Origin: Chelativorans intermedius
Lineage (GTDB): Bacteria; Pseudomonadota; Alphaproteobacteria; Rhizobiales; Rhizobiaceae
Direction of reading: 5' to 3'
Assembly: GCF_025398255.1 (NCBI RefSeq)
Contig: NZ_JAODNW010000022.1
Location: 1-64,000, forward strand
DNA length: 64,000 nucleotides
Shown: positions 1 through 64,000 of the stretch, piece by piece
How positions within the stretch are numbered: the stretch's first letter is position 1
Layout: the number at the start of each line of letters is the position of its first letter
Program-made: the position numbers and the translations under genes
Notes under the pieces: model-generated
Told to the model about the DNA's origin: nothing
What the model saw: the letters and a program-made list of their open reading frames with translations, nothing else
Databases searched by the model: none

Positions 1-48
1 TGTTCTCCTTGTTGCTTCGAACATTAAGAGAACAAACTCTCCTTTTGA

Positions 49-1680
49 ATGGCCCAGTTTCTTGGGGGCAGGTCACCCAAGACTGCCCGCGTCCTGCGGG
101 ACGGGAGTGCAGTGGAAGTGCCGCTCGAGGAGGTGACCGTCGGAGATCTGGTTTTGGTCCGGCCGGGGGAGAAGGTCGCTGTCGATGGCGAATTGACCGA
201 GGGTTCCTCCTTCGTCGACGAATCCATGATCACCGGCGAACCCATGCCGGTTTCCAAAGCTGCGGGCGATGCGGTTGTCGGCGGCACGATTAACAAGACG
301 GGATCATTCACCTTCCGCACTACAAAGGTCGGTTCGGATACCGTCCTTGCCCAGATCGTTCAGATGGTGGAGCGCGCACAGGCGGCAAAACTGCCGATCC
401 AGGCTCTGGTCGACAAGGTCACGGCTTGGTTCGTACCTGCCGTCATGGGCATCGCCCTCGCCACCTTTCTCGTGTGGCTCGGCTTCGGTCCGGCGCCGGC
501 CCTCACCTTTGCACTTGTCAACGCCGTCGCCGTCTTGATCATCGCTTGCCCGTGCGCCATGGGGCTGGCGACCCCGACTTCGATTATGGTCGGTACGGGG
601 CGTGGAGCGGAGATGGGTGTTCTGTTCCGCAAGGGCGAGGCCTTGCAGACCTTGCGCGATTCGCAAGTGATCGCGCTCGACAAAACCGGCACGTTGACCA
701 AGGGCCGGCCGGAACTGACCGACTTCGTGACCATGGACGGTTTCGAGCGCGATAAGGTCCTCGCCTTGGTGGCCGCAGTCGAGGCTCATTCAGAGCATCC
801 GATCGCCGAGGCCATTGTCGAAGCGGCGCAGCGCGCGGGACCGGAGATTCCAAAGGCCGAGGGATTCGAGGCCATCCCGGGGTTCGGCGTGAGAGCGAAG
901 GTCGGAGGAGAGGCGGTCGAAGTGGGCGCGGACCGACACATGACGAAGCTGGGGATCGACACAGCACCTGTTGCTGAAACCGCCGTTCGCCTTGGTGATG
1001 AAGGCAAGTCGCCGCTCTATGCCGCCGTCAACGGAAAGCTCGCGGCGATCATCGCGGTCGCCGACCCGATCAAGCAGTCGACGCCCGAAGCTATCGAGGC
1101 GCTGCATCGGCTTGGTCTGAAGATCACAATGATCACCGGCGACAATGTGCGGACGGCAGGCGCCATTGCAAAGATGCTCGGGATCGACGAAGTCGTGGCC
1201 GAGGTTCTGCCGGACGGCAAAGTGGACGCCTTGCACCAGCTACGGCAGGGGGGCCTCAAGGTCGCGTTTGTGGGCGACGGCATCAACGATGCGCCGGCGC
1301 TCGCCGAGGCGGACGTAGGCATCGCCATCGGCACTGGGACGGACGTAGCGATTGAAAGCGCGGATGTGGTGCTGATGTCCGGCGAACTGACCGGCGTCCC
1401 CAACGCCATCGCGCTGAGCCGTTCCACGCTGCGCAACATCAAGCAGAACCTGTTCTGGGCCTTCGCTTACAATACGGCACTAATCCCGGTGGCCGCAGGC
1501 GTTTTGTTCCCTGCTTTTGGGCTATTGCTGTCCCCCATGCTTGCTGCCGCCGCGATGGCACTTTCGAGCGTCTTCGTGGTCACAAATGCCCTTCGCCTCA
1601 AGACCTTCCGTCCTCCGGTGGCGATAGGATCTTACACCGCATCAAGCAATGCGACAGAGCCGTTGCAGGCAATTTCGTAA
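49..1680 (+). pseudogene. copA: 5'-truncated copper-translocating P1B-type ATPase (CopA-like)
   Basis: The 543 codons cover only the actuator, phosphorylation and nucleotide-binding domains and the C-terminal membrane helices. Visible motifs are TGEPMPV (residues 62-68), CPC in the ion channel (167-169), the phosphorylation motif DKTGTLT (Asp211), an SEHPIAEA motif near 248-255 and GDGINDAP. The CPC followed by [20 protein letters not shown] is the Cu+ (P1B-1) pattern. The N-terminal metal-binding domains and first four helices, roughly 250 or more residues in the family, are missing. A TGA (46-48) directly precedes the ATG, so nothing upstream extends the frame. The stop overlaps the following MerR gene, the usual copA-cueR/hmrR arrangement. 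Without the first helices it should not transport copper; I infer a remnant cut by a rearrangement within the first 15 codons. Confidence 0.85.
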
Positions 1681-1691
1681 TGGGGATCATG

Positions 1692-2123
1692 ATGAATATC
1701 GGACAGGCCGCACAAGCTTCCGGCATCCCGGCAAAGACCATCCGCTATTATGAGGAAACCGGCCTTATTCCCGCCGCCGGACGCACCGAGGCAGGCTATC
1801 GCGTCTACACCAATAAGGACGTCAACACACTGCGCTTCATCCATCGTGCCCGACAACTGGGGTTTTCGATTGAGGATATCCGCCGGCTCTTGGGGTTGTG
1901 GCAGGACGACAGCCGCACGAGTATGGAAGTCAAGGCGCTCGCCCGGGCCCACATCGGTGTTCTCGATGAGAAGCTGGCAAAACTCAAGGCTATGAAGCGG
2001 ACACTAAAGCACCTCATCGACCATTGTGAGGGTGATGAACGCCCGGACTGCCCGATCCTGGACGATTTGGCGGGAGAAGACACCGAGCTTCCACGCGGCC
2101 GTGTCGGGCCACGGTTCAATTAA
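1692..2123 (+). CDS. hmrR: MerR-family copper-responsive regulator (CueR/HmrR type)
   Basis: 143-residue MerR regulator with an N-terminal winged helix-turn-helix (NIGQAAQASGIPAKTIRYYE) and a dimerisation helix. The C-terminal loop HCEGDERPDCPI carries the two cysteines that bind Cu(I) in CueR/HmrR. It would sense copper and activate a 19-bp-spacer promoter, normally that of copA. Of three nearby ATGs (1680, 1689, 1692), 1692 gives the family N-terminus MNIGQAA and has GGGG just upstream; 1680 overlaps the copA stop. Its promoter and target region upstream of copA have been lost, so it may now be transcribed only by read-through. Confidence 0.9.
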   Translation: MNIGQAAQASGIPAKTIRYYEETGLIPAAGRTEAGYRVYTNKDVNTLRFIHRARQLGFSIEDIRRLLGLWQDDSRTSMEVKALARAHIGVLDEKLAKLKAMKRTLKHLIDHCEGDERPDCPILDDLAGEDTELPRGRVGPRFN

Positions 2124-2341
2124 TGGTCTCCCGCTCTCTGTCCTCTTGGATTCGCCGGCTCGTTGCGCGTAAAGATCAGGATCATTCCAAGCGCACCGGA
2201 CAGGATAATCGGCGTGGAATACATATGCAGCATGACCAGGCCGCTATGTTCGGAAAGGTAGCACGCGACTGACAGCAGAAGGTACATCCCGAAGAACGAG
2301 GCAAGAACAGCAAGGAGGATTTTGGACGCCAGTATCAACAT
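2120..2341 (-). CDS. small two-helix membrane protein, unknown function
   Basis: 73 residues with two hydrophobic segments (about 3-27 and 39-57) and a polar C-terminus (TRNEPANPRGQRAGDH). It converges on the MerR gene and overlaps its last four bases. No family recognised. No clear ribosome-binding site is visible. The hydrophobic pattern and lack of a better frame support it modestly. Confidence 0.5.
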   Translation of the reverse strand: MLILASKILLAVLASFFGMYLLLSVACYLSEHSGLVMLHMYSTPIILSGALGMILIFTRNEPANPRGQRAGDH

Positions 2342-2565
2342 TGAGGGGAAGGTGCATCATTTGAGGTCCAGATCAAGAATGCTGTATCAGAGTGCCGAAC
2401 GAAAACCGTTCAAGTTTACGTTACATCGGCTTGTTTGAAATTTGAGCTGCCCTTTCGTTCCGCACGTTGGACAAGCCCCCAATTTGGTGGTCGAGACTGG
2501 ACCAACTTGGAACCCGGTTTTTTCAGAGCAGTCGCGCCTGTTTTGCGACTGAACGGGAAGTCGGT

Positions 2566-3735
2566 CTACTTGTGGGACTGACCACCAGCGCCGTCGCCGT
2601 TGAGTTGAAGGTCTGGCAGTTCTTGGTCCTGCCGAAGAAGGGCGTAATAGAGCGAGACGGCTTCGATGTTTTCTTCGTCCAGGTTGCGCGCCGCCGCCGC
2701 CATGATGCGTGAAGACACCGTATCCCCCCGTGCGCCCTGCTTCCACAGCCGCAACTGCTGGGCAATATAGCTGGCATACTGCCCCGCAAGCAGGGGATAG
2801 CGAGGATTCCTCGGTGCAGTCGTGGGGCCGTGACAGCTCGCACAAGCAGGGATTCCATGAACGGAGATGCCTTCGGTGGCAATCGTTTCGCCTCTCCGCA
2901 ACACATCGGGATCAATACGCATCCGCAGGCCCACGGAAGGAGCGTCCTCGATCCCGGCGTAATAGGCTGCGAGCTTCCGAATTTCCTCATCCGTCAGCTC
3001 GGCCGCGATCGGCTGCATGATGCCGCTCGGACGTAAGCCAAGTGCATAATCCTGCAGTGCGGAGTAGAGGTACTCCACGCTTTGCCCAGCCAGCCGTGGA
3101 AACGCCCCGGTTTCGCGGCCGGTGCCATCCGAGCCATGGCAGCGGATGCACTGTCCGAGAGCATCCGGGCTCCTGGCGTCCAGGGAAAAGGGCTGCAGCT
3201 GCCCGGCAGTTGTCCCCCTGGCACCTGCCTGTTCACCTTGTGCTAGCCCTCGGTATTCTTCTGGGCTCATCTCGGGCAAACGCGCCAAGAACGCCACCAC
3301 CGACCAGACTTCGTCGTCACGCTCCTGTGCAGCCCAGGCAGGCATTCCGGTGTATTTGAGCCCGTGCTTGACGATCCAGAAGAGCTCGTCCGGGCTCCAC
3401 TCTTCGACCTTTTCGGGCAGATATGGCGGCGCCGGCAGCATTTGCAGGGCGATCAGACTGCGGCTGCTGCCAGGCGCACCGTGGCAGCTCATGCACCCTC
3501 CGAAATAGTGGCTTGCGCCACGCTGGACCATAGCCAAGTCGTCGAGCGGTGGCACCTTCACGCCCACCGACTGGGTTTCCACCGAGTTTTCCATGCCGAA
3601 CGTGAGGAACCATCTGGTGATCGCCCAGTGGCCCGCACTCGCCGCGACGTTATACAGCCCCGACCAGGCAAACAGGAAACCGCCGGTGCCAATAACCAAG
3701 CAAAGAACGGCGATGGTCTTCAGTCTCCGATCCAT
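2566..3735 (-). CDS. membrane-anchored tri-heme cytochrome c
   Basis: 389 residues with an uncleaved N-terminal anchor (about 7-27) and three c-type heme sites: CMSCH (81), CIRCH (196) and CASCH (298). Methionines after each site (TGMPAW near 130, SGIMQPI near 240, SRIMAAA near 350) are candidate axial ligands. It is made of three class I cytochrome c domains in a row, a pattern found in electron carriers feeding oxidases. It is the last gene of the leftward cytochrome oxidase run, about 100 bases after ctaG, so its likely job is electron delivery to that oxidase on the periplasmic face (inference). Confidence 0.88.
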   Translation of the reverse strand: MDRRLKTIAVLCLVIGTGGFLFAWSGLYNVAASAGHWAITRWFLTFGMENSVETQSVGVKVPPLDDLAMVQRGASHYFGGCMSCHGAPGSSRSLIALQMLPAPPYLPEKVEEWSPDELFWIVKHGLKYTGMPAWAAQERDDEVWSVVAFLARLPEMSPEEYRGLAQGEQAGARGTTAGQLQPFSLDARSPDALGQCIRCHGSDGTGRETGAFPRLAGQSVEYLYSALQDYALGLRPSGIMQPIAAELTDEEIRKLAAYYAGIEDAPSVGLRMRIDPDVLRRGETIATEGISVHGIPACASCHGPTTAPRNPRYPLLAGQYASYIAQQLRLWKQGARGDTVSSRIMAAAARNLDEENIEAVSLYYALLRQDQELPDLQLNGDGAGGQSHK

Positions 3736-3832
3736 CAGCTAAGCCCAATCAGAGTGAAATGCGTACCTGCTTTTTCTCCGCTGGCACTGGCGTTTGCACG
3801 ACGGCTTTAACCGGTTGCCTGCCGCGCGCATG

Positions 3833-4780
3833 CTAACGAAACTCTGCAGGCCGGGATTCGAAAGCCGGTCTGTTACTTGCTTGCTGGGCTATTCGCCCAA
3901 GCCAGGCGATTGCCAGGACCGTCGCCGCAATCAGGTATACCGCGCCTGCTGAGGGCATCATCACAAGCCCGGCAAGCTGCTGGTCTTCAACAGCCGATAT
4001 CCCCCAGGGCTCACTGCGGTCGGCATAGGCCGGATAAAGGGGCTGAGGCGCGAAAATCATGAGGACTCCCAGAAATCCGCACAACTTTGCAGTGACAAGC
4101 AAGGCCAGGATCGACCATCCGTAGCCCAGATCTCGGGGGTAGCTCACTGCAATCCAGAAAAGGAAAGCAACAGCAAGAAGGGAGCCGTGCATCAGCACGT
4201 GGACGAAATCGTCATGCAAAGCCGCCGCAATCGCGCCGGGCGTATGCCAAATCCACAGGGCCACCTGCTGCAGCATTGTTGCGATGAACACACCAGCCAG
4301 GAAGCGCCACGTCGTCCGTACGGGACGCCACGCGACTGCCATCGCGAGCCGACGGCGCCAGCTGCGCGGGAGAGCATAGACGATCGTCGGCCCGGGGTTG
4401 CTCACCGCCAACAGGGGTGCAGCAAGGTTCATGAGCACCACGTGCTGCGCCATATGAGCGGCAAGAAGGCTCTCTCCCATCGCGTCGAGCGGCCACACCA
4501 GCGCCGCAACCAACGCAAGGACGCCTCCTGCGAAGGCCGCGGCGCGCCGCTTGGGGACGCCGCGGCCCAGCCCTGAGCCGCTCCATCGCCGGACGAGCCC
4601 CAGTGAATAGAGAGCCGCCGCCACGATCAGTGGAAGGACCACCAGCGGATCCAAGCTCCACATGGTCCAGAAGTCGTGCGGTCCAGGCGGCGTACCATCC
4701 ACATGCGCGGCGGCGGGAACGGTCGCGAGAACGGCCGCCAGCGTGGCGTTCCCGAACACGAACACCACCCTACGCACCAC
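3833..4780 (-). CDS. ctaG: cytochrome c oxidase assembly factor, CtaG/Caa3_CtaG family
   Basis: Multi-pass membrane protein with the conserved histidine-rich helices of the Caa3_CtaG family: HMAQHVVLMN, WIWHTPGAI and FVHVLMHGSLL. In characterised bacteria this family helps assemble CuB into the oxidase. An ATG at 4930 would add 50 residues rich in Arg/Pro/His that look non-coding and would overlap the preceding gene. The GTG at 4780 (or the adjacent GTGs at 4777 and 4768) starts a natural leader, VVRRVVFVFGNATLAAV...AAAH, with GGAAAGG just upstream. Confidence 0.85.
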   Translation of the reverse strand: MVRRVVFVFGNATLAAVLATVPAAAHVDGTPPGPHDFWTMWSLDPLVVLPLIVAAALYSLGLVRRWSGSGLGRGVPKRRAAAFAGGVLALVAALVWPLDAMGESLLAAHMAQHVVLMNLAAPLLAVSNPGPTIVYALPRSWRRRLAMAVAWRPVRTTWRFLAGVFIATMLQQVALWIWHTPGAIAAALHDDFVHVLMHGSLLAVAFLFWIAVSYPRDLGYGWSILALLVTAKLCGFLGVLMIFAPQPLYPAYADRSEPWGISAVEDQQLAGLVMMPSAGAVYLIAATVLAIAWLGRIAQQASNRPAFESRPAEFR

Positions 4781-4908
4781 CCTTTCCGTTCGTTTCGATC
4801 CCGCAATCCGTGTTGCTCCTGAAGGATATGTCCGGCGTGAAGTGCCCGGAGCATGCGTATGAACACGTCGAGCGGGATGCCAACGGAAAGCCGGTCTGGA
4901 CATGGCGT

Positions 4909-5286
4909 TCAACCTCCCGCACCCGCGCACACCGGGACGACCAGCACCGGCAGGCCCTGCCAGAGGACAGCGACGGCGGAAAGGCCGGCCAGAGTGGCGG
5001 TGATCGGACCCATGAAGCGATATTGTTCCTGTCCGCCGAAGCCCATCGCGCCAAGACCGGCGACGGCGAAGGAAAGGACGAGAAGTTCGGCTCCCAGTGC
5101 AATTAAGGTCGCGACTCCGATCGTAAGTGTAGTGAGAGCCATTCCGAACAGTTCAAGTCGTGCGAAATCGAAGGTGCAGGCAAGCGCGTTCAAGCCATAG
5201 ACAAAGCCTAGATGAGCGGCCCATATAATCAGGCCGGCCGTCATGAGGAGGATTTGGGTCACAAAGCGCTCTCTCATCGGCTTCAT
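4909..5286 (-). CDS. four-helix membrane protein in the oxidase operon
   Basis: 125 residues with about four membrane helices (11-30, 44-65, 67-85, 95-115). Its ATG overlaps the TGA of the oxidase subunit I-III gene (ATGA), which implies translational coupling. No recognised family. Similar small membrane proteins sit between cox structural genes and ctaG in proteobacteria, so an assembly or accessory subunit role is likely but unproven. Confidence 0.7.
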   Translation of the reverse strand: MKPMRERFVTQILLMTAGLIIWAAHLGFVYGLNALACTFDFARLELFGMALTTLTIGVATLIALGAELLVLSFAVAGLGAMGFGGQEQYRFMGPITATLAGLSAVAVLWQGLPVLVVPVCAGAGG

Positions 5287-7847
5287 CCTATCAGCCTTGG
5301 GAAGAAATGGATGATTGCGAGCCCGACGAGTCCTTGAGCTGTCATATAGTGCCAGAAGAGCATGGTGTTATCGAAGGTCACACGGTGCACGCCGTCCAGC
5401 ATGCCGGCGAGAGAGCGTGCAACGGTGTAGAACGCCATCAGCGTCAGGGTCGCGACATAGACGCCCTGAACGCTCATGACCGTATAGACGACGGCGCCAT
5501 AGCTGTGTTCCTCTGGCCTTAGTCCTGTCTGCCAGTGGCCGTTAAAATCGACGGCCAAGCCTCCGGCCATGAGCGGAACCGCTGCCATGAGAAGGAGTCG
5601 CAGCCCCCACCAGGGCCCCTTCCGCTCACGCCTCTTCAGTAGAGCACTGGCCAGCCATATGACGCCGCTCGAGGAAGCATAAAGCCCGGCCGCTAAAGCG
5701 GACCAACCCAGCGAGGGAAGCTCGACGCCGTCCGGTGGCCAGGCTCCAGGATTCACCGTCCACAAGAAGAAATAGGAAAAAATGAGAGTGGTGAAGAGGG
5801 TGCCGCCGACCAGGATCAACACCACCATCGCCCACCAGGAGTGTGACATCGGCCCCGTCACATAGGTTGGCAGTCGGATTCCGCCGCCGATATCGATTTC
5901 CTCAGCCGTGGGACCAGGATCCGTCTCCCAAAGCCACCAGATCACCATGACGATGGCAATCAGTCCGCTGATGATTGCAGGTACGACAAGCTTGACCGTC
6001 AAACCCAGAAAGCAGCCGGCGGTAAAAACGGCGGCGAGCACCGTTGGCCAGCTCGGACCCGGCATCTGCACCACATATTGCGGCCTTGCGTCGACGGGGC
6101 TGGTGACAATGGTCTCGCGTCCGCCGGTCGGGGCACCGGGGAGAAAGTAGCGTCCCGCCTCAACGTCCTCCGGCAGGTTTGGCTGATCCCAGAGCGGCTC
6201 GCGGCTGGTGACGATCGGGATGCTGCGGGTCTGGTAATTGCCGCTCGGCAGCCATTCCAGCGTGCCGGCGTTCCAGACATTGCCTGGGCTCTTGTTCGTG
6301 AAGGGGCGGAAGTTCCTGATCAGATCAACCACGAACAGAAGCACACCGGACGCGATCATGAACGCGCCGGCGGTGGAGATCATGTTGAGCGTGTCCCAGC
6401 CAAGTTCGGCAGGATAGGTGTAGACCCGACGCGGCATGCCGACCAGTCCGGTTATGTGCATCGGAAAGAAGGCAGTGTTGAAGCCGATGAAGATGAGGCC
6501 GAAAACCCACCGCCCAAGCCGTTCGGAAAGCGGTCGCGCGCTTGCTGTTGGGATCCAATAATAGAAGGCTGCAAACAGCGGAAAAACCATGCCGCCAAAC
6601 AAGACATAGTGGAAATGCGCAACAACAAAGTAGGTGTCGTGCACCTGCCAGTCGAAGGGCACCATCGCCACCATGACCCCGGTAAGTCCACCGAGAACGA
6701 AGGTAAACATAAAGCCCAGGACGAAAAGGGCCGGCGTGTTGAGCTGAATGCGGCCAGCGGCAAGGGTCGCGATCCAGGCGAAGACCTGAATCCCGCTGGG
6801 GATCGACACGGCCATGCTGGCAGCGGAAAAAAACGATAGCGACAGCTGCGGGAGCCCGGTCGTGAACATGTGGTGGACCCACAGGCCAAAGCTGAAGAAG
6901 CCCGTCGCGAGCAAAGCAACCACGACCAGCCGGTATGCGACCAATGGCGTCTGCGCGACCGTGGGAATGATCATCGAGACAAACCCGGCCGCAGGCAGGA
7001 AAATGATATAGACCTCCGGATGGCCAAAAAACCAGAACAGATGCTGCCACAGGAGCGGGCTGCCGCCCTTCTCGGCCACAAAAAACGGCCAGTGGAACGC
7101 CCGCTCAAGCTCGAGCAGGGCGGTCGCCAGGATGACGGCGGGAAAGGCAAAGACGATCATGCCGGCAAAGATGAGCATCGTCCAGGCGTAGATCGGCAGC
7201 TTGTCGAGGCTCTGGCCGGGTGCCCGGGTTCTCAGGACTCCGACGATGATTTCTATGGCGCCCGCTATGGCAGAGATCTCGATGAAGCCGATGCCCAGCA
7301 GCCAGAAATCGGCGTTGATGCCGGGGGAAAACTCATAGCTCGTCAGCGGCGGATACATGAACCAGCCGCCTTTTGGCGATAGCCCGAAGAAAATGCTGGA
7401 GAAGAAAACCAGGCCTCCGACGAAATAGGCCCAAAAAGCATATGCGGACAGGCGTGGAAACGGCAGATCGCGGGCGGCCTGCATGTTGGGCAGGAGATAG
7501 ACGCCCATGGCCTCAACGGCTGGCACAGCAAAGAGAAACATCATGATTGTGCCGTGCATCGTGAAGAGCTGATTGTAGAGGTCCTGGCCAATCAGATCAT
7601 TCTCTGGGACCGCCAGTTGGGTCCTCATCACCAACGCCAAAATCCCGGCCAAGATGAAGAACAGGAAGGCGGCCCCGACATAGAAAACGCCGATATAGGT
7701 ATTGTTGACGACGGTGATGTAATTCCAGCCCGAGGGTGGCCGCCAGACGCGCTCGAGCTCTTTCAGCTCGCCCTCGGGTCGTGGGGTGGAATTTGGCAGG
7801 TGTTCTTCCAGCCGATTCCCTTTTGTGCGGCTCTCGGTCTGCGTCAT
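5283..7847 (-). CDS. cytochrome c oxidase, fused subunits I and III
   Basis: 854-residue fusion. Residues about 40-560 are subunit I with heme a ligands His98 and His413, CuB ligands His276, His325 and His326, the His276-Tyr280 crosslink motif HPEVY, and heme a3 ligand His411 in VVAHFHYVLFGG. Residues about 655-854 are subunit III (GPMSHSWWAMVVLI to the C-terminus), joined by a linker with two extra helices. The ATG at 7847 overlaps the coxB stop (ATGA) and follows GGAAAGCCTCGA; the longer frame upstream would run inside coxB. The enzyme reduces O2 to water and pumps protons. I-III fusions occur in several proteobacterial alternative A-type oxidases. Confidence 0.95.
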   Translation of the reverse strand: MTQTESRTKGNRLEEHLPNSTPRPEGELKELERVWRPPSGWNYITVVNNTYIGVFYVGAAFLFFILAGILALVMRTQLAVPENDLIGQDLYNQLFTMHGTIMMFLFAVPAVEAMGVYLLPNMQAARDLPFPRLSAYAFWAYFVGGLVFFSSIFFGLSPKGGWFMYPPLTSYEFSPGINADFWLLGIGFIEISAIAGAIEIIVGVLRTRAPGQSLDKLPIYAWTMLIFAGMIVFAFPAVILATALLELERAFHWPFFVAEKGGSPLLWQHLFWFFGHPEVYIIFLPAAGFVSMIIPTVAQTPLVAYRLVVVALLATGFFSFGLWVHHMFTTGLPQLSLSFFSAASMAVSIPSGIQVFAWIATLAAGRIQLNTPALFVLGFMFTFVLGGLTGVMVAMVPFDWQVHDTYFVVAHFHYVLFGGMVFPLFAAFYYWIPTASARPLSERLGRWVFGLIFIGFNTAFFPMHITGLVGMPRRVYTYPAELGWDTLNMISTAGAFMIASGVLLFVVDLIRNFRPFTNKSPGNVWNAGTLEWLPSGNYQTRSIPIVTSREPLWDQPNLPEDVEAGRYFLPGAPTGGRETIVTSPVDARPQYVVQMPGPSWPTVLAAVFTAGCFLGLTVKLVVPAIISGLIAIVMVIWWLWETDPGPTAEEIDIGGGIRLPTYVTGPMSHSWWAMVVLILVGGTLFTTLIFSYFFLWTVNPGAWPPDGVELPSLGWSALAAGLYASSSGVIWLASALLKRRERKGPWWGLRLLLMAAVPLMAGGLAVDFNGHWQTGLRPEEHSYGAVVYTVMSVQGVYVATLTLMAFYTVARSLAGMLDGVHRVTFDNTMLFWHYMTAQGLVGLAIIHFFPRLIG

Positions 7848-8869
7848 TCGAGGCTTTCCAAATAGGCGGCTATGGCTCGCAGTTCTTTGCCTTCGAGATT
7901 TCCGAACGAGGGCATGAAGACTTCGGGTTTCAGGTGCTGGGTCGATGCGACCCATCCGGCAAGTGTCCCCTTGTTGGTCGGAAGGGTTCCTGCGCCGATA
8001 GACAGCCGCCCGCCGACATGCGTCAGATCAGGGCCAATCTCCCCCCTCGCCGAGGTCCCGCGGACGGTATGGCAGGCACCGCAGCCGTTTGCGATGAACA
8101 ACTCCTGGCCAGACCGTAACTCATCTGTAACGGGCTGTTCGGACGGCGCAGTTTGATGCGAAGCCCATGTTTCGAACGCCTCCGGTTCCATCGCGACGAC
8201 ATAGAAGGCCATCAGGGCATGCTGTGCGCCGCAGTATTCGGCACACTGGCCCCTATAGACCCCTGGCTTGTCGGCAGAAAACGTGTAGCTGTTTACCTTG
8301 CCGGGAATCATATCGAGCTTGCCGGCAAGACTGGGCGCCCAGAAAGAGTGGATTACATCTGCGCTCGTGAGCAGGAACTCGATCGGCTGATCGATTGGTA
8401 TGCGGATCTCGTTGGCTGTGACGAATCGCACCCCTCCAGAGCCGTCGAGGTAGCGTACGCGCCACCACCACTGCTCACCGACAACCTCGATCCTTAATGC
8501 CGGCTCACCAGGATTCAGCTGTCCGCGGGCCACGAAAAGCCCGTATCCGAGGAGCGCCGAAAGGACGAGAACCGGTAGAGCAATTCCTCCCGCCATGACG
8601 ATACGACCGTCCGCCAGCCACCGACGCCGTTCCTGCGGTACGACGATGGCAACTGCCGTAAGGGCAACAACCAGAACGAAGATCAAGGCGCCGCCCGTGA
8701 ACATGGTCCAGCCAAGAAGGCCGATCTCGCGAGCCTGCGGGCCACCTGGCGCAAGCGCCGACTGCGATCGGCTGCACGCCGAAAGCATCGGCAAAAAGCC
8801 AGCGAGGCAGCAGCGAGCAACGAGACGCTTGCACCTATCGAAGCGTGTAAAGGTAGGCGGCAACGTCAC
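7844..8869 (-). CDS. coxB: cytochrome c oxidase subunit II with C-terminal cytochrome c domain
   Basis: About 341 residues. A lipoprotein-like leader ends in LPMLSAC. Two membrane helices follow, then the CuA cupredoxin domain with CAEYCGAQHALM, then a class I cytochrome c with CGACH. This is the caa3-type layout in which electrons pass from a fused cytochrome c to CuA. An ATG at 8932 would overlap the upstream cytochrome gene by 98 bases. The GTG at 8869 has GGATCAGG five bases upstream and gives a compact lipoprotein leader, so I prefer it; a TTG at 8863 is also possible. Confidence 0.9.
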   Translation of the reverse strand: MTLPPTFTRFDRCKRLVARCCLAGFLPMLSACSRSQSALAPGGPQAREIGLLGWTMFTGGALIFVLVVALTAVAIVVPQERRRWLADGRIVMAGGIALPVLVLSALLGYGLFVARGQLNPGEPALRIEVVGEQWWWRVRYLDGSGGVRFVTANEIRIPIDQPIEFLLTSADVIHSFWAPSLAGKLDMIPGKVNSYTFSADKPGVYRGQCAEYCGAQHALMAFYVVAMEPEAFETWASHQTAPSEQPVTDELRSGQELFIANGCGACHTVRGTSARGEIGPDLTHVGGRLSIGAGTLPTNKGTLAGWVASTQHLKPEVFMPSFGNLEGKELRAIAAYLESLE

Positions 8870-9212
8870 GGGCCTGATCCGCCGTAATCGGCATCTGTGG
8901 CATTCCCGTTTCCGGATCGATCGATGGCGCATCTCTCACCCACTGAGAGAGGATGTCTGGTGTGTTGGGAGCAATTCCCGCAATCAGCTGACGGTTCCCA
9001 AACCCGGTCAGCGGCGGCCCGACAATTCCATTGGCTCCTCGAACGCCTGGAATAGTGTGACAGGCGCCGCACTCAACCGCCGCAATTACTGAGCGTCCCG
9101 CCTTTGGGTCCGCGCCCGCGACCCGCTGAGCTTTGAGAAGCTCTGTCGAATCGCAAGCGGCCAACGCAAGAGACGCAAGGGCAACAACAACCGTTCTGGC
9201 TCGCGCGTTCAT
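8835..9212 (-). CDS. lipoprotein cytochrome c
   Basis: 125 residues: signal peptide MNARARTVVVALASLALAAC with a lipobox cysteine, then one heme site CGACH and a candidate Met ligand in MPQMPIT. The ATG at 9212 follows GGAAGTGG at good spacing; the longer frame to 9320 adds a Cys/Arg-rich unlikely leader. First gene of the leftward oxidase operon, overlapping the start of coxB. Likely a membrane-tethered electron donor to the oxidase. Confidence 0.88.
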   Translation of the reverse strand: MNARARTVVVALASLALAACDSTELLKAQRVAGADPKAGRSVIAAVECGACHTIPGVRGANGIVGPPLTGFGNRQLIAGIAPNTPDILSQWVRDAPSIDPETGMPQMPITADQARDVAAYLYTLR

Positions 9213-9654
9213 AGTCCACTTCCACGGTTGACCAGTGCGGACTTCAACGGAGACGAACCCGGCGCATCGCCGACGCTTGGAATTGCAGCAGCATAGGGCT
9301 TCCAGTTGGTGGAAGGTCAAGTGTAGAGGACGAATTCGCTCTGCGAAGACCCTCCCTCGATCACTCGATTCTGTCCGAACCGTCGCACCAGCGTGAATCT
9401 GTCGACGCTTCTTTCAACCATTCTACTGCTAAGTGTAGCCGGCGGGCATGTGCGAAACGAATCTGGTTTGGGTATCTCGCAATGACCGTACCGGCAGGTT
9501 TGCCGTCAACACGGTGACGGCGCGGGCGCGCAGCTTCAGTTGCGATGCACACGAGAATTTGTTCCAGAAATGAATTTGCTGCAGTGAAATCGAGATTACT
9601 ATGGAAACGCTCGCCACTCAGGGGAGCGTGCGGATCATTTGGGAAGATCAGTCG
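9213..9654 (+). other. divergent intergenic region between the oxidase operon and msrP
   Basis: 440 bases without a convincing gene. It must hold the promoters of both divergent units. Only short, compositionally odd frames are present. I could not pick out a reliable -35/-10 pair or operator. Confidence 0.5.
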
Positions 9655-10598
<944 letters not shown>

Positions 10599-10599
<1 letters not shown>

Positions 10600-11261
10600 T
10601 GCTCCGCATGGCCGCCCTTATCAGCGAAAAGCCGCGAATATCCGCAGCGGTGCGGTTTCGTGTGATCCGCGCCACACTTTATTGGATCGGGCTGGGCCCG
10701 GCCGTGTGGACCTTTTTCCTCGGCCTCACGGATCAGCTGGGGGCAAACCCGATGAGGACCCTCGAGCAGACCTTGGGTCTTTGGGCACTGCGCTTTCTCA
10801 TCGCCACCCTTGCCGTGACACCTTTTCGCGACCTCACGGGAATCAGCTTACTGCGCTATCGGCGCGCGCTCGGTCTGCTGGCCTTCTATTACGCCCTGTT
10901 GCACTTTACGACCTACATCGTGCTGGATCAGGGCCTCAACCTTTCGGCGATCGCGGCGGATATCGTCAAGCGGCCCTACATCACGATCGGGATGCTAGCG
11001 TTCGCAGTTCTGGTGCCACTTGCCGCCACGTCCAACGATACAATGGTACGACGGATGGGGCGTGCCTGGAGTCGCCTCCACCGGTGGGTCTATCTGGCCG
11101 CGGCGGCCGCAGCGGTGCACTTCCTGCTTGTAGTGAAGTCCTGGACGATGGAGCCTGTGGTCTATTTCGCCATCGTGGCTATACTCCTCGGCTACCGCCT
11201 CTATAAGCGTCTTCGCGGCAGCAGGGGCAACCGGCGTAGGAAACCGGTTCCTACGCGCTGA
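10599..11261 (+). CDS. msrQ: heme-binding membrane subunit MsrQ (YedZ)
   Basis: 220-residue six-helix ferric-reductase-like membrane protein. Conserved features are RRALGLLAFYYALLHFTTYI and LHRWVYLAAAAAAVHF, which hold the b-heme histidines. It passes quinol or flavin-derived electrons to MsrP. The ATG lies in the TGATG overlap with msrP; a TTG three bases earlier is unnecessary. Confidence 0.94.
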
Positions 11262-11304
11262 TCGGTTGTCCATATCCGCAGGACAGATTTGGAATGGCAT
11301 AATC

Positions 11305-13131
11305 CTAAACGGCCGCTTCCTGCGATCGCTGTCGTGCCGGCTGACCCGTCTTGGTCAGGTTCAGGGCGGTATCGGCCAATGCCACATGACTGAAGACATG
11401 AGGAAAATTGCCGAGATGCCGGCGTGCCCGCGGATCATATTCCTCCGCGAGCAGGCCGACATCGTTGCGCAAGTCGAGCAGCCGCTCGAAAAGCGCGCGG
11501 GCCTCTTTCTGCCGGCCAAGCAGGACAAGGTTGTCGGCAAGCCAAAAGCTGCAGGCGAGGAACGCTCCTTCCCCTGGCGGCAGTCCGTCCTGTGTGACCG
11601 CGGAATCATACCTGAGAACCAATCCGTCGACCATGAGACGCTTCTGGATGGCTTCCACAGTACCCCGTACCCGGTCATCATCCGCCGGAAGAAAGCCGAC
11701 AATCGGCAGAAGCAGAAGACTGGCATCCAGGGTCTTGCCTCCGTAGCACTGCACGAATGCGCCTAAGTCGGTATTGTATCCACGTCGGCAAACCTCCTCA
11801 TGGACCCGCGCGCGCAATGCTCTCCAACGCTCAAGCGGTCCCCCGAGCCGGAACTGCTCGGCACTACGGATCGCGCGGTCAAGCGCCACCCAGGCCATCA
11901 CCTTGGAATGGGTAAAATGGCGTCGCCTGGCGCGAATCTCCCAGATGCCCTCATCGGGCTTGGCCCAGATCGTCTCGAGATGCTCAATAAGCGCCCGCTG
12001 CAATTCCCATGCTTCGTGACTTGGCTCAAGGCCGCCGCGCCGTGCCTGGTGCATTGCGTCCATGATTTCGCCGAACACATCTATCTGGAGTTGGCCGTGG
12101 GCAGCATTGCCGATCCGGACCGGCCGGGACTCTTCATATCCGGGCAGCCATGGCAGTTCCCATTCGGTAAGGCGACGTTCTCCGGCGACGCCGTGCATCG
12201 GCTGCAAGTGCGTGGGCGTACCGGCGGCCGCACGCAGGAGCCAGTCGCGCCATGCCTTCGCCTCATTGTAGTAGCCGGCATTCATCAGCGAGAGCAGCGT
12301 GAACGTCGCGTCGCGCAGCCAGCAGAAGCGGTAGTCCCAGTTTCGTTGGCCGCCGATCAGTTCCGGAAGCGACGTCGTCGGAGAAGCCACGATTCCGCCG
12401 GTGGGGCCATAAGTCAGCGCCTTCAGGACAACGTGCGAGTGGACGACCGCGTCTTCCCAAGGCCCTTTGTAGCGGCAGCGCCCTCCCCAGTTCCGCCAAA
12501 AGGCTTCAGTCTCGTCGAGCAGTTCCTGGGCATCGACTGGAGCCGGCGGTGGCAGATGGGACGGCGAGTAGCTCAAAACGAAGGCTACGATCTCGCCGGC
12601 AGTAATCGTGAATCGAGAGGCGGTCCTCTGGTCCTCGTAAAGGGAAGGGCGCCCGCCCTGGACCGTGACCATATCGGGCCCAGCGATCGCACGCAGCCTG
12701 CCATCTTCCAGGTGCGTGATCCAAGGCACAACGGCACCGTAGCCAAAGCGGATCACAAGTTCAGACATCATTGCGACGCGCCCGCGGCTGCCCTTCACAA
12801 TTCGGACCAGCCTGGGATGGTCCCGACCGATCGCCAAGAAGTCGATGAGAGTGGCGGCTCCCTCGTCCGTCTCGAATTGCGTCTCCAGGACAAGCGTCAG
12901 GCCTCGGTAGCGGCGCGTGACGCGCGCGGTCTCTGTCGCCGGTCGAACAAGCCATCGTCCGTGCGCGGGGCTGCCCAAAAGCGCGGCAAAGCAAGCGTCG
13001 GAATCAAAACGGGGCCAGCAAAGCCAGTCGACCGACCCCTCACAGCTCACCAGCGCGGCGCTCCGGCAGTCGCCGATCAGTGCATAATCTTCTATGCGCG
13101 CCGCCACCGCCCCGTCCTCACCCAGCGTCAC
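11305..13131 (-). CDS. glycoside hydrolase family 15 protein (glucoamylase/trehalase-like)
   Basis: About 608 residues. The N-terminal signature RIEDYALIGDCRSAALV plus GSVDWLCWPRFDS, the central WDYRFCWLRDATFTL and the C-terminal GEGAFLACSFWLADNL (with the candidate catalytic Glu) are typical of cytosolic bacterial GH15 proteins. Such enzymes hydrolyse terminal alpha-glucosidic bonds of oligosaccharides or trehalose; the substrate here cannot be told. The GTG at 13131 gives the family N-terminus and overlaps the upstream SDR gene by 14 bases; an ATG at 13161 is possible. Convergent with msrQ. Confidence 0.88.
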   Translation of the reverse strand: MTLGEDGAVAARIEDYALIGDCRSAALVSCEGSVDWLCWPRFDSDACFAALLGSPAHGRWLVRPATETARVTRRYRGLTLVLETQFETDEGAATLIDFLAIGRDHPRLVRIVKGSRGRVAMMSELVIRFGYGAVVPWITHLEDGRLRAIAGPDMVTVQGGRPSLYEDQRTASRFTITAGEIVAFVLSYSPSHLPPPAPVDAQELLDETEAFWRNWGGRCRYKGPWEDAVVHSHVVLKALTYGPTGGIVASPTTSLPELIGGQRNWDYRFCWLRDATFTLLSLMNAGYYNEAKAWRDWLLRAAAGTPTHLQPMHGVAGERRLTEWELPWLPGYEESRPVRIGNAAHGQLQIDVFGEIMDAMHQARRGGLEPSHEAWELQRALIEHLETIWAKPDEGIWEIRARRRHFTHSKVMAWVALDRAIRSAEQFRLGGPLERWRALRARVHEEVCRRGYNTDLGAFVQCYGGKTLDASLLLLPIVGFLPADDDRVRGTVEAIQKRLMVDGLVLRYDSAVTQDGLPPGEGAFLACSFWLADNLVLLGRQKEARALFERLLDLRNDVGLLAEEYDPRARRHLGNFPHVFSHVALADTALNLTKTGQPARQRSQEAAV

Positions 13132-13933
13132 GGAATTCCGGATAGAGCGCCATGCCACCATCTACAAAGAGTGTGGCGCCGGTGACATAATCCGAAAGGT
13201 CTGACGCAAGCCAAAGTGCGGCTTCGGCGACATCCTCGGGCTCGCCGATGCGCCCGTAGGGGATGAGCTTCAGCAGATCTGCTTCCGCCTCAGGTGTCTT
13301 CCAGGCCGCGCGGTTGATCGGGGTCCTGATCGCGCCCGGAGCAATTCCATTCACGCGAATGCGCTTTTGCGCTGTTTCCTGCGCCAGCGTCTTCATCATC
13401 AACATCAGTCCGCCTTTGGAGGCTGCATAGTTGACGTGCCCTGCCCAGGGAATGAGTTGGTGCACGGAGCTCATGCAGATGATTTTGCCTGCCGCTTTTG
13501 AACGGGGGCTGGGTTTCTGCTGGTCGAAGCAGCGAATGGCTTCCCGGGCGCAGAGGAACTGACCCGTGAGATTAACGTCGAGCACACGCCGCCACTGCTC
13601 CACCGCCATTTCGGCTGCAGGCGCGTCCATCTGGATTCCGGCGTTGGCCACGAGAATATCGATCCTGCCGAACGCCTCCATGAAGGTGGCAAACAGCGAA
13701 TGCACCTTTTCTTCGGCGGAGACATCCGCCTGGAGTGCGACCGCCTTGCCGCCATTCCTCTTGATTCCCTCTACGATCTTAGTGGCCGCTTCGGAATGCG
13801 AGTGGTAGTTTACGCCGACAGCCGCGCCTGCGGTTGCAAATCGGCGGGCGACGACCTCCCCCATCCCGGAACTTGCGCCGGTGATCAGGGCGGTCTGGCC
13901 CTGTAAGGGATGCTCGCGATCGACTTTGCTCAT
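13118..13933 (-). CDS. short-chain dehydrogenase (glucose 1-dehydrogenase-like)
   Basis: 271-residue classical SDR. Cofactor motif TGASSGMGE near the N-terminus, NAG in VANAGIQ, and the Ser-Tyr-Lys triad in CMSSVH and NYAASKGG. The C-terminus VTGATLFVDGGMALYPEF resembles glucose/ribitol dehydrogenase relatives. NAD(P)-dependent oxidation of a sugar or polyol is likely; the substrate is not known. The ATG at 13933 follows TGAGG and begins five bases before the end of the upstream gene's stop region, so the two are coupled. Confidence 0.88.
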   Translation of the reverse strand: MSKVDREHPLQGQTALITGASSGMGEVVARRFATAGAAVGVNYHSHSEAATKIVEGIKRNGGKAVALQADVSAEEKVHSLFATFMEAFGRIDILVANAGIQMDAPAAEMAVEQWRRVLDVNLTGQFLCAREAIRCFDQQKPSPRSKAAGKIICMSSVHQLIPWAGHVNYAASKGGLMLMMKTLAQETAQKRIRVNGIAPGAIRTPINRAAWKTPEAEADLLKLIPYGRIGEPEDVAEAALWLASDLSDYVTGATLFVDGGMALYPEFRDAG

Positions 13934-13937
13934 AGCC

Positions 13938-16478
13938 TCACAGGATGTAACGGTCCCAGTTGCCATAATGCTCCTTGCTGCGGGTGCCGCGCGGTAGGCT
14001 AAGGGCGATAAGGATGAGACCCGCTATCACGCCGTGCACGGCCGCCACCGTGCCTCCGCCGGCCAGAAGCCAGGGCGCGGCGATAAGCCAGAGGCCGAAG
14101 GCGACGTTGATGAAGCGCAATGGGCGCGCCACTTCGGCCATGGCTATGACGGCGACGGTGATGACAAGCGCGCCGACCAGGTGGTCGCTGTCGGCCATCG
14201 GCGGCTCAGTACCGAAAACCAGGCGACTGAACATTAGCCAGGCACCGAGCAGGGAGCTCCCAACCAGCGTCCACGGCACAGTCACGCCGCGCGCCGCCGA
14301 AAGGACCAGTTCCCAAAGCGGCATATCAAAGCCGGGCCTTTGCACGTCCTTACCGCTTCCCGGCAGTGCATCGCCCCTGAAGAAGGAGCGCCAGAACGGC
14401 CGGCCGCGGCGGGTGTTGAGAACGAGGAACTGGCCCATCGCCACGAGCTCGTCGAGCGCGTAGGGGATCATGATGAGCATGGCGAGCGCCGCCAGCAGGC
14501 ACAGCGTGCAGTAAGTGCCGATCATGATCGGCTGGATGATGATGAAATAGATCGACACGACGCCGAGCGGCACCACGACGATGCCGAACAGAAGCACCAT
14601 CCAGGGCATGGTGCGCCAGCGCGCTCGTCCGCCCATGATCCCCATTAGGATCTCGAACATATAGCTGGTCGCGCCCAGCCCGCCGTCGGCGATCGGCCAG
14701 GCCCTGGAAACGTCGGAGGTGATGATAAACTCGGTGCCGTTCCGGCCGCCCTCGCCCGCGAAGAACGGCTCCCAAACGCTCTCGATATGGCCGAGCTGGT
14801 ACGCCGCAAGAACGCGCGCAATAACGAAGCCGATTGCGCCGAGCGCGATGATCGGCAGGCGCTGCAGATATGTGGAGGGGCAATAGCTCCAGCCGGGTGG
14901 CATGTCGGAGTCGTCCATCATGCCCTCGTGGCTCATGCCGGGCATCATCGGCACGAGGATGGCGAAGGTGATGACAAGCGCGCCGACAAATGTGTCATTT
15001 GCATAGACGGCGGCACTCGGTGCCCAAAAGACGAGCGGCGCGAAAAGAAGCCATATGCCCACCGCCGTGTTCGCCCACTGCGCCCAACTGAAGCGCGGCG
15101 AAAGCGAGAGCGCCGAGAACGCCATAATCAGCAACCCGCTGGTGAGATCGCTCCAGGCGGTGAGAGAATTGCGCAATGACGGGTCCCAGAGCCCACGCTC
15201 TTCCGTGACGCGCATTACGGCGTCACTGAAGGTGTCTGCGCCGAACGTACCGAAGACGAACGGGCTCGTTGCCAGCCACAGGCCCAGCAGCATGTTGAGG
15301 AAGTGCACCCAGAGCATGTCGAAATGCATCATGCGCATGTGCTGCATGTGTTTTCGCATCATGGCACGAAATTGCTCGGGCTCCTGCTCTGCCTCGTTCT
15401 GTTCGTTTTCTACCTGCTCCGCCGCTACCGCGGCCGAGTTCAGCTTGTTCGCCTTGTACCATCCGACTGGGTCCGCCTTCAGTGCGGCGATCATTTTGGG
15501 CAGTGTCTCGCGCAGGGAATGTTTCGGTTCCCAGCCGAGAAGCTCCTTGGCGCGCGAGATGTTGATTTCGTAGTGGTCGTCCGAGATGTCGACCATCCAG
15601 GACCGGATGAAGGGGTCCTGATCCAGCACCTCGCCCTGCACCCAGGCGCCCGTCCGGGCGAGGCCTTTCGGAATGCGCCGCGTCTTCCAGTCCTCGTCAT
15701 GGATCAAGCGGCCAATCTCGCGCTGCAATTCGTCGAATGTGGGCGTATCCGTTTCGCCCAGGAGCAGCGCCAGATCCGGCGGCAACTCCTTCCGGCGCTC
15801 AATTATCGTGATCAGGGCCGCGGTGAGGTCATCGAGATGGAGGAACGGTTGCCCTGTATCGAGATCGCCTGGGTAGAAGTGGCTGACATATTGACGTTCG
15901 TAGATGCGTGCGATCTGGTGCGAGAGGAAGGTTGCGCGGCCAATATCATCATAGACGCCGGCCGGGCGCACCGTGACCACCGGAATTTTTCCCCTCTGCT
16001 CCCGGATCAGCTTTTCCGTGCGTATCTTGGACTCGCGATACGGCAGCTTCGCATCGAGCGGCCAATCCTCATTGATCGGCTCTCCCTTCCTGCCCGGAGC
16101 ATGAACCAGCATTGTGCTCGAGAAGACGAACTGCTCGACCTCGAATTCCTGGAGCCCGCGCAGTAGCCGCTCCGTCCCGCGCACGGTAACCTCTTCGTAT
16201 AGCGGATTGGGTTCGCCGGTCAGATCGAAATAGGCGGCGAGATGAACCACCGAGGCGATGCGCTCGCCATAGCCGAGCCGCACCCGCTCCAACGCGGCTT
16301 CGATGCTGCTGTCTGACGTGAGATCGATACAGATGCACTCTGCTTCCGCCGGAGGATGTGGCGGCATGTCGCGGTCAAATCCGACCGGTGTAAAGTGTCC
16401 TGCCAGCTTCTTTATCAGTGCCGATCCGATAAAGCCGCTGCTTCCTGTGACGACCACCACGTCCTTCTCGGAATTCAC
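13938..16478 (-). CDS. multidomain fusion: NAD-dependent epimerase + SPW-repeat membrane domain + VKOR-like domain
   Basis: 846 residues. Residues 1-330 are an extended SDR (TGSSGFIGSAL, YRESK triad segment). A charged linker rich in Glu and a Met/His-rich patch (HMQHMRMMHFDM) leads to membrane segments with SPW-type motifs (SWAQWANTAVGIWLLFAP). A region of four or more helices follows with TYCTLCLLAALAM, resembling the CxxC active site of vitamin K epoxide reductase homologues. A final pair of helices (VPWTLVGSSLLGAWLMFS, FGLWLIAAPWLL) looks like a second SPW copy. The loop cysteines of full VKOR enzymes are not seen. The GTG at 16478 has GGAGGGGAAG just upstream. It is the upstream partner of the SDR and GH15 genes. 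Function unknown; a membrane redox or envelope role is inference. Confidence 0.82.
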   Translation of the reverse strand: MNSEKDVVVVTGSSGFIGSALIKKLAGHFTPVGFDRDMPPHPPAEAECICIDLTSDSSIEAALERVRLGYGERIASVVHLAAYFDLTGEPNPLYEEVTVRGTERLLRGLQEFEVEQFVFSSTMLVHAPGRKGEPINEDWPLDAKLPYRESKIRTEKLIREQRGKIPVVTVRPAGVYDDIGRATFLSHQIARIYERQYVSHFYPGDLDTGQPFLHLDDLTAALITIIERRKELPPDLALLLGETDTPTFDELQREIGRLIHDEDWKTRRIPKGLARTGAWVQGEVLDQDPFIRSWMVDISDDHYEINISRAKELLGWEPKHSLRETLPKMIAALKADPVGWYKANKLNSAAVAAEQVENEQNEAEQEPEQFRAMMRKHMQHMRMMHFDMLWVHFLNMLLGLWLATSPFVFGTFGADTFSDAVMRVTEERGLWDPSLRNSLTAWSDLTSGLLIMAFSALSLSPRFSWAQWANTAVGIWLLFAPLVFWAPSAAVYANDTFVGALVITFAILVPMMPGMSHEGMMDDSDMPPGWSYCPSTYLQRLPIIALGAIGFVIARVLAAYQLGHIESVWEPFFAGEGGRNGTEFIITSDVSRAWPIADGGLGATSYMFEILMGIMGGRARWRTMPWMVLLFGIVVVPLGVVSIYFIIIQPIMIGTYCTLCLLAALAMLIMIPYALDELVAMGQFLVLNTRRGRPFWRSFFRGDALPGSGKDVQRPGFDMPLWELVLSAARGVTVPWTLVGSSLLGAWLMFSRLVFGTEPPMADSDHLVGALVITVAVIAMAEVARPLRFINVAFGLWLIAAPWLLAGGGTVAAVHGVIAGLILIALSLPRGTRSKEHYGNWDRYIL

Positions 16479-16508
16479 CTTCCCCTCCGAAAGCACAAAC
16501 AATAAGCC

Positions 16509-16637
16509 TCAGCTTCTCACATATTTCACGAGCGCAACCATCGCGAGTACGATCAGCGCCAGGAGCAAAATCCAGAACACGCCTACGCCGGCCATGATCC
16601 AGCCCGCGCCCTCGATACCCATGCACTCCATCATCAT
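16509..16637 (-). CDS. 42-residue single-helix membrane peptide
   Basis: Begins MMMECMGIEGAG, then one long hydrophobic helix (WIMAGVGVFWILLLALIVLA) and a basic tail VKYVRS. GGAG lies eight bases before the first ATG. It ends about 30 bases before the start of the large fusion gene and is co-directional, so it is probably the first gene of that operon. Unknown function; small membrane peptides of this kind often stabilise a larger membrane partner. Confidence 0.6.
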   Translation of the reverse strand: MMMECMGIEGAGWIMAGVGVFWILLLALIVLAMVALVKYVRS

Positions 16638-16949
16638 GGTTGCGCTCTCCGTCTGATCTCCAGCCGTTCCAGATCACCAACCCGCATGCCGGCGCTGATC
16701 TGTGCCCGGATTCCCGGACTCGACCTCCGAAACTCTCTACTTCGCCGCGACGGTTCCGCGGCTAAATTCTAAATGAAACCGACGCGTTCCGACATGGTTC
16801 CAATTCCGGATGGGCACGACCGCCGACTGCTCCCGTCTCTCGGCGGATCCTTGCGAACGCGCTAGCGGTAGAAAACAAGTCCGGGGAACGGCATAGCATC
16901 CCGCACGTTGGGTGAGGAACCCGGCGACTGCTACCTCTCAGGAAGCACT
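16638..16949 (+). other. divergent intergenic region
   Basis: About 310 bases between the leftward membrane-peptide operon and the rightward permease. It should hold both promoters. I see no convincing gene, operator or terminator. Confidence 0.5.
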
Positions 16950-18053
16950 ATGATCGAGCAGATCGGCACATCACTTTATGTCAGCGCTGGCCTTTTCTGG
17001 AAAGCGTTCTGGGCGCTGGCGTTCGGCTATGCCTTTTCGTCGCTCATCCAGGTGCTGGTGCCACGTGAAATGGTCGCCAGACACCTCGGGCGCCCTGGCC
17101 TTAAGGAGACCTCCCTCGCGATGGTTTTAGGGCCAGCATCTTCATCCTGTTCTTTCGCGGCGCTCTCGGCCGGACGTGCTCTCCTGGCAAAGGGAGCAGC
17201 ACTGATCCCGATGATGGCCTTTCTGTTCGGCGCCACCAACCTGTCGCCCCAGGTGGCAGCGCTCGCCTGGATCTTCCTTGGCTGGCAGTTTGCGCTGGCC
17301 GTGGTTGTTGGCTCCATCGCGCACGTTTTGGTGATGGCGGCCGCAGTGCGCCTTACCTATCCAAAAGAGATGGTGGAGCGTGCCCGGCAAGACGCTTCCA
17401 AGTCGTCGATGGAGGGAATGGGTGACCCCTCGGAGGGACTGCCGCGCCCTTGGCGCGAGAAGCTGGCAAGCGGCAAGGCTTGGCGCCGCATTGGCACGAC
17501 CTATGTGCGCGAATGGAACATGGTCTGGAAAGACCTTTTGTTCGGGTTCCTCGTTGCCGGCGCAGTTGCCGTGCTCGTCCCCGACGCGGTCTTTCAGGCG
17601 ATTTTCCCGCAGGGGCTGACGCCCGTCTTGCTTGTTGTCGTCCACGCGTTCCTCGGACCGGTGTTGGCGCTGCTGACGATCATCGGCTCTATGGGAAACG
17701 GTCCGCTCGCCGCGGTGCTGTGGGAAAACGGGGTTCTGTTCGCCGGTATCATCGCCTTCTTGTATGCCGACTTTGTCGTGATCCCGTCGCTACGGATCAA
17801 CACGACCTACTACGGCTGGCGCTTCGCGGCCTATCTGGGCGCGATCTTCACCGCTTCGGCTATCGGCGCAGGTATCATAATGCACACGCTGTTCTGGCTT
17901 CTTGGTCTCATTCCCGAGCCACAGGCCGGCGCCGTGCAGCAGCTCGCGCAGTTCCGCATCGACTATGTCTTCTTCCTGAATCTGGCGGCAATCGCAGTGT
18001 CAGGCGCGCTGCTATGGGAATGGTGGCGCAATCGTCGGCACCCTGACCTGTGA
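16950..18053 (+). CDS. permease of the ArsP/DUF318 (UPF0718) family
   Basis: 367 residues with about eight to ten membrane helices in two halves. Motif GPASSSCSFAALSAGRALL in the first half and GSMGNGPLAAVLW in the second match the permease family that includes ArsP, where cysteines near the pore bind organoarsenicals. A central cytoplasmic loop (about 140-185) is charged. The ATG at 16950 follows AGGAAGCACT. Substrate unknown; the family and neighbourhood suggest metal or metalloid export. The next gene is convergent and encodes a cysteine-rich CBS protein. Confidence 0.82.
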   Translation: MIEQIGTSLYVSAGLFWKAFWALAFGYAFSSLIQVLVPREMVARHLGRPGLKETSLAMVLGPASSSCSFAALSAGRALLAKGAALIPMMAFLFGATNLSPQVAALAWIFLGWQFALAVVVGSIAHVLVMAAAVRLTYPKEMVERARQDASKSSMEGMGDPSEGLPRPWREKLASGKAWRRIGTTYVREWNMVWKDLLFGFLVAGAVAVLVPDAVFQAIFPQGLTPVLLVVVHAFLGPVLALLTIIGSMGNGPLAAVLWENGVLFAGIIAFLYADFVVIPSLRINTTYYGWRFAAYLGAIFTASAIGAGIIMHTLFWLLGLIPEPQAGAVQQLAQFRIDYVFFLNLAAIAVSGALLWEWWRNRRHPDL

Positions 18054-18143
18054 GCAGGATCACAAAAGTTCATCTGCGCGATCAGCTGCGATTCCGTCGT
18101 TCGGTCGTTCCGAGCTTGCGCCACTGTATTCGTGAACGAGGCC

Positions 18144-18587
18144 TCAGCAGCAGCCTGACCGTGAAGGTTCGGAACTCGGCTTCGAGACATCTCGGACAAG
18201 CTGGGCCGTCTCATGCTCCGAACCATGCAGCGCTATATCGGCCTGCGAGACCATGCCGCAGCAGGCACCTTTCTCGTCCACCACCGGTACACGCCTGATC
18301 TGATTTTCCTCAAGAGTGCTGCAGCAATCATCGAGATCCATGTCGGGCGTGGCTGTCACGGCCGGAGATGACATCACCTCGCGTACCGGCGTCGAAGGAT
18401 TCTTGTCTTCGGCGACACCGCGACAAGCCATGTCTCGATCCGTTACCACACCGATGGGTCGACCCTCGTCGTCGACCACGGGAAGTTCGCCGCAATCATG
18501 CTCTGCCATGAGCTTGGCTGCCTCTTTCATCGATGTATCCGGGCCACAGCAGGCCGGATTGCTTGTCATTACGTCTTGCACTTGCAT
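18144..18587 (-). CDS. cysteine-rich CBS-domain protein
   Basis: 147 residues forming a tandem CBS pair (about 1-58 and 68-128; VTDRDMACRGVAE and QADIALHG are CBS landmarks). Ten cysteines, eight of them in four CC pairs (PACCGP, DDCCST, GACCGM and the terminal SGCC), which is not usual for CBS modules. CBS pairs bind adenosyl ligands. The cysteines suggest metal or thiol redox sensing (inference). The ATG at 18587 follows AGGAAAAGCGCG; the longer frame starts in unlikely sequence. Confidence 0.85.
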   Translation of the reverse strand: MQVQDVMTSNPACCGPDTSMKEAAKLMAEHDCGELPVVDDEGRPIGVVTDRDMACRGVAEDKNPSTPVREVMSSPAVTATPDMDLDDCCSTLEENQIRRVPVVDEKGACCGMVSQADIALHGSEHETAQLVRDVSKPSSEPSRSGCC

Positions 18588-18913
18588 CGCGCTTTTCCTG
18601 TTGCTCGTCGAAAATGCTCCGCCTGAATGGCAGACGTTGTCATCGAAACCCATCTCCGAACCCAAGGTTCCAATCCGACACCAACACTCTCACTTGTCAC
18701 CGGACCGGGCAGTGATCGAAGGTCTTCCGCAGAGAGCCCGAAGTCGGATCGACCAGCTAAGCGGACCAGAATGCTTCCGCTACGGGCCGGGCGCGAGTTT
18801 GTCGCGACAGGCCGCCTGGAGAAGTGGTCGCGATCACTCCTAAGCCATCATGCATCGGCGGCTATAAAGACGTCATATGTGACCTCGGTATTTGCCAATT
18901 TGTAGCTAAGTGT
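18588..18913 (+). other. intergenic region upstream of the CBS gene
   Basis: About 325 bases with no supported gene. It must contain the leftward promoter of the CBS gene. No operator was recognised. Confidence 0.4.
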
Positions 18914-19270
18914 ATGAGCAAATTGGAGCATCCGCCCCCGCTCACTGCTGATGCGCTCCGCAAGATCGAGCGGGGCCGCAACTCGTTCGAAAAGCACGCC
19001 TGGGCGAGGTCTACAGGTCGCTGGCATCCGCCGATCAAGCGCTTCAACTTGGCGCTGAAAATCTCGAACTGCTGGCGGTATCGGCGTATCTGAGTTGCAG
19101 TCCAAAACAGCGGAAGGATGGCGTTGGCTTCCTCGCCGCGGTGAAAGCACAGACTGCTCATTTGTGCACGCCGTCAGGATCGCTCCCGAGAGCAAGCCCG
19201 CGGAGGCGCCAGCTGCCTTTCTCGTGACCGGCCATCGACAGATCATGGTGTCGCTTTCCATTCAATTGTG
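18914..19270 (+). pseudogene. decayed fragment of a LuxR-type regulator with helical repeats
   Basis: The first frame reads MSKLEHPPPLTADALRKI then RGRNSFEKHAW. After a one-base loss near 19003 the sense continues in another frame as GEVYRSLASADQALQLGAEN and LELLAVSAYLS, a TPR-like start seen in large LuxR-family regulators. Further frame changes and stops follow, and no DNA-binding domain remains. It ends beside the TniABQ transposon, which may have removed the rest. The family assignment rests on memory of similar N-termini and is tentative. Confidence 0.45.
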
Positions 19271-19304
19271 CGAATCGGACTCCAACGATTTCAGTAGTTT
19301 GCCC

Positions 19305-19374
19305 GAGCACTTAATTTGAGAATGGGCATTTAATTTGATAATCTGGCTTGGATGTTGGCACTTGATGTGAGAAT
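19305..19374 (+). repeat. left transposon end with three transposase-site repeats
   Basis: Copies of the unit CACTTAATTTGAGAAT at 19308-19323 (exact), 19327-19342 (CATTTAATTTGATAAT) and 19359-19374 (CACTTGATGTGAGAAT), all in the same direction. Confidence 0.8.
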
Positions 19375-19408
19375 CAGGTTCTCGATGTTTTTCTGTTCGT
19401 GAGCTTCT

Positions 19409-19970
19409 ATGAGCCATCTTTTCCCCGACGAGATCGATGATGCGCTTTGGGATGAAGCGTGCCGACGGGCGGATGCGATACGCGGCTTCCTGAGACGCCA
19501 TCCCAGCCGCACAGGTGCCGGAGCCGTTGCGGAACTCGCAACGGAACTCGGCCTAAGCCAGGCAACGGCCTCGCCTCATAAGACTGTTTCGCAGCGGTGG
19601 AACCGTGCTGTCCCTGGTGGATCGCAAGCGAGGAAGGCCGGAGGGGTATCGTACGCTGGACGGGAAACGGGAGGGGATCATCCGTGCGACGATCAAGGCA
19701 CACTATCTGAACCGGAACCGCCCGACTGTTTCGCAGCTGGTTCGCGACGTGCACACGAACTGCATTTCGGCAGGGCTCAAACCCCCTCATCGCCGAACGA
19801 TCATGACGCGCGTCAGGGACATCGACCTCCAGAAGCGGGCAAAGCGACGCGGCGAACAGAAGACCGTCAAGGCGACAACGCCCGTTCCCGGATCGTTTGA
19901 CGTCGCGCGTCCCCTGGACGTCGTCCAGATCGACCATACGAAGGCCGACGTCTTCGTCGTCGACGAGGAT
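19409..19970 (+). pseudogene. tniA: TniA-type transposase, N-terminal part only
   Basis: Starts MSHLFPDEIDDALWDEACRR with a helix-turn-helix (LATELGLSQATA). A frameshift near 19573 follows, then VDRKRGRPEGYRTLDGKREG and onward to the first catalytic aspartate region LDVVQIDHTKADVFVVDED. There the gene stops abruptly and joins tniB out of frame near 19970. The remaining catalytic residues and C-terminal domain are missing, so the protein cannot catalyse transposition. Confidence 0.8.
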
Positions 19971-20757
19971 GGGTGCTCTACCCGCGCGCCAAGCAGGCCC
20001 TCGACCGGCTGAGCCGGCTCCTCGACCATCCTCGTGGCACGCGCATGCCGTCGATCGCGATCTATGGCGACAGCGGCATGGGCAAGACCATGATCATGAG
20101 CCGGTTCCGAGACGAGCATCCGCCGAGCTTCAATCCTCTGACGGGCACGTTGAAGACACCGGTCCTCGCTATGGAAATGACCAGCCCGCCGGGCGAGCGG
20201 CGCTTCTATGCCGAACTGCTCACCCTACTTGGTGCCCCACAGCGGCCACGCGCTGACATCGCCCAAATGGAGCAGGCCGCATTGCGGATCATGGAAGCGA
20301 TCGGCGTGCAGGTGCTGGTCATCGACGAAGTGCACAACATCCTCGCCGGGACCTATCGCGAGCAGCGCATCGTTCTGAACACTCTGCGCTTCCTCAGCAA
20401 TCGTCTGCAGATCTCGCTCGTCTGCTTCGGCGTCAACGAGGCACGGGAGGCGATAGCGGCGATGTCCAACTCGCCCGACGGTTCGAACAGTTGACCTTGA
20501 GCCGGTGGGCCGCCAACGATCAGTTCGAGACGTTGGTGGCCTCGATCCTGCGCAATACGCCGCTGCGTCGGCCCTCGGTGCTCACCCCGAAATCGCTGCG
20601 CCGGATCCTGCAGATCACCGAGGGGATCACCGCCAACATCTTCCACATGATCAACAGCCTTGCGGTCGACGCTGTCGAGAGCGGCCGCGAGCACATCACT
20701 GACGAGATGGTTGAGAATTGCGAGCCGGAATTCGATGCCGAGGCTGCGTCCGCATGA
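19971..20757 (+). pseudogene. tniB: TniB-type AAA+ ATPase, 5'-truncated and frameshifted
   Basis: Begins within the gene at WVLYPRAKQALDRLS. Walker A is GDSGMGKT and Walker B is VLVIDEVHN. A frameshift near 20455 breaks the protein at NEAREAIA; the sense resumes as GDVQLARRFEQLTLSRWAAN and runs to the TGA at 20755. TniB recruits the transposase to target DNA. Truncation plus frameshift make it inactive. Confidence 0.82.
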
Positions 20758-21620
20758 TGAAGGAGACCGTTCCACGGCGGTTGCCGGTAGTCTTGCCGCA
20801 CCACTCAGACGAACTTCTGTCATCCTGGATCGGTCGACATGCCGCCTTCTATGGCGTCCCGCCACTCGTCATGCTGCAGCATTGCTTGTCGGAAGTCAGC
20901 TCGCTGCGCGCCGCCGACCTCCACATGAGCTATGATCAGGAGTTCCGCCTGGCCAACATGTTCGCTACCGAACGGGACGTGGTGCGGCGCATGACCTTCA
21001 CCAATGTCGCGCAATCAGCGCACCGGTTCATCTCCGCCCGGCCGACGCAGGTCTGTGCGAGTTGCAGTCCGGGACATAGGAAGCCGGAGCCGATCCTGCG
21101 CAGCCAGCTTCTGGGGTGGCGCATTACGTGCCCCTTGTGCGGAGGCCAGTTCCGGCAGGCCGTCGGGCAAAAACTCCCCTCCCCTTTCCGGCAAAATCGC
21201 GTTGCTGCTCTTCATGGCGAAAAGCTGCTGGATGACGAAGCCGAACGTGGTGTCGCAACCTGGACATCCCCGGCCGAGATTGCCCGGCTCCTCCTGATGC
21301 GGCGCGTGCCGAGACCCTTTCCGCGCGAGCACGATCTTTGGCGCTTCAGGGTGCTCGGCGCGATCATTCCGGATTTCGACCATGTCGTCGCCCAGCAACA
21401 GGAGAATCTGCCCTCCCCCGCAAAGCCAATCTTGCCGCTTCACCTACGGCCGGCACTGCTCGCCGGCGTTGCCATCGTCGAGCGTGCCGGACCGGAGATG
21501 CTCCGAATGCTGCGCGGTCACATGATGGGACAGAACAGGGTCCGTTTCATTGACGCCGCCGAGAACATGATAGCCCGCGCATCCGGACCGCCGGTATCTC
21601 CGCAGATGCACTTAATTTGA
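20754..21620 (+). CDS. tniQ: TniQ-family transposition protein
   Basis: 288 residues (287 from the second ATG at 20757). Start [20 protein letters not shown], zinc-ribbon type cysteines in VCASCSPGH and CPLCGG, then a helical C-terminus. The ATG overlaps the tniB stop (ATGA). TniQ proteins assist target choice or resolution in Tn7-like elements. The last codons extend into the right-end repeat. Bases 20781-21580 recur almost exactly at 35027-35826. Confidence 0.85.
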   Translation: MMKETVPRRLPVVLPHHSDELLSSWIGRHAAFYGVPPLVMLQHCLSEVSSLRAADLHMSYDQEFRLANMFATERDVVRRMTFTNVAQSAHRFISARPTQVCASCSPGHRKPEPILRSQLLGWRITCPLCGGQFRQAVGQKLPSPFRQNRVAALHGEKLLDDEAERGVATWTSPAEIARLLLMRRVPRPFPREHDLWRFRVLGAIIPDFDHVVAQQQENLPSPAKPILPLHLRPALLAGVAIVERAGPEMLRMLRGHMMGQNRVRFIDAAENMIARASGPPVSPQMHLI

Positions 21621-21655
21621 GAATGGGCTCGTCGAAATTCTCAAATTAAGTGCTC
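21609..21655 (-). repeat. right transposon end
   Basis: Exact unit at 21609-21624 in the direct sense and its inverted copy at 21637-21652. The latter lies within the outer 19-bp inverted repeat 21637-21655. The first unit overlaps the last codons of tniQ. Confidence 0.8.
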
Positions 21656-21812
21656 AGCTCGACCCGAGCCGGCGCATTCTTGCGTTTAAGTGGCAAGCGA
21701 CAGCTCTTGCGCGGCGGGGTTCCGCATTAGCATGAGGAGCGCGCACTATCGCTCATTGGTCGCCCAAGCAGTGACACATCGAGGAGCGCCATTCTCAATG
21801 CCCCGCGCGCCC

Positions 21813-22367
21813 CTACCGCTTCTGAACGGAACTCATCGACCTCACCGGCCAAAAGGAGCCTGCGATCAGCAAGACGACGCCGATCGTTATCATCGTGTCC
21901 GCCATGTTGAAGGCCGGCCAGTGCCAGCTGCCGACGTGGAAATCGAGGAAATCAGTCACGGCACCTTGGCGCATCCGGTCCAACACATTGCCGCTAGCGC
22001 CGCCGGCAATCAGGCTAAGACTAATGGTCTCCGTTTGCTTTGGCGTTCTCATCGCCCAGACCAGAAGTCCGGCCACGATCACCACCTTGATTCCGGCGAG
22101 CACCATTGGGCGATCGAGGAAGAGCTCACGGAACATCCCGAAGCTGACACCTGTATTGAAGCCGAGTGTCAGGTTGAAAAATGGCGCGATCGCGATCGTG
22201 CGCGGCGGCACCATCACAACATTGAGGATCAGCCATTTCGTGAGAAAATCGACAGCAAGCGCGGCAGCTAGAACACCAGCTGCCAATATAGCTCGTCGAA
22301 TCAGGCTCGGGTACACCACGCTTAATCGGTCCTTCTCTTGTCGGCGATTTTTCTGCGGGCAGTCCAT
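21813..22367 (-). CDS. lspA: lipoprotein signal peptidase LspA
   Basis: 184 residues with four membrane helices and both catalytic aspartate motifs: GNVLDRMRQGAVTDFLDF and FNMADTMITIG. It cleaves the signal peptide of lipid-modified prolipoproteins at the inner membrane. Extra lspA copies are often found directly downstream of cadA/czcA-type ATPases, as here (31 bases). A GTG 16 codons in is an alternative start. Confidence 0.93.
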   Translation of the reverse strand: MDCPQKNRRQEKDRLSVVYPSLIRRAILAAGVLAAALAVDFLTKWLILNVVMVPPRTIAIAPFFNLTLGFNTGVSFGMFRELFLDRPMVLAGIKVVIVAGLLVWAMRTPKQTETISLSLIAGGASGNVLDRMRQGAVTDFLDFHVGSWHWPAFNMADTMITIGVVLLIAGSFWPVRSMSSVQKR

Positions 22368-22398
22368 TTATGCTCGCTCGCACCGATGCGGTCTTGAG

Positions 22399-25300
22399 CT
22401 ACGCCGGGACCGTCGCGGTGATGCTCGGGCCCTGCTGCTGGTGCGCCGAAACGCCGATGCCGCTGGATGGGCCACCCTTTTGAGTGCTGGTTTGATCACG
22501 GTTGAGCAGGCGCAGGCCGTTGAGAACAACCAGCAGAGACGCACCGACGTCCGCCGCGATAGCACCCCAAAGCGATGCGAGACCAACCACCGTCAGCGCT
22601 GTGAACAGGAGCTTCACGGCGATCGAGAAGGCAACATTCTGCCGGATAACGGCGAGTGTTGCGCGCGAATGGCGCACTAACCAAGAAAGTTTCGACAAGT
22701 CATCCGACATGAGGGCCACATCGGCCGTTTCAATGGCGGCGTCGCTGCCCATGGCGCCCATGGCGATGCCAAGATTGGCACGCCCCATAGCGGGAGCATC
22801 GTTGACTCCGTCGCCGACCATAGCTACCGATCCATAGCGCCGCACCAAATCTTCGACCGCCGCCACCTTGTCGCCCGGCAGAAGTTCCGCCCGAACCTCA
22901 TCAATGCCCGTCTGCTTCGCAATCGCCTCCGCGGTCGCGCGATTGTCTCCCGTGAGCATCACAACGTGTTCAATGCCGGCGCGGTGAAGCGCCGTGACAA
23001 TGTCCTTCGCTTCCGGCCTGACAGCATCGGCAACGGCGACGAGCCCGCAGACTTCTTGACCATCGCCGACCGCAACGATGGTGCGACCGGCGCTCGAAAG
23101 CTCATCTGCCAGTTGCAGAACTTCAGTAGAGTTTATGCCACGCTCCTCAATGTAGCGGCGCGAGCCGAGCCACATCTCGCGGCCGGCCACTCGCCCGATG
23201 ACGCCTCGGCCAGTGATGGCTTGAACAGCCTCGGCAGGCTCGGAGGCGATCTTCAGTTCGGCGGCTTTCGCGAGGATGGCGCGAGCGATCGGATGCCCGC
23301 TGCGCGCCTCCAGGGCCGCAGCCAAGCCGAGGAGCTCCATTTCGCTGCGGTCTCCAAGCGGCACTATCTCGACGACCTGCGGCCGCCCTTCGGTGAGCGT
23401 GCCCGTTTTGTCCATAGCAATCGCCTTGAGGTGCGCAGGCGTTTCGAGATGGGTGCCGCCCTTGACCAGAACGCCCTGCTTGGCCGCGCCGGCGAGGGCC
23501 GCGACGATCGTCACCGGCGTGGAAATAACGAGCGCACAGGGGCAAGCGATGACGAGGAGCACGAGAGCCCGATAGAACCAGACGTCCCAGGCGCCGCCCA
23601 AAAGCAAGGGCGGAGCGAGAAAAATCGCAACGGCGAGTACCATTACGATGGGCGTGTAAACACGCGCGAATTTCTCCACCCATTGCTCACTTGGCGCGCG
23701 CCGGCTCTGCGCCGAACCGACCATGCGGATGATTTGGGCGAGCGTCGTGTCATTCGCCGCTTTGGTGGTCACGACCTCAATTGCGCCCTCGCCGTTGATG
23801 GTCCCGGCAAAGACTTCGTCGCCCTCTGCCTTGAATACGGGGACGCTTTCACCGGTGATCGGTGCTTGGTTGACCTCACTCTCGCCAGCGGCAACCCGGC
23901 CGTCGAGCGGCACCTTGTCTCCTGGCCGGACTATGATATGCGCGCCGACCCGAACCTCTGCCGGAGGGACGTCGCGCTCGGAGCCATCCTCGAGCTTAAC
24001 GCGTGCTGTCGGCGGCGCGAGTTCCATGAGGGCGGCAACCGCCCGGCGCGCGCGACCAAGACTCCAAGCCTCGAGCGCCAGCGCTAGTGCAAAAAAGAAC
24101 GAAACAGTAGCAGCCTCGAACCAGGCGCCGATGCCGATCGCGCCCGCGACCGCAACCATCATCAGCAGGTTCATGTCGGGGCGAAGCCGCTTGGCCGCGA
24201 GCCAGGCCTTGGGAGCCACATAGCGCGCCGCACAGAGCACCGCAACCGCATAAAGAACCATGCTCGGCAATGGGGTCGAGCCCAAACCGTGTTCGCCAGC
24301 CTCGAACGCCGCGATGACACCGCCCCCAAGCCAGGCGTGGACCCCAAACGCCAGCGCCGTGAGCACGCCGCTTGCGGTTGTCAGCCACGACTGCACCTGC
24401 TTGCGGCGCTCTTCGGCCTGAGCGGCATCGCTAGAAGCGCCTTCAGTCCAGGGCTCGGCGCGGAGACCGGCACGAGCCACGGCCTTTTCGACACGAGCTT
24501 CGAGTACGGGATCCGGCGTCACATCAATCGACATGCGGCCGTTGAGAAGATCGAAGGCGAGCTTGTCTTCCCCAACCAGCGGACCGACCTCGCGCTTCAG
24601 GGCCGCGATCTCGTCGGCGCAATCCATGCCGTGAATGCGAAACACGACCTGGCCGGGCAAGTGGGTCGGGATCGGCGGACTTAACGCCTCCTGCACCTCG
24701 GCACCGCAGCCGCATGCCGAGTCTGGCACTGTAGCGGATTCGAGTGAAGCGGACGATACTGTTGGCGGCGTCCACGGTTCTGCGCGCATGCCCGTCCGAG
24801 CCACGGCTTGCTCAATCGAGTCAGCTCGCGCCCGGCCCTGGGGGGCAACCGTCATCATGCCTTGCATGGTGTCGAAGGCGAGCTTGTCCTCGCCAACGAG
24901 CGGGCCCAGTTCCCGCGTGAGGGCCGCCACCTCGTTCTTGCAATCAAGCCCGTGGACGCGGAACAGCAGCGCGTCGGCCGTATCGTGCTCTACGAGAGAA
25001 GCACGCATGCCAGTCGCGGCAACGCGGCCGGCGATTTCCTCAACTGTCGTTTGCCGTTGGGGCGCGACCGTCATCAGCCCCTTCGCCGTGTCGAACGACA
25101 GCCAGGCGTCGCTCCCGACCAGCGGACCAACCTCACGCTTGAGCACGGCCACTTCGTTCTTGCAATCGAGCCCCTCGACCCGGAACAGCAGCGTCGGCAG
25201 TGGCTGCTGCGCCCGCTGCCGTAGGAGATGTGCCTGCATGCCGGTCGTCGCGACCGCCTGCTGGATGACGTCGATCGACGAAGCATTTTCGGATGTCACC

Positions 25301-25461
25301 ACCATGACACCCGCTTGAGTATTGAATGACAGCTTGTCGTCACCGCCGACAAGTGGGCCCACCGCCGCACGAAGCGCACGCACCTCATTCTGGCAATCGA
25401 GGCCATCGACTTTGAAGCGCAGCGAGCTGGGACTGCTCATCGTTGCGGCATCAACATTCAT
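22399..25461 (-). CDS. cadA: Zn/Cd/Pb-type P1B ATPase with four N-terminal HMA-like repeats
   Basis: 1020 residues. Four tandem HMA-like repeats at about 15-80, 92-158, 165-230 and 273-338. Each has a single cysteine in a DCxxE pattern (GLDCQNE, GLDCKNE twice, GMDCADE) instead of CxxC. An extra CGCG sits at 250-253. The ATPase core follows with CPCALVISTPV in the channel, [19 protein letters not shown] and [10 protein letters not shown]; the CPC context is the P1B-2 (Zn2+/Cd2+/Pb2+) type. It exports divalent soft metals. The ATG at 25461 follows CAGGAG. A MerR-type promoter lies 60 bases upstream. Confidence 0.94.
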   Translation of the reverse strand: MNVDAATMSSPSSLRFKVDGLDCQNEVRALRAAVGPLVGGDDKLSFNTQAGVMVVTSENASSIDVIQQAVATTGMQAHLLRQRAQQPLPTLLFRVEGLDCKNEVAVLKREVGPLVGSDAWLSFDTAKGLMTVAPQRQTTVEEIAGRVAATGMRASLVEHDTADALLFRVHGLDCKNEVAALTRELGPLVGEDKLAFDTMQGMMTVAPQGRARADSIEQAVARTGMRAEPWTPPTVSSASLESATVPDSACGCGAEVQEALSPPIPTHLPGQVVFRIHGMDCADEIAALKREVGPLVGEDKLAFDLLNGRMSIDVTPDPVLEARVEKAVARAGLRAEPWTEGASSDAAQAEERRKQVQSWLTTASGVLTALAFGVHAWLGGGVIAAFEAGEHGLGSTPLPSMVLYAVAVLCAARYVAPKAWLAAKRLRPDMNLLMMVAVAGAIGIGAWFEAATVSFFFALALALEAWSLGRARRAVAALMELAPPTARVKLEDGSERDVPPAEVRVGAHIIVRPGDKVPLDGRVAAGESEVNQAPITGESVPVFKAEGDEVFAGTINGEGAIEVVTTKAANDTTLAQIIRMVGSAQSRRAPSEQWVEKFARVYTPIVMVLAVAIFLAPPLLLGGAWDVWFYRALVLLVIACPCALVISTPVTIVAALAGAAKQGVLVKGGTHLETPAHLKAIAMDKTGTLTEGRPQVVEIVPLGDRSEMELLGLAAALEARSGHPIARAILAKAAELKIASEPAEAVQAITGRGVIGRVAGREMWLGSRRYIEERGINSTEVLQLADELSSAGRTIVAVGDGQEVCGLVAVADAVRPEAKDIVTALHRAGIEHVVMLTGDNRATAEAIAKQTGIDEVRAELLPGDKVAAVEDLVRRYGSVAMVGDGVNDAPAMGRANLGIAMGAMGSDAAIETADVALMSDDLSKLSWLVRHSRATLAVIRQNVAFSIAVKLLFTALTVVGLASLWGAIAADVGASLLVVLNGLRLLNRDQTSTQKGGPSSGIGVSAHQQQGPSITATVPA

Positions 25462-25520
25462 CAGTATCTCCTGCTGTCCAAATCGAGCTCGGCTCCCGAG
25501 CGTTCACGTCACTCTTGTGA

Positions 25521-25551
25521 ACCATACATCCTGTAGCCACTACAGAATCAA
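25521..25551 (-). promoter_or_regulatory. MerR-type (CadR/PbrR/ZntR) metal-responsive promoter of cadA
   Basis: Read on the minus strand: -35 TTGATT, then a 19-bp spacer containing the perfect dyad CTGTAG-TGG-CTACAG, then -10 TATGGT. The long spacer and the dyad between the boxes are the hallmark of MerR-activated promoters. The same dyad and -35 recur at 31027-31057. Confidence 0.88.
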
Positions 25552-25882
25552 GGCTGCGTCGCGGCGAAGATTGATCCATAGACGTCTTGCGTGGCAGACG
25601 GCGCCTTTACGCACGCGCCAGCCAAGTATCGCCCGGCAAGTTGGAGGGATAATTGATGCGCTCGTGGCAGCGCACGATCTCGGCGTCTAATCTCGGGCGC
25701 GGGATTCGCCGGACCAGCCCTCGCGTATTGGCTCCAGTGCTACGGCTTCGTTCCCACCGTAGATTCAGCTCAAGGATTATATGACTCTTTGTGAGCAAGC
25801 CGCGTCAAGGAAGGGTGCGGAGGAAGGCGCACACACCGAGAAAACTACAAGGCTCGGCTAATCTAAACCTTTTTTGCTGCTC
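25552..25882 (-). other. intergenic region between P450 gene and cadA promoter
   Basis: 330 bases. A frame at 25607-25798 on the minus strand encodes an unfamiliar 63-residue peptide with no convincing ribosome site. I see no supported gene and no terminator with a T-run. Confidence 0.4.
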
Positions 25883-27130
25883 TTAGCTTTCCCTGACATT
25901 CCTGATCACAAAACTGCTACGCGGCAGTGCGGGCAGCCGCGACCAGTCAATCCGCAGGTCTTGCTGCGGCACCTCGTAGCTCATGCGTCGCGTGAGGAAA
26001 TCCGCCGCCAGCTTCATCAGTTCAATCGCGATCCATTCGCCGGGACAGCGATGATTGATGTGGTGGTCCCCTCCACCCTGCGGAACGAAATTGAATGGGC
26101 TCTCATCCCACCGGCGGAAACGCTCGGGCTCGAATTCCTCCGGCCTCTCCCACGTTCGCGCGTCCTGATTGGTCCCGTATAGGTCAAGGATCACGCGTCG
26201 ACCTTCGGGGATCTGGTATCCGTTCCACTCGAAGGTTTGGCGCGTCTGTGCAGCGACTGCCGGGAAGAAGGGATAGTAGCGGCGAACCTCCTGGACGAAG
26301 CGATAGGCGTAGCCGTCATTATCGGCCTGAAGCCCCTTTCGGACTTTGGGATGTGCATGCAGAGCATGGGCAACGAAGACGATATAGACGGAAACAGCGA
26401 CCGTCGGCCTAATCACATTGATCAGTTCGACCGCTGCAAGGTTCGGGACCAAAAGTTCGCCGTTCAAATCCTGGTGCCACGCAATGACGTGGGCGGCGGA
26501 TTGCTCCGGTGGGTGGATACGGCCGCTACGGATCTGTTCGACGATACCCGCCGCCCAGCGGTCGGCCCGTTTTCGGGCCCACCGCGACAACAAATGCCGA
26601 AGTCCGACCGAACCCGCATGGTCGAACAGGGCGGCAAGGTCTCGGGTTCGCGCCTCGACATCAGAATCTGCCAGCGGCACGCCGGCCCAGGCGCAGGCCG
26701 CACAGGTCAGAAGCGCGTGGAGCTCTGGATAGAGCACCACTTCGTCCATTGATCCCCACCGGCGCACTCGGGTCTGCCATTCCGTCGCGGTCAGCTGCAC
26801 GAGTCGTTCAATGCGCTCGGCTGTCATCAGCGACATGAACATCTGCTTGCGGTGTCGGTGGGCTTCGTCGTCGAGGCCCTGCACGCCACCGACCCCGAGC
26901 AACGTCTTCTGGACCGCCTTAGGCATCGCACCGCGGCGTACGAAGCGGCCCGGATCGTAGAACAGCCGGGCCGCTTCCGGGCCAGTCATACAGAGGGTCT
27001 TTCGCAGCAGAAGCCGCGCTTCAAACAGGTCCGATCGGTAGCTCCGACACCGATTTGAGATAAATCTATAGGGATCACCCGTCAGGGCGATTGTCGAGTC
27101 CAGGCTTCTGTCACGGGGAATCCGGGGCAT
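25883..27130 (-). CDS. CYP152-family cytochrome P450 (fatty-acid peroxygenase)
   Basis: 415 residues. The heme loop FVPQGGGDHHINHRCPGEWI holds the thiolate cysteine. NVIRPTVAVS in the I-helix has the arginine that binds the fatty-acid carboxylate and replaces the usual acid-alcohol pair. These are CYP152 hallmarks. Family members use H2O2 to hydroxylate (alpha or beta) or decarboxylate long-chain fatty acids, with no redox partner; none is encoded nearby. The ATG at 27130 follows TTTGGAGAG; an extended frame to 27193 is less likely. It appears to be the distal gene of the metal-regulated ligase/CDF run. Confidence 0.9.
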   Translation of the reverse strand: MPRIPRDRSLDSTIALTGDPYRFISNRCRSYRSDLFEARLLLRKTLCMTGPEAARLFYDPGRFVRRGAMPKAVQKTLLGVGGVQGLDDEAHRHRKQMFMSLMTAERIERLVQLTATEWQTRVRRWGSMDEVVLYPELHALLTCAACAWAGVPLADSDVEARTRDLAALFDHAGSVGLRHLLSRWARKRADRWAAGIVEQIRSGRIHPPEQSAAHVIAWHQDLNGELLVPNLAAVELINVIRPTVAVSVYIVFVAHALHAHPKVRKGLQADNDGYAYRFVQEVRRYYPFFPAVAAQTRQTFEWNGYQIPEGRRVILDLYGTNQDARTWERPEEFEPERFRRWDESPFNFVPQGGGDHHINHRCPGEWIAIELMKLAADFLTRRMSYEVPQQDLRIDWSRLPALPRSSFVIRNVRES

Positions 27131-27214
27131 TGCGGCTCTCCAAATCCCGTTCGGCGAGATCCTCCGGCCTCCTAGAGGCAAACGCGTGGCCACAGGTCCA
27201 CGGGAGACCTTGGG

Positions 27215-27841
27215 TCATCCCCTGTCTCCCTGTGCAGAATCGCGGGCTTCGCGCGCCTCCTTGAGAATCTCCCACCCCCCTTTGAGGACGATTCCGACGA
27301 TCACAACCCCGATCACGAGATCGGGGACGGGAGACTTCAGGAACATCACCAAGAGACCGGAAAGGACGATGCCAGCGTTGGCCAGCATGTCGTTCGTCGT
27401 AAAAATCCACGACGCCTTGAAGTGCACACCATGTGCACGATGAGCTCGCAAGAGGCGAAGGCAGACCACGTTGGTCGCCGCGTTCGCAAGCGCCGTGATA
27501 ATCATGGCGACCCCGATTGGCTCGGCTCCCGCGAAAAAACGACGTAAGACTTCTATAAGCAATCCGAAGGCAAGGAGGATCAGAAGAATGCCGGACAGTT
27601 TTGCGGCATGCGCCTTGGCAACGACCGTGCGGCCGACTGCATAGAGACTGACTGCATAGACGGCGGCATCCCCCAGATTGTCGAGGGCGGCGCCTAGCAG
27701 GCCCGTGGAATCCGCCAGGATGCCAACGGCCCCAGCTACCAAAACCTGTGTAAAATTAATCCCTAGTACCCAGCGCAGCGTGCGTCGTTCCGCGACATTT
27801 TGAGCATCGAGGCGGATCTCAGTCTCTTCGTCACCTGGCAT
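27215..27841 (-). CDS. cation diffusion facilitator family transporter
   Basis: 208 residues with six helices. The second and fifth helices carry the metal-site residues of the family (AALDNLGDA and TTNDMLANAG). A short His-containing loop (HRAHGVHFKASW) links helices 4 and 5. The C-terminal cytoplasmic domain is almost absent (family members often have about 300 residues), so it belongs to the short CDF type. It would exchange a divalent cation for protons. Metal identity is unknown; the context of a CadR-type promoter suggests Zn, Cd, Pb or Co. Confidence 0.85.
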   Translation of the reverse strand: MPGDEETEIRLDAQNVAERRTLRWVLGINFTQVLVAGAVGILADSTGLLGAALDNLGDAAVYAVSLYAVGRTVVAKAHAAKLSGILLILLAFGLLIEVLRRFFAGAEPIGVAMIITALANAATNVVCLRLLRAHRAHGVHFKASWIFTTNDMLANAGIVLSGLLVMFLKSPVPDLVIGVVIVGIVLKGGWEILKEAREARDSAQGDRG

Positions 27842-27888
27842 GGTTCATGTCCGGCTCTCTGAGGGGGCGTCGTACTCAGTCGTGCTCG

Positions 27889-28086
27889 TCATCTTTTGAC
27901 CCAGGCGTAGTATACGAGCAGCAGAAGAATGATCGCCCAAACGACAACAGCGCTCGTGTTAAGCCGCTGGTCATAGGTGATCCCAAACAGACTGAACTGA
28001 ATGCCCGCAGTGGCTAAGGCTCCATGAGTGAGCACCTGGTTGGCGGCAAAGCCGGCGAAAAATTTGGTTACTTCCTTTCCCTTCAT
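27889..28086 (-). CDS. small membrane protein
   Basis: 65 residues starting MKGKEVTKFFAGFAANQVLT with a C-terminal helix SAVVVWAIILLLLVYYAW. The ATG at 28086 follows GGGAGACTGTCG; the frame upstream is Arg/Ser-rich and overlaps the preceding gene. It sits between the ligase pseudogene and the CDF gene in the same direction. Unknown function. Confidence 0.7.
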   Translation of the reverse strand: MKGKEVTKFFAGFAANQVLTHGALATAGIQFSLFGITYDQRLNTSAVVVWAIILLLLVYYAWVKR

Positions 28087-28108
28087 CGACAGTCTCCCTG
28101 AAACCGAT

Positions 28109-29455
28109 TCACGTGCGGGTGCCCGAGAGCGGAATGACTTGCCTAACCTTACCGCCCTTGGACTGTTCCGGCGGCTCCTCGGCACGCTCGATCGACACCT
28201 GGTGGAGTTCGTTGCTGTCGAGCAAATGCTTTAATTCGCCGTGTACCCTTTGCCAAACCTGGCTGGGGTCAGCGCCCGACTCAAAGCGCAGGCGTACGCG
28301 CAGGTTCGTCGGCGGGTCTGCACGACCTGGGACAGATCGACTCCCGGCACGTGATCGATCTCGAACGCGAGTGGCGGAATCGAGACCTCCTCGCCGGCTT
28401 GGGTCGGAAACCGGAGGACCTCTGCGGAGCGTCCCTGGATGCGGATCGCGGGCAAGGGATTGCCGCAGGGGCAAGGATCCGGCCTTTGCAGGACGCGGTC
28501 GCCGAGATCGTAACGGAGGATCGGCTGCACCCGGTTTGCGAGATTGGTCACCAGCACGGTATGCGACTGCTCGCCCTGAGAGACGGGACGGAAATCGGCA
28601 TTCATCGGTTCGAGGATAATCCAGTCTCCAACGACGTGAAGCCATCCCTCGGTGCAGCTGTAGGTCGGGCCACCGATCTCGGTTGAGCCCTATGTGTTGC
28701 CGACCTTTGCGCCGAAGGCCTTGGCGATCCGCCCGTACTCTTCTTCCGCAAGGTCCCTCGGCCGTAACCACCAACAACACCGGCTTGATGCGCAGCCGTC
28801 CAAGTTCCTGCTCGCGAGTCAGCAGAGAGGCGGTAGAGGCGTAGCCTAGGACAACAGCTGGGCGGAACTCATTGAGGCCGTTGACGAGTTCCCTTATCGG
28901 CGCGTCCACCGAGAAATCGCGAGTGAGTTTCGCCAAAACCCGGCTGGAGCGCCGCGCCCGAGTGAAACCCGTAACCGAAACGAAATGACCGCCGGTGGCG
29001 TGCAGGGCCGCAAATCGCGCGCCGCGCAGAACAATCCGTACAACGTCCCCGAGCGACAGCCAGGTTCTGAACGCTTCTCGGAGGCCGGATGTCCCGCCTC
29101 GCATGTGATTGTCATCCAATATGAAGATGCCCGGTTTGCCCGTCGTGCCGGCGGTCGTGGCGACCAAATATTTCCCGAGGAGCATTTCGCCGACGAGGCT
29201 CGGATCTTCGATAAACTTACGCACGCGCTCAATCGTGACCTTGCGATCCGTCACCCAGCTATCGAAGTTTGCCATGAGCGTCTTCTTGTCAGTGACAGGC
29301 AACAGGCTGGGGTCCTCGACCCTCGCGGGCACGTTCTTGTACAGATCGCGATAATAGGGAGAGTTGCCTCGCGCAAAGGCTACGATATCGGCAAGCCTCT
29401 CCTTCACCTTCTCCGGCTTCCGGGAAGCAGATTCCCACAGGGGACGCTGGCTCAT
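28109..29455 (-). pseudogene. PaaK/coenzyme F390 synthetase-like ligase, disrupted paralogue
   Basis: The first half reads well from MSQRPLWESASRKPEKVKER, with the nucleotide motif TAGTTGKPGIFIL. A frameshift near 28763 follows VTAEG. In the new frame a TAG at about 28690-28692 interrupts GNT-stop-GSTEIGG, where a Tyr codon is expected. The sense continues (NLANRVQPILRYDLGDRVLQ, PCPCGNPLPAI) and a second frameshift near 28310 returns it to the first frame for the C-terminus. AAGGAG precedes the ATG, so the gene was once functional. Its intact paralogue lies directly upstream. Confidence 0.85.
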
Positions 29456-29627
29456 GAGCCTTCTCCTTGTTTTCCGGGCTAGGCCGCACCCATTTCAGGG
29501 CTATCTGGTCGGACAACGGATCAATAAATCGAAGCGACCCCACCACATTCTGATTCTGGGCAACCATACTCGAACCCTTCTTCAATCGGTCGTCGAATGA
29601 CGGAAGCGGTCGCGTTCACTAGTTCGA

Positions 29628-30989
29628 TCATCCTCTTAGCGGAACCACCTCCCGGAATTTCCCGCCGCGACCCTGTTCCGGCGGTTCGTCGCCGCGCTCG
29701 AGCGTGACGTGTTTGAGCCCATGCTCGGCAAGCACCTTCCGCAGGCCTTCTTCGGCCTCGCGCCAGACGGTGTCTGCATTCGCCGTCGGCGCAATTTGCA
29801 GACGCATCTCAAGTGTCACGGGGGCCGTCTGCGCGAGCTGAAAGAGCGTGATGCCGCGAACGGCCTCGATGCGCTGGGTGAGCGCCAGCGGAGGAAGCCT
29901 GACCTCGCCCGTCGAAACGCGAAAAGTGAGGACGTCTGCGGAGCGGCCCTGTACGCGGATCGCGGGCAAGGGATTGCCGCAGGGGCATGGATCGGGCCGC
30001 TGCAGAACGCTGTCGCCGAGATCGTATCGCAGGATCGGCTGCACGCGATTGGCGAGATTGCTGATCAGGACCGTGTGCGACTGTTCGCCTGGAGGGACCG
30101 GGCGATAGTCGGCGTCGACTGGCTCGAACGCCACCCAGTCGGCGTTGACGTGCAGCCAGCCTTGGTCGCACATGGCGCTCATAAACATACATTCCGAGGC
30201 GGCGTAGCTGTTGCCGACCTTGGCATTGAATACGCGCGCAATTCGGCCGTATTCCTCCTGTGGCAGACCTTCGGCCGAGAGGGCCAGCAGCACGGGATTG
30301 ATGTGGAGCCGGCCGGCTTCCTGCTCGTCCGCGAGCATCGCGGCCATGCTGGCATAAGGGGCAAGCAGCGCAGGCTGAAACCGGTTCAGCCGCGCGACAA
30401 GTTCCGCCATTGGCATATGTGCCGATAGCACTTCGACGCGGCTGCCGCGCCGCTTCTTCAGGCGCGTGGCGGCAACCGCTGACGCGAAGTGGCCGCCGGT
30501 TGCCATCACCATTGCCATCCGCCCGCGGCGGGCGACGATTTTGGCGAAGTCGCTCGGTCCGAGCCAGTAGCCCACCCAGCGGAGCATCATGGCAGTCACG
30601 ACCGCCATCGTGCGATCATCGACGAGAAAGATGCCGCGACGACCGGTCGTGCCGGAAGTGGTCATCACGGTGTATTTTCCGAGGAACCACTCTCCAATCC
30701 GGCTGCGATCATCGACGAGCGCCTCTACAGCCTCGAGCGTGACGGCGCGGTCGGTGCACCATTCGTCGAAGCGCCCCATGAGCATCTTCTTGTCGGTGAC
30801 CGGCAATTGGCGCGGATTCTCGATGCGATCCGGCAGATCGCGATAAAGCCCACCGTAGAATGGCGAGCGAGCCCGCGCATAGGCTACCATGTCGACGAGA
30901 CGCCTCGTCTGCCGAGCCGCGAGCGCCTCGCGCCCCTGGCGCTTAGCGCGCCAGGCGTCCCAGATTAGGCCCACGACATGCTTGGTCAT
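29628..30989 (-). CDS. adenylate-forming ligase, PaaK/coenzyme F390 synthetase-like
   Basis: About 453 residues. TSGTTGRRGIFLV is the ATP-binding P-loop of acyl-adenylate enzymes; ILRYDLGDSVL and the metal-binding-like PDPCPCGNPLP are typical of the phenylacetate-CoA ligase / F390 synthetase group. The family activates a carboxylate or phosphate-linked substrate with ATP; the substrate here is unknown. It is the first gene after the MerR-type promoter at 31027-31057. The ATG at 30989 is likely; a GTG at 31010 next to GGAGGT would add seven residues. Confidence 0.85.
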   Translation of the reverse strand: MTKHVVGLIWDAWRAKRQGREALAARQTRRLVDMVAYARARSPFYGGLYRDLPDRIENPRQLPVTDKKMLMGRFDEWCTDRAVTLEAVEALVDDRSRIGEWFLGKYTVMTTSGTTGRRGIFLVDDRTMAVVTAMMLRWVGYWLGPSDFAKIVARRGRMAMVMATGGHFASAVAATRLKKRRGSRVEVLSAHMPMAELVARLNRFQPALLAPYASMAAMLADEQEAGRLHINPVLLALSAEGLPQEEYGRIARVFNAKVGNSYAASECMFMSAMCDQGWLHVNADWVAFEPVDADYRPVPPGEQSHTVLISNLANRVQPILRYDLGDSVLQRPDPCPCGNPLPAIRVQGRSADVLTFRVSTGEVRLPPLALTQRIEAVRGITLFQLAQTAPVTLEMRLQIAPTANADTVWREAEEGLRKVLAEHGLKHVTLERGDEPPEQGRGGKFREVVPLRG

Positions 30990-31026
30990 AATCGTTCTCG
31001 GTTCACACACCTCCGGTTAATTGCTA

Positions 31027-31057
31027 TATCTACTTCCTGTAGCCACTACAGAATCAA
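31027..31057 (-). promoter_or_regulatory. second MerR-type metal-responsive promoter, for the ligase operon
   Basis: On the minus strand: -35 TTGATT, 19-bp spacer with the dyad CTGTAG-TGG-CTACAG, and -10 TAGATA. The 23 bases from -35 through the dyad and next two bases match the cadA promoter. The divergent merR ATG (31064) lies only six bases beyond the -35, so bound regulator would also cover its own start region. Confidence 0.88.
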
Positions 31058-31063
31058 CCCCGG

Positions 31064-31519
31064 ATGATCACTATCGGAGCCTTGTCCAAACGCACGGGCG
31101 TCAATATCGAGACGATCCGCTATTACGAGCGGATCAGACTCATACCCCCGCCGCCCCGAACCGACAGTGGGCGACGCCTCTACGGAGCGGAGGATGTTCG
31201 ACGGCTGACGTTCATTCGCCATGCCCGGGATCTCGGCTTCGACATCTCCGCCATCAAGACGATGCTCGCTCTGCAGGGGGTACCCGAAGCTTCCTGCGAG
31301 CAGGTAAGCCAGATCGCGACCGATCAGCTTGAGGCCGTCGAGAGCCGAATCCGCCGTCTACTGGGGCTTAGAACCGAGCTCACCAGGATGATTAAGGAGT
31401 GCGACAACGGGAGAGTCGCGACTTGCAGGATTATCGAAGTTCTCTCCGACGCTCCCGGCGATCCGGACGCCCAATCAGATCGGCCAGAACGAAAATTGCG
31501 ACGCCGCGGCATAAGCTAG
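31064..31519 (+). CDS. cadR: MerR-family Cd/Pb/Zn-responsive regulator (CadR/PbrR type)
   Basis: 151 residues. DNA-binding domain MITIGALSKRTGVNIETIRY, long dimerisation helix, and three cysteines at the CadR/PbrR positions: SCEQV (near 78), KECDNG (near 112) and ATCRI (near 119). This arrangement binds Cd2+/Pb2+/Zn2+, unlike the CueR-type protein at 1692. It is divergent from the ligase operon and is the only such regulator beside the two matching operators, so I infer it controls both that operon and cadA. No strong ribosome site precedes the ATG. Confidence 0.9.
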   Translation: MITIGALSKRTGVNIETIRYYERIRLIPPPPRTDSGRRLYGAEDVRRLTFIRHARDLGFDISAIKTMLALQGVPEASCEQVSQIATDQLEAVESRIRRLLGLRTELTRMIKECDNGRVATCRIIEVLSDAPGDPDAQSDRPERKLRRRGIS

Positions 31520-31699
31520 ATTGAAGGCTGGCGAATGGCGGCCCATTCAGTGCTCCTTGTCCTTGTTTGCACACGGCATCTGACAGCTTCGACCCCGTGA
31601 CAACTTGTTGTGGCAGTCGGTGGCGCCGCGGAGTAAGGCGTTCCTATGAAGGGGCATTTGGCCCCGGGCCAGCAGGACAGCGATGGGGTACACGAGGGG

Positions 31700-31840
31700 G
31701 GGGGCGATTTGGCCGCGCCTTGGCCTCGTAGGAGTAGCAATCACGACGGCGATCGGCTCGCCGCAGCGACGGTTCAGCAGTTGCTCGACCGATGCGTAGA
31801 AGGCATCGAGATCAGCATGGAGGATTGTGGCGGGTCATAT
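31700..31840 (-). pseudogene. dinB: remnant of a DinB-type Y-family DNA polymerase, N-terminus
   Basis: A short stretch reads ILHADLDAFYASVEQLLNRR then CGEPIAV, the first catalytic motif of DinB-type polymerases. After a frame change near 31735 the sense resumes as SYEAKAR. Nothing of the rest of the gene (about 350 residues in the family) was found. It lies just past the stop of the dnaE2 pseudogene in the same direction. Confidence 0.7.
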
Positions 31841-31849
31841 CCATTCTTC

Positions 31850-34800
31850 CTACCGGAAATCCCGTGTCTTCACCTTGATACGGTCGATATGCTCGTAGGG
31901 ATCGACGATATCGCGTGCTTTCGTCATGCCGCGCGGATCGATGCCCGAACCGCCATGTTGGGCCTCGTCACCGCGGCCGTGCGGCAATGGAAACGGCGCT
32001 TCGCGGTTTCCGACGCTTGCCAGCTCGGCCGACAAATCGGTCAGCTCATGGGCGACGAGATGCACGACCTCGCCCTCGCGCTGGATGCGTCCGCGCACGC
32101 CGAGCATGGCCGACGAAAGCAGAACGCGCCGGAATTTCTCGAACACCTTGACCCAGACGACGACGTTTGCGGCTCCCGTCTCATCCTCCATGGTGAGGAA
32201 CATCACGCCCTTGGCCGAGCCCGGCCGTTGCCGGACCAGCACCAGGCCTGCAGCCTCGAGCCAGCTTCTGTCTCGCGCCTGCATGGCTTCCTGACAGGTC
32301 ACGATGCGGCGCCGGCGAAGATCGGCGCGGAGGAAGGAGACGGGGTGGCTACGTAGGGTCAGCCCGACATGGCCATAATCCTCAACCACCTCGCGGCCGG
32401 CCGTCACGGGCCTGAGTGCGATGGGAGGCTCATGTATCTCCGGCACGGTTTTCTGCTCACGAGAAGTAGCGGCCGCAAACAGGGGCAACGGTTCATCGCG
32501 TAGAGCCTTGATGGCCCAGAGCGCTTCACGGCGGGCAAGGTTGAGATCCGGCAGAAAAGTGTCGGCTTCGGCGAGTTGCACAAGCGACGCCGCCGGCACC
32601 CCGGCGCGGCGCCAGATATCGTCGACCGAGGCGAAGGGCTCGTCGGCCGGCGCCGCGACGATCGCGGCCGCGTCATCATTGGCGAGGCCTTTCACCATGC
32701 GCAGGCCGAGGCGGACAGCGAAGCGATCTTCGGCATCGGTCTGCTCGAGCGTGCAATCCCAGCAGCTGGCATTGACGCAGACGGGGCGCACCTCGACGCC
32801 ATGATCGCGTGCGTCACGCACGATCTGGGCCGGCAGATAAAAGCCCATCGGCTGCGAGTTTAAGAGCGCCGCACAGAACACATCCGGATGCCAGCATTTC
32901 ATCCAGGAGGACGCGTAGGCGATCAAGGCGAAGGAGGCGGCGTGGCTTTCGGGAAAGCCGTAGCTGCCAAAGCCTTCGAGTTGCGAAAAGGTCTTTTCGG
33001 CAAACTCAGGGGTGTAGCCGTTGGCGATCATGCCGTTGATCAGCTTGTCACGGAATTTTGAGACACCGCCGGTGTGCTTGAAGGTGGCCATGGCGCGCCG
33101 CAACTGGTCGGCCTCGCCGGCGGAAAAGCCGGCGCAGACCATGGAGACTTGCATTGCCTGCTCCTGAAACAGCGGCACGCCGAGCGTCTTGCCGAGAACG
33201 CGCTCCAGCTCCGGTGTCGGAAACGTCACCTCTTCCTTCCCGTCGCGCCGGCGAAGATAGGGATGGACCATGTCGCCCTGGATCGGTCCCGGACGGACGA
33301 TCGCGACCTCGATGACCAGGTCGTAGAAGGTACGCGGCTTCATGCGCGGCAGCATCGACATCTGCGCGCGGGATTCAATCTGGAACACGCCGAGCGTGTC
33401 GGCCTTCCTGATCATGGCGTAGGTGCGCGGATCCTCGGCCGGGATCGTAGCCAGGTCGAGTGCGATGCCCTTATGCTTGGACAGGAGAGCGAATGACTTC
33501 TTCATGCAGGTAAGCATGCCCAGGGCCAGGACATCCACCTTCATGAATTTGAGGGCGTCGATGTCGTCCTTGTCCCATTCCACCACCTGGCGGTCCTTCA
33601 TCGCCGCCGGCTCGATCGGCACGAAGTCGTCAAGCCGATCGTGAGTTCTGCGAGGACAGCAGCTTTGTCATGTCCTCGGGCAGGCCGAGCGCCTTGCCGA
33701 CATCGCGGACGGCACCCTTGGTCCGGTAACGGATGACGGTGGAGCAAAGTGCTGTGTGATTGCGGCCGTAGGTTTCATAAACCCACCGCATGACGATCTC
33801 GCGCCGTTCATGCTCGAAATCGACATCGATGTCGGGCGGCTCGCGCCGCTCCTGCGAAACGAACCTCTCGAACAGAAGGTTGTTGCGTTCGGGGATCGAC
33901 GGAGGTGATGCCGAGCACGTAGCAGACGGCAGAATTGGCGGCCGAACCGCGGCCCTGGCAAAGGATGTCCTGGCTGCGGGCGAAGCGAACGATCGAGTTA
34001 ACAGTGAGAAAGTACGGTGCGTATTGAAGCGTCTCGATCAGCCGCGGCTCGTGCTTCAGGATGCCGACCACCTTGTCCGGCACGCCCTCGGGATAGCGGC
34101 GGGCGGCGCCTTCCCAGGTAAGCTTTTCCAGCGCCTGCTGGGCGGTGAGGCCCGGCATCGTCTTTTCCTCCGGGTATTGGTAGGCGAGTTCGTCGAGCGA
34201 GAAACGGCAGCGGTCGGCGATTTCGACCGTGCGCGCCAGGGCCTCAGGATAGCGGCTGAACAGCCGCGCCATTTCATCGCCCGGTTTGAGGTAGCGATCG
34301 GCATGACGTTCGCGCCGGAAGCCGGCGTCATCGATGGTGACGTTGTGGCGAATGCAAGTGACCACGTCCTGCATCATGCGGCGGGCCGGCTCGTGGAAGA
34401 GCACATCATTGGTGACGACGCCCGGCACGCCCATCGCAGCCGTCAGGTTTGCCAGCTCGTAAAGCCGGAGCTGGTCATTCGGGCGCCTGCGCAAGGTGAG
34501 CGCCATATAGGCCCGATCGGAAAAGGCGTCGCCCAGCCGCCGCAGGCGAATGGCGCAAAGGCCATCGGCTTCGTCCGGCACCAGGACCGCGATCAGTCCC
34601 TCGCCATAGGCGACGACATCATCCCATTCGAGATGGCATTTTGCTTTGCCGGTCCTGCCTTGCCGAGTGACAGCAGCCGGCAGAGGCGCGAATAGGCCTG
34701 CCGGTCCATGGGATAGGCCAGGATCGACATGCCGTCGGCGAGATAGAGACGGCAGCCGACGATCAGCCGGATGCCTGTCGTCTTCGCCGCCTCGTGGGCG

Positions 34801-34868
34801 CGTACAATCCCGGCAAGCGAATTGCGGTCGACGATGGCGAGCGCTTCGATGCCCAGCAGTGCCGCCTG
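31850..34868 (-). pseudogene. dnaE2: error-prone DNA polymerase DnaE2, 5'-truncated with several frameshifts
   Basis: The C-terminal 590 codons (from about 33622) are open: [39 protein letters not shown], ending [10 protein letters not shown]. Upstream the gene needs three frame changes: near 34663 (one base lost after LCRLLSLGK), near 33891 (one base gained after VLGITSVDP) and near 33650 (one base gained at [12 protein letters not shown]). About 50-70 expected residues are absent between THDRLDDF and VPIEPAAM. The 5' end stops at [12 protein letters not shown], so the first PHP-domain residues are gone at the junction with transposon DNA. Family role: translesion synthesis in the SOS response. 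Confidence 0.9.
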
Positions 34869-35842
34869 GCGACCACCGGGCCAGCCGCGCTTCGGCGGCC
34901 ATATCGAGCGTCTGATCGGCACACAGATGGGGAGGCTGCATCTGCTGCCTGGAACGACATTCAGCAACGAGCAGGATATCGGTGACTACAATTCGAAGCG
35001 GCACGCGGCACTGACACTGCGGGAGCTTGCCGGTAGTCTTGCCGCACCACTCAGACGAACTTCTGTCATCCTGGATCGGTCGACATGCCGCCTTCTATGG
35101 CGTCCCGCCACTCGTCATGCTGCAGCATTGCTTGTCGGAAGTCAGCTCGCTGCGCGCCGCCGACCTCCACATGAGCTATGATCAGGAGTTCCGCCTGGCC
35201 AACATGTTCGCTACCGAACGGGACGTGGTGCGGCGCATGACCTTCACCAATGTCGCGCAATCAGCGCACCGGTTCATCTCCGCCCGGCCGACGCAGGTCT
35301 GTGCGAGTTGCAGTCCGGGACATAGGAAGCCGGAGCCGATCCTGCGCAGCCAGCTTCTGGGGTGGCGCATTACGTGCCCCTTGTGCGGAGGCCAGTTCCG
35401 GCAGGCCGTCGGGCAAAAACTCCCCTCCCCTTTCCGGCAAAATCGCGTTGCTGCTCTTCATGGCGAAAAGCTGCTGGATGACGAAGCCGAACGTGGTGTC
35501 GCAACCTGGACATCCCCGGCCGAGATTGCCCGGCTCCTCCTGATGCGGCGCGTGCCGAGACCCTTTCCGCGCGAGCACGATCTTTGGCGCTTCAGGGTGC
35601 TCGGCGCGATCATTCCGGATTTCGACCATGTCGTCGCCCAGCAACAGGAGAATCTGCCCTCCCCCGCAAAGCCAATCTTGCCGCTTCACCTACGGCCGGC
35701 ACTGCTCGCCGGCGTTGCCATCGTCGAGCGTGCCGGACCGGAGATGCTCCGAATGCTGCGCGGTCACATGATGGGACAGAACAGGGTCCGTTTCATTGAC
35801 GCCGCCGAGAACATGATAGGCCGCGCGGATGGGCCTAGGTGA
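34869..35842 (+). mobile_element. rearranged TniABQ transposon fragment inside dnaE2 sequence
   Basis: 34870-35026 encodes the C-terminal part of a TniA transposase ([28 protein letters not shown]). It is joined directly, out of frame, to tniQ sequence from 35027. 35027-35826 repeats 20781-21580 with one visible mismatch (35820). No terminal repeats are present. dnaE2 sequence flanks both sides, but from two different dnaE2 genes. This is a recombination scar, not a clean insertion. Confidence 0.85.
35027..35842 (+). pseudogene. tniQ: tniQ second copy, lacking its start
   Basis: Open for 271 codons from a TTG but without the first ten codons or a ribosome site, and ending in chimeric residues GRADGPR at a TGA in the dnaE2-like flank. 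Otherwise identical to the copy at 20754. Probably not expressed. Confidence 0.8.
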
Positions 35843-36112
35843 GCCGTGATGGACCTCGTCGCCGCGCCCATGCGGCACCGGGAATCCCGCCTCCCGCGAA
35901 CCGACGCTGGCAAGCTCGGCAGAAAGATCGGTGAGCTCCTGCGCCACGACGTGCACCACGTCCCCTTCGCGCTGGATGCGGCCCTTGACGCCGAGCATGG
36001 CGGACCCGAGCACGATGCGCCGGTACTTTTCAAAGACCTTGGTCCAGACCACGAGATTGGCGACCGCGGTCTCGTCCTCGAGCGTGATGAACATGACGCC
36101 CTTGCGCGCCAT
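35827..36112 (-). pseudogene. C-terminal fragment of a second, different dnaE2
   Basis: Reads ARKGVMFITLEDETAVANLV, LGVKGRIQREGDVV and GRGDEVHHGSPRPI. It corresponds to [19 protein letters not shown] and onward in the neighbouring dnaE2 but differs at many residues, so it comes from a paralogue or another lineage. Both ends are cut: the 3' end at the tniQ scar and the 5' end near 36112. Confidence 0.85.
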
Positions 36113-36384
36113 GTGGCGATAGGAGAGGATCGCAGTTCAATCTTTGTCATCTCATGACGTCGCGCGACGATGTGATGGAGTTCACCAATCGGGCGCGGGC
36201 TATTCGGCGCTGGGCCTCGTAGCAGGCAATGACCGCGTCGGCTGCGTCTCCTTCCGCGTCAGAGATGGATGCCCGCAAGGGCGAAGACCCGATCCCCGGG
36301 ACTTCGGCTCTGTCGACAGCCCGGCTCCACCAGAAGGACGCCCCCCTCCTCGCCAGAACGTCGAGGTGAGGCTATCATCGCCTC

Positions 36385-36978
36385 ATGTGCAATGCCTACG
36401 AACAGCATGTGAAGTGGGTGGAATACACCCGAATGATGCAGGAGCTCGAGCTGGGCATACCGACCCAGCAGACGGAGCTCGACTTACCGCAGTCTGACAT
36501 GGTGCGGATCAACGACATGGCGCCGGTGATGCGGCCCGCCGGCAATGGCGTTGAACTGGTGCAGATGAATTTCAGCTTTCCGCCTGGCCGGCCGAAGGGC
36601 GGACCGGTGTTCAACTTCCGGTCGGAGGGTCGGGATTTTTCCAAGAGCCTGCGCTGCCTGATACCGGCATCGGGCTTCTTCGAATATGTCGGCACGAAAT
36701 ATCCCAAGACACAGTACCGGTTCAACCTGACCGGCGCGCCGTTTCTGGCGATCGCAGGACTCTGGCGCGAGGCGGAGGGCAATTATCCGGTCAGTTTCAC
36801 CATGCTGACCACGTCGCCGGGCCCCGACATCGCCCCGTATCATGATCGACAGGTGGTGGTGCTGAGGCCCCAAGACTGGGCTGCCTGGCTCTATCTGACC
36901 AAGCCGCAGGCAGAACTGCTGCAGCCGCTGCCGGAGGGTTCGCTCAAGGTCGATATGGTGCGCGAGGGCCGGGCATGA
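36385..36978 (+). CDS. SOS response-associated peptidase family protein (SRAP/YedK/HMCES)
   Basis: 197 residues. Cys2 (MCNAYEQHV) is the residue that crosslinks abasic DNA after Met removal. PASGFFEY and APYHDRQVVVL carry the conserved Glu and His. SRAP proteins shield abasic sites in single-stranded DNA. GAGGTGAGG lies upstream of the ATG. In alphaproteobacterial plasmids the family is often found near dnaE2/imu genes, as here. The 270 bases upstream hold no supported gene. Confidence 0.9.
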   Translation: MCNAYEQHVKWVEYTRMMQELELGIPTQQTELDLPQSDMVRINDMAPVMRPAGNGVELVQMNFSFPPGRPKGGPVFNFRSEGRDFSKSLRCLIPASGFFEYVGTKYPKTQYRFNLTGAPFLAIAGLWREAEGNYPVSFTMLTTSPGPDIAPYHDRQVVVLRPQDWAAWLYLTKPQAELLQPLPEGSLKVDMVREGRA

Positions 36979-37072
36979 GGTCGAGGCCAAGGGTATCCGC
37001 TGAAGGGTGTTTCGGTCTCTTTTCCCAGCGAAGGCTGAGGCATTGTTGTGGGCACGAAAGGAGACCTCTTCC

Positions 37073-37822
37073 ATGAATGCCCAGGAACTTCTCGACAAGA
37101 TCAAGGAACTCCCGAACAAGCCGGTCGACGTGCCCACGGCGCCGCCGGTCGAACTCGTCGCAATGGTGGTGCGCTGGGGGCGTCATCTCAAGCAGTGGAA
37201 GGCGACGACGCTGGCCGACTTCGCACGCGTTTCGCTCTCCACCATCGAGCGCGTCGAACGCGGCGAAAAGGTCAGCGAGAAGGCGCTTGACCGCATCGCA
37301 CAAGCGCTCGGTTACGAGTCCGGCGCCTTCACGAAGCCGCGCCTGCCGATCGGACCGGAGAGAGCCGCCGAGCAACTGGCGGAAACCTACGGTTATCTCG
37401 AACCGGTGACCGTGGCGCCGATGAAGACGCACAAGGCCATTCGCGAGGCCGCAAAATGCGATGCCTATCTCATCCATCGTCCCGATGTGCCGGAGACCTA
37501 TGACAACGACATCGCCAATCTCGGCGAATGGCTCGACCTGGCCTCGTTCATCCTCTCGGACATTGTAGAAGATCCGTCGCCGACCGAGCGCGGACGCCGC
37601 GATCTCTATAACGACATTCTGAAGTGTGTGGCCGAACTCGAGCGCCGGGGGCTGACCGTCTTGTCGGGCGTGATGCAGGCGCCGCAGCCGGGCCTTCCCG
37701 ATTGGAAAGTCGCGATCGTCTCGGTGACGCCGCGGCTGACCGATCCCGGCGCGGCCAAGCGCCGCCATGTCATGGTCGACCGCCGCTGCGTTGCGTTGCC
37801 GGGCAAACGGTCGCCTACGTGA
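37073..37822 (+). CDS. XRE-family helix-turn-helix regulator
   Basis: 249 residues starting MNAQELLDKIKEL. Helix-turn-helix at about 45-95 (TLADFARVSLSTIERVERGE, KVSEKALDRIAQALG). The C-terminal 150 residues are an unrecognised alpha/beta domain that may bind a ligand. AAGGAGACCTCTTCC precedes the ATG at 37073. It overlaps the convergent small gene by eight bases. Confidence 0.82.
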   Translation: MNAQELLDKIKELPNKPVDVPTAPPVELVAMVVRWGRHLKQWKATTLADFARVSLSTIERVERGEKVSEKALDRIAQALGYESGAFTKPRLPIGPERAAEQLAETYGYLEPVTVAPMKTHKAIREAAKCDAYLIHRPDVPETYDNDIANLGEWLDLASFILSDIVEDPSPTERGRRDLYNDILKCVAELERRGLTVLSGVMQAPQPGLPDWKVAIVSVTPRLTDPGAAKRRHVMVDRRCVALPGKRSPT

Positions 37823-38024
37823 CGCGGCGCCCGCGCCGGCCGGCGACGATTGCCAGCATGTTCACCACGGACCATGTTCCTTCGGCGCAAAGGGCTGCCG
37901 TTCGAAAGTCAGCGAGACGTTTGTGCTGCAGCGCCAGGGCGAGCCGCACGGCGGCTTTCGCGTGCGCACGGGCCTCCTCGTTGCTCCAACCCCTGAATTC
38001 CTCCTCGAAGATCGCCTCGAGCAT
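37815..38024 (-). CDS. small hypothetical protein
   Basis: At least 69 residues (MLEAIFEEEFRGWSNEEARA onwards), mostly helical and ending GRRGRRVT. Protein-like sequence continues upstream in frame (ALITAGANDTDAKR) without an evident start codon, so the true start may overlap the preceding gene. Unknown family. Confidence 0.55.
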   Translation of the reverse strand: MLEAIFEEEFRGWSNEEARAHAKAAVRLALALQHKRLADFRTAALCAEGTWSVVNMLAIVAGRRGRRVT

Positions 38025-38059
38025 GCGCTTGGCATCAGTGTCGTTTGCCCCCGCGGTGA

Positions 38060-38299
38060 TCAGCGCAATCGCATGCCGTCGATGTAGATGTTCCTGGTGA
38101 TCCGAACCCAGCCGGGATTCATGCGCACGCCGCTGCGCGGTCGTGACCGCAGGAAGTCGGCAACATCGTCCAAGCTTGCGAGGCGGGTTGGAGCAACATT
38201 CGAACCAAACTCGTGGCAGGCGAAAAGGCCATCTGAACCGCGCTCCACGCGTCCCGTCACGATGCCCCCGTCAATGCGCTCAATTCTTGCTACAGGCAC
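38060..38299 (-). CDS. small hypothetical protein
   Basis: 79 residues from a GTG (38299) preceded by AGGAGG at eight bases. Sequence MPVARIERIDGGIVTGRVER, then DDVADFLRSRPRSGVRMNPG and RITRNIYIDG. It looks like a compact beta-rich domain. It starts four bases after the stop of the 49-residue gene upstream, so the two are one unit. Unknown function. Confidence 0.7.
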   Translation of the reverse strand: MPVARIERIDGGIVTGRVERGSDGLFACHEFGSNVAPTRLASLDDVADFLRSRPRSGVRMNPGWVRITRNIYIDGMRLR

Positions 38300-38302
38300 C
38301 GT

Positions 38303-38452
38303 TTATGCCTCCTTTGGCTTTGCCGGATGCGCTTCCGACTCCAGGCCGAGGCGGAGCACGATTTTGTTGATCTGGGTGTGGGTGCGAATTTCCGCAGCGA
38401 CGAGCTCGTTGGCAACGATGATGGTGGGCCGGGTAAATGGCTTCTCGCGCAT
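38303..38452 (-). CDS. 49-residue hypothetical protein
   Basis: Reads MREKPFTRPTIIVANELVAA, then EIRTHTQINKIVLRLGLESE and a lysine-rich end. CGGGAAGTG precedes the ATG. The middle looks like a short amphipathic helix with an alternating hydrophobic strand. First gene of the tiny-gene unit 38452-37815. Unknown family. Confidence 0.65.
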   Translation of the reverse strand: MREKPFTRPTIIVANELVAAEIRTHTQINKIVLRLGLESEAHPAKPKEA

Positions 38453-38501
38453 CGTCACTTCCCGAAGTGTCGCCTAGCTATAGCTATTGATGGTGGTTCC
38501 T

Positions 38502-39110
38502 TCAGGCGATGCTAACCAGCAAATCGCGCAGAACAGCCGCAAGGCCCGGTGCGCCGATGAGAGGGATCACGCGACGCGGCGTCAGTTTTGCAATTGCCCG
38601 ATCATAGACAGCCAAGTTCGCGTGTCCGTTGAGTCGTGAGGGATAGACAATGCCATCGGGAGCGGACTTATGCTCATAGAAAGCCAGTGACCAAGCCCGG
38701 GCAAGTCCATGGCGCGAAGACTTCGCGACGTCGGAAGGCACGCCCATCCTCACGGCATGATCATCCCGCAGATCGACCAGTCGCAGTTCCTCCATCGCTT
38801 CGATCTCGGCGAAACGGCGGGCGGAGATTTCCTTCTCCTCAATGGGGAGATCGCCGATGTGGCCATCGCGCCGATCGCGAAGCAGAGCTTCGAGAAAGCA
38901 AACCTTGAGCGTTTCGCCGAGGTAGAGCACGCCGAAGCGGTTCTCCGCAATTCGACGTCTGGGATCGCTGAAGCGGCTGGGACTCTTTCCGAATCCAAGC
39001 GGGTCGGGATAGGCATCCATGTAGATGCGTCCGAACCGGCTCCCCGCAGGCACGGTATCTATGTCGAGTTCGGCGTTTTTGAAGCCATGAGGCGGCTTTG
39101 TGGCCGGCAT
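38502..39110 (-). CDS. RES-domain toxin
   Basis: 202 residues of the RES family, named for conserved Arg, Glu and Ser: SRFGRIYMDAYPDPLGFG, SRFSDPRRRIAENRFGVLYL, CFLEALLRD. In studied systems RES toxins degrade NAD+ and are blocked by an Xre-type antitoxin. The start codon overlaps the antitoxin stop by one base (TAATG), the standard antitoxin-first order. Confidence 0.85.
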   Translation of the reverse strand: MPATKPPHGFKNAELDIDTVPAGSRFGRIYMDAYPDPLGFGKSPSRFSDPRRRIAENRFGVLYLGETLKVCFLEALLRDRRDGHIGDLPIEEKEISARRFAEIEAMEELRLVDLRDDHAVRMGVPSDVAKSSRHGLARAWSLAFYEHKSAPDGIVYPSRLNGHANLAVYDRAIAKLTPRRVIPLIGAPGLAAVLRDLLVSIA

Positions 39111-39790
39111 TACCGGAAGTCGCCGCGTGCTACACTTTCGGCGGCGGCGATCACGTCGTCCGTTTGCCCACGCCTCAGCGCCTCGAGGCCGGTCTGCCCA
39201 TTGAGGCCGCCCTGCGGTGTGACGAGAAATCGGTAAACCGCCCAGGCGCTGTTTCCCAATGTTTCCTGAAGCGTGGCCAATGCGGCAAACGGCCGGCCAT
39301 CCTCGTCGAGCTGCCAGGCGGGAAACCGGTACCCCCGCTTGGCCCCGTCTAGGCCGAGAACCTGGCCTGTTTGCCGCCTGGAATTGACCGTCACCCGGGA
39401 TACGCCGAGCAATTCTGCGAATGCCTCGGCCGTGAGCATGTCGTCGTCGGCCAGGATCTCAGCTACTCGCTTTTTCCCTCGCTCCCGAGCCTCATTCAGC
39501 GCAGCTCGAAGATCTTCGTCGGGCTCTCCAGTCTGTTCGACTGGAAAGGGGGCCTCGCGGGCGCTTGGCTGATCTTCGACCAGTGTTATCGTTTGCGCGT
39601 CCGCTTGCGGGTCTACGTCGACACGAAAGCTAACACGATGCCCAGCCTTTTTGCTGAGGCGAACAGCCTTGGCATACTGTCTGATCAGCGCCTTCTCGAA
39701 GTCTGCCTGTCGGGGAAGTTTCGTTGAAAACGCAATCCTGGATGAACCGGGTCCGGTTTGCTCAGCGGTCTTAACGGTTGCCATGATCAT
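39110..39790 (-). CDS. Xre/MbcA/ParS-type antitoxin partner of the RES toxin
   Basis: 226 residues. A long charged N-terminus precedes a DNA-binding segment (TAEAFAELLGVSRVTVNSRR). The C-terminus (AWAVYRFLVTPQGGLNGQTG, LEALRRGQTDDVIAAAE) is the toxin-binding fold that caps the RES active site. ATG at 39790 follows GGAG; an ATG two codons later is possible. The upstream region contains repeats that could be its own operator. Confidence 0.8.
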   Translation of the reverse strand: MIMATVKTAEQTGPGSSRIAFSTKLPRQADFEKALIRQYAKAVRLSKKAGHRVSFRVDVDPQADAQTITLVEDQPSAREAPFPVEQTGEPDEDLRAALNEARERGKKRVAEILADDDMLTAEAFAELLGVSRVTVNSRRQTGQVLGLDGAKRGYRFPAWQLDEDGRPFAALATLQETLGNSAWAVYRFLVTPQGGLNGQTGLEALRRGQTDDVIAAAESVARGDFR

Positions 39791-40137
39791 AGAACTCCAT
39801 TTCCCGAAGAAAATGGGGTGAACGTGTCAATTCGTCAAGTTTGATAAATTCGTAAAGCACCCTTTTCGATCTCCCACAGTGGTTCAACGCCAGGCAACGT
39901 CACCCACAGTCAATACGCGCACGCTGGGCTCCTCGCCTTGCGCGAGTTGGGAATCGCCACAATCCAGGGCAAAACTCCAGCTTGGCAGCCGCTTTGGACA
40001 ATGTCGGTGTTCCGTCGAGAAGATTCCGCTACTACCTTCCGACCATGGAAAGTGCACCTCTAGACAGGCGAGTCGCGGTTCAATCGAAGGGCGAAACAGT
40101 GGTTCAGCCTCTGAGCCATTTGCGCGACAAGCCGTAT
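39791..40137 (-). promoter_or_regulatory. intergenic region with possible antitoxin operator
   Basis: Directly upstream of the antitoxin the motif AATTCGT occurs twice (39829-39835 and 39847-39853) with TTGATAAA between, consistent with an autoregulatory site but not proven. The rest, up to the transposon end at 40138, shows no supported gene. Confidence 0.35.
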
Positions 40138-40173
40138 GGCACCGGTACATTATTGGGACACGGATATACGGTA
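40138..40173 (+). repeat. Tn3-family left terminal inverted repeat
   Basis: Starts GGCACCGGTACATTATTGGG; matches the reverse complement of 45195-45230 except for the fourth base (A against C). Confidence 0.9.
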
Positions 40174-40183
40174 CGGCATGGCG

Positions 40184-43129
40184 TCATGCTTGATTGTTGC
40201 GCAGGGGCAGATAACCGTCGGTGTCGAGCGGCAAGGTTTCCGACCAGATGTAATCGCCGGTGATGTTGATGTGGTCCCAGCCCAACGGGGAGAGGCGGGC
40301 CGTGATCGTGTCTTCAATCTTCGTGCCGCGTACCCTCGTTTCCGTCAGTATTCTCCCGAGGTAGCGGCAGTTGAACAGGATTATGGCGGCCGTGACGAGG
40401 TTGAGGGCAGCGGCTCTGCTTGACTGGTTTTCGTGTCCACGATCCCGGAAACGCCCCAGACGATGGAAAGCGACCGCCCTGGAGAGGGAGTTCCGCGCCT
40501 CCCCCTTGTTGAGTTCCGTCGTGACGAGCCTACGCAGGCCGGGATCTTCGAACCAGCGCAAGGTGAACAGCGTGCGCTCGATCCGGCCGATTTCGCGCAA
40601 CGCGGCGGCGAGACTGTTCTGTTGCCGGTACGCCGAGAGCTTCCTCATGATCAATGACGGCGTGACGACCTTGTGCCGCAGCGCATGGATCACTCTCTGG
40701 ATTTCGTCCCAGTGCGCGCGGATCAGCTGCGGGTTCAGCCGATTGCCGAACAATGGCGCGAGAGGGCCGTATTTTGCCTTGGGTTCGAACGCATAGAGCT
40801 TGCGGTCCGACAGGCGCGGAATGCGGGGCTCGAACGACAGGCCGAGCAAATGCATGACGGCGAAGACAATATCCGAGACGCCACCGCCATCGACATGGAA
40901 GGCGGCAATATCGACGCCGCTCTCATGACCCAGGATTCCGTCCAGGGAATGCACAGCCTCGCTTGCAGTGCCGGCGATCACCTTCTGATGGAGCGGGGCA
41001 TACCTGTCAGTGATCGTGGTGTAGATCTTGACGATCGGGTCCCGCCCGTAGTGGGCGTTGACGGCGCCACCTGCCTCGCCCGGTCCGCCGAGATAGAATG
41101 CTTGTCCATCTGCCGATGCGCGCCAGCCTTCGCCGAACCAGGCGGCGATCGGCTCCGCGTGAATGGCGTCCGTCAGGTTGGCAAGAGCCGCGCGGAAGGT
41201 TTCTTCGCGCATGTGCCACATCTGCATACGCAAGAGAGCACGCCGTGATCCCGCGCCGCTGACTTCAGCCATTCGGGAGAGGCCGAGATTCGTCGCTTCC
41301 GCGATCAGGGTCGCCATGAACGCTCGCATGTCGGCTGGCGGCAGGCCCGTCGAGACATGCGTAAAATGCTCCGCAAAGCCCGTCCACAGATTGACCTGGT
41401 CGAGAAGATCGGTGATGCGGACATGGGGCATCATGCGGTTAAGGGCGCCGATGACGGCCGCGCTATCGTCCTGCACACTGTCTTCCTGCTCCTTTGGAAA
41501 GCGCAGGCGCCCGCCAGCGAACAGCGTCGGCTCCCTTGCCGCCAATCCCTCAGCCACGGACAGCAATGCGGTATCCAGTGTCGAAGCCCGCCCGTGCAGG
41601 TATGTGTCCGCGTCGACGTCCGGATGTGCCGGCAACGCGTTGCCGTCCGCCTTGTCATTCGCCAGCAGGTCATCCAGAGACCGGTGGATACGGGAGGTTG
41701 GAACCCATACGCTCCCGCTCGCCAATGCGTTCGCCAAGCCGAAGTATGTCGCAAGCTCGTAGCAGGTCCGGTCAATCGAACCGTTTGTGAAGACATGGCG
41801 CCGCCAGCGTCGCTCGATATGGGCAAGTGGCAGCGTGTCAGGCAGTCGCCGGCGTTTGTCTCCGCCGATTTCCGCGAGAATGGCGGCGGCATCCAGCAAC
41901 GGTTTGGCGGCGCGGCTGCCTTCGAACATAAAAGACGACAAAAAGCGGGAACCGGTCTGCCTGAAGACGTGGTATTCGCGCGGGAGCTCGCCAATGATGT
42001 CCGGACGTCCCGGCCGGAGCGACCGGCGGATTGTAGCCGCATCGTCTTCGATGGTGTCGAGGGTCGCGATTTCGGTCACGGCGGAAGCGACGTCGCCTCC
42101 CTCCCTTGCGGAGATGACGAGTGCTTCCAGTACATCGGCGATGCGCGCCAATCGGGTGCGGCCCTGCTCAGCGGTGAGGGCAACTGTCTCTTCGAGCCGC
42201 TTTCTGGCGCGCAGATTCGCCCGCGCCACCAATGACTGGAACATCGAAAGAGCGCCGTCGGTCAATGTGGCCTCGAGTTCGCGCAGCGTGGCGATCATGA
42301 CGGCGTGGCGCCGGTCCGCGCCCATCTGCAGGAAAGCCTGAGAGGTGTAGAGCAGTCCTTCCTTCGCCATCTGTGCCAGGCGAGAGCCAAAGGCAGGCGG
42401 CTGGCTGCCTATCCCCACAAGAGTGGAGCGGACGATGACGATCTTGTCGAGGATCTCGATCAACGGGCGCGCTCCGACCCGGGAAGGCGGCTCGCGGAGC
42501 CAGGATAGCCTTGTCTGACGGGCATGCGCCTTGGCGACGAGCAGCGTATCCAGTTGGTGACGATGACCTTCGTCGAGCATTGAGCAGACCCTGGTCACCA
42601 TCATGCCGTCGGCCGCATGCATTGCCGAAGCCGCCAGACGCTCGACAACCGTCACACCGGGAATGACGATCTTCTCCTCCCGCATTTTCTCGATCAATCG
42701 TCCGAGAAGGATGCGTCCATCCGTCAGGCCCACAGCTTCTTGCTCGGCCCAATCGCTCAGCATCGAACGAGCCGGTCTCGTGAAGTCGCGATAACCATGA
42801 TGCTGCTTGATCGCAGCCAGTTGCTCGTACCGTGTCGCGCCACGCCGAGCGAAGCGGGCGATCGCTTCCGTGTCGGCGCCGATCTGCTCGGCAATATAAT
42901 CCAGCATGACCGGGGGCAGGAACTCCCCGCGTCGCAAATGCCTGCCGGGATAACGCAGGCAGCACAATTGGAGGGCATGGCTCAGGCGGGTTTCCGGTGT
43001 GCGGCTACTGGCTATAGCGGTGAGATCTTTAGCGTCCAGCGTATAGTGGCGAACAACCTCGTTTTCAGTCTCCGGCAACGCCAGCAGTACGTCGCGCTGC
43101 TTCTTCGTCATGGATATGCGGGCGGGCAT
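40184..43129 (-). CDS. tnpA: Tn3-family transposase TnpA
   Basis: 981 residues, full length for the family. N-terminal DNA-binding part (MTKKQRDVLLALPETENEVV), catalytic region with FHVDGGGVSDIVFAVMHLLG, and the conserved end WDHINITGDYIW. Begins at an ATG after AAGGAGACAAC and ends within 11 bases of the inverted repeat. No frameshift seen, so probably active. Confidence 0.95.
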   Translation of the reverse strand: MPARISMTKKQRDVLLALPETENEVVRHYTLDAKDLTAIASSRTPETRLSHALQLCCLRYPGRHLRRGEFLPPVMLDYIAEQIGADTEAIARFARRGATRYEQLAAIKQHHGYRDFTRPARSMLSDWAEQEAVGLTDGRILLGRLIEKMREEKIVIPGVTVVERLAASAMHAADGMMVTRVCSMLDEGHRHQLDTLLVAKAHARQTRLSWLREPPSRVGARPLIEILDKIVIVRSTLVGIGSQPPAFGSRLAQMAKEGLLYTSQAFLQMGADRRHAVMIATLRELEATLTDGALSMFQSLVARANLRARKRLEETVALTAEQGRTRLARIADVLEALVISAREGGDVASAVTEIATLDTIEDDAATIRRSLRPGRPDIIGELPREYHVFRQTGSRFLSSFMFEGSRAAKPLLDAAAILAEIGGDKRRRLPDTLPLAHIERRWRRHVFTNGSIDRTCYELATYFGLANALASGSVWVPTSRIHRSLDDLLANDKADGNALPAHPDVDADTYLHGRASTLDTALLSVAEGLAAREPTLFAGGRLRFPKEQEDSVQDDSAAVIGALNRMMPHVRITDLLDQVNLWTGFAEHFTHVSTGLPPADMRAFMATLIAEATNLGLSRMAEVSGAGSRRALLRMQMWHMREETFRAALANLTDAIHAEPIAAWFGEGWRASADGQAFYLGGPGEAGGAVNAHYGRDPIVKIYTTITDRYAPLHQKVIAGTASEAVHSLDGILGHESGVDIAAFHVDGGGVSDIVFAVMHLLGLSFEPRIPRLSDRKLYAFEPKAKYGPLAPLFGNRLNPQLIRAHWDEIQRVIHALRHKVVTPSLIMRKLSAYRQQNSLAAALREIGRIERTLFTLRWFEDPGLRRLVTTELNKGEARNSLSRAVAFHRLGRFRDRGHENQSSRAAALNLVTAAIILFNCRYLGRILTETRVRGTKIEDTITARLSPLGWDHINITGDYIWSETLPLDTDGYLPLRNNQA

Positions 43130-43257
43130 GTTGTCTCCTTACAAAAACCCCTTGCCTTTCGATCTCTCATTGAAAGAGGATTGTGAAAGGATTTTCATCC
43201 TGATTCGTCAGCAGGACTGCCGCAGTTCCGCAAACGACCGTTATTGAAAGGGCGCCC
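43130..43257 (+). promoter_or_regulatory. probable res site between tnpA and tnpR
   Basis: A 128-bp gap between divergent tnpA and tnpR, where Tn3 elements keep the resolution site and both promoters. It contains imperfect inverted repeats around CTCTCATTGAAAGAG and GAAAGGATTTTCATCC. Crossover position not determined. Confidence 0.6.
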
Positions 43258-43848
43258 ATGCTGATCGGCTACGCCCGCGTGAGCAAAGGTGACGACCAGT
43301 CGAACAGGGCTCAGGCCAGGGCACTGGCCGAGGCCGGGTGCAAGCGCGTGTTCGAAGAGAAAGCATCGGGCGGACGCTGGGAACGTCCCGAGCTTCACCG
43401 CATGCTCGATCAGTTGCGTGATGGCGACACCGTCGTCGTCTGGAAGCTCGATCGCCTGTCGCGCTCGCTGAAGGATGTTCTCCACCTGATGGACAGGATC
43501 ACCAGTGCCGGCGCGGGGTTTCGTTCATTGACCGAGGCGATCGACACGACGACGGCAGCCGGCCGCATGATGATGCAGATGGTGGGATCCTTTGCAGAGT
43601 TCGAGCGCGCCATGATCCGGGAGCGGACCACGGCCGGACTTGCCCAGGCCCGCGCCGAAGGCAGGATCGGCGGACGCCGCAGAAAGCTTGATCCGAAGAA
43701 ACGGCGCGAAATCGCCGAAAGCGTCCTGTCGGGCCGCAAGAGCGGCGCCGAGATGGCGAGGCTGTATGACGTCAGCGAGCCGACAGTCTCGCGCATCATC
43801 GCCGAATATCGCGAGAAACTGGAGACAGACAGTGCCAGCCAGCCATGA
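43258..43848 (+). CDS. tnpR: serine resolvase TnpR
   Basis: 196 residues. The nucleophile is the Ser of YARVSKGD; other landmarks are KLDRLSRSLKDVL, GSFAEFERAMIRERT and the C-terminal helix-turn-helix GAEMARLYDVSEPTVSRIIA. It resolves cointegrates at res. Ribosome site GAAAGGG precedes the ATG. Confidence 0.95.
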   Translation: MLIGYARVSKGDDQSNRAQARALAEAGCKRVFEEKASGGRWERPELHRMLDQLRDGDTVVVWKLDRLSRSLKDVLHLMDRITSAGAGFRSLTEAIDTTTAAGRMMMQMVGSFAEFERAMIRERTTAGLAQARAEGRIGGRRRKLDPKKRREIAESVLSGRKSGAEMARLYDVSEPTVSRIIAEYREKLETDSASQP

Positions 43849-45187
43849 TCTCAAGGGGTTGATGAAGTTCCTGGCCCGCGAAGAATGGCGTGGGTGTTTT
43901 GAGCAGGTGTTCGATGATCACTTCGGCCCCGTGCTCGAAGCCGGAGACATGGAGTTCGATGATCTTGCCGAAATTCTCAGCGACGACTGGGCCATGACGC
44001 TCTGGGGATGCGTGTTCGAGGATTTCCTGACGCAAGAGTTCGACGTCCAGGGCGGCAATATCGTCGACGAATATCTCAAACGTCGCGGCTGGAAGGAGGG
44101 CACACAGACGAAAGCCTATATGAAGGCGCTTAGGATATCGGTCATGAGCCTCTATGAGGTGAGCGACATCGTGCCCGGCAAATCGCTCATGGCGCGCGAT
44201 CTCATCCGCGGCGGCGAGCCGATCGCCGTGAGCGAGGGGACCGCAACGCTGACCCTGAAGCAGTGGGACAGGATCGCCGCCCGTATCGTGCCGGTCCTGG
44301 GCAAGAACATATTCGCCGGCGGGCTGCTGCCTTACACGCCGCAAGCCATCGATGCGCTGTTCGACGGTCTGCGACAGGTGTTCGGAAAGAAGGGCACAAA
44401 GAAACTCCCTGCCGTTGCGGACCAGGACCTGCAGTCGGTCGCTTCCATGTTCACGCTCTCATGGCTGTTCGATACGCTCGATCGAGCCATGGGGCTGCCA
44501 CCGATGCAGAACTCGGACGGCGACGACCTCATGTTCCACGATGTCAGGTTTCCGCTGGCGAATGGCGTGACGCAGAAGGATATCGCCACGCGGGTGAACG
44601 CCATTTCGGCGATGGCGCAGGAGAACGCAAAGTTCTGGAACTGGCTCGAGGACAAGCCGAAGGGCGGAAAGAAGGTGAAACAGGCCGACGGGCTTTCCTT
44701 CGACGCCACCATGGATAACGGTCAGCGCGTGTTGGGTAATGTGGAGCTGAAGGGGCGGTTTCTACATCTGTCAACCAACTCCGCCGCGCGGGCGCAGAAG
44801 GGAACAGTCCTGATCCGTAAGGAACTCGGCGATCTCGTCCGCACGCCCCTGACAGACATCCGAACCATTGAGCAGATGATGGCCGAGCGGCCGCCACGCG
44901 AACATGGAGAAGCGGCTTCCGAAGTCCCGCCCGAAATTGCCGAGCAGGTTGTCCACCAGTTCATGGACCGGCAATATCGTGAAACGCTTGATCAGCCGGT
45001 CGGCATGCTCGGCAACAAAACGCCACGACAGGCGGCAAAATCAGCCGCCGGCCGACAGAAGGTCGCTGAATGGCTCAAATATCTCGAAAACCAGTCTGCA
45101 AACCAGCCGGATCCCGCCGATCCCATGGCAACCTACAGTTTTGAGTGGATGAGGAAGGAACTCGGCGTCCACGATCTGCGTCGATAA
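43832..45187 (+). CDS. transposon passenger protein with MbcA/ParS/Xre-like C-terminal domain
   Basis: About 451 residues from a GTG at 43832, which follows GGAG and overlaps the end of tnpR, so the two are coupled. A longer frame to 43640 runs antisense-like through tnpR and is rejected. The N-terminal two thirds (MKFLAREEWRGCFEQVFDDH; NAKFWNWLEDKPKGG) match no family I know. The C-terminus ETLDQPVGMLGNKTPRQAAK plus GRQKVAEWLKYLEN resembles the toxin-binding domain of MbcA/ParS/Xre antitoxins. The role could be addiction, regulation or transposition aid. Confidence 0.8.
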   Translation: MPASHDLKGLMKFLAREEWRGCFEQVFDDHFGPVLEAGDMEFDDLAEILSDDWAMTLWGCVFEDFLTQEFDVQGGNIVDEYLKRRGWKEGTQTKAYMKALRISVMSLYEVSDIVPGKSLMARDLIRGGEPIAVSEGTATLTLKQWDRIAARIVPVLGKNIFAGGLLPYTPQAIDALFDGLRQVFGKKGTKKLPAVADQDLQSVASMFTLSWLFDTLDRAMGLPPMQNSDGDDLMFHDVRFPLANGVTQKDIATRVNAISAMAQENAKFWNWLEDKPKGGKKVKQADGLSFDATMDNGQRVLGNVELKGRFLHLSTNSAARAQKGTVLIRKELGDLVRTPLTDIRTIEQMMAERPPREHGEAASEVPPEIAEQVVHQFMDRQYRETLDQPVGMLGNKTPRQAAKSAAGRQKVAEWLKYLENQSANQPDPADPMATYSFEWMRKELGVHDLRR

Positions 45188-45194
45188 AGCCCGC

Positions 45195-45230
45195 TACCGT
45201 ATATCCGTGTCCCAATAATGTACCGGGGCC
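45195..45230 (-). repeat. Tn3-family right terminal inverted repeat
   Basis: Read on the minus strand it starts GGCCCCGGTACATTATTGGG. Its outer bases form codons 23-24 of the interrupted DUF736 gene. Confidence 0.9.
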
Positions 45231-45295
45231 GTTAGAGTTTTGATCGCTCCGGTGAATCCGGTCTTGGTGGTGGTGAAGGTGCCGATGTTTGCCAT
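45231..45295 (-). pseudogene. DUF736 gene, N-terminal fragment cut by the Tn3 element
   Basis: Reads MANIGTFTTTKTGFTGAIKT then LT before entering the right inverted repeat. DUF736 proteins (about 100 residues) are common backbone proteins of alphaproteobacterial plasmids. Ribosome site AAAGGAACACGACA is intact. The C-terminal 75 or so residues are absent from the window. Confidence 0.85.
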
Positions 45296-45412
45296 TGTCG
45301 TGTTCCTTTCAAAGTCCGAGCCGCGCCCATCGCGGTCTCGATGGCTGTCGAAAAGATCGGGAACGACCGGCACGCACCTGGAGGGCCGCAATGAAATGGA
45401 GGACGGCCGGGA

Positions 45413-45469
45413 GGAACTTTCTTGGTTCGCGAGGAATGCGAACGTCAGTTCGCAGGGGAAGAAAGTTCC
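45413..45469 (-). repeat. nested inverted repeat upstream of DUF736
   Basis: Outer arms GGAACTTTCTT (45413-45423) and AAGAAAGTTCC (45459-45469) enclose an inner hairpin GCGAAC-GTCA-GTTCGC (45438-45453). It lies about 120-180 bases upstream of the DUF736 start. It could be an RNA leader structure or an operator. Confidence 0.6.
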
Positions 45470-45884
45470 GGACGGGCGTTGCGCAATGCCGGGCGAGGCG
45501 GAGCCGGTTCCCGGTCAGACATGCCCCATCGAGACCGCGCCGGGCGAGCTCCAAGACATCGAGGCGAAGGAAACACGACCACGGCGTCCTAGCCCGGAGC
45601 CATTGCTATTCCGCGACACCGGTCGGTGGGATCAATCGCGCGCTCGACGCTGGCGACCTTCACGGCAGCCGCCACGCCTGCAAACCGGATCTATTCGCTC
45701 GTTCTCGCGCGCACGACGAGCGGTGCCGTGAGCAGTCGGCCGAAGCACATAACCATCGCTCTGACCGTCCTCCGCTGGTCAGCCGGCTTCGGCAGAGTTA
45801 CGCTTCTGGCATCCGCTGGAAGCCCGATGCCCGATGCCCACGATACCCCGCGACCTGACGGCATTCGAAAAGATCGAAGGCTGG

Positions 45885-46158
45885 CTAGACACCACACATG
45901 CCCTCGCACTCGTTCGGCCACAGGTCGAGTTGCCCATGGTCGGACAGCGTCGACAGATCGGCTTCGTCAAGGGGAACGGCGGACCGATGGAGAAAGACCC
46001 TTGCCGTCATGGATCACGATGATGATCTCGCTGGCGCGGCGATACTTCATCGCCTTTCGGCTGCTCTCCTTGAGATCGAGCGCGAACCCCGCGTCCTCCA
46101 GCACGGCGCTGCAGGGCACCTTTCCTCTCAGCTCTTCCAGGTCTGTTTTTTCCATCAT
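45885..46158 (-). pseudogene. fragment of a toprim/DUF3991-type plasmid gene joined to another coding tail
   Basis: Starts MMEKTDLEELRGKVPCSAVL then EDAGFALDLKESSRKAMKYR and EIIIVIHDGKG, the N-terminus of DUF3991/toprim proteins of rhizobial plasmids (recognised from memory). Near 46005 the sense changes frame to RVFLHRSAVPLDEADLSTLS and DHGQLDLWPNECEGMCGV, ending at 45885, which looks like the C-terminus of a different protein. A deletion has fused the two. Confidence 0.5.
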
Positions 46159-46359
46159 CTCGCCTGCGCCTTCGCGCGCTCCTCTTATCCGATTCCCGCT
46201 CCCGGTCTTTCCGGGACAAGTATCGGCAGGCCGCGAAGAGCAAGCCGGTCAAGGGCGCGGCGGGCAACCCGGCAGATTTGCGGGGACGGACCGGTGTGTC
46301 AGCCGCGGCGAAGCCTCCCTTGCCGGGCGCAGCGCGCAAGCGGCACGCGCACCCGCACG

Positions 46360-46506
46360 TCAACCGCTTCGGCGCTCTTCCTCGGCGACGATCCCGGTTA
46401 CCTTCTCGATATCCATTTCCGCCTGCGGGGAGATGCGGGCGATTTCGGTGGCGACCTTGGCCCAGTGATAGAGTTTCGCCCGATTGCCTCGGACGCGGGC
46501 GCTCAT
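46360..46506 (-). CDS. 48-residue hypothetical protein
   Basis: Reads MSARVRGNRAKLYHWAKVAT, then EIARISPQAEMDIEKVTGIV and AEEERRSG. A helical, well balanced composition unlike the Arg/Pro-rich alternatives in other frames. GGGTGG is close upstream. Possibly a surviving small gene of the plasmid backbone. No family known. Confidence 0.45.
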   Translation of the reverse strand: MSARVRGNRAKLYHWAKVATEIARISPQAEMDIEKVTGIVAEEERRSG

Positions 46507-46670
46507 AGCCACCCGTGCCGTTCATAGCCGATGACATCGATCGGTCACTATCCGTGAATTGACGGTTCAGCAAGTTGGAGCGGGCAAGAAGCTAGGTCGT
46601 GTGGACGGTATTAGGACGATGCTAACCATGATTCAGTCACCGCTGGGTCTCCAACGAGGAGACGGGGCTG

Positions 46671-46785
46671 ATGCTGACACGGCCGAGCGAAAAGGATTGG
46701 GACGTTCTTCTGGCGGTGTTCCGGGCGTGCTTGCCGCGCCGCGGCGACAAGGGGCAGGACGACCGCACGTTTCTGGGTAATCAGT
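46671..46785 (+). pseudogene. N-terminal fragment of an IS5-family transposase
   Basis: MLTRPSEKDWDVLLAVFRAC then LPRRGDKGQDDRTFL matches the start of IS5-type transposases. After about 36 codons the similarity stops and the frame continues in unrelated sequence to 46928. No inverted repeats found. Confidence 0.6.
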
Positions 46786-47079
46786 ATGAGGCGCCGAGGC
46801 GACAATCAGTTGAACAGACTGCCATACGAGGCGGCTGCGGTCATGGTAAACAGGTTGACGGATTCCAGCACCCTGCGACTTTGGGCGTGGAGCTGAAAGA
46901 ACGGTCGGCCTCGAGTGCGCAGCTGTGACCGCCCCATCAGCGAATTTGCAATACTAACGGCACACTACCCAGGACGCCCGATGAGGCGAGAATGCAACGG
47001 GCAGGTTTTCTCGGTTTCCTGTTCGATACGGTTGAATTTGCCATAGTACCGTTGCGAACGAAAAGGCAGCTTACAGAGC
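46786..47079 (+). other. intergenic region without supported genes
   Basis: About 290 bases between the IS5 fragment and the DUF2238-like gene. A 53-codon frame from 46992 overlaps the next gene and has no recognisable features. Confidence 0.4.
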
Positions 47080-47772
47080 ATGAAGTCTGGGATGAAAAAC
47101 AAATCAGAAGTATTATCCGGTCTGGAGGAACTCAGAGATTCCAGTTCTGACTCCGCGCCCTCGTGGGAGATCCGGCTCGCTTGGGTGCTGCGCTTCCTAA
47201 TATTGGCGACGGCGGCATTTCACCTCTACCAGGGCGCGTTCCTGTACACGCTCCTATGCATGGCAGCGCTAATGATGATGGTCGCGCCGCCTCTTCTCGC
47301 TCACACGAGCCGGCTGAACATCCCCGTCGAGATCGAGCTGTTTGTCCTGTGGTGGCTGGTTACAGACATGACGCTCGGCCGCATGCTAGACCTCTACGAG
47401 GCCATTTTGTTCTATGACAAGTTCCTCCACTTCGGCAATTCGGGCCTGCTCGCTATCCTGTCGTTTCTCGCCATCTACACCCTCAGGATGACTTGCAGAC
47501 TCCAGACCGGCTTCTTTCTGAACCTGTCGGGCATCTTTCTGTTGACGCTTGGTGCCGGTGCGCTCTGGGAGATCCTCGAATTCGCATCCGACGCCTTCTT
47601 CGCGCAGGGCGCACAGGGCTCGCCGGACATGGATCCCCTCGAGGACACGATGTGGGACCTGATCGTAGACGGGCTTGGCGGCCTTCTCGGTGGCCTGCTC
47701 GGCGCATGGTACATGCGGGTGTCAAGACGCAGCGCCGCGCGTTGGAAGAGCTTCATGGCGCTGGTGTCTTGA
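47080..47772 (+). CDS. DUF2238-like integral membrane protein
   Basis: 230 residues, about six helices. Motifs FYDKFLHFGNSGLLAILSF, GALWEILEFASDAFF and DTMWDLIVDGLGGLLGG match DUF2238/YjdF-type membrane proteins, with charged residues (Asp, His, Glu) conserved inside helices. Function unknown. Start codon ATG at 47080 or at 47092. Convergent with the lactate permease. Confidence 0.75.
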   Translation: MKSGMKNKSEVLSGLEELRDSSSDSAPSWEIRLAWVLRFLILATAAFHLYQGAFLYTLLCMAALMMMVAPPLLAHTSRLNIPVEIELFVLWWLVTDMTLGRMLDLYEAILFYDKFLHFGNSGLLAILSFLAIYTLRMTCRLQTGFFLNLSGIFLLTLGAGALWEILEFASDAFFAQGAQGSPDMDPLEDTMWDLIVDGLGGLLGGLLGAWYMRVSRRSAARWKSFMALVS

Positions 47773-47819
47773 TTGGAAGCCGCATCCGGGTCGCTCGCGA
47801 CAGCGCGAACTGGTGTTGG

Positions 47820-49442
47820 TCATAATAGCGACGCAGCGGACCAGGCTATGAGACCGGCGGCCACGCAATAAGCCAGCATCGGCCAAATCGTGAACCGAAT
47901 GATGGAGCCTTCGCGCCCGACCATTTCGACGACCGCGGCGGCTGCAACAACGTTCAGCACGGATATCATGTTGCCCGCGTTCGAGCCCAGCATCTGCGCG
48001 GCGAGAACGATTTCGGCCGGAGTTTCGGTGCGATCGGCAACCGCGAACTGGAAGAGCGCGAACATCAGGTTGCTGAAGGTCGCGCTGCCTGAGAGAAATG
48101 CGCCGAAAGCGCCGACGAACGGTGCCAGCAGGGGCCAGGCAGGCCCGGCACTGTCCGCCGCCAGCATGGCAAGTTCGAGCGGCATGCTTTCGCGCCCGCT
48201 GGCGTTTACGCTTGAGTGAACGAAGATTCGTACCATGGCGACGGCAGCGATGAGCGGCAACGCGGCACGTGCCGTGGCGAGGAACGCCTCGCCTAGCGCG
48301 CCGCCCATGTTTGCAGCCGTGAGCCTATGCAGCGGAATCGTTATCAGTACGACCAAAACGAAGGCCGTCCCTGGAAGGTAGAGAGGGACGAGAGTGGCAT
48401 CTATTTCGGTGCCGAGGATGCTTTCCCAAGTGAACTGAACGCTCTGGAGCCAAGCTCTTAGCGGCAATACCGGAATCCGGGTCACGACAAGAATGCCAGC
48501 GAGCAGGATATAAGGCATCCACGCGAGGCCCAGCCCGACCCCCGCGACAGGCTGTGCCTCCCGCAGTTCCCCGACCGAGGTTCGGTTCATCGGTCGCGGT
48601 GCGATGTAGCTGCTGCGAAGTGCTGCCACCGTGATGAGAAAGCCCGCCAGGCCGCCGACGAGCGAGGGGAACTCCGGCCCGAGCAGGTGCGCTACGGTAA
48701 GGGCGGTCAAGGTGAAGCTGAAGCCAGCCACGAGAGCAAGCCGCCACATGTGCAGCCCTGATCGCCATGTCCTCGCTTCGCCGAAGAACCGCGTATAGAT
48801 CGCCACCAGAACGAGCGGCACGAAGCTGCCGATGAAAACGTCCATGGCAATTGCAGTCACCGCGACCTCGGCTACAAACCCGTCGCGGTACGTGCCAGCG
48901 AGCCCCTGCCCAAGTGCTACCGATGCGCCCACCTGCAGGCCCTCGGTAAGGCCGACCAGGACGGGCGTGCCAATCGCGCCGAAGCTGACGGCGCTGCTGT
49001 CGGCGACGAGCGGCAATACGACCGAAGCGAGTGGCGGAAAGCCCAACGTAACCAGCAGGGGCGCCGCGACGGCGGCGGGTGTACCGAATCCGGCCGCGCC
49101 TTCGAGGAACGAGACGAACAGCCATCCGACGAGTATGATCTGGACGCGGGGATCGGGGCTTACGCTCGCAAAACCGGCTCGGATGCGGGCGAGCGCGCCG
49201 CTTCTCGTCAGCGTCTTCAGGAGTAGAATCGCCCCGAAGACAATCCAGAGAATGGAGGTCGCGACGACCGCACCCTCGATGCCCGCGGCGGCGACATGCC
49301 GGACCGGCACCTGCCAGATTGCGATGCTGACGCCGGCAGTGGCTGCCAGGCTGAGCGGCATGGCCACGCTTGCTGGCCAACGCAGGACGACGAGAAGCAG
49401 CAGAACCGCGATCAGCGGCGTCAGCGCCGCCAGCGTTACCAT
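47820..49442 (-). CDS. lldP: L-lactate permease family transporter
   Basis: 540 residues with about 13 helices. [40 protein letters not shown] and [17 protein letters not shown] are LctP/LldP family signatures. It co-transports lactate or glycolate with protons. The ATG at 49442 overlaps the end of the EamA gene by seven bases; the same frame extends further upstream inside that gene but only as a shadow. It forms the end of the sugar/fermentation run. Confidence 0.9.
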
Positions 49443-50344
49443 CGGTCCGCACTTTCCGGGCGAGCACCGGCCAATCCACGGAGCTGCACGAGCAGGATCG
49501 CAAAGATCACCAGCACCGCACCGGCAACCTGGGGCCAGCCAAGCCGCTCTCCGAAGGCTACTGCGCCGATGAACAGCCCGAAGATCGGCACCAGAAAGGT
49601 GAATGCGTTCGCGCGGTTGAGTGCGATCTGACTGAGCGCCGAGAACCAGAGCCAGAACGCCAGCGAGGTGCCGAAAACCGCAAGAGCGACCAGAACGAGA
49701 ACGAAGGACGGAGAAGACCACGTCACCCGACCCCAGTCCTCGGTGGCGGCGGACAGGAGGGCCAGTGGCACCGCCCCGAGCAGGAGCTGGATACCCATCA
49801 CCGCAAGGGCATCCATCCGCGCAGGCAACAGCTTCATGCCGATATTGCCGACCGAGACGCCGGCAGCGGCGAGTGTGATGTAGGCAATGCCGACCCAGTA
49901 GCTCGTTGCAATTCCGGTACCGAGTCCGGGCGCTGCGATGCTGACGATCCCGGCAAAGCCAAGGACGAGTCCGGCCCATCCCCTTCCGGTCAGTCTCTCT
50001 TTCAAAAAGGAATGCGCGAGGACGGCCGCGAGCAAAGGCTGTGCATTCGCGACCACGGTCGCAAGACCCGGCGAGACGAACTCTGCAGCGTGGAACATGC
50101 CGAGGAATCCGAAACCTGTCGATCCCAGGCCGACCAGCGAAAGCACGGCCCAGCTCCTTGCATCGCGAGGCAACGGACGGTGCAGGATGACTGCGATGGC
50201 GAGAAGTACGATTCCCGCGATCCCGGCGCGCATCGTCGCGAAGGCGAGATGAGGAGCGAGATCGAGGCCGATCGTGATCAGCGGGTAACACAAGGCCCAT
50301 AGCAACATTACGGTGACGAGACGGAAGGCGAGGACAACGCTCAC
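49436..50344 (-). CDS. EamA-family (DMT superfamily) transporter
   Basis: 302 residues with ten helices in two EamA repeats (about 5-135 and 150-285; [20 protein letters not shown] ends the first). GTG start with GAGGAG eight bases upstream. Likely exporter of small metabolites or amino acids; substrate unknown. Confidence 0.87.
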
Positions 50345-50407
50345 AACAGCGGCTCCTCAGCGGCGGCGTTCATGCCGGCAGGTCGGATCAGGCTCTTGCA
50401 GCGGGGA

Positions 50408-51721
50408 TCAGTGATCATGGCGTCCCCGGTCCCCACTGGTCCACCCCGTGAGGTAGACGCGCTCGAAGCCGAGGACGGCCAGAATGCAGATGATCGAGAT
50501 CGCCACGATCCACGGATCGGAGCGCAGCTTGACGAGGGTGAACGCGCCAAGCACCAGCGCATCCAGCGCGATGGCCGCTAGCAGCACCCAGCCTCGGGCC
50601 CCAATCTCGTTGCGCAGGCGGCGCCAAACGCCCCAGTGTATCAGCATGTCCATGACGAGGTAGAAGAAGGCTCCAAGTGCCGCGATCCGTCCCAGATCGA
50701 ACAGCACCGTCAGCACGGATGCGGTCACGACAGTGTAGACCAGCGTGTGAGCCTGGATCGGACCGGGCATGCCGAAGTGCCTGTGCGGGACCAACCCCAT
50801 CTCCGTCAGCATCGCCAGCATCCGCGAGACGGCAAAGATGCTCGCGAGCACGCCGGAGGCGGTCGCGACGATGGCAATCGCCACAGTGAAGTAGACTCCA
50901 TAGGAGCCGAACGCAGGTTCGGCCGCGCGGGCAAGCGAATAGTCCCGGGCAGCCACGATCTCCTCCATTGAGAGGCTGGCCCCCACGGCTAACGCCACCA
51001 GAAGATAGAGAACCGTGCAGACCGCGATCGAGAGCACGATGGCTCGTCCCACATTCCTGTGCGGGTCCACGATCTCAGCGCCGCTGTTTGTGATCGTTGT
51101 GAAGCCCTTGAAGGCGAGGATCGAAAGAGCGACGGAAGCCATGAAGCCTGCGACCGGGACTTCTGTAGATCCGGCTCTAGGCTGAAAGTCGAAGCCGCCA
51201 GCCCAGAGAGCCGCGAGCCCGAAGAGTGCGATCCCTCCGACCTTGATCATCGCCATCAGGAACGAGAAGAACCCGACCGAGCGGTTCCCTGAGACGTTGA
51301 CCGCATAGGCGGTCAAGATCAGCGTCACCCCCAATGTCGGCACGAGAAAGCTATCATCTCCAGCCCCGAAGAGTCTTAGCAAATAGCTCGCGAAGGTGCG
51401 CGCGACGAGGCTCTCGCTGATCACCATCGAAAATGCCATCAGAAGCGACAGCGCAGCGGCGATCGCACCGGGTCCGTAGGCCTTTTGCAGGATCATCGCA
51501 ATTCCGCCTGCCGACGGATAAGCGTTGGACATCTTGACGTAGGTGTACGCGCTGAAGCCCGTGACGACGGCCCCGGCGAGGAAAGAAAGCGGGAACCATG
51601 GCCCGGCAAGCTGGGCGATCTGACCGGTGAGCGCAAAGATGCCCGCTCCGATCATCACGCCCGTCCCCATGGAAATGCCGCCGATCAGACTGATGCTGTT
51701 CGGCTGATACTGTCCTTTCAT
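50408..51721 (-). CDS. APC-family amino acid permease
   Basis: 437 residues, about 12 helices. The first helix GGISMGTGVMIGAGIFALTG has the glycine-rich unwound segment of APC transporters; EIVDPHRNVGRAIVLSI is also typical. Ribosome site GGGAGG. Substrate unknown. Confidence 0.88.
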   Translation of the reverse strand: MKGQYQPNSISLIGGISMGTGVMIGAGIFALTGQIAQLAGPWFPLSFLAGAVVTGFSAYTYVKMSNAYPSAGGIAMILQKAYGPGAIAAALSLLMAFSMVISESLVARTFASYLLRLFGAGDDSFLVPTLGVTLILTAYAVNVSGNRSVGFFSFLMAMIKVGGIALFGLAALWAGGFDFQPRAGSTEVPVAGFMASVALSILAFKGFTTITNSGAEIVDPHRNVGRAIVLSIAVCTVLYLLVALAVGASLSMEEIVAARDYSLARAAEPAFGSYGVYFTVAIAIVATASGVLASIFAVSRMLAMLTEMGLVPHRHFGMPGPIQAHTLVYTVVTASVLTVLFDLGRIAALGAFFYLVMDMLIHWGVWRRLRNEIGARGWVLLAAIALDALVLGAFTLVKLRSDPWIVAISIICILAVLGFERVYLTGWTSGDRGRHDH

Positions 51722-51770
51722 GCCCGGCGCCTCCCAAAGCTCCGACGGGAAATGAGGTTCCCGAAGCGTG

Positions 51771-53006
51771 TCATCGTGACGGTCCTCGCTCCTTGGCGGT
51801 TGGCCGTAGCACTGCGCGCAGGGCCATTGGCATTAGCATCGTGGTGAGAACCGCGGTGATCACCAGGGCAGAAAAGAGACTGCCGACGAGGATGTCTGGC
51901 TGGGCGAACAGCCCGGCCTCGAGTGCAATACTGGCAACAACCAGCTCGACGGCGCCGCGACCGCTCATACCGACTCCGACGGCCGTCGCCTCCCGGGCCG
52001 ACAGTCCCGCCAGCCGCGCCGGCACGCCGGCTCCGACCAACTTGCCAAGGAAGGCGACCACCAGAAGGAGCGTCAGGAACAGCGGCACCGCCGTTACCGC
52101 TCCGAGATCCAGGCGAACGCCGATCGAGGCGAAGAAGAGCGGCGCAAGGAGTCCATTCGTCAGGTCCGCCATGCTCGCCTTGACGGAAGCATACCCCTCA
52201 TCGCCGACGGCGTCGGGATCGAAGAACAGGCCAGCCATAAACGGACCGAGAATGAAGTCCATGCCGAGAGCCTCCGCCAGCAAGGCATAGGCCAGCGCGA
52301 TCACTACCAGGGCACTGAAAAGCGGCGCCGGAACAGGCAGGCGCGCGGCCCATCTGTAGAAGGCCGGCTCGAGGAGCATGCCCGCGCCAACGGTCAGGGC
52401 GAAGAAAAGGCCCACCTGTCCGATGAGCTTCAGCATCGTGCTGGCATTCGGCACGCTGCCCGTTTCCATAACGCTCAACACCACCGCAAGCAGGACAAGA
52501 CCGATTACATCGTCGAGCACTGCCGCCGAGACGATCATCTCCCCGACTCGCCGATGCAAAAGCCGCAGTTCCATGAGGATCTTCACCGCGACCGGAACGG
52601 CGGAGATGCAAAGCGCCACGCCGACCAGGAGGGCCTGCGCAAGCTTGAGCGGCGTGTCGGGGAGAAACGCCCATGCGAGGGCGAAACCGCCTGCCAAGGG
52701 CACGATCACGCCGCCGAACGCTACTCCCAGCGCGGCGCCGGATTGGGCTGCAATTTCCCGTGGCCGCATTTCGATACCAGCGAGCAGCAGCACGGCGAAG
52801 ATCCCGAACTCGGCCGCGATCTCGAGGAAGGGGCTGTCCGGCAGTGCAACGAGAAGCGGCGGCGCGAAAGGCAGGACCGCGAGCGGCAGCAGGACGATGC
52901 CGGCAGCGATCTCGCCCATCGAGGCCGGCTGTCCGACCTTCTCGAACAGCGCACCACCAAGTCTTGTGAGCATGAGAAGCAGAATGAGGTGCAGTGCATG
53001 TTCCAT
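51771..53006 (-). CDS. cation:proton antiporter, CPA2 family
   Basis: 411 residues, about 12 helices, no cytosolic TrkA-type domain. SAAVLDDVIGLVLLAVVLS has the paired aspartates of CPA2 exchangers, and GMSGRGAVELVVASIALEAG is a family signature. It exchanges Na+ or K+ for H+. Lies 43 bases after the glucan phosphorylase gene, same direction. Confidence 0.88.
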   Translation of the reverse strand: MEHALHLILLLMLTRLGGALFEKVGQPASMGEIAAGIVLLPLAVLPFAPPLLVALPDSPFLEIAAEFGIFAVLLLAGIEMRPREIAAQSGAALGVAFGGVIVPLAGGFALAWAFLPDTPLKLAQALLVGVALCISAVPVAVKILMELRLLHRRVGEMIVSAAVLDDVIGLVLLAVVLSVMETGSVPNASTMLKLIGQVGLFFALTVGAGMLLEPAFYRWAARLPVPAPLFSALVVIALAYALLAEALGMDFILGPFMAGLFFDPDAVGDEGYASVKASMADLTNGLLAPLFFASIGVRLDLGAVTAVPLFLTLLLVVAFLGKLVGAGVPARLAGLSAREATAVGVGMSGRGAVELVVASIALEAGLFAQPDILVGSLFSALVITAVLTTMLMPMALRAVLRPTAKERGPSR

Positions 53007-53048
53007 TCCGGGGACCAGGTTGCTCGCGTTGTCGTGTCGCCGATGCCT

Positions 53049-54743
53049 TCACCGAAGGTAGGCCTCGCAGGCATAGCGGCGCATCATGCGCTGACTGTTG
53101 AACCGCGGAGCGATCTTGCTGATCGCCTGCTTCATCATCCAGGTCCAGCGAACGGGATCGTCGTACCAGAGCGGCAGGACCGCGCGCTCCAGCTTGTCGT
53201 AGAGCTCCTGCGCGTCGTCCTCGTGCCGGAGGTCGTTGCCGCCGACAGCCCACCCGGTGACGCCCTCGATGCAGGCCTCGATCCACCACCCGTCGAGAAC
53301 GCTCAGGTTGAGCCCTCCGTTCACAGCCGCCTTCATACCGCTCGTCCCTGAGGCCTCCATCGGCGGCAGTGGCGTGTTGAGCCAGACGTCGGCGCCGGCG
53401 ACCATGACCTTGGCTAGCGTCATGTCGTAGCCTGGCAGGAACGCTAGCGGCACCTCCCCTTGCATGTCGGCAGTCACGCGATGGATGTGTTGGATCAGCG
53501 CCTTGCCGCTTTCGTCCCTCGGGTGTGCCTTGCCCGCCATGACGAGTTGGAACGGCCGAGCACCGTGGATCGCCCGCAGCCGCGCGAGGTCGGCGAAGAT
53601 GAGATCGGGTCGCTTGTAGCCCGTCATCCGGCGGGCGAAGGCAACAACCGGCAGGTCGGCGCGGAGCTCGACCCCGGTGCGGGCACGTACCTCGGCGACG
53701 AGATCCGCCTTCGCCGCGTCATGTGCGGCACGGATCTCGGCGTCGTCGAGCGTGTCGGCGATGGCAAGCTGCTCGGGGTCGTGACCCCAAGCCGGTGCGA
53801 TCCGCTGGAACAGCGCCGCCATCGCCGGGTGCGTCCAGGTCGGAACATGGACGCCGTTCGTCACCGCCCGGATCGTGTAGCCCGGGAACATCTGCCGCGT
53901 CGTCTCGGCGTGGCGCAGCGCCACGCCATTGACGAAACCGCTGAGGTTGAGCGCGAGACGCGTCATATTGAGCCGGTCCTCGCCGCCAAGCAGGCGCAGC
54001 TGGCTGACCGGGATCAGCCGATCGAGCTGCCGCTCGACGAGGTCGTAGGCGAAGTGGTCGTGCCCTGCCTCGACCGGGGTGTGGGTAGTGAAGACGCAGA
54101 CCTCGCGCACCCGGTCGTCATCGTAGTCGAGCACATCGCCCGTCGCAACGCGCCGCGTCCGGGGGTGCCGGCGCAGAAGCGCAGCAGTCAGCAGCGCCGC
54201 GTGGCCCTCGTTCATGTGATAGGTCTCGATCTCGAAGCCGAGCGCCTGCAGCAACATCTCCCCGCCGATGCCGAGCACGATCTCCTGCCTGAGCCGCCAT
54301 GCATTGTCGCCGCCGTAGAGCCGGTCGGTGATGCCGCGGTCTTCGGGCGCGTTCTGCTCAAGCCGAGTGTCGAGCAGCAGCACCGGCACCGAATGGCCGA
54401 CCGGACATGTCAGCACGTAGAGCCACGGCCTGATCCAGACCTGCCGGCCCTCGATCGGCACTGCGACCATCGCTCCGAGCGGCGTCGCCCATTCCGCCGG
54501 ATCCCATGGATCGGAATGGTCGACCTGCCGACCCTCGGCATCGATCTCCTGGCGCAGGTAACCCTCGCGGCTGACGAGCGTCACGAACACCACCGGCACG
54601 TCGAGGTCGGCCGCCGAGCGTGCAGTGTCGCCGGCGAGGACGCCGAGGCCGCCTGAGTAGGTGTGGATATCGGGGCGCAGCGCTATCTCCATCGAAAAAT
54701 AGGCGATGCGGGACCGCGCCAGGAACGGGTCGATGGCCGCCAT
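53049..54743 (-). CDS. glgP: alpha-glucan phosphorylase (GT35, short bacterial/archaeal type)
   Basis: 564 residues, shorter than the 800 or so of classical glycogen phosphorylase. YFSMEIALRPDIHTYSGGLG is the N-terminal signature; YHMNEGHAALL and SGTSGMKAAVNGGLNLS (the lysine is the expected pyridoxal-phosphate site) form the active centre. It releases glucose 1-phosphate from storage glucan. Three bases separate it from the GAPDH gene. Confidence 0.92.
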   Translation of the reverse strand: MAAIDPFLARSRIAYFSMEIALRPDIHTYSGGLGVLAGDTARSAADLDVPVVFVTLVSREGYLRQEIDAEGRQVDHSDPWDPAEWATPLGAMVAVPIEGRQVWIRPWLYVLTCPVGHSVPVLLLDTRLEQNAPEDRGITDRLYGGDNAWRLRQEIVLGIGGEMLLQALGFEIETYHMNEGHAALLTAALLRRHPRTRRVATGDVLDYDDDRVREVCVFTTHTPVEAGHDHFAYDLVERQLDRLIPVSQLRLLGGEDRLNMTRLALNLSGFVNGVALRHAETTRQMFPGYTIRAVTNGVHVPTWTHPAMAALFQRIAPAWGHDPEQLAIADTLDDAEIRAAHDAAKADLVAEVRARTGVELRADLPVVAFARRMTGYKRPDLIFADLARLRAIHGARPFQLVMAGKAHPRDESGKALIQHIHRVTADMQGEVPLAFLPGYDMTLAKVMVAGADVWLNTPLPPMEASGTSGMKAAVNGGLNLSVLDGWWIEACIEGVTGWAVGGNDLRHEDDAQELYDKLERAVLPLWYDDPVRWTWMMKQAISKIAPRFNSQRMMRRYACEAYLR

Positions 54744-54745
54744 GC

Positions 54746-55801
54746 TCAGCCCCGCCCCAGCGCTTTGGCCACCGTGCCGATTCCTAGGGAGCGGTTTGTC
54801 GCGGCGATCGAGCGTGCGGCGTCGCGTTCCCGCCCGGTCAGGGCGCGGATCGCATCGATGGTCTCGGGGATTACAATCGCTTGGTTGTCGACCATGTAAG
54901 CGTAAAAGAGCTCGTCACCCTCGACCTTCAGCATGTCGGCCCAAAGCGCCACCTCGTAGAGGTTGTCGTGCGGACGCCCGAGATCAGCCATCATCTCCTT
55001 GACCGCGTTGATCGCCGAAAGGCCATCGCCGATCTCGATCAGCGCGATCCGCGACGAGGCGCGGAAGGCCTCGAGCACTTCCTCCTTGCTCGCCTCGCGG
55101 GTCAGCTGGACCGTCCAGTAGTGCAGGTGCGCCAGCGTCTCGGGAACCTTGACCGCCATCGTGACGACGTCGAGCTCGGGGTCGACACTCTGCGCGTCGG
55201 GGCCTTGGTGGCTCGGAATCTCGGGCTCGGGGACTAGCGTGTTCATGATGCCGCCGAGATGGCTCTCCCACGGGTCTGTCGCCCGCCTGAGCAGTGTGCC
55301 GCGGGCGCGGCGCAGGAGGCCCGCCTGCTTCAGCGCCGACAGCGTGCGGACCGTCGATGTCGTGTTGCACGAGACGACGCGGGTGCAGTCCCGCCCGACG
55401 GCGCTTTGGTAGTTCGACTCGGCGACGAAGGAGTGGCCGGTCACTTCATGCTTTTCGCCACCCTGCAGGATGAACTTCGTCCCCCTTTGCCGATAGATCT
55501 CGACGTTTCTCGCGGCGACCTTCTTCGGCGTGCAGTCGACGATCACGTCAGCGGTCCCGAGCAGGTCGTCGAGGGTGCCGGAGAGATCGAGCCCTGCCTC
55601 CCTCATCGAAGCGCCCCGGTCCTCGGCGGAAGCGTAGAGGAGAAAGCCCTTGCGCGCCGCCATCCTGAGGCGCCAGTCGGCTGTGATGTCGGCGACACCG
55701 GCGATCTCCATGTCCTCCTGTGCCGCGACCGCATCGGCAACGCGCTTGCCGATGACGCCGTAGCCGTTCACCGCAACTCGGATCCTCGATTGTTCGGCCA
55801 T
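54746..55801 (-). CDS. gap: type II (archaeal-type) glyceraldehyde-3-phosphate dehydrogenase
   Basis: 351 residues. NAD(P)-binding start RVAVNGYGVIGKRVADAV, catalytic Cys145 in VVSCNTTSTVRTL, and HLGGIMNTLVPEPEIPSHQG are archaeal GAPDH features, unlike the bacterial SCTTN form. It oxidises glyceraldehyde 3-phosphate to 1,3-bisphosphoglycerate. AAGGAG sits eight bases before the ATG at 55801; the GTG at 55810 would be too close to it. Confidence 0.92.
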   Translation of the reverse strand: MAEQSRIRVAVNGYGVIGKRVADAVAAQEDMEIAGVADITADWRLRMAARKGFLLYASAEDRGASMREAGLDLSGTLDDLLGTADVIVDCTPKKVAARNVEIYRQRGTKFILQGGEKHEVTGHSFVAESNYQSAVGRDCTRVVSCNTTSTVRTLSALKQAGLLRRARGTLLRRATDPWESHLGGIMNTLVPEPEIPSHQGPDAQSVDPELDVVTMAVKVPETLAHLHYWTVQLTREASKEEVLEAFRASSRIALIEIGDGLSAINAVKEMMADLGRPHDNLYEVALWADMLKVEGDELFYAYMVDNQAIVIPETIDAIRALTGRERDAARSIAATNRSLGIGTVAKALGRG

Positions 55802-55806
55802 GATGT

Positions 55807-56841
55807 TCACTCCTTGCTGTTCGGGTTGCTCACGACCGGCGCCACCACCAGGTTCTGCGGCCGGCCCTCGGCGAAGGCGCGGATGTTCTCGACCGTGGTC
55901 TCGGCGATCCGCTGGACCGCCTCGCGCGTGTTGAATGCGCTGTGCGGCGTGATGACCACGTTCCGCATGCGCAGAAGCACGTGGTTCGCGACGAGATTGC
56001 GGAGGTCGTGCTGCTCGCAGTAGATCGAGCAGATCAGCTCCGCCTCCTCGCGGATGAGCGGCTCGTCGGGTAATACGTCGAGACCGGCCGCCGCCACCTT
56101 GCCGCTGTTCAGCGCCTGGATCAGAGCCCGCGTGTCGATGAGGTCGCCCCGCGCGGTGTTGATCACGACGACACCGTCCTTCATCTTCGCGAAAGTGCGC
56201 GCCGACAGCATGTGCCGGGTCTCGGGCAGCGACGGCACGTTGAGGCTGATGACGTCGGCCTCGGCGTAGAGCGTGGGCAGGTCGGTGTAGTGGAACCCAA
56301 GCTCGGCCGCCAGCCGTGGCTCCGCGCGGACGTCGTGGGCGAGCACCCGCATCTGAAAGCCGCGTGCGATGCGGATGACGTGCTGGCCGATCCTTCCCGT
56401 GCCGATCACGCCCAGCGTCTTGCCGGCGAGGTCGAAGCCCTGCAGTCCCTCGGGCGAGAAGTGGCCGCGCTGCGCCCGCTCCATCGCCTCGGGCATGCGG
56501 TGGCTGATGGCGAGGAGCAAGGCGAACACGTGCTCGGCCACTGTGTTCTCGCCGTAGCTTGGGACGTTCGCCACCGCGATCCCGTGCAATGCACAGTAAT
56601 CGATGTCGATGTGGTCGAATCCGGTCGAGCGGGTGGCGATCAGCCGCAGCAGCGGCATCTGCTCCAGCACGGTCCGATCGAGGCGAGAGAAGATGAAGGT
56701 CGAGACGATCTCGGCGTCCGCATGCGCTTGCGCAGTCTCGTGGTCGAGCGCACGCTCGACGTGAACGATCTGTTGGCCGTCCGTCAGGGGCTCAAAGGTA
56801 GCAATTTCGCGCGGCTCCGCCTCAAACAGAACGATCTTCAT
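55807..56841 (-). CDS. D-2-hydroxyacid dehydrogenase (D-lactate dehydrogenase-like)
   Basis: 344 residues. Rossmann motif GVIGTGRIGQHV, catalytic Arg in INTARGDLID, Glu in DEPLI and His in VITPHSAFN. The overall pattern (STGFDHIDIDYCALHGIAVA) resembles LdhA-type enzymes that reduce pyruvate to D-lactate. ATG overlaps the stop of the GH65 gene (ATGA). Together with GAPDH and the lactate permease it suggests lactate as an end product. Confidence 0.88.
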   Translation of the reverse strand: MKIVLFEAEPREIATFEPLTDGQQIVHVERALDHETAQAHADAEIVSTFIFSRLDRTVLEQMPLLRLIATRSTGFDHIDIDYCALHGIAVANVPSYGENTVAEHVFALLLAISHRMPEAMERAQRGHFSPEGLQGFDLAGKTLGVIGTGRIGQHVIRIARGFQMRVLAHDVRAEPRLAAELGFHYTDLPTLYAEADVISLNVPSLPETRHMLSARTFAKMKDGVVVINTARGDLIDTRALIQALNSGKVAAAGLDVLPDEPLIREEAELICSIYCEQHDLRNLVANHVLLRMRNVVITPHSAFNTREAVQRIAETTVENIRAFAEGRPQNLVVAPVVSNPNSKE

Positions 56842-59321
56842 CGCAAGTCTCCCACGGCGTCGTTCTCCGCGTCGCTGGTGCGGCGCGGCTCTTCTTTCTT
56901 CGGGCGCCAGCCGTCTTCTGCCCGCTCGCAGCCGAAGCTCAGAGTCTCGCCAGCCCTGAACTGGTGCAGCTGGTCACGCACCCCGATGCGCTCGAAACCC
57001 GCCCAGCCGTACGGTGCCGAGACGGTGATCTCCTCGCAGCCCACATGCAGATGCAGCCAACTTCCGTGATGCAGGATCTTGAGGCGCAGCCCTTGCAGCT
57101 CGTTCGGCAGGCAAGGCGTGAGCCAGAGGACGCCGTCCCGCAGCTCAAGTCCGGTCTGTGCGCGCTGCACCAGATCGACCGTCCCCGCCATGGCGCCGAG
57201 ATGGATGCCCTCGGCGGTGGTGCCGCCCTGGATGTCGGAGACGTCGCTCTCGAGCGCATCGTGCAGGAGTTGCCACGATCGCGCTCGGTTGCGCCGCGCC
57301 AGAACCCAAGAATGGACGACCCGGCTCAGCGTCGAGCCGTGCGACGTGCGCGCGAGGTAGTAGTCAACTGTTGCGGGAATCACCTCGGGGCTGAAGTCGT
57401 AGCTAAGCGACCCAAGGAGCTCGCGGAGCTCGTCCGAGGAGAATAGGTAGAAAAGCATTAGCACGTCGGCCTGCTTCGAGGCTTTGTAGCGGTTCACGCT
57501 GTCGCCCTCGGCCTCGAGGATCCGGTCGAGGCGCTGGATGTCGCCGTACTTCTCGCGGTAGGCATCCCAGTCGAGTTCGGCGAGCTCGTCGTAGCCGTCG
57601 AACTGCGCGATGATCCCGTTATCGAGGAACGGGACGTGCAGGCGCCGGCTAATCTCGTCCCAGCGCGCCCGCTCGTCGTCGCCGATCTCTAGCATCCGCT
57701 CGAGTTCGCGGCGTCGCTCTGGTTGGACGAGGTCCAGCACCTCTGCGGCGCGGCGCAGGACCCACGCGGCCATGACATTGGTGTAAGCGTTATTGTCGAG
57801 GCCCGGCTCGTCGCGCCAGGGATAGGCGTCGTGGAACTCGTCGGGGCCCATCACGCCGGCGATCCCGTAGCGCCCGAGCGGCTCGTCCCAGGTGGCGACG
57901 CTGGCCCAGAAGCGAGCGATCTCGATCAGCATCTCGGCGCCGTGCCGGTCCAGGAAGGTTCGGTCGCCAGTCGCCTGCCAATGGCGCCATACATTGAGCG
58001 CAATCGCGGCACTGACATGGCGCTGACGGTTCGAGTTGTCGGGCGTCCAGCGCCCCGAGCGGGGATTGAGGTGCAGCACCTGGCTCTCCTCCCGGCCGCT
58101 CGACCCGCTCTGCCAAGGGAACATGGCGCCTTCGTGCCCGGCCTCCCGGGCGAGCCGCCGCGCCTCGGGCAGGCGGCGGTAGCGGTAGAGTAGGAGCGCC
58201 CGCGAGATGCTGGGAAAATGCGCGTCGAGATAAGGCAGGATGAAGAGCTCGTCCCAGAAGATGTGTCCGCGATAGGCCTCGCCGTGCAGCCCGCGAGCCG
58301 GCACCCCGGCGTCGAGATCCACGGTATTCGGCGATACTGTCTGCAGCAGGTGAAAGATGTGCAAGCGCAAGAGCACCTGCGTGCGCGGGTGCCGCTCGAC
58401 CACGATGTCGCCGCGGTCCCAGAGCGCCTTCCAAGCGAGCGCGTGCGAGGCGAGAAGCCCGGCGAAGTCTTCGGCCATGACGACCGCCTGCACCGCCGCC
58501 TCGGTCGGCTCGGAGATCGCCCGGTCGCGGCTGGTGTAGAGTGCGACGATCTTTTCCACCGTCAAACTCTGCCCCCGCCCAATGGGGCAGGCGAGCGTGT
58601 GCGTCGCGCGGCCCTTCTCGTGAGCGGACTCCCGCGCCACCTCGACTGGTGATCCGTCGCGGAAGACGCGGGTGCGGCCCGCCTCGGCAATCCGAATGTG
58701 CGACTGGTTCGTCTCGGCGACCAGCAGCATTGCGTCCTCGCCCAGGTCGCAGACCTCGAGCGGTGCCAGGTGGTTGCTGCTGAGCTGCCGGTAGCGCTCT
58801 ACGCCGGCGTTGATAACGCGGCCATTGATCGCCGAGCGGACTTCGACGGCGCCGGACCAGTTCTCAGCCGTGAGCGTCATCTCAATCGCGGCGAGGTTCT
58901 GGTGACGCATGTGTACGAGGCGTCGCGAGGTGACCGAGGTCTCGCGTCCCAATTCGTCACGCACCCGCATGCGCCGCTGCAGCAAGCCTAGGCGGATGTC
59001 GAGCTCCTGTGTGTAGGACAGGACTTCCATACGCGACAGGTTCAGCCACTCGCCGCCCTGGGCCCGGAAGCTCAACGGCAGCCAGTTCGGTAGGTTGACG
59101 AGATCCTCATTTTCGATGCGGCGCCCGGCAAGCTCCGTCACGCGGCGGTTGTAGCCGCAAGTGAGATAGGTGCCTGGGTAGTGGACGCCATCGGCCTCCG
59201 TCTCTTCGGCCGCGCCACGCGTCGCGAAGTAGCCGTTTCCGAGCGTACACAGTGCCTCGCGCACCCCCTCCTGCGCCGGATCGAAGCCTTCGTAGACGAG
59301 CTTCCAGCCGCTGTCAGACAT
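56838..59321 (-). CDS. glycoside hydrolase family 65 phosphorylase
   Basis: 827 residues. Catalytic acid Glu495 in GVMGPDEFHDAYP, substrate wall ARGLHGEAYRGHIFWDELFI (about 342-361), and the phosphate site TSHGSTLS. GH65 enzymes split maltose, trehalose, kojibiose or related alpha-glucosides with phosphate to beta-glucose 1-phosphate. The adjacent beta-phosphoglucomutase-like domain is the matching next step. Disaccharide specificity cannot be read from the sequence. Start overlaps the upstream gene by eight bases. Confidence 0.93.
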   Translation of the reverse strand: MSDSGWKLVYEGFDPAQEGVREALCTLGNGYFATRGAAEETEADGVHYPGTYLTCGYNRRVTELAGRRIENEDLVNLPNWLPLSFRAQGGEWLNLSRMEVLSYTQELDIRLGLLQRRMRVRDELGRETSVTSRRLVHMRHQNLAAIEMTLTAENWSGAVEVRSAINGRVINAGVERYRQLSSNHLAPLEVCDLGEDAMLLVAETNQSHIRIAEAGRTRVFRDGSPVEVARESAHEKGRATHTLACPIGRGQSLTVEKIVALYTSRDRAISEPTEAAVQAVVMAEDFAGLLASHALAWKALWDRGDIVVERHPRTQVLLRLHIFHLLQTVSPNTVDLDAGVPARGLHGEAYRGHIFWDELFILPYLDAHFPSISRALLLYRYRRLPEARRLAREAGHEGAMFPWQSGSSGREESQVLHLNPRSGRWTPDNSNRQRHVSAAIALNVWRHWQATGDRTFLDRHGAEMLIEIARFWASVATWDEPLGRYGIAGVMGPDEFHDAYPWRDEPGLDNNAYTNVMAAWVLRRAAEVLDLVQPERRRELERMLEIGDDERARWDEISRRLHVPFLDNGIIAQFDGYDELAELDWDAYREKYGDIQRLDRILEAEGDSVNRYKASKQADVLMLFYLFSSDELRELLGSLSYDFSPEVIPATVDYYLARTSHGSTLSRVVHSWVLARRNRARSWQLLHDALESDVSDIQGGTTAEGIHLGAMAGTVDLVQRAQTGLELRDGVLWLTPCLPNELQGLRLKILHHGSWLHLHVGCEEITVSAPYGWAGFERIGVRDQLHQFRAGETLSFGCERAEDGWRPKKEEPRRTSDAENDAVGDLR

Positions 59322-60915
59322 GGCCGCGCTCCTTCAGGACAGTAGTGAGATCTTCCAAAAAGCGCTGGACGTCGGCGGGGCGGTCGAGCACGTAACGGGC
59401 GGCGGTTTCACGTGCCGGGCACCCGACCAGGATGCCGACGCCGCGCTGGGTCAGCACCGCGAAGGCGTCCTCGTCGGTCGTGTCGTCGCCGACATAGAAC
59501 GGCACGACGTCAGCTTCATCGAGCTCGAGCGCCTCCAGCACCCACAGCACGGCCTTCCCCTTGTCCCAGTCGAAGCGGGGACGGAGCTCGAAGACCTTCT
59601 TACCGAAGGTCTTGCGCAAGTCGGCAAATTCGGCGAGGACCCGGTCAACGGCGTCCTCGACCGTCGGCACCTCATCTTCAGCGACCTGCCGATAGTGGAC
59701 GGCGATGGCGAACCGCTTGGGCTCGACGAGCGCACCCTCGACCCCCGCAAGGACCTTGCCGAGGCGCTCGGCCGCCTCGCGGACCGCCGCCGCAAAGCCC
59801 GCGCCTTCCTCGTGTTGCACCTTGAGGCCGCGCGGACCGGAGATGTCGAAGCCGTGGCTGCCGGCATAGACGAGCTCATTGAGCCCGACCAGCCTCTCCA
59901 CGTCGGCGCGGTCACGGCCCGAGATGATTCCGACCATGCAGCGCCGGGCGAGCGCCTTGACGGCGGCGCGCGTGCCCTCGGACAGGATCGCCTCGTCCGG
60001 CCGCGCGACGATCGGCGTGAGGGTGCCGTCGTAGTCGAGAAAAACGGCTGCGCGCTTTCCATCCAGAAGCCGGCCGATCTCGCCGGGCCGATCAAGGATC
60101 CGGGGAACGGCATGCACGGACTGGCACGGGGCCGTCGGTCGTGTTCGGATGTGCAGCCCGGCGAGGTCCGACACCACGAGGTCGGCGCCACTCCTCCGGA
60201 GCTCCGCCGCCTGGCTGGAGCGGTCGACGCCGACGACCAAGGCGAACCCGCCGGCTCGGCCGGCCTGGACGCCACTGATCGCATCCTCAATGACCATAGC
60301 CCTGTCCGGTTCAGCGCCGAGACGCTCGGCGGCGACGAGGAAGAGGTCGGGTCGCGGCTTGCCTTTCAGGCCAAGCCGCGCAGCGTCGTTGCCGTCGATG
60401 CAGACGTCGAACAGGTCGGCGAGGCCGCCCGCGTCCAGCACGGCGCGGGCGTTCCGGCTCGAGGACACGAGCGCCGTCTTGACGCCGCGGTCGCGAAGCC
60501 GCCGGATCAGCGCCACTGTGCTCTCGAAGACTTCGACGCCGTCCTGTTTCAAGCTGTCGCGGAAGTACCGGTTCTTCCTGTTGCCGAGCCCGCAGACGGT
60601 CTCCTGGTCGGGCGGGTCGGACGGATCGCCGCGGGGCAGCGCGATGCCGCGCGACTCCAGGAAGCTCGCCACGCCGTCGTAGCGCGGCTTGCCGTCGACG
60701 TATCGCCGATAGTCCTTGTCGATGTCGAAAGGTTGGAACGGCTCTCCGGTTTCATCGGCCCGCCGTCCCAGGTACTCGTCGAAGAGCCGCTTCCACGAAG
60801 CGGCGTGCACCCGGGCGGTCCGGGTCACAACGCCGTCGAGATCGAAGACCGCGGCGTCGAAGTCCTGGATGCGCAGCCCGGCATCGTCACAATAGGAACA
60901 TTCCGTGTCGCTCAT
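59314..60915 (-). CDS. bifunctional HAD protein: beta-phosphoglucomutase-like + trehalose-6-phosphate phosphatase
   Basis: 533 residues. Residues about 18-250 are a beta-phosphoglucomutase-type HAD (FDLDGVV with Asp25/Asp27, cap domain, VSSSRN, KGKPRPDLFL, IEDAISGVQAG). Residues about 280-530 are OtsB (FLDYDGTLTPIV with Asp294/Asp296, GIISGRDRADVE, AGSHGFDI, YVGDDTTDEDAF). The first half would convert beta-glucose 1-phosphate to glucose 6-phosphate, the second dephosphorylate trehalose 6-phosphate. No OtsA is present in the window. AAAGGAG precedes the ATG. Confidence 0.9.
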   Translation of the reverse strand: MSDTECSYCDDAGLRIQDFDAAVFDLDGVVTRTARVHAASWKRLFDEYLGRRADETGEPFQPFDIDKDYRRYVDGKPRYDGVASFLESRGIALPRGDPSDPPDQETVCGLGNRKNRYFRDSLKQDGVEVFESTVALIRRLRDRGVKTALVSSSRNARAVLDAGGLADLFDVCIDGNDAARLGLKGKPRPDLFLVAAERLGAEPDRAMVIEDAISGVQAGRAGGFALVVGVDRSSQAAELRRSGADLVVSDLAGLHIRTRPTAPCQSVHAVPRILDRPGEIGRLLDGKRAAVFLDYDGTLTPIVARPDEAILSEGTRAAVKALARRCMVGIISGRDRADVERLVGLNELVYAGSHGFDISGPRGLKVQHEEGAGFAAAVREAAERLGKVLAGVEGALVEPKRFAIAVHYRQVAEDEVPTVEDAVDRVLAEFADLRKTFGKKVFELRPRFDWDKGKAVLWVLEALELDEADVVPFYVGDDTTDEDAFAVLTQRGVGILVGCPARETAARYVLDRPADVQRFLEDLTTVLKERGHV

Positions 60916-61036
60916 CGTGCCGTTCTCCTTTCATCTGCGGGACGCACCGCAAACACCCGCCCTCCGCGCTCACCCCGCCTGCGCCTTGCGTCCTCCGCTT
61001 TCCGCCGCCGCGACCTCGCGCTGCGCGATTGAGGGG

Positions 61037-61135
61037 GACCATCTCGCCGAGCGAGGCGTTCTTACCGCCGACGCGCGCGACGTCGTTCAGCGTAAGCTCA
61101 TCAAACCAAGCGACCTGCTTTCCGTCGCTTCTCAT
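61037..61135 (-). pseudogene. ppsA: 5' fragment of phosphoenolpyruvate synthase
   Basis: MRSDGKQVAWFDELTLNDVA then RVGGKNASLGEMV is the N-terminus of PEP synthase/PPDK-type enzymes, with AAGGAGGCGGCG before the ATG. After 33 codons the similarity ends and the frame runs on in Arg/Gly-rich sequence into the next gene. The remaining 750 or so codons are absent, consistent with a deletion that joined the ppsA promoter region to the bifunctional HAD gene. Confidence 0.75.
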
Positions 61136-61262
61136 CGCCGCCTCCTTGTTGGGTTCATCAGTGATGGTCATTTCTCGATGCAGAACCTATGGCCAATGGT
61201 GGCCCCACATGCGAAGTCGACACGAGCGGAGCGGTCACCTGCCTTCGTTGGTGAACCGCCGC

Positions 61263-61919
61263 TCATCGCGGCACCTCACCCGCTTGACCGGTCAAACGGG
61301 GCACGAATGCCGGCACGCGACGGGCATACTGCTCGTAGGCGTTAGCAAACTGGGCGAGCGCCTCGCGCTCCTCTTGGCGGGCCAGGTGGACATACATCCA
61401 TACCAGCACCGGGAACATCGCGAGAGTGAGCAGCGTCGGCCACTGGAAGAGGAAGCCGAGCATAACCAGCACGAAGCCCACATACTGCGGATGGCGGATA
61501 CGGGCGTAGGGACCCGTGGTGGCGAGCTCATTGCGTTGTTGCGCAACGTAAAGCACACGCCAGGCTGTCGAGATCAGGATGAAGCCGCCGCCAATTAGCA
61601 AAAAGCTCAACAGATGAAACGGCCCGAAATGCGGGTTGGCCTTCCAACCGAAGAGCATCTCAAGCAAATGCCCGGCATCATGCGAGAACCAGTCGATGCT
61701 CGGAAACCGGCTCTGGAGCCATCCGGAGAGGAAATAGAGCGTCAGCGGAAAGCCGTACATCTCAGTGAAAAGCGCAACGATGAAGGCGCTGAAGGCGCCA
61801 AAGGAGCGCCAGTCGTGTGCCGTCTTCGGCTTGAAGAAGCTGAAGGCGAACAGGATGAAGACCGCAGAGTTGACGATCACCAGGACCCAGAGGCCGTAAG
61901 CCGAGGCGGTCTCGTTCAT
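61263..61919 (-). CDS. isoprenylcysteine carboxyl methyltransferase-like membrane protein
   Basis: 218 residues with five to six helices. TTGPYARIRHPQYVGFVLVM and the C-terminal ARQEEREALAQFANAYEQYA are the SAM-binding signature of bacterial ICMT/PEMT-type methyltransferases. The ATG at 61919 follows GGAGGCAGCAA; the longer frame is rejected. Such genes recur next to copB and DUF2933 genes in metal-resistance loci. Substrate unknown. Confidence 0.85.
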   Translation of the reverse strand: MNETASAYGLWVLVIVNSAVFILFAFSFFKPKTAHDWRSFGAFSAFIVALFTEMYGFPLTLYFLSGWLQSRFPSIDWFSHDAGHLLEMLFGWKANPHFGPFHLLSFLLIGGGFILISTAWRVLYVAQQRNELATTGPYARIRHPQYVGFVLVMLGFLFQWPTLLTLAMFPVLVWMYVHLARQEEREALAQFANAYEQYARRVPAFVPRLTGQAGEVPR

Positions 61920-62146
61920 TTGCTGCCTCCATTCCCATGGCCGCCATGCCCACCGTGCATGAAGAGGTGCACGAGGACACATGCTGCCAGCAAAAGCCCA
62001 ATGCCCAGATTGCCTGCGAACAGATGGACGCGGTGCTCGTATGCAAGTAGCAGCGCAGCGACGGCGAGGAACACAAGAAGGGTGATGCCCGTCCGCGATT
62101 TCCAGAAGCTGCCGCCCTGCGGCTCATGATTGTGGTGTTCGGTCAT
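61916..62146 (-). CDS. DUF2933-type small membrane protein
   Basis: 76 residues: His-rich N-terminus (MTEHHNHEPQGG), two helices, and a His/Gly-rich tail (HLFMHGGHGGHGNGG). The histidine clusters could bind copper. Overlaps the methyltransferase start by four bases (ATGA) and follows copB by 18 bases, so all three are one unit. Confidence 0.85.
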   Translation of the reverse strand: MTEHHNHEPQGGSFWKSRTGITLLVFLAVAALLLAYEHRVHLFAGNLGIGLLLAACVLVHLFMHGGHGGHGNGGSK

Positions 62147-62163
62147 TCTGATCCCTCCAACGA

Positions 62164-64000
62164 TCAGCTTTCGGCGAGGCCGAGGGCGGCGATGTCCTTT
62201 CGGCGGCGCTCGAGAAGCTTGGCGTTGATCGCGACGACGACAGTGCTCGCCGACATCAGCGCGGCGCCGACGGCCGGGGTCAGAACGATGCCCCAGGCAT
62301 AGGCGACACCGGCAGCGAGCGGGATCGCCACCACGTTGTAGCCGGCCCCAAGCACGAAGTTCTCGATCATCTTGCGGTAGGTCGCGCGCGACAGCGCCAG
62401 GATGGCGGTCACGTCGCGCGGATCATTGCGGACGAGCACGATGTCGGCCGACTGTACCGCCACGTCGGTCCCTGCACCGATGGCGATACCGCAATCCGCC
62501 TGCACCAGCGCCGGGGCGTCGTTGACGCCGTCACCGACCATAGCCACGGACTTGCCGCGGCTTTGCACCTCGCGCACCTTCTCCGCCTTCTGGTCGGGCA
62601 GGACCTCGGCGAAGTAATCGTCGAGGCCGAGCTCGGCGGCGACGCTCTTTGCCACCGCCCGGGCATCGCCGGTCAGCATCATGCACTCGATGCCCATCTC
62701 CTTGAGCTTCCTCACCGCTTCGCGCGACTCCTTGCGGACGATGTCGGCCAGCGCGATAGCGCCGACCAGTGCGTCATCGACGAGGACATAGACCACCGTC
62801 TTGCCTTGCTCGTTGGCGCGCTCGACATCGGTGCTCTCAACGCCGATGTCACGGCGGCGCAGGTAGCCAGGGCTGACCACCTTGACGTCCCGTCCGTCGA
62901 CGACAGCCTCGGTGCCTTCGCCGGTCAGGTTGCGAAAATCCCGAACTGGCTTGGGCCGGATGCCCTTCTCCTCGGCTGAACGAATCACACCACGGGCAAT
63001 CGGGTGCTCGGACTGGCTCTCAATCGCAGCAGCCCAGGCCAGCACCTCGTCGGCCCCCATGTCGCCGAGAGGAATAACGTCTGCGACGCCGAACCGGCCC
63101 TCAGTCAACGTTCCTGTCTTGTCGAATATTACCGCGTCGAGGTTGCGCGCCCGTTCGAAGCTCGCCCGCTCCCGGATCAGCAGGCCACTCGTGGCGCTGA
63201 GTCGGGTGCTGACCGCGACGACCAGCGGCACTGCCAGGCCGAGAGCATGCGGGCAGGCGATGACCAGCACTGTAACGGCGCGCGCGATCGCAAACTCGAT
63301 GGGAGCGCCGAGGGAGAGCCAGACGACAAGCGTGACCGTCCCGATCACGATTGCCGTGTAGGTCAGGATATTTGCCCCGGTGTCGGCCAGGTTCTGGCTG
63401 CGCGAGCGGGACTCCTGCGCACGACGCACCATTTCGATGACCTGCGCGAGGTAGGTCTCGCTCCCTGTCTTGCGGATCTCGATGGTGATTGCGCCCTCGC
63501 CGTTTACGGCGCCGCCGATCACCTCGTCGCCCTCGTTCCGCTCGACGGGCTTCGATTCCCCCGTCAACATGGATTCGTCGAGGCTGGTGCGGCCCTCGAC
63601 GATCACGCCGTCGGTGGGCACCTTGGCGCCTGGTCGGACCAGCACCCGGTCGCCGGCCACGAGCTCGGTGACCTGCACCTCCTCGGTGCTACCGTCGGGC
63701 CGGAGCCGGTCCGCCGTCGCGGGCATGAGCTTGACTAGCGCCTCGAGCGCGGCCGAAGCGCCCATGACAGAGCGCATCTCGATCCAGTGCCCGAGCAGCA
63801 TCACGTCGATCAGCGTCGCGAGCTCCCAGAAGAACGGCTCGCCGGCAAGGCCGAAGACGGTGGCGGTCGAGTAGAGGTAGGCGACGCTGATCGCCATCGA
63901 GATCAGCGTCATCATGCCGGTCTGCCGCTTCCTGATCTCCCCGACGAAGCCTTTCAGGAAGGGCCAACCGCCATAGAAGAAGACGACCGACGACAGTGCG
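62164..64000 (-). CDS. copB: CopB-type P1B ATPase, partial (continues beyond the right edge)
   Basis: 611 codons in the window, open to the last base; the true start lies outside. Channel motif [12 protein letters not shown] (CPH, the P1B-3 type), [32 protein letters not shown] and [20 protein letters not shown]. An internal ATG at 63915 is within the second helix pair and is not a start ([16 protein letters not shown] precedes it). P1B-3 pumps export Cu+/Cu2+ or Ag+. The stop is 18 bases before the DUF2933 gene. Confidence 0.92.

Follow-up and report, generated by a model that had tools for sequence, protein, structure and literature searches.

In the window (the whole stretch of 64,000 nucleotides analyzed), the gene of a CadR/PbrR-like regulator adjoins one of two near-identical operators, which head an ATPase-lspA unit and a ligase unit (Table 1). 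Judging from sequence comparison, this is probably a metal-resistance regulon of the cad/pbr type with a conserved adenylate-forming enzyme arm, which often comprises a methyltransferase and here a fatty-acid peroxygenase. A preliminary description of this DNA had proposed that one metal signal controls both efflux and an enzymatic branch, and the comparison with other genomes, where the box stands at ligases and ATPases and where ArsR loci carry the same association, supports such a common control.

Table 1 Features of the two predicted units and their regulator.
Feature	Coordinates	Strand	Basis or parts
Signal peptidase II (lspA)	21813..22367	-	PF01252 120 bits; TIGR00077 above cut-off
P1B-type heavy-metal ATPase (Zn/Cd/Pb type), 1020 aa	22399..25461	-	TIGR01525 601 bits, TIGR01512 510 bits
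MerR-type promoter/operator 1 (predicted)	25521..25551	-	Upstream of P1B ATPase; -35 25546-25551; dyad 25531-25545; spacer 19 bp; -10 25521-25526
CYP152 fatty-acid peroxygenase	25883..27193	-	NF053744 577.6 bits; 3awm 546 bits
CDF-family cation transporter, 208 aa	27215..27841	-	PF01545 54 bits
Small putative membrane protein, about 65 aa	27889..28086	-	Relatives; ORF listed from 28185
Second ligase gene, broken as assembled	about 28109..29455	-	Homology in frames -1, -2, -1
PaaK/F390-synthetase-like adenylate-forming ligase, intact	29628..31010	-	TIGR02304 126.5 bits; core motifs; PaaK fold
MerR-type promoter/operator 2 (predicted)	31027..31057	-	Upstream of ligase; -35 31052-31057; dyad 31037-31051; spacer 19 bp; -10 31027-31032
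CadR/PbrR-like MerR regulator, 151 aa	31064..31519	+	TIGR02047 106.3 bits; Cys78/Cys113/Cys121

On the minus strand, site 1 reads TTGATT-CTGTAGTGGCTACAGGATG-TATGGT (25551 to 25521) and site 2 reads TTGATT-CTGTAGTGGCTACAGGAAG-TAGATA (31057 to 31027). As described beforehand, these two leftward promoters agree in their -35 hexamer and in a 15-bp dyad, CTGTAGTGGCTACAG, and both have a spacer of 19 bp; 26 of 27 bases are identical between 25525-25551 and 31031-31057, and the -10 hexamers are unlike. The -35 of operator 2 ends 6 bp from the start of the divergent merR. The box was found twice in the window and in none of 10 simulated windows with the same dinucleotide frequencies, and TTGAYYCTGTAGNNNCTACAG had two exact matches in the 4.18 Mb genome, sites 1 and 2 only. 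Allowing up to two mismatches added three matches, one of which overlaps site 1 on the opposite strand; the reversed-pattern control gave one match. A chance similarity of the two operators was rejected on the simulations, the genome search and the conserved island upstream of the ATPase described below, and conventional sigma-70 promoters were rejected as drivers, none with the usual 16-18 spacer being present in 25400-31200 (mean of 1.7 in shuffled sequences). No tandem repeats were found in 20000-37000. The 19-bp spacer is of the CadR/PbrR type, and so, in its general form, appears to be the palindrome; the spacers of described CadR promoters are mostly 19 bp (PMC1526738).

Searching for the dyad upstream of homologous ligase operons elsewhere, as had been suggested, placed the box upstream of 12 ligases in 15 proteobacterial loci; these loci hold 11 ATPases, 10 of which also have it upstream. 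The dyad is exact at a 13th ligase (L047), where the -35 differs at two positions. One ATPase entry with the box, at the window's left end, was excluded as an artefact, its start having been estimated beyond the window edge. In seven sequences upstream of the ATPase, the box forms a conserved island in otherwise drifting DNA, and relatives repeat the pair of boxes together with a related MerR. Chelativorans multitrophicus DSM 9103 (L004) shares the gene order of the window, with merR, a boxed ligase, CDF, P450 and a boxed ATPase-lspA unit.

The first promoter had been assigned to a Cd/Zn/Pb ATPase; the operator does lie upstream of this gene, whose product scores above the cut-offs of both TIGR01525 and TIGR01512. 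The N-terminal unit of this ATPase is repeated (four-copy repeat at 24572-25424), and lspA stands behind it, like PbrC in pbr operons.

The second promoter had been said to drive a run of ligases, a small membrane protein, a CDF transporter and a CYP152 P450. All these genes are present, but only one of the two ligases is intact. Homology to the second is split over three frames, which indicates a gene broken as assembled: its parts are 88, 92 and 79% identical to three parts of an intact relative (L003:11425-12774), a pattern obtained with four of six queries, the other two giving a single low-identity stretch. The intact ligase, for which relatives suggest an ATG start near 30989, could not be named by Pfam, which gave no family match, nor by NCBIfam, where it scored below every cut-off (251.9 bits for TIGR02304, F390 synthetase-related). 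It has the ANL motifs and a PaaK-like fold, with fold matches at about 20% identity. The small protein, previously listed as 98 aa, is shorter according to its relatives (11 aligned rows, among them the window's own, a duplicate and a fragment), and its hydrophobic sequence, inspected by eye, suggests a membrane protein.

The P450 probably starts at the MPRIP methionine, at about 27130, and lies just under the NF053744 cut-off of 600 bits. It is nearest, over almost its whole length, to the fatty-acid alpha-hydroxylase P450-SPalpha (CYP152B1; 3awm). It has RPTVAV and HRC motifs and an Arg-Pro pair replacing the acid-alcohol pair, the mark of CYP152 peroxygenases. The earlier label of a lipid-type enzyme operon has support for the P450 only. 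No methyltransferase of the type seen in relatives was found within 10 kb of the window ligase.

The association of the ligase with metal genes extends beyond the Proteobacteria. A P1B ATPase lies within 10 kb in 29 of the 42 non-redundant rows of the ligase clade; among rows with full flanks, the figures are 19 of 25 inside the clade and 0 of 19 outside (Fisher p 1.6e-7, for rows that are related). Three of the 34 rows outside the clade have a P1B ATPase, none of them with full flanks, so that the metal link is not wholly confined to the clade. In other phyla, clade ligases stand alongside ArsR/SmtB-type regulators and P1B (cadA-type) ATPases, and the link therefore does not rest on one promoter. 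Examples are the gene runs ArsR-LspA-ATPase-ligase in L057, where the called ATPase and ligase genes overlap by 1 base, and ArsR-ATPase-ligase in L054, as well as plasmid loci of Rubrobacter tropicus, Mycolicibacterium, Arthrobacter and Pseudonocardia with a ligase, a P1B ATPase and ArsR. One clade member with full flanks (L037) has ArsR only, and none of the reference metal genes was found at three further whole-genome loci (L116-L118, from G407 twice and G189), which make up the whole-genome hits besides those in the window's own genome and in G009.

Three other explanations were weighed, and they are not all mutually exclusive, nor all exclusive of the explanation given above. The ligase and P450 genes could be passengers of a mobile metal island, induced by metal because they acquired a copy of the cadA promoter but with no role in resistance. 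Near-identical tniQ-like copies do flank the island, one of the two window ligases is out of frame, and the ligase is sporadic: under strict E-values, 3 of 201 related genomes and 2 of 398 genomes of the phylum contained it, the window's own included in both counts. Moreover, six Bradyrhizobium-type rows of the clade have no metal genes in the flanks searched, which are short in three. However, the link to metal genes is seen again in several phyla, beside regulators of both the MerR and the ArsR type and in runs of genes all pointing one way, and the core motifs of the ligase are kept over deep divergence, which makes mere carriage rather unlikely.

The second alternative concerns the regulator. 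The preliminary description had placed a CadR/PbrR-type protein beside the second site; it is adjacent, the nearest solved structure is that of CadR (6jgv), and the three cysteines are kept in 16 of the 16 rows listed (11 of them non-duplicate relatives with at least 57% identity), but its score is below the TIGR02047 CadR-PbrR equivalog cut-off of 151.45 bits. As its own genome holds 10 matches to this model, several of them beside other P1B ATPases, another MerR could serve one of the sites, for instance if the window MerR acted at the ligase while cadA answered to a different CadR/ZntR-like protein, and the metal signals could then differ. None of the 10 matches is above the cut-off, nor is any match in 14 control genomes. 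Such a division appears improbable, since both sites have one and the same dyad, the regulators on C23 and C27 each adjoin a box of their own, two mismatches off, and the box pair recurs with a related MerR in relatives.

It is equally improbable that the arm modifies the metal, be it lead or another, for instance by methylation, instead of making an organic protectant. This idea draws on the methyltransferases that accompany the ligase in loci of the ArsR type and on the fusion, in L005, of a methyltransferase to a PbrT-like FTR1/cytochrome c protein. One kind has three cysteines (L025:9178-9813 and L027:8687-9316), and the best models were arsenite methyltransferase for that of L027 (66 of 263 bits) and ArsM/AhpD for that of L085 (46 of 510). 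However, the thiolate site of arsenite methyltransferases needs more than one or two cysteines, and 8 of the 10 methyltransferases examined, with a single cysteine in six and two in two, have too few for it. Others scored best on CpaM or UbiE/MenG models, all model scores are far below cut-off, and metal methylation offers no obvious role for a ligase that activates carboxylates.

Under the shared regulon that we favor, and by analogy with the MerR family, a MerR dimer without metal would keep both overlong promoters closed, and Cd(II), Pb(II) or Zn(II) bound to its three cysteines would twist the spacers so that RNA polymerase could start at both. Gene order suggests that the ligase transcript would reach the P450 by way of the genes for the small membrane protein and the CDF transporter. 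The P450 might then hydroxylate fatty acids using hydrogen peroxide, raised by metal stress, and the ligase might activate a carboxylic acid as an adenylate, with a methyltransferase completing the product in relatives. This product could be a modified membrane lipid or a small lipophilic ligand that would limit the harm done by metal to the envelope; export of the ion would fall to the ATPase and the CDF transporter. The proposed chemistry of P450, ligase and methyltransferase product is the weakest step of this explanation.

Pumps, sequestration and precipitation are the usual explanations of resistance to Cd, Pb and Zn. The company that this ligase keeps with pumps, beside two unrelated sensor families and in many phyla, suggests that a molecule is made or changed in answer to metal. 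More broadly, and only tentatively, this PaaK-like clade may be a dedicated, metal-switched enzyme of Cd/Pb/Zn resistance, spread on mobile islands through many bacterial phyla and perhaps haloarchaea, which together with a methyltransferase or a fatty-acid peroxygenase would make a protective lipid or a metal-binding small molecule. If so, metal resistance would have a biosynthetic arm beside efflux and precipitation, with the ligase, the methyltransferase and CYP152 as the candidate gene set for the product and the operator as a handle to search for further members.

We found no open-access paper describing a metal-resistance regulon with a ligase arm. The Zn/Cd RNA-seq tables for two Mesorhizobium strains, as far as available, give cadA, ccdA, lspA and a putative CDF as induced and list no ligase, a gene that those genomes may lack (PMC3668242). 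The locus resembles the Pseudomonas cadR-cadA divergon in its CadR-like MerR with three cysteines, its promoter with a 19-bp spacer and its P1B ATPase, but here the ligase and not cadA is the divergent neighbor of merR, an enzyme gene has a second box in front of it, and the regulator is below the equivalog cut-off. A non-transporter target has a precedent in P. aeruginosa, where CadR also targets a zinc-ribbon protein, according to the accessible portion of that study (PMC12301328).

With the pbr lead-resistance operon of Cupriavidus metallidurans, given in the available part of its description as PbrT, PbrR, PbrA, PbrB, PbrC and PbrD (PMC1526738), the window shares a MerR regulator, a P1B ATPase and LspA (as PbrC). 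In relatives, genes for a PbrT-like FTR1/cytochrome c protein and for BacA are also present, downstream of boxes. Neither of these two genes is near the window ligase: no BacA (PbrB-like phosphatase) match lies within 10 kb, and the whole genome gives only weak partial matches to PbrT. Relative to that gene list, the window adds the ligase, the CDF transporter and CYP152. The ligase has the fold and core motifs of PaaK1, BT_0428, AjiA1, NatL2, ClxA and the TIGR02304 proteins but is about 20% identical to solved PaaK-family AMP ligases, reaches half the TIGR02304 cut-off and belongs to a clade largely tied to metal loci. Likewise, the P450 matches P450-SPalpha over nearly its full length and carries the RPTVA motif, but is located in a metal-resistance island.

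Two near-identical leftward promoters, one before a P1B ATPase and the other before a PaaK/F390-like ligase, had been proposed in a preliminary description, and both were found, with the same TTGATT -35. Their shared box comprises this -35 and a 15-bp dyad in a 19-bp spacer; described CadR promoters carry a palindrome inside a 19-bp spacer (PMC1526738). Left of the ligase lie, in order, ligase 2, a small membrane protein, a CDF transporter and a CYP152 P450. Of the claimed run of ligases one is intact; the likeness of ligase 2 to an intact relative switches back and forth between reading frames, which we counted against the reading of an enzyme arm. The ATPase N-terminus holds a four-copy repeat; Pfam sees a single HMA domain.

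Features of the probable metal-resistance locus and its edges (window coordinates)
Feature	Position	Strand	Remark
tniQ-like ORF	20718-21620		named by eye
P1B ATPase	22399-25461	-	behind site 1, then lspA
ATPase N-terminal repeat	24572-25424		GLDCxNE/GMDCADE units
Site 1	25551-25521	-	TTGATT-CTGTAGTGGCTACAGGATG-TATGGT; upstream of P1B ATPase
Ligase 2	28109-29455
PaaK/F390-like ligase	29628-31010	-	behind site 2
Site 2	31057-31027	-	TTGATT-CTGTAGTGGCTACAGGAAG-TAGATA; upstream of ligase
merR	31064-31519	+	divergent from ligase; start 6 bp from end of site 2 -35
DnaE-type polymerase fragments	31850-35004, 35690-36112	-	named by eye
tniQ-like ORF	35027-35842		named by eye

Across the whole genome (4.18 Mb, 101 contigs), TTGAYYCTGTAGNNNCTACAG has two exact matches, sites 1 and 2. 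Allowing up to two mismatches added three matches, one overlapping site 1, with one match for a reversed-pattern control; ten simulated windows held no box. Contigs C23 and C27 hold two of these three, next to other CadR-like regulators, as expected of separate divergons. The regulator beside site 2 had been called CadR/PbrR-type. CadR is its closest solved relative, and Cys78, Cys113 and Cys121 are conserved in 16/16 aligned rows shown (11 of them non-duplicate relatives of at least 57% identity), but its CadR-PbrR model score, 106 bits, falls short of the cut-off of 151, and we therefore name it CadR/PbrR-like.

The genome comparison covered 80 loci, the best 80 of 91 relatives found, and 12 plasmids were picked from 75 plasmid records with a match. 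The search for the dyad ahead of homologous ligases elsewhere, proposed in the preliminary description, located a box (≤2 mismatches) upstream of the ligase in 12 of 15 proteobacterial loci (L007 dropped as a duplicate of L006) and ahead of 10 of the 11 ATPases present in them, counts to be read with caution given that random pieces of these box-rich loci carry a box in 217 of 5000 cases. At the other ligases, locus L047 has the exact dyad with the -35 two bases off, and L083 a site three bases off; in L055 the ligase is the last gene of a run whose head has a site three bases off. In seven sequences from upstream of cadA, the box stays conserved while the DNA around it drifts. Boxes also precede FTR1/cytochrome c or methyltransferase proteins, BacA, CDF and the small membrane protein, and several lie upstream of further genes left unnamed.

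Behind its own MerR box, L005:7464-9488 encodes a PbrT-like protein, an FTR1 permease with a cytochrome c domain, that carries an unexplained methyltransferase as its fusion partner; similar ORFs, FTR1 or methyltransferase, stand behind boxes in L003, L006, L009, L011 and L012. A zinc-ribbon (TFIIB-type) protein lies near metal genes at L034:19594-19932, with similar ORFs in L009, L013 and L018; in P. aeruginosa, a zinc-ribbon protein is reported as a CadR target (PMC12301328).

In a tree of 81 ligase rows, the window's ligase falls in a clade of 47 rows with an SH-aLRT support of 96 (quick method), merged at 97% identity to 42 rows, which have within 10 kb a P1B ATPase (29), LspA (21), ArsR (17), MerR (15) or CDF (14). 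With flanks of at least 8 kb on both sides, a P1B ATPase was present in 19/25 clade rows versus 0/19 rows outside the clade (3/34 at any flank length); the Fisher value for this linkage, 1.6e-7, is only a rough guide because the rows are related. Three of the six full-flank clade rows lacking the ATPase (L008, L011, L083) carry a CDF gene along with further members of the set. The P1B-linked clade rows, many of them metagenome assemblies, include named genome records from Pseudomonadota, Actinomycetota, Chloroflexota, Planctomycetota, Acidobacteriota, Verrucomicrobiota, Nitrospirota, Myxococcota and Caldisericota. One-direction runs occur in L057 (ArsR-LspA-ATPase-ligase), L054 (ArsR-ATPase-ligase) and L025 (ArsR-LspA-methyltransferases-ligase-ATPase). 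Near-identical ligases recur in Chloroflexi assemblies that different studies produced (L025, L026, L059, L062, L070; record names include groundwater and mine), which may mean that the module spread recently or that a single lineage is widespread.

Among the 12 plasmids, the annotation places a P-type ATPase for metals or cations close to the ligase in seven (L084, L085, L086, L088, L107, L108, L110), a cation transporter instead in two (L083, L109), and ArsR and LspA in L111; unannotated L112 has a P-type ATPase-like ORF (29% identity) nearby, and L087 no metal gene among the annotations near its ligase. The haloarchaeal ligase (L107, 41% identity) is convergent with an ATPase. A methyltransferase directly precedes the ligase in Pseudonocardia (L108), Cytobacillus (L111) and Rubrobacter marinus (L109). 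In the first two the pair faces a divergent ArsR; in L109 it follows ArsR and a cation transporter, all on one strand. The two genes share a four-base overlap in L108 and L109.

The window's ligase had no Pfam match and scored half of the TIGR02304 cut-off. Its TSGTTG region, Glu273, Asp330, Asp333 and Lys451, which we take to be core-motif positions, are conserved over 24 aligned relatives (S119 and G120 nearly so), and its predicted structure (mean pLDDT 83.7) resembles PaaK-family enzymes including AjiA1, NatL2, PaaK1 and ClxA at ~20% identity. The P450 matches the fatty-acid alpha-hydroxylase SPalpha over nearly its full length and has the RPTVAV and HRC motifs. Ligase-paired methyltransferases in relatives are of more than one kind; ten examined have one (6), two (2) or three (2) cysteines. 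They score best on CpaM, UbiE/MenG or arsenite methyltransferase models, and every score falls far short of the cut-off. The three-cysteine proteins (Cys 32, 138, 154) lie near the ligase in Chloroflexi (L025:9178-9813 and L027:8687-9316, the latter a weak arsenite-methyltransferase match). The ligase arm may yield a lipid or lipophilic ligand.

Counted against were six Bradyrhizobium-type clade rows (L023, L028, L030, L042, L044, L087) with no metal genes in the flanking DNA examined, three further whole-genome ligase matches with none of the reference metal genes at their loci, and Mesorhizobium Zn/Cd RNA-seq tables listing no ligase (PMC3668242). L116 and L117 (54% identity; outside the tree) look alike and have no metal genes nearby; their ligases and those of the six rows probably have another role. 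At strict thresholds the ligase is rare (3/201 relatives and 2/398 phylum genomes, own genome counted in both); G009, a same-genus genome, has the same ligase.

Two tniQ-like ORFs on the same strand, ~14.2 kb apart and 99% alike over a 300-nt register, flank the whole island and resemble either the remains of a transposon or a duplication made by recombination. A DnaE-type gene seems interrupted, its second C-terminal copy beyond the tniQ copy having diverged (75% over 262 nt).

Among the matches listed, no open-access paper connected the ligase with metal efflux, judging by titles and the opening lines of abstracts. The predicted regulation is of a known kind, and the enzyme arm under it is conserved and, it seems, undescribed.
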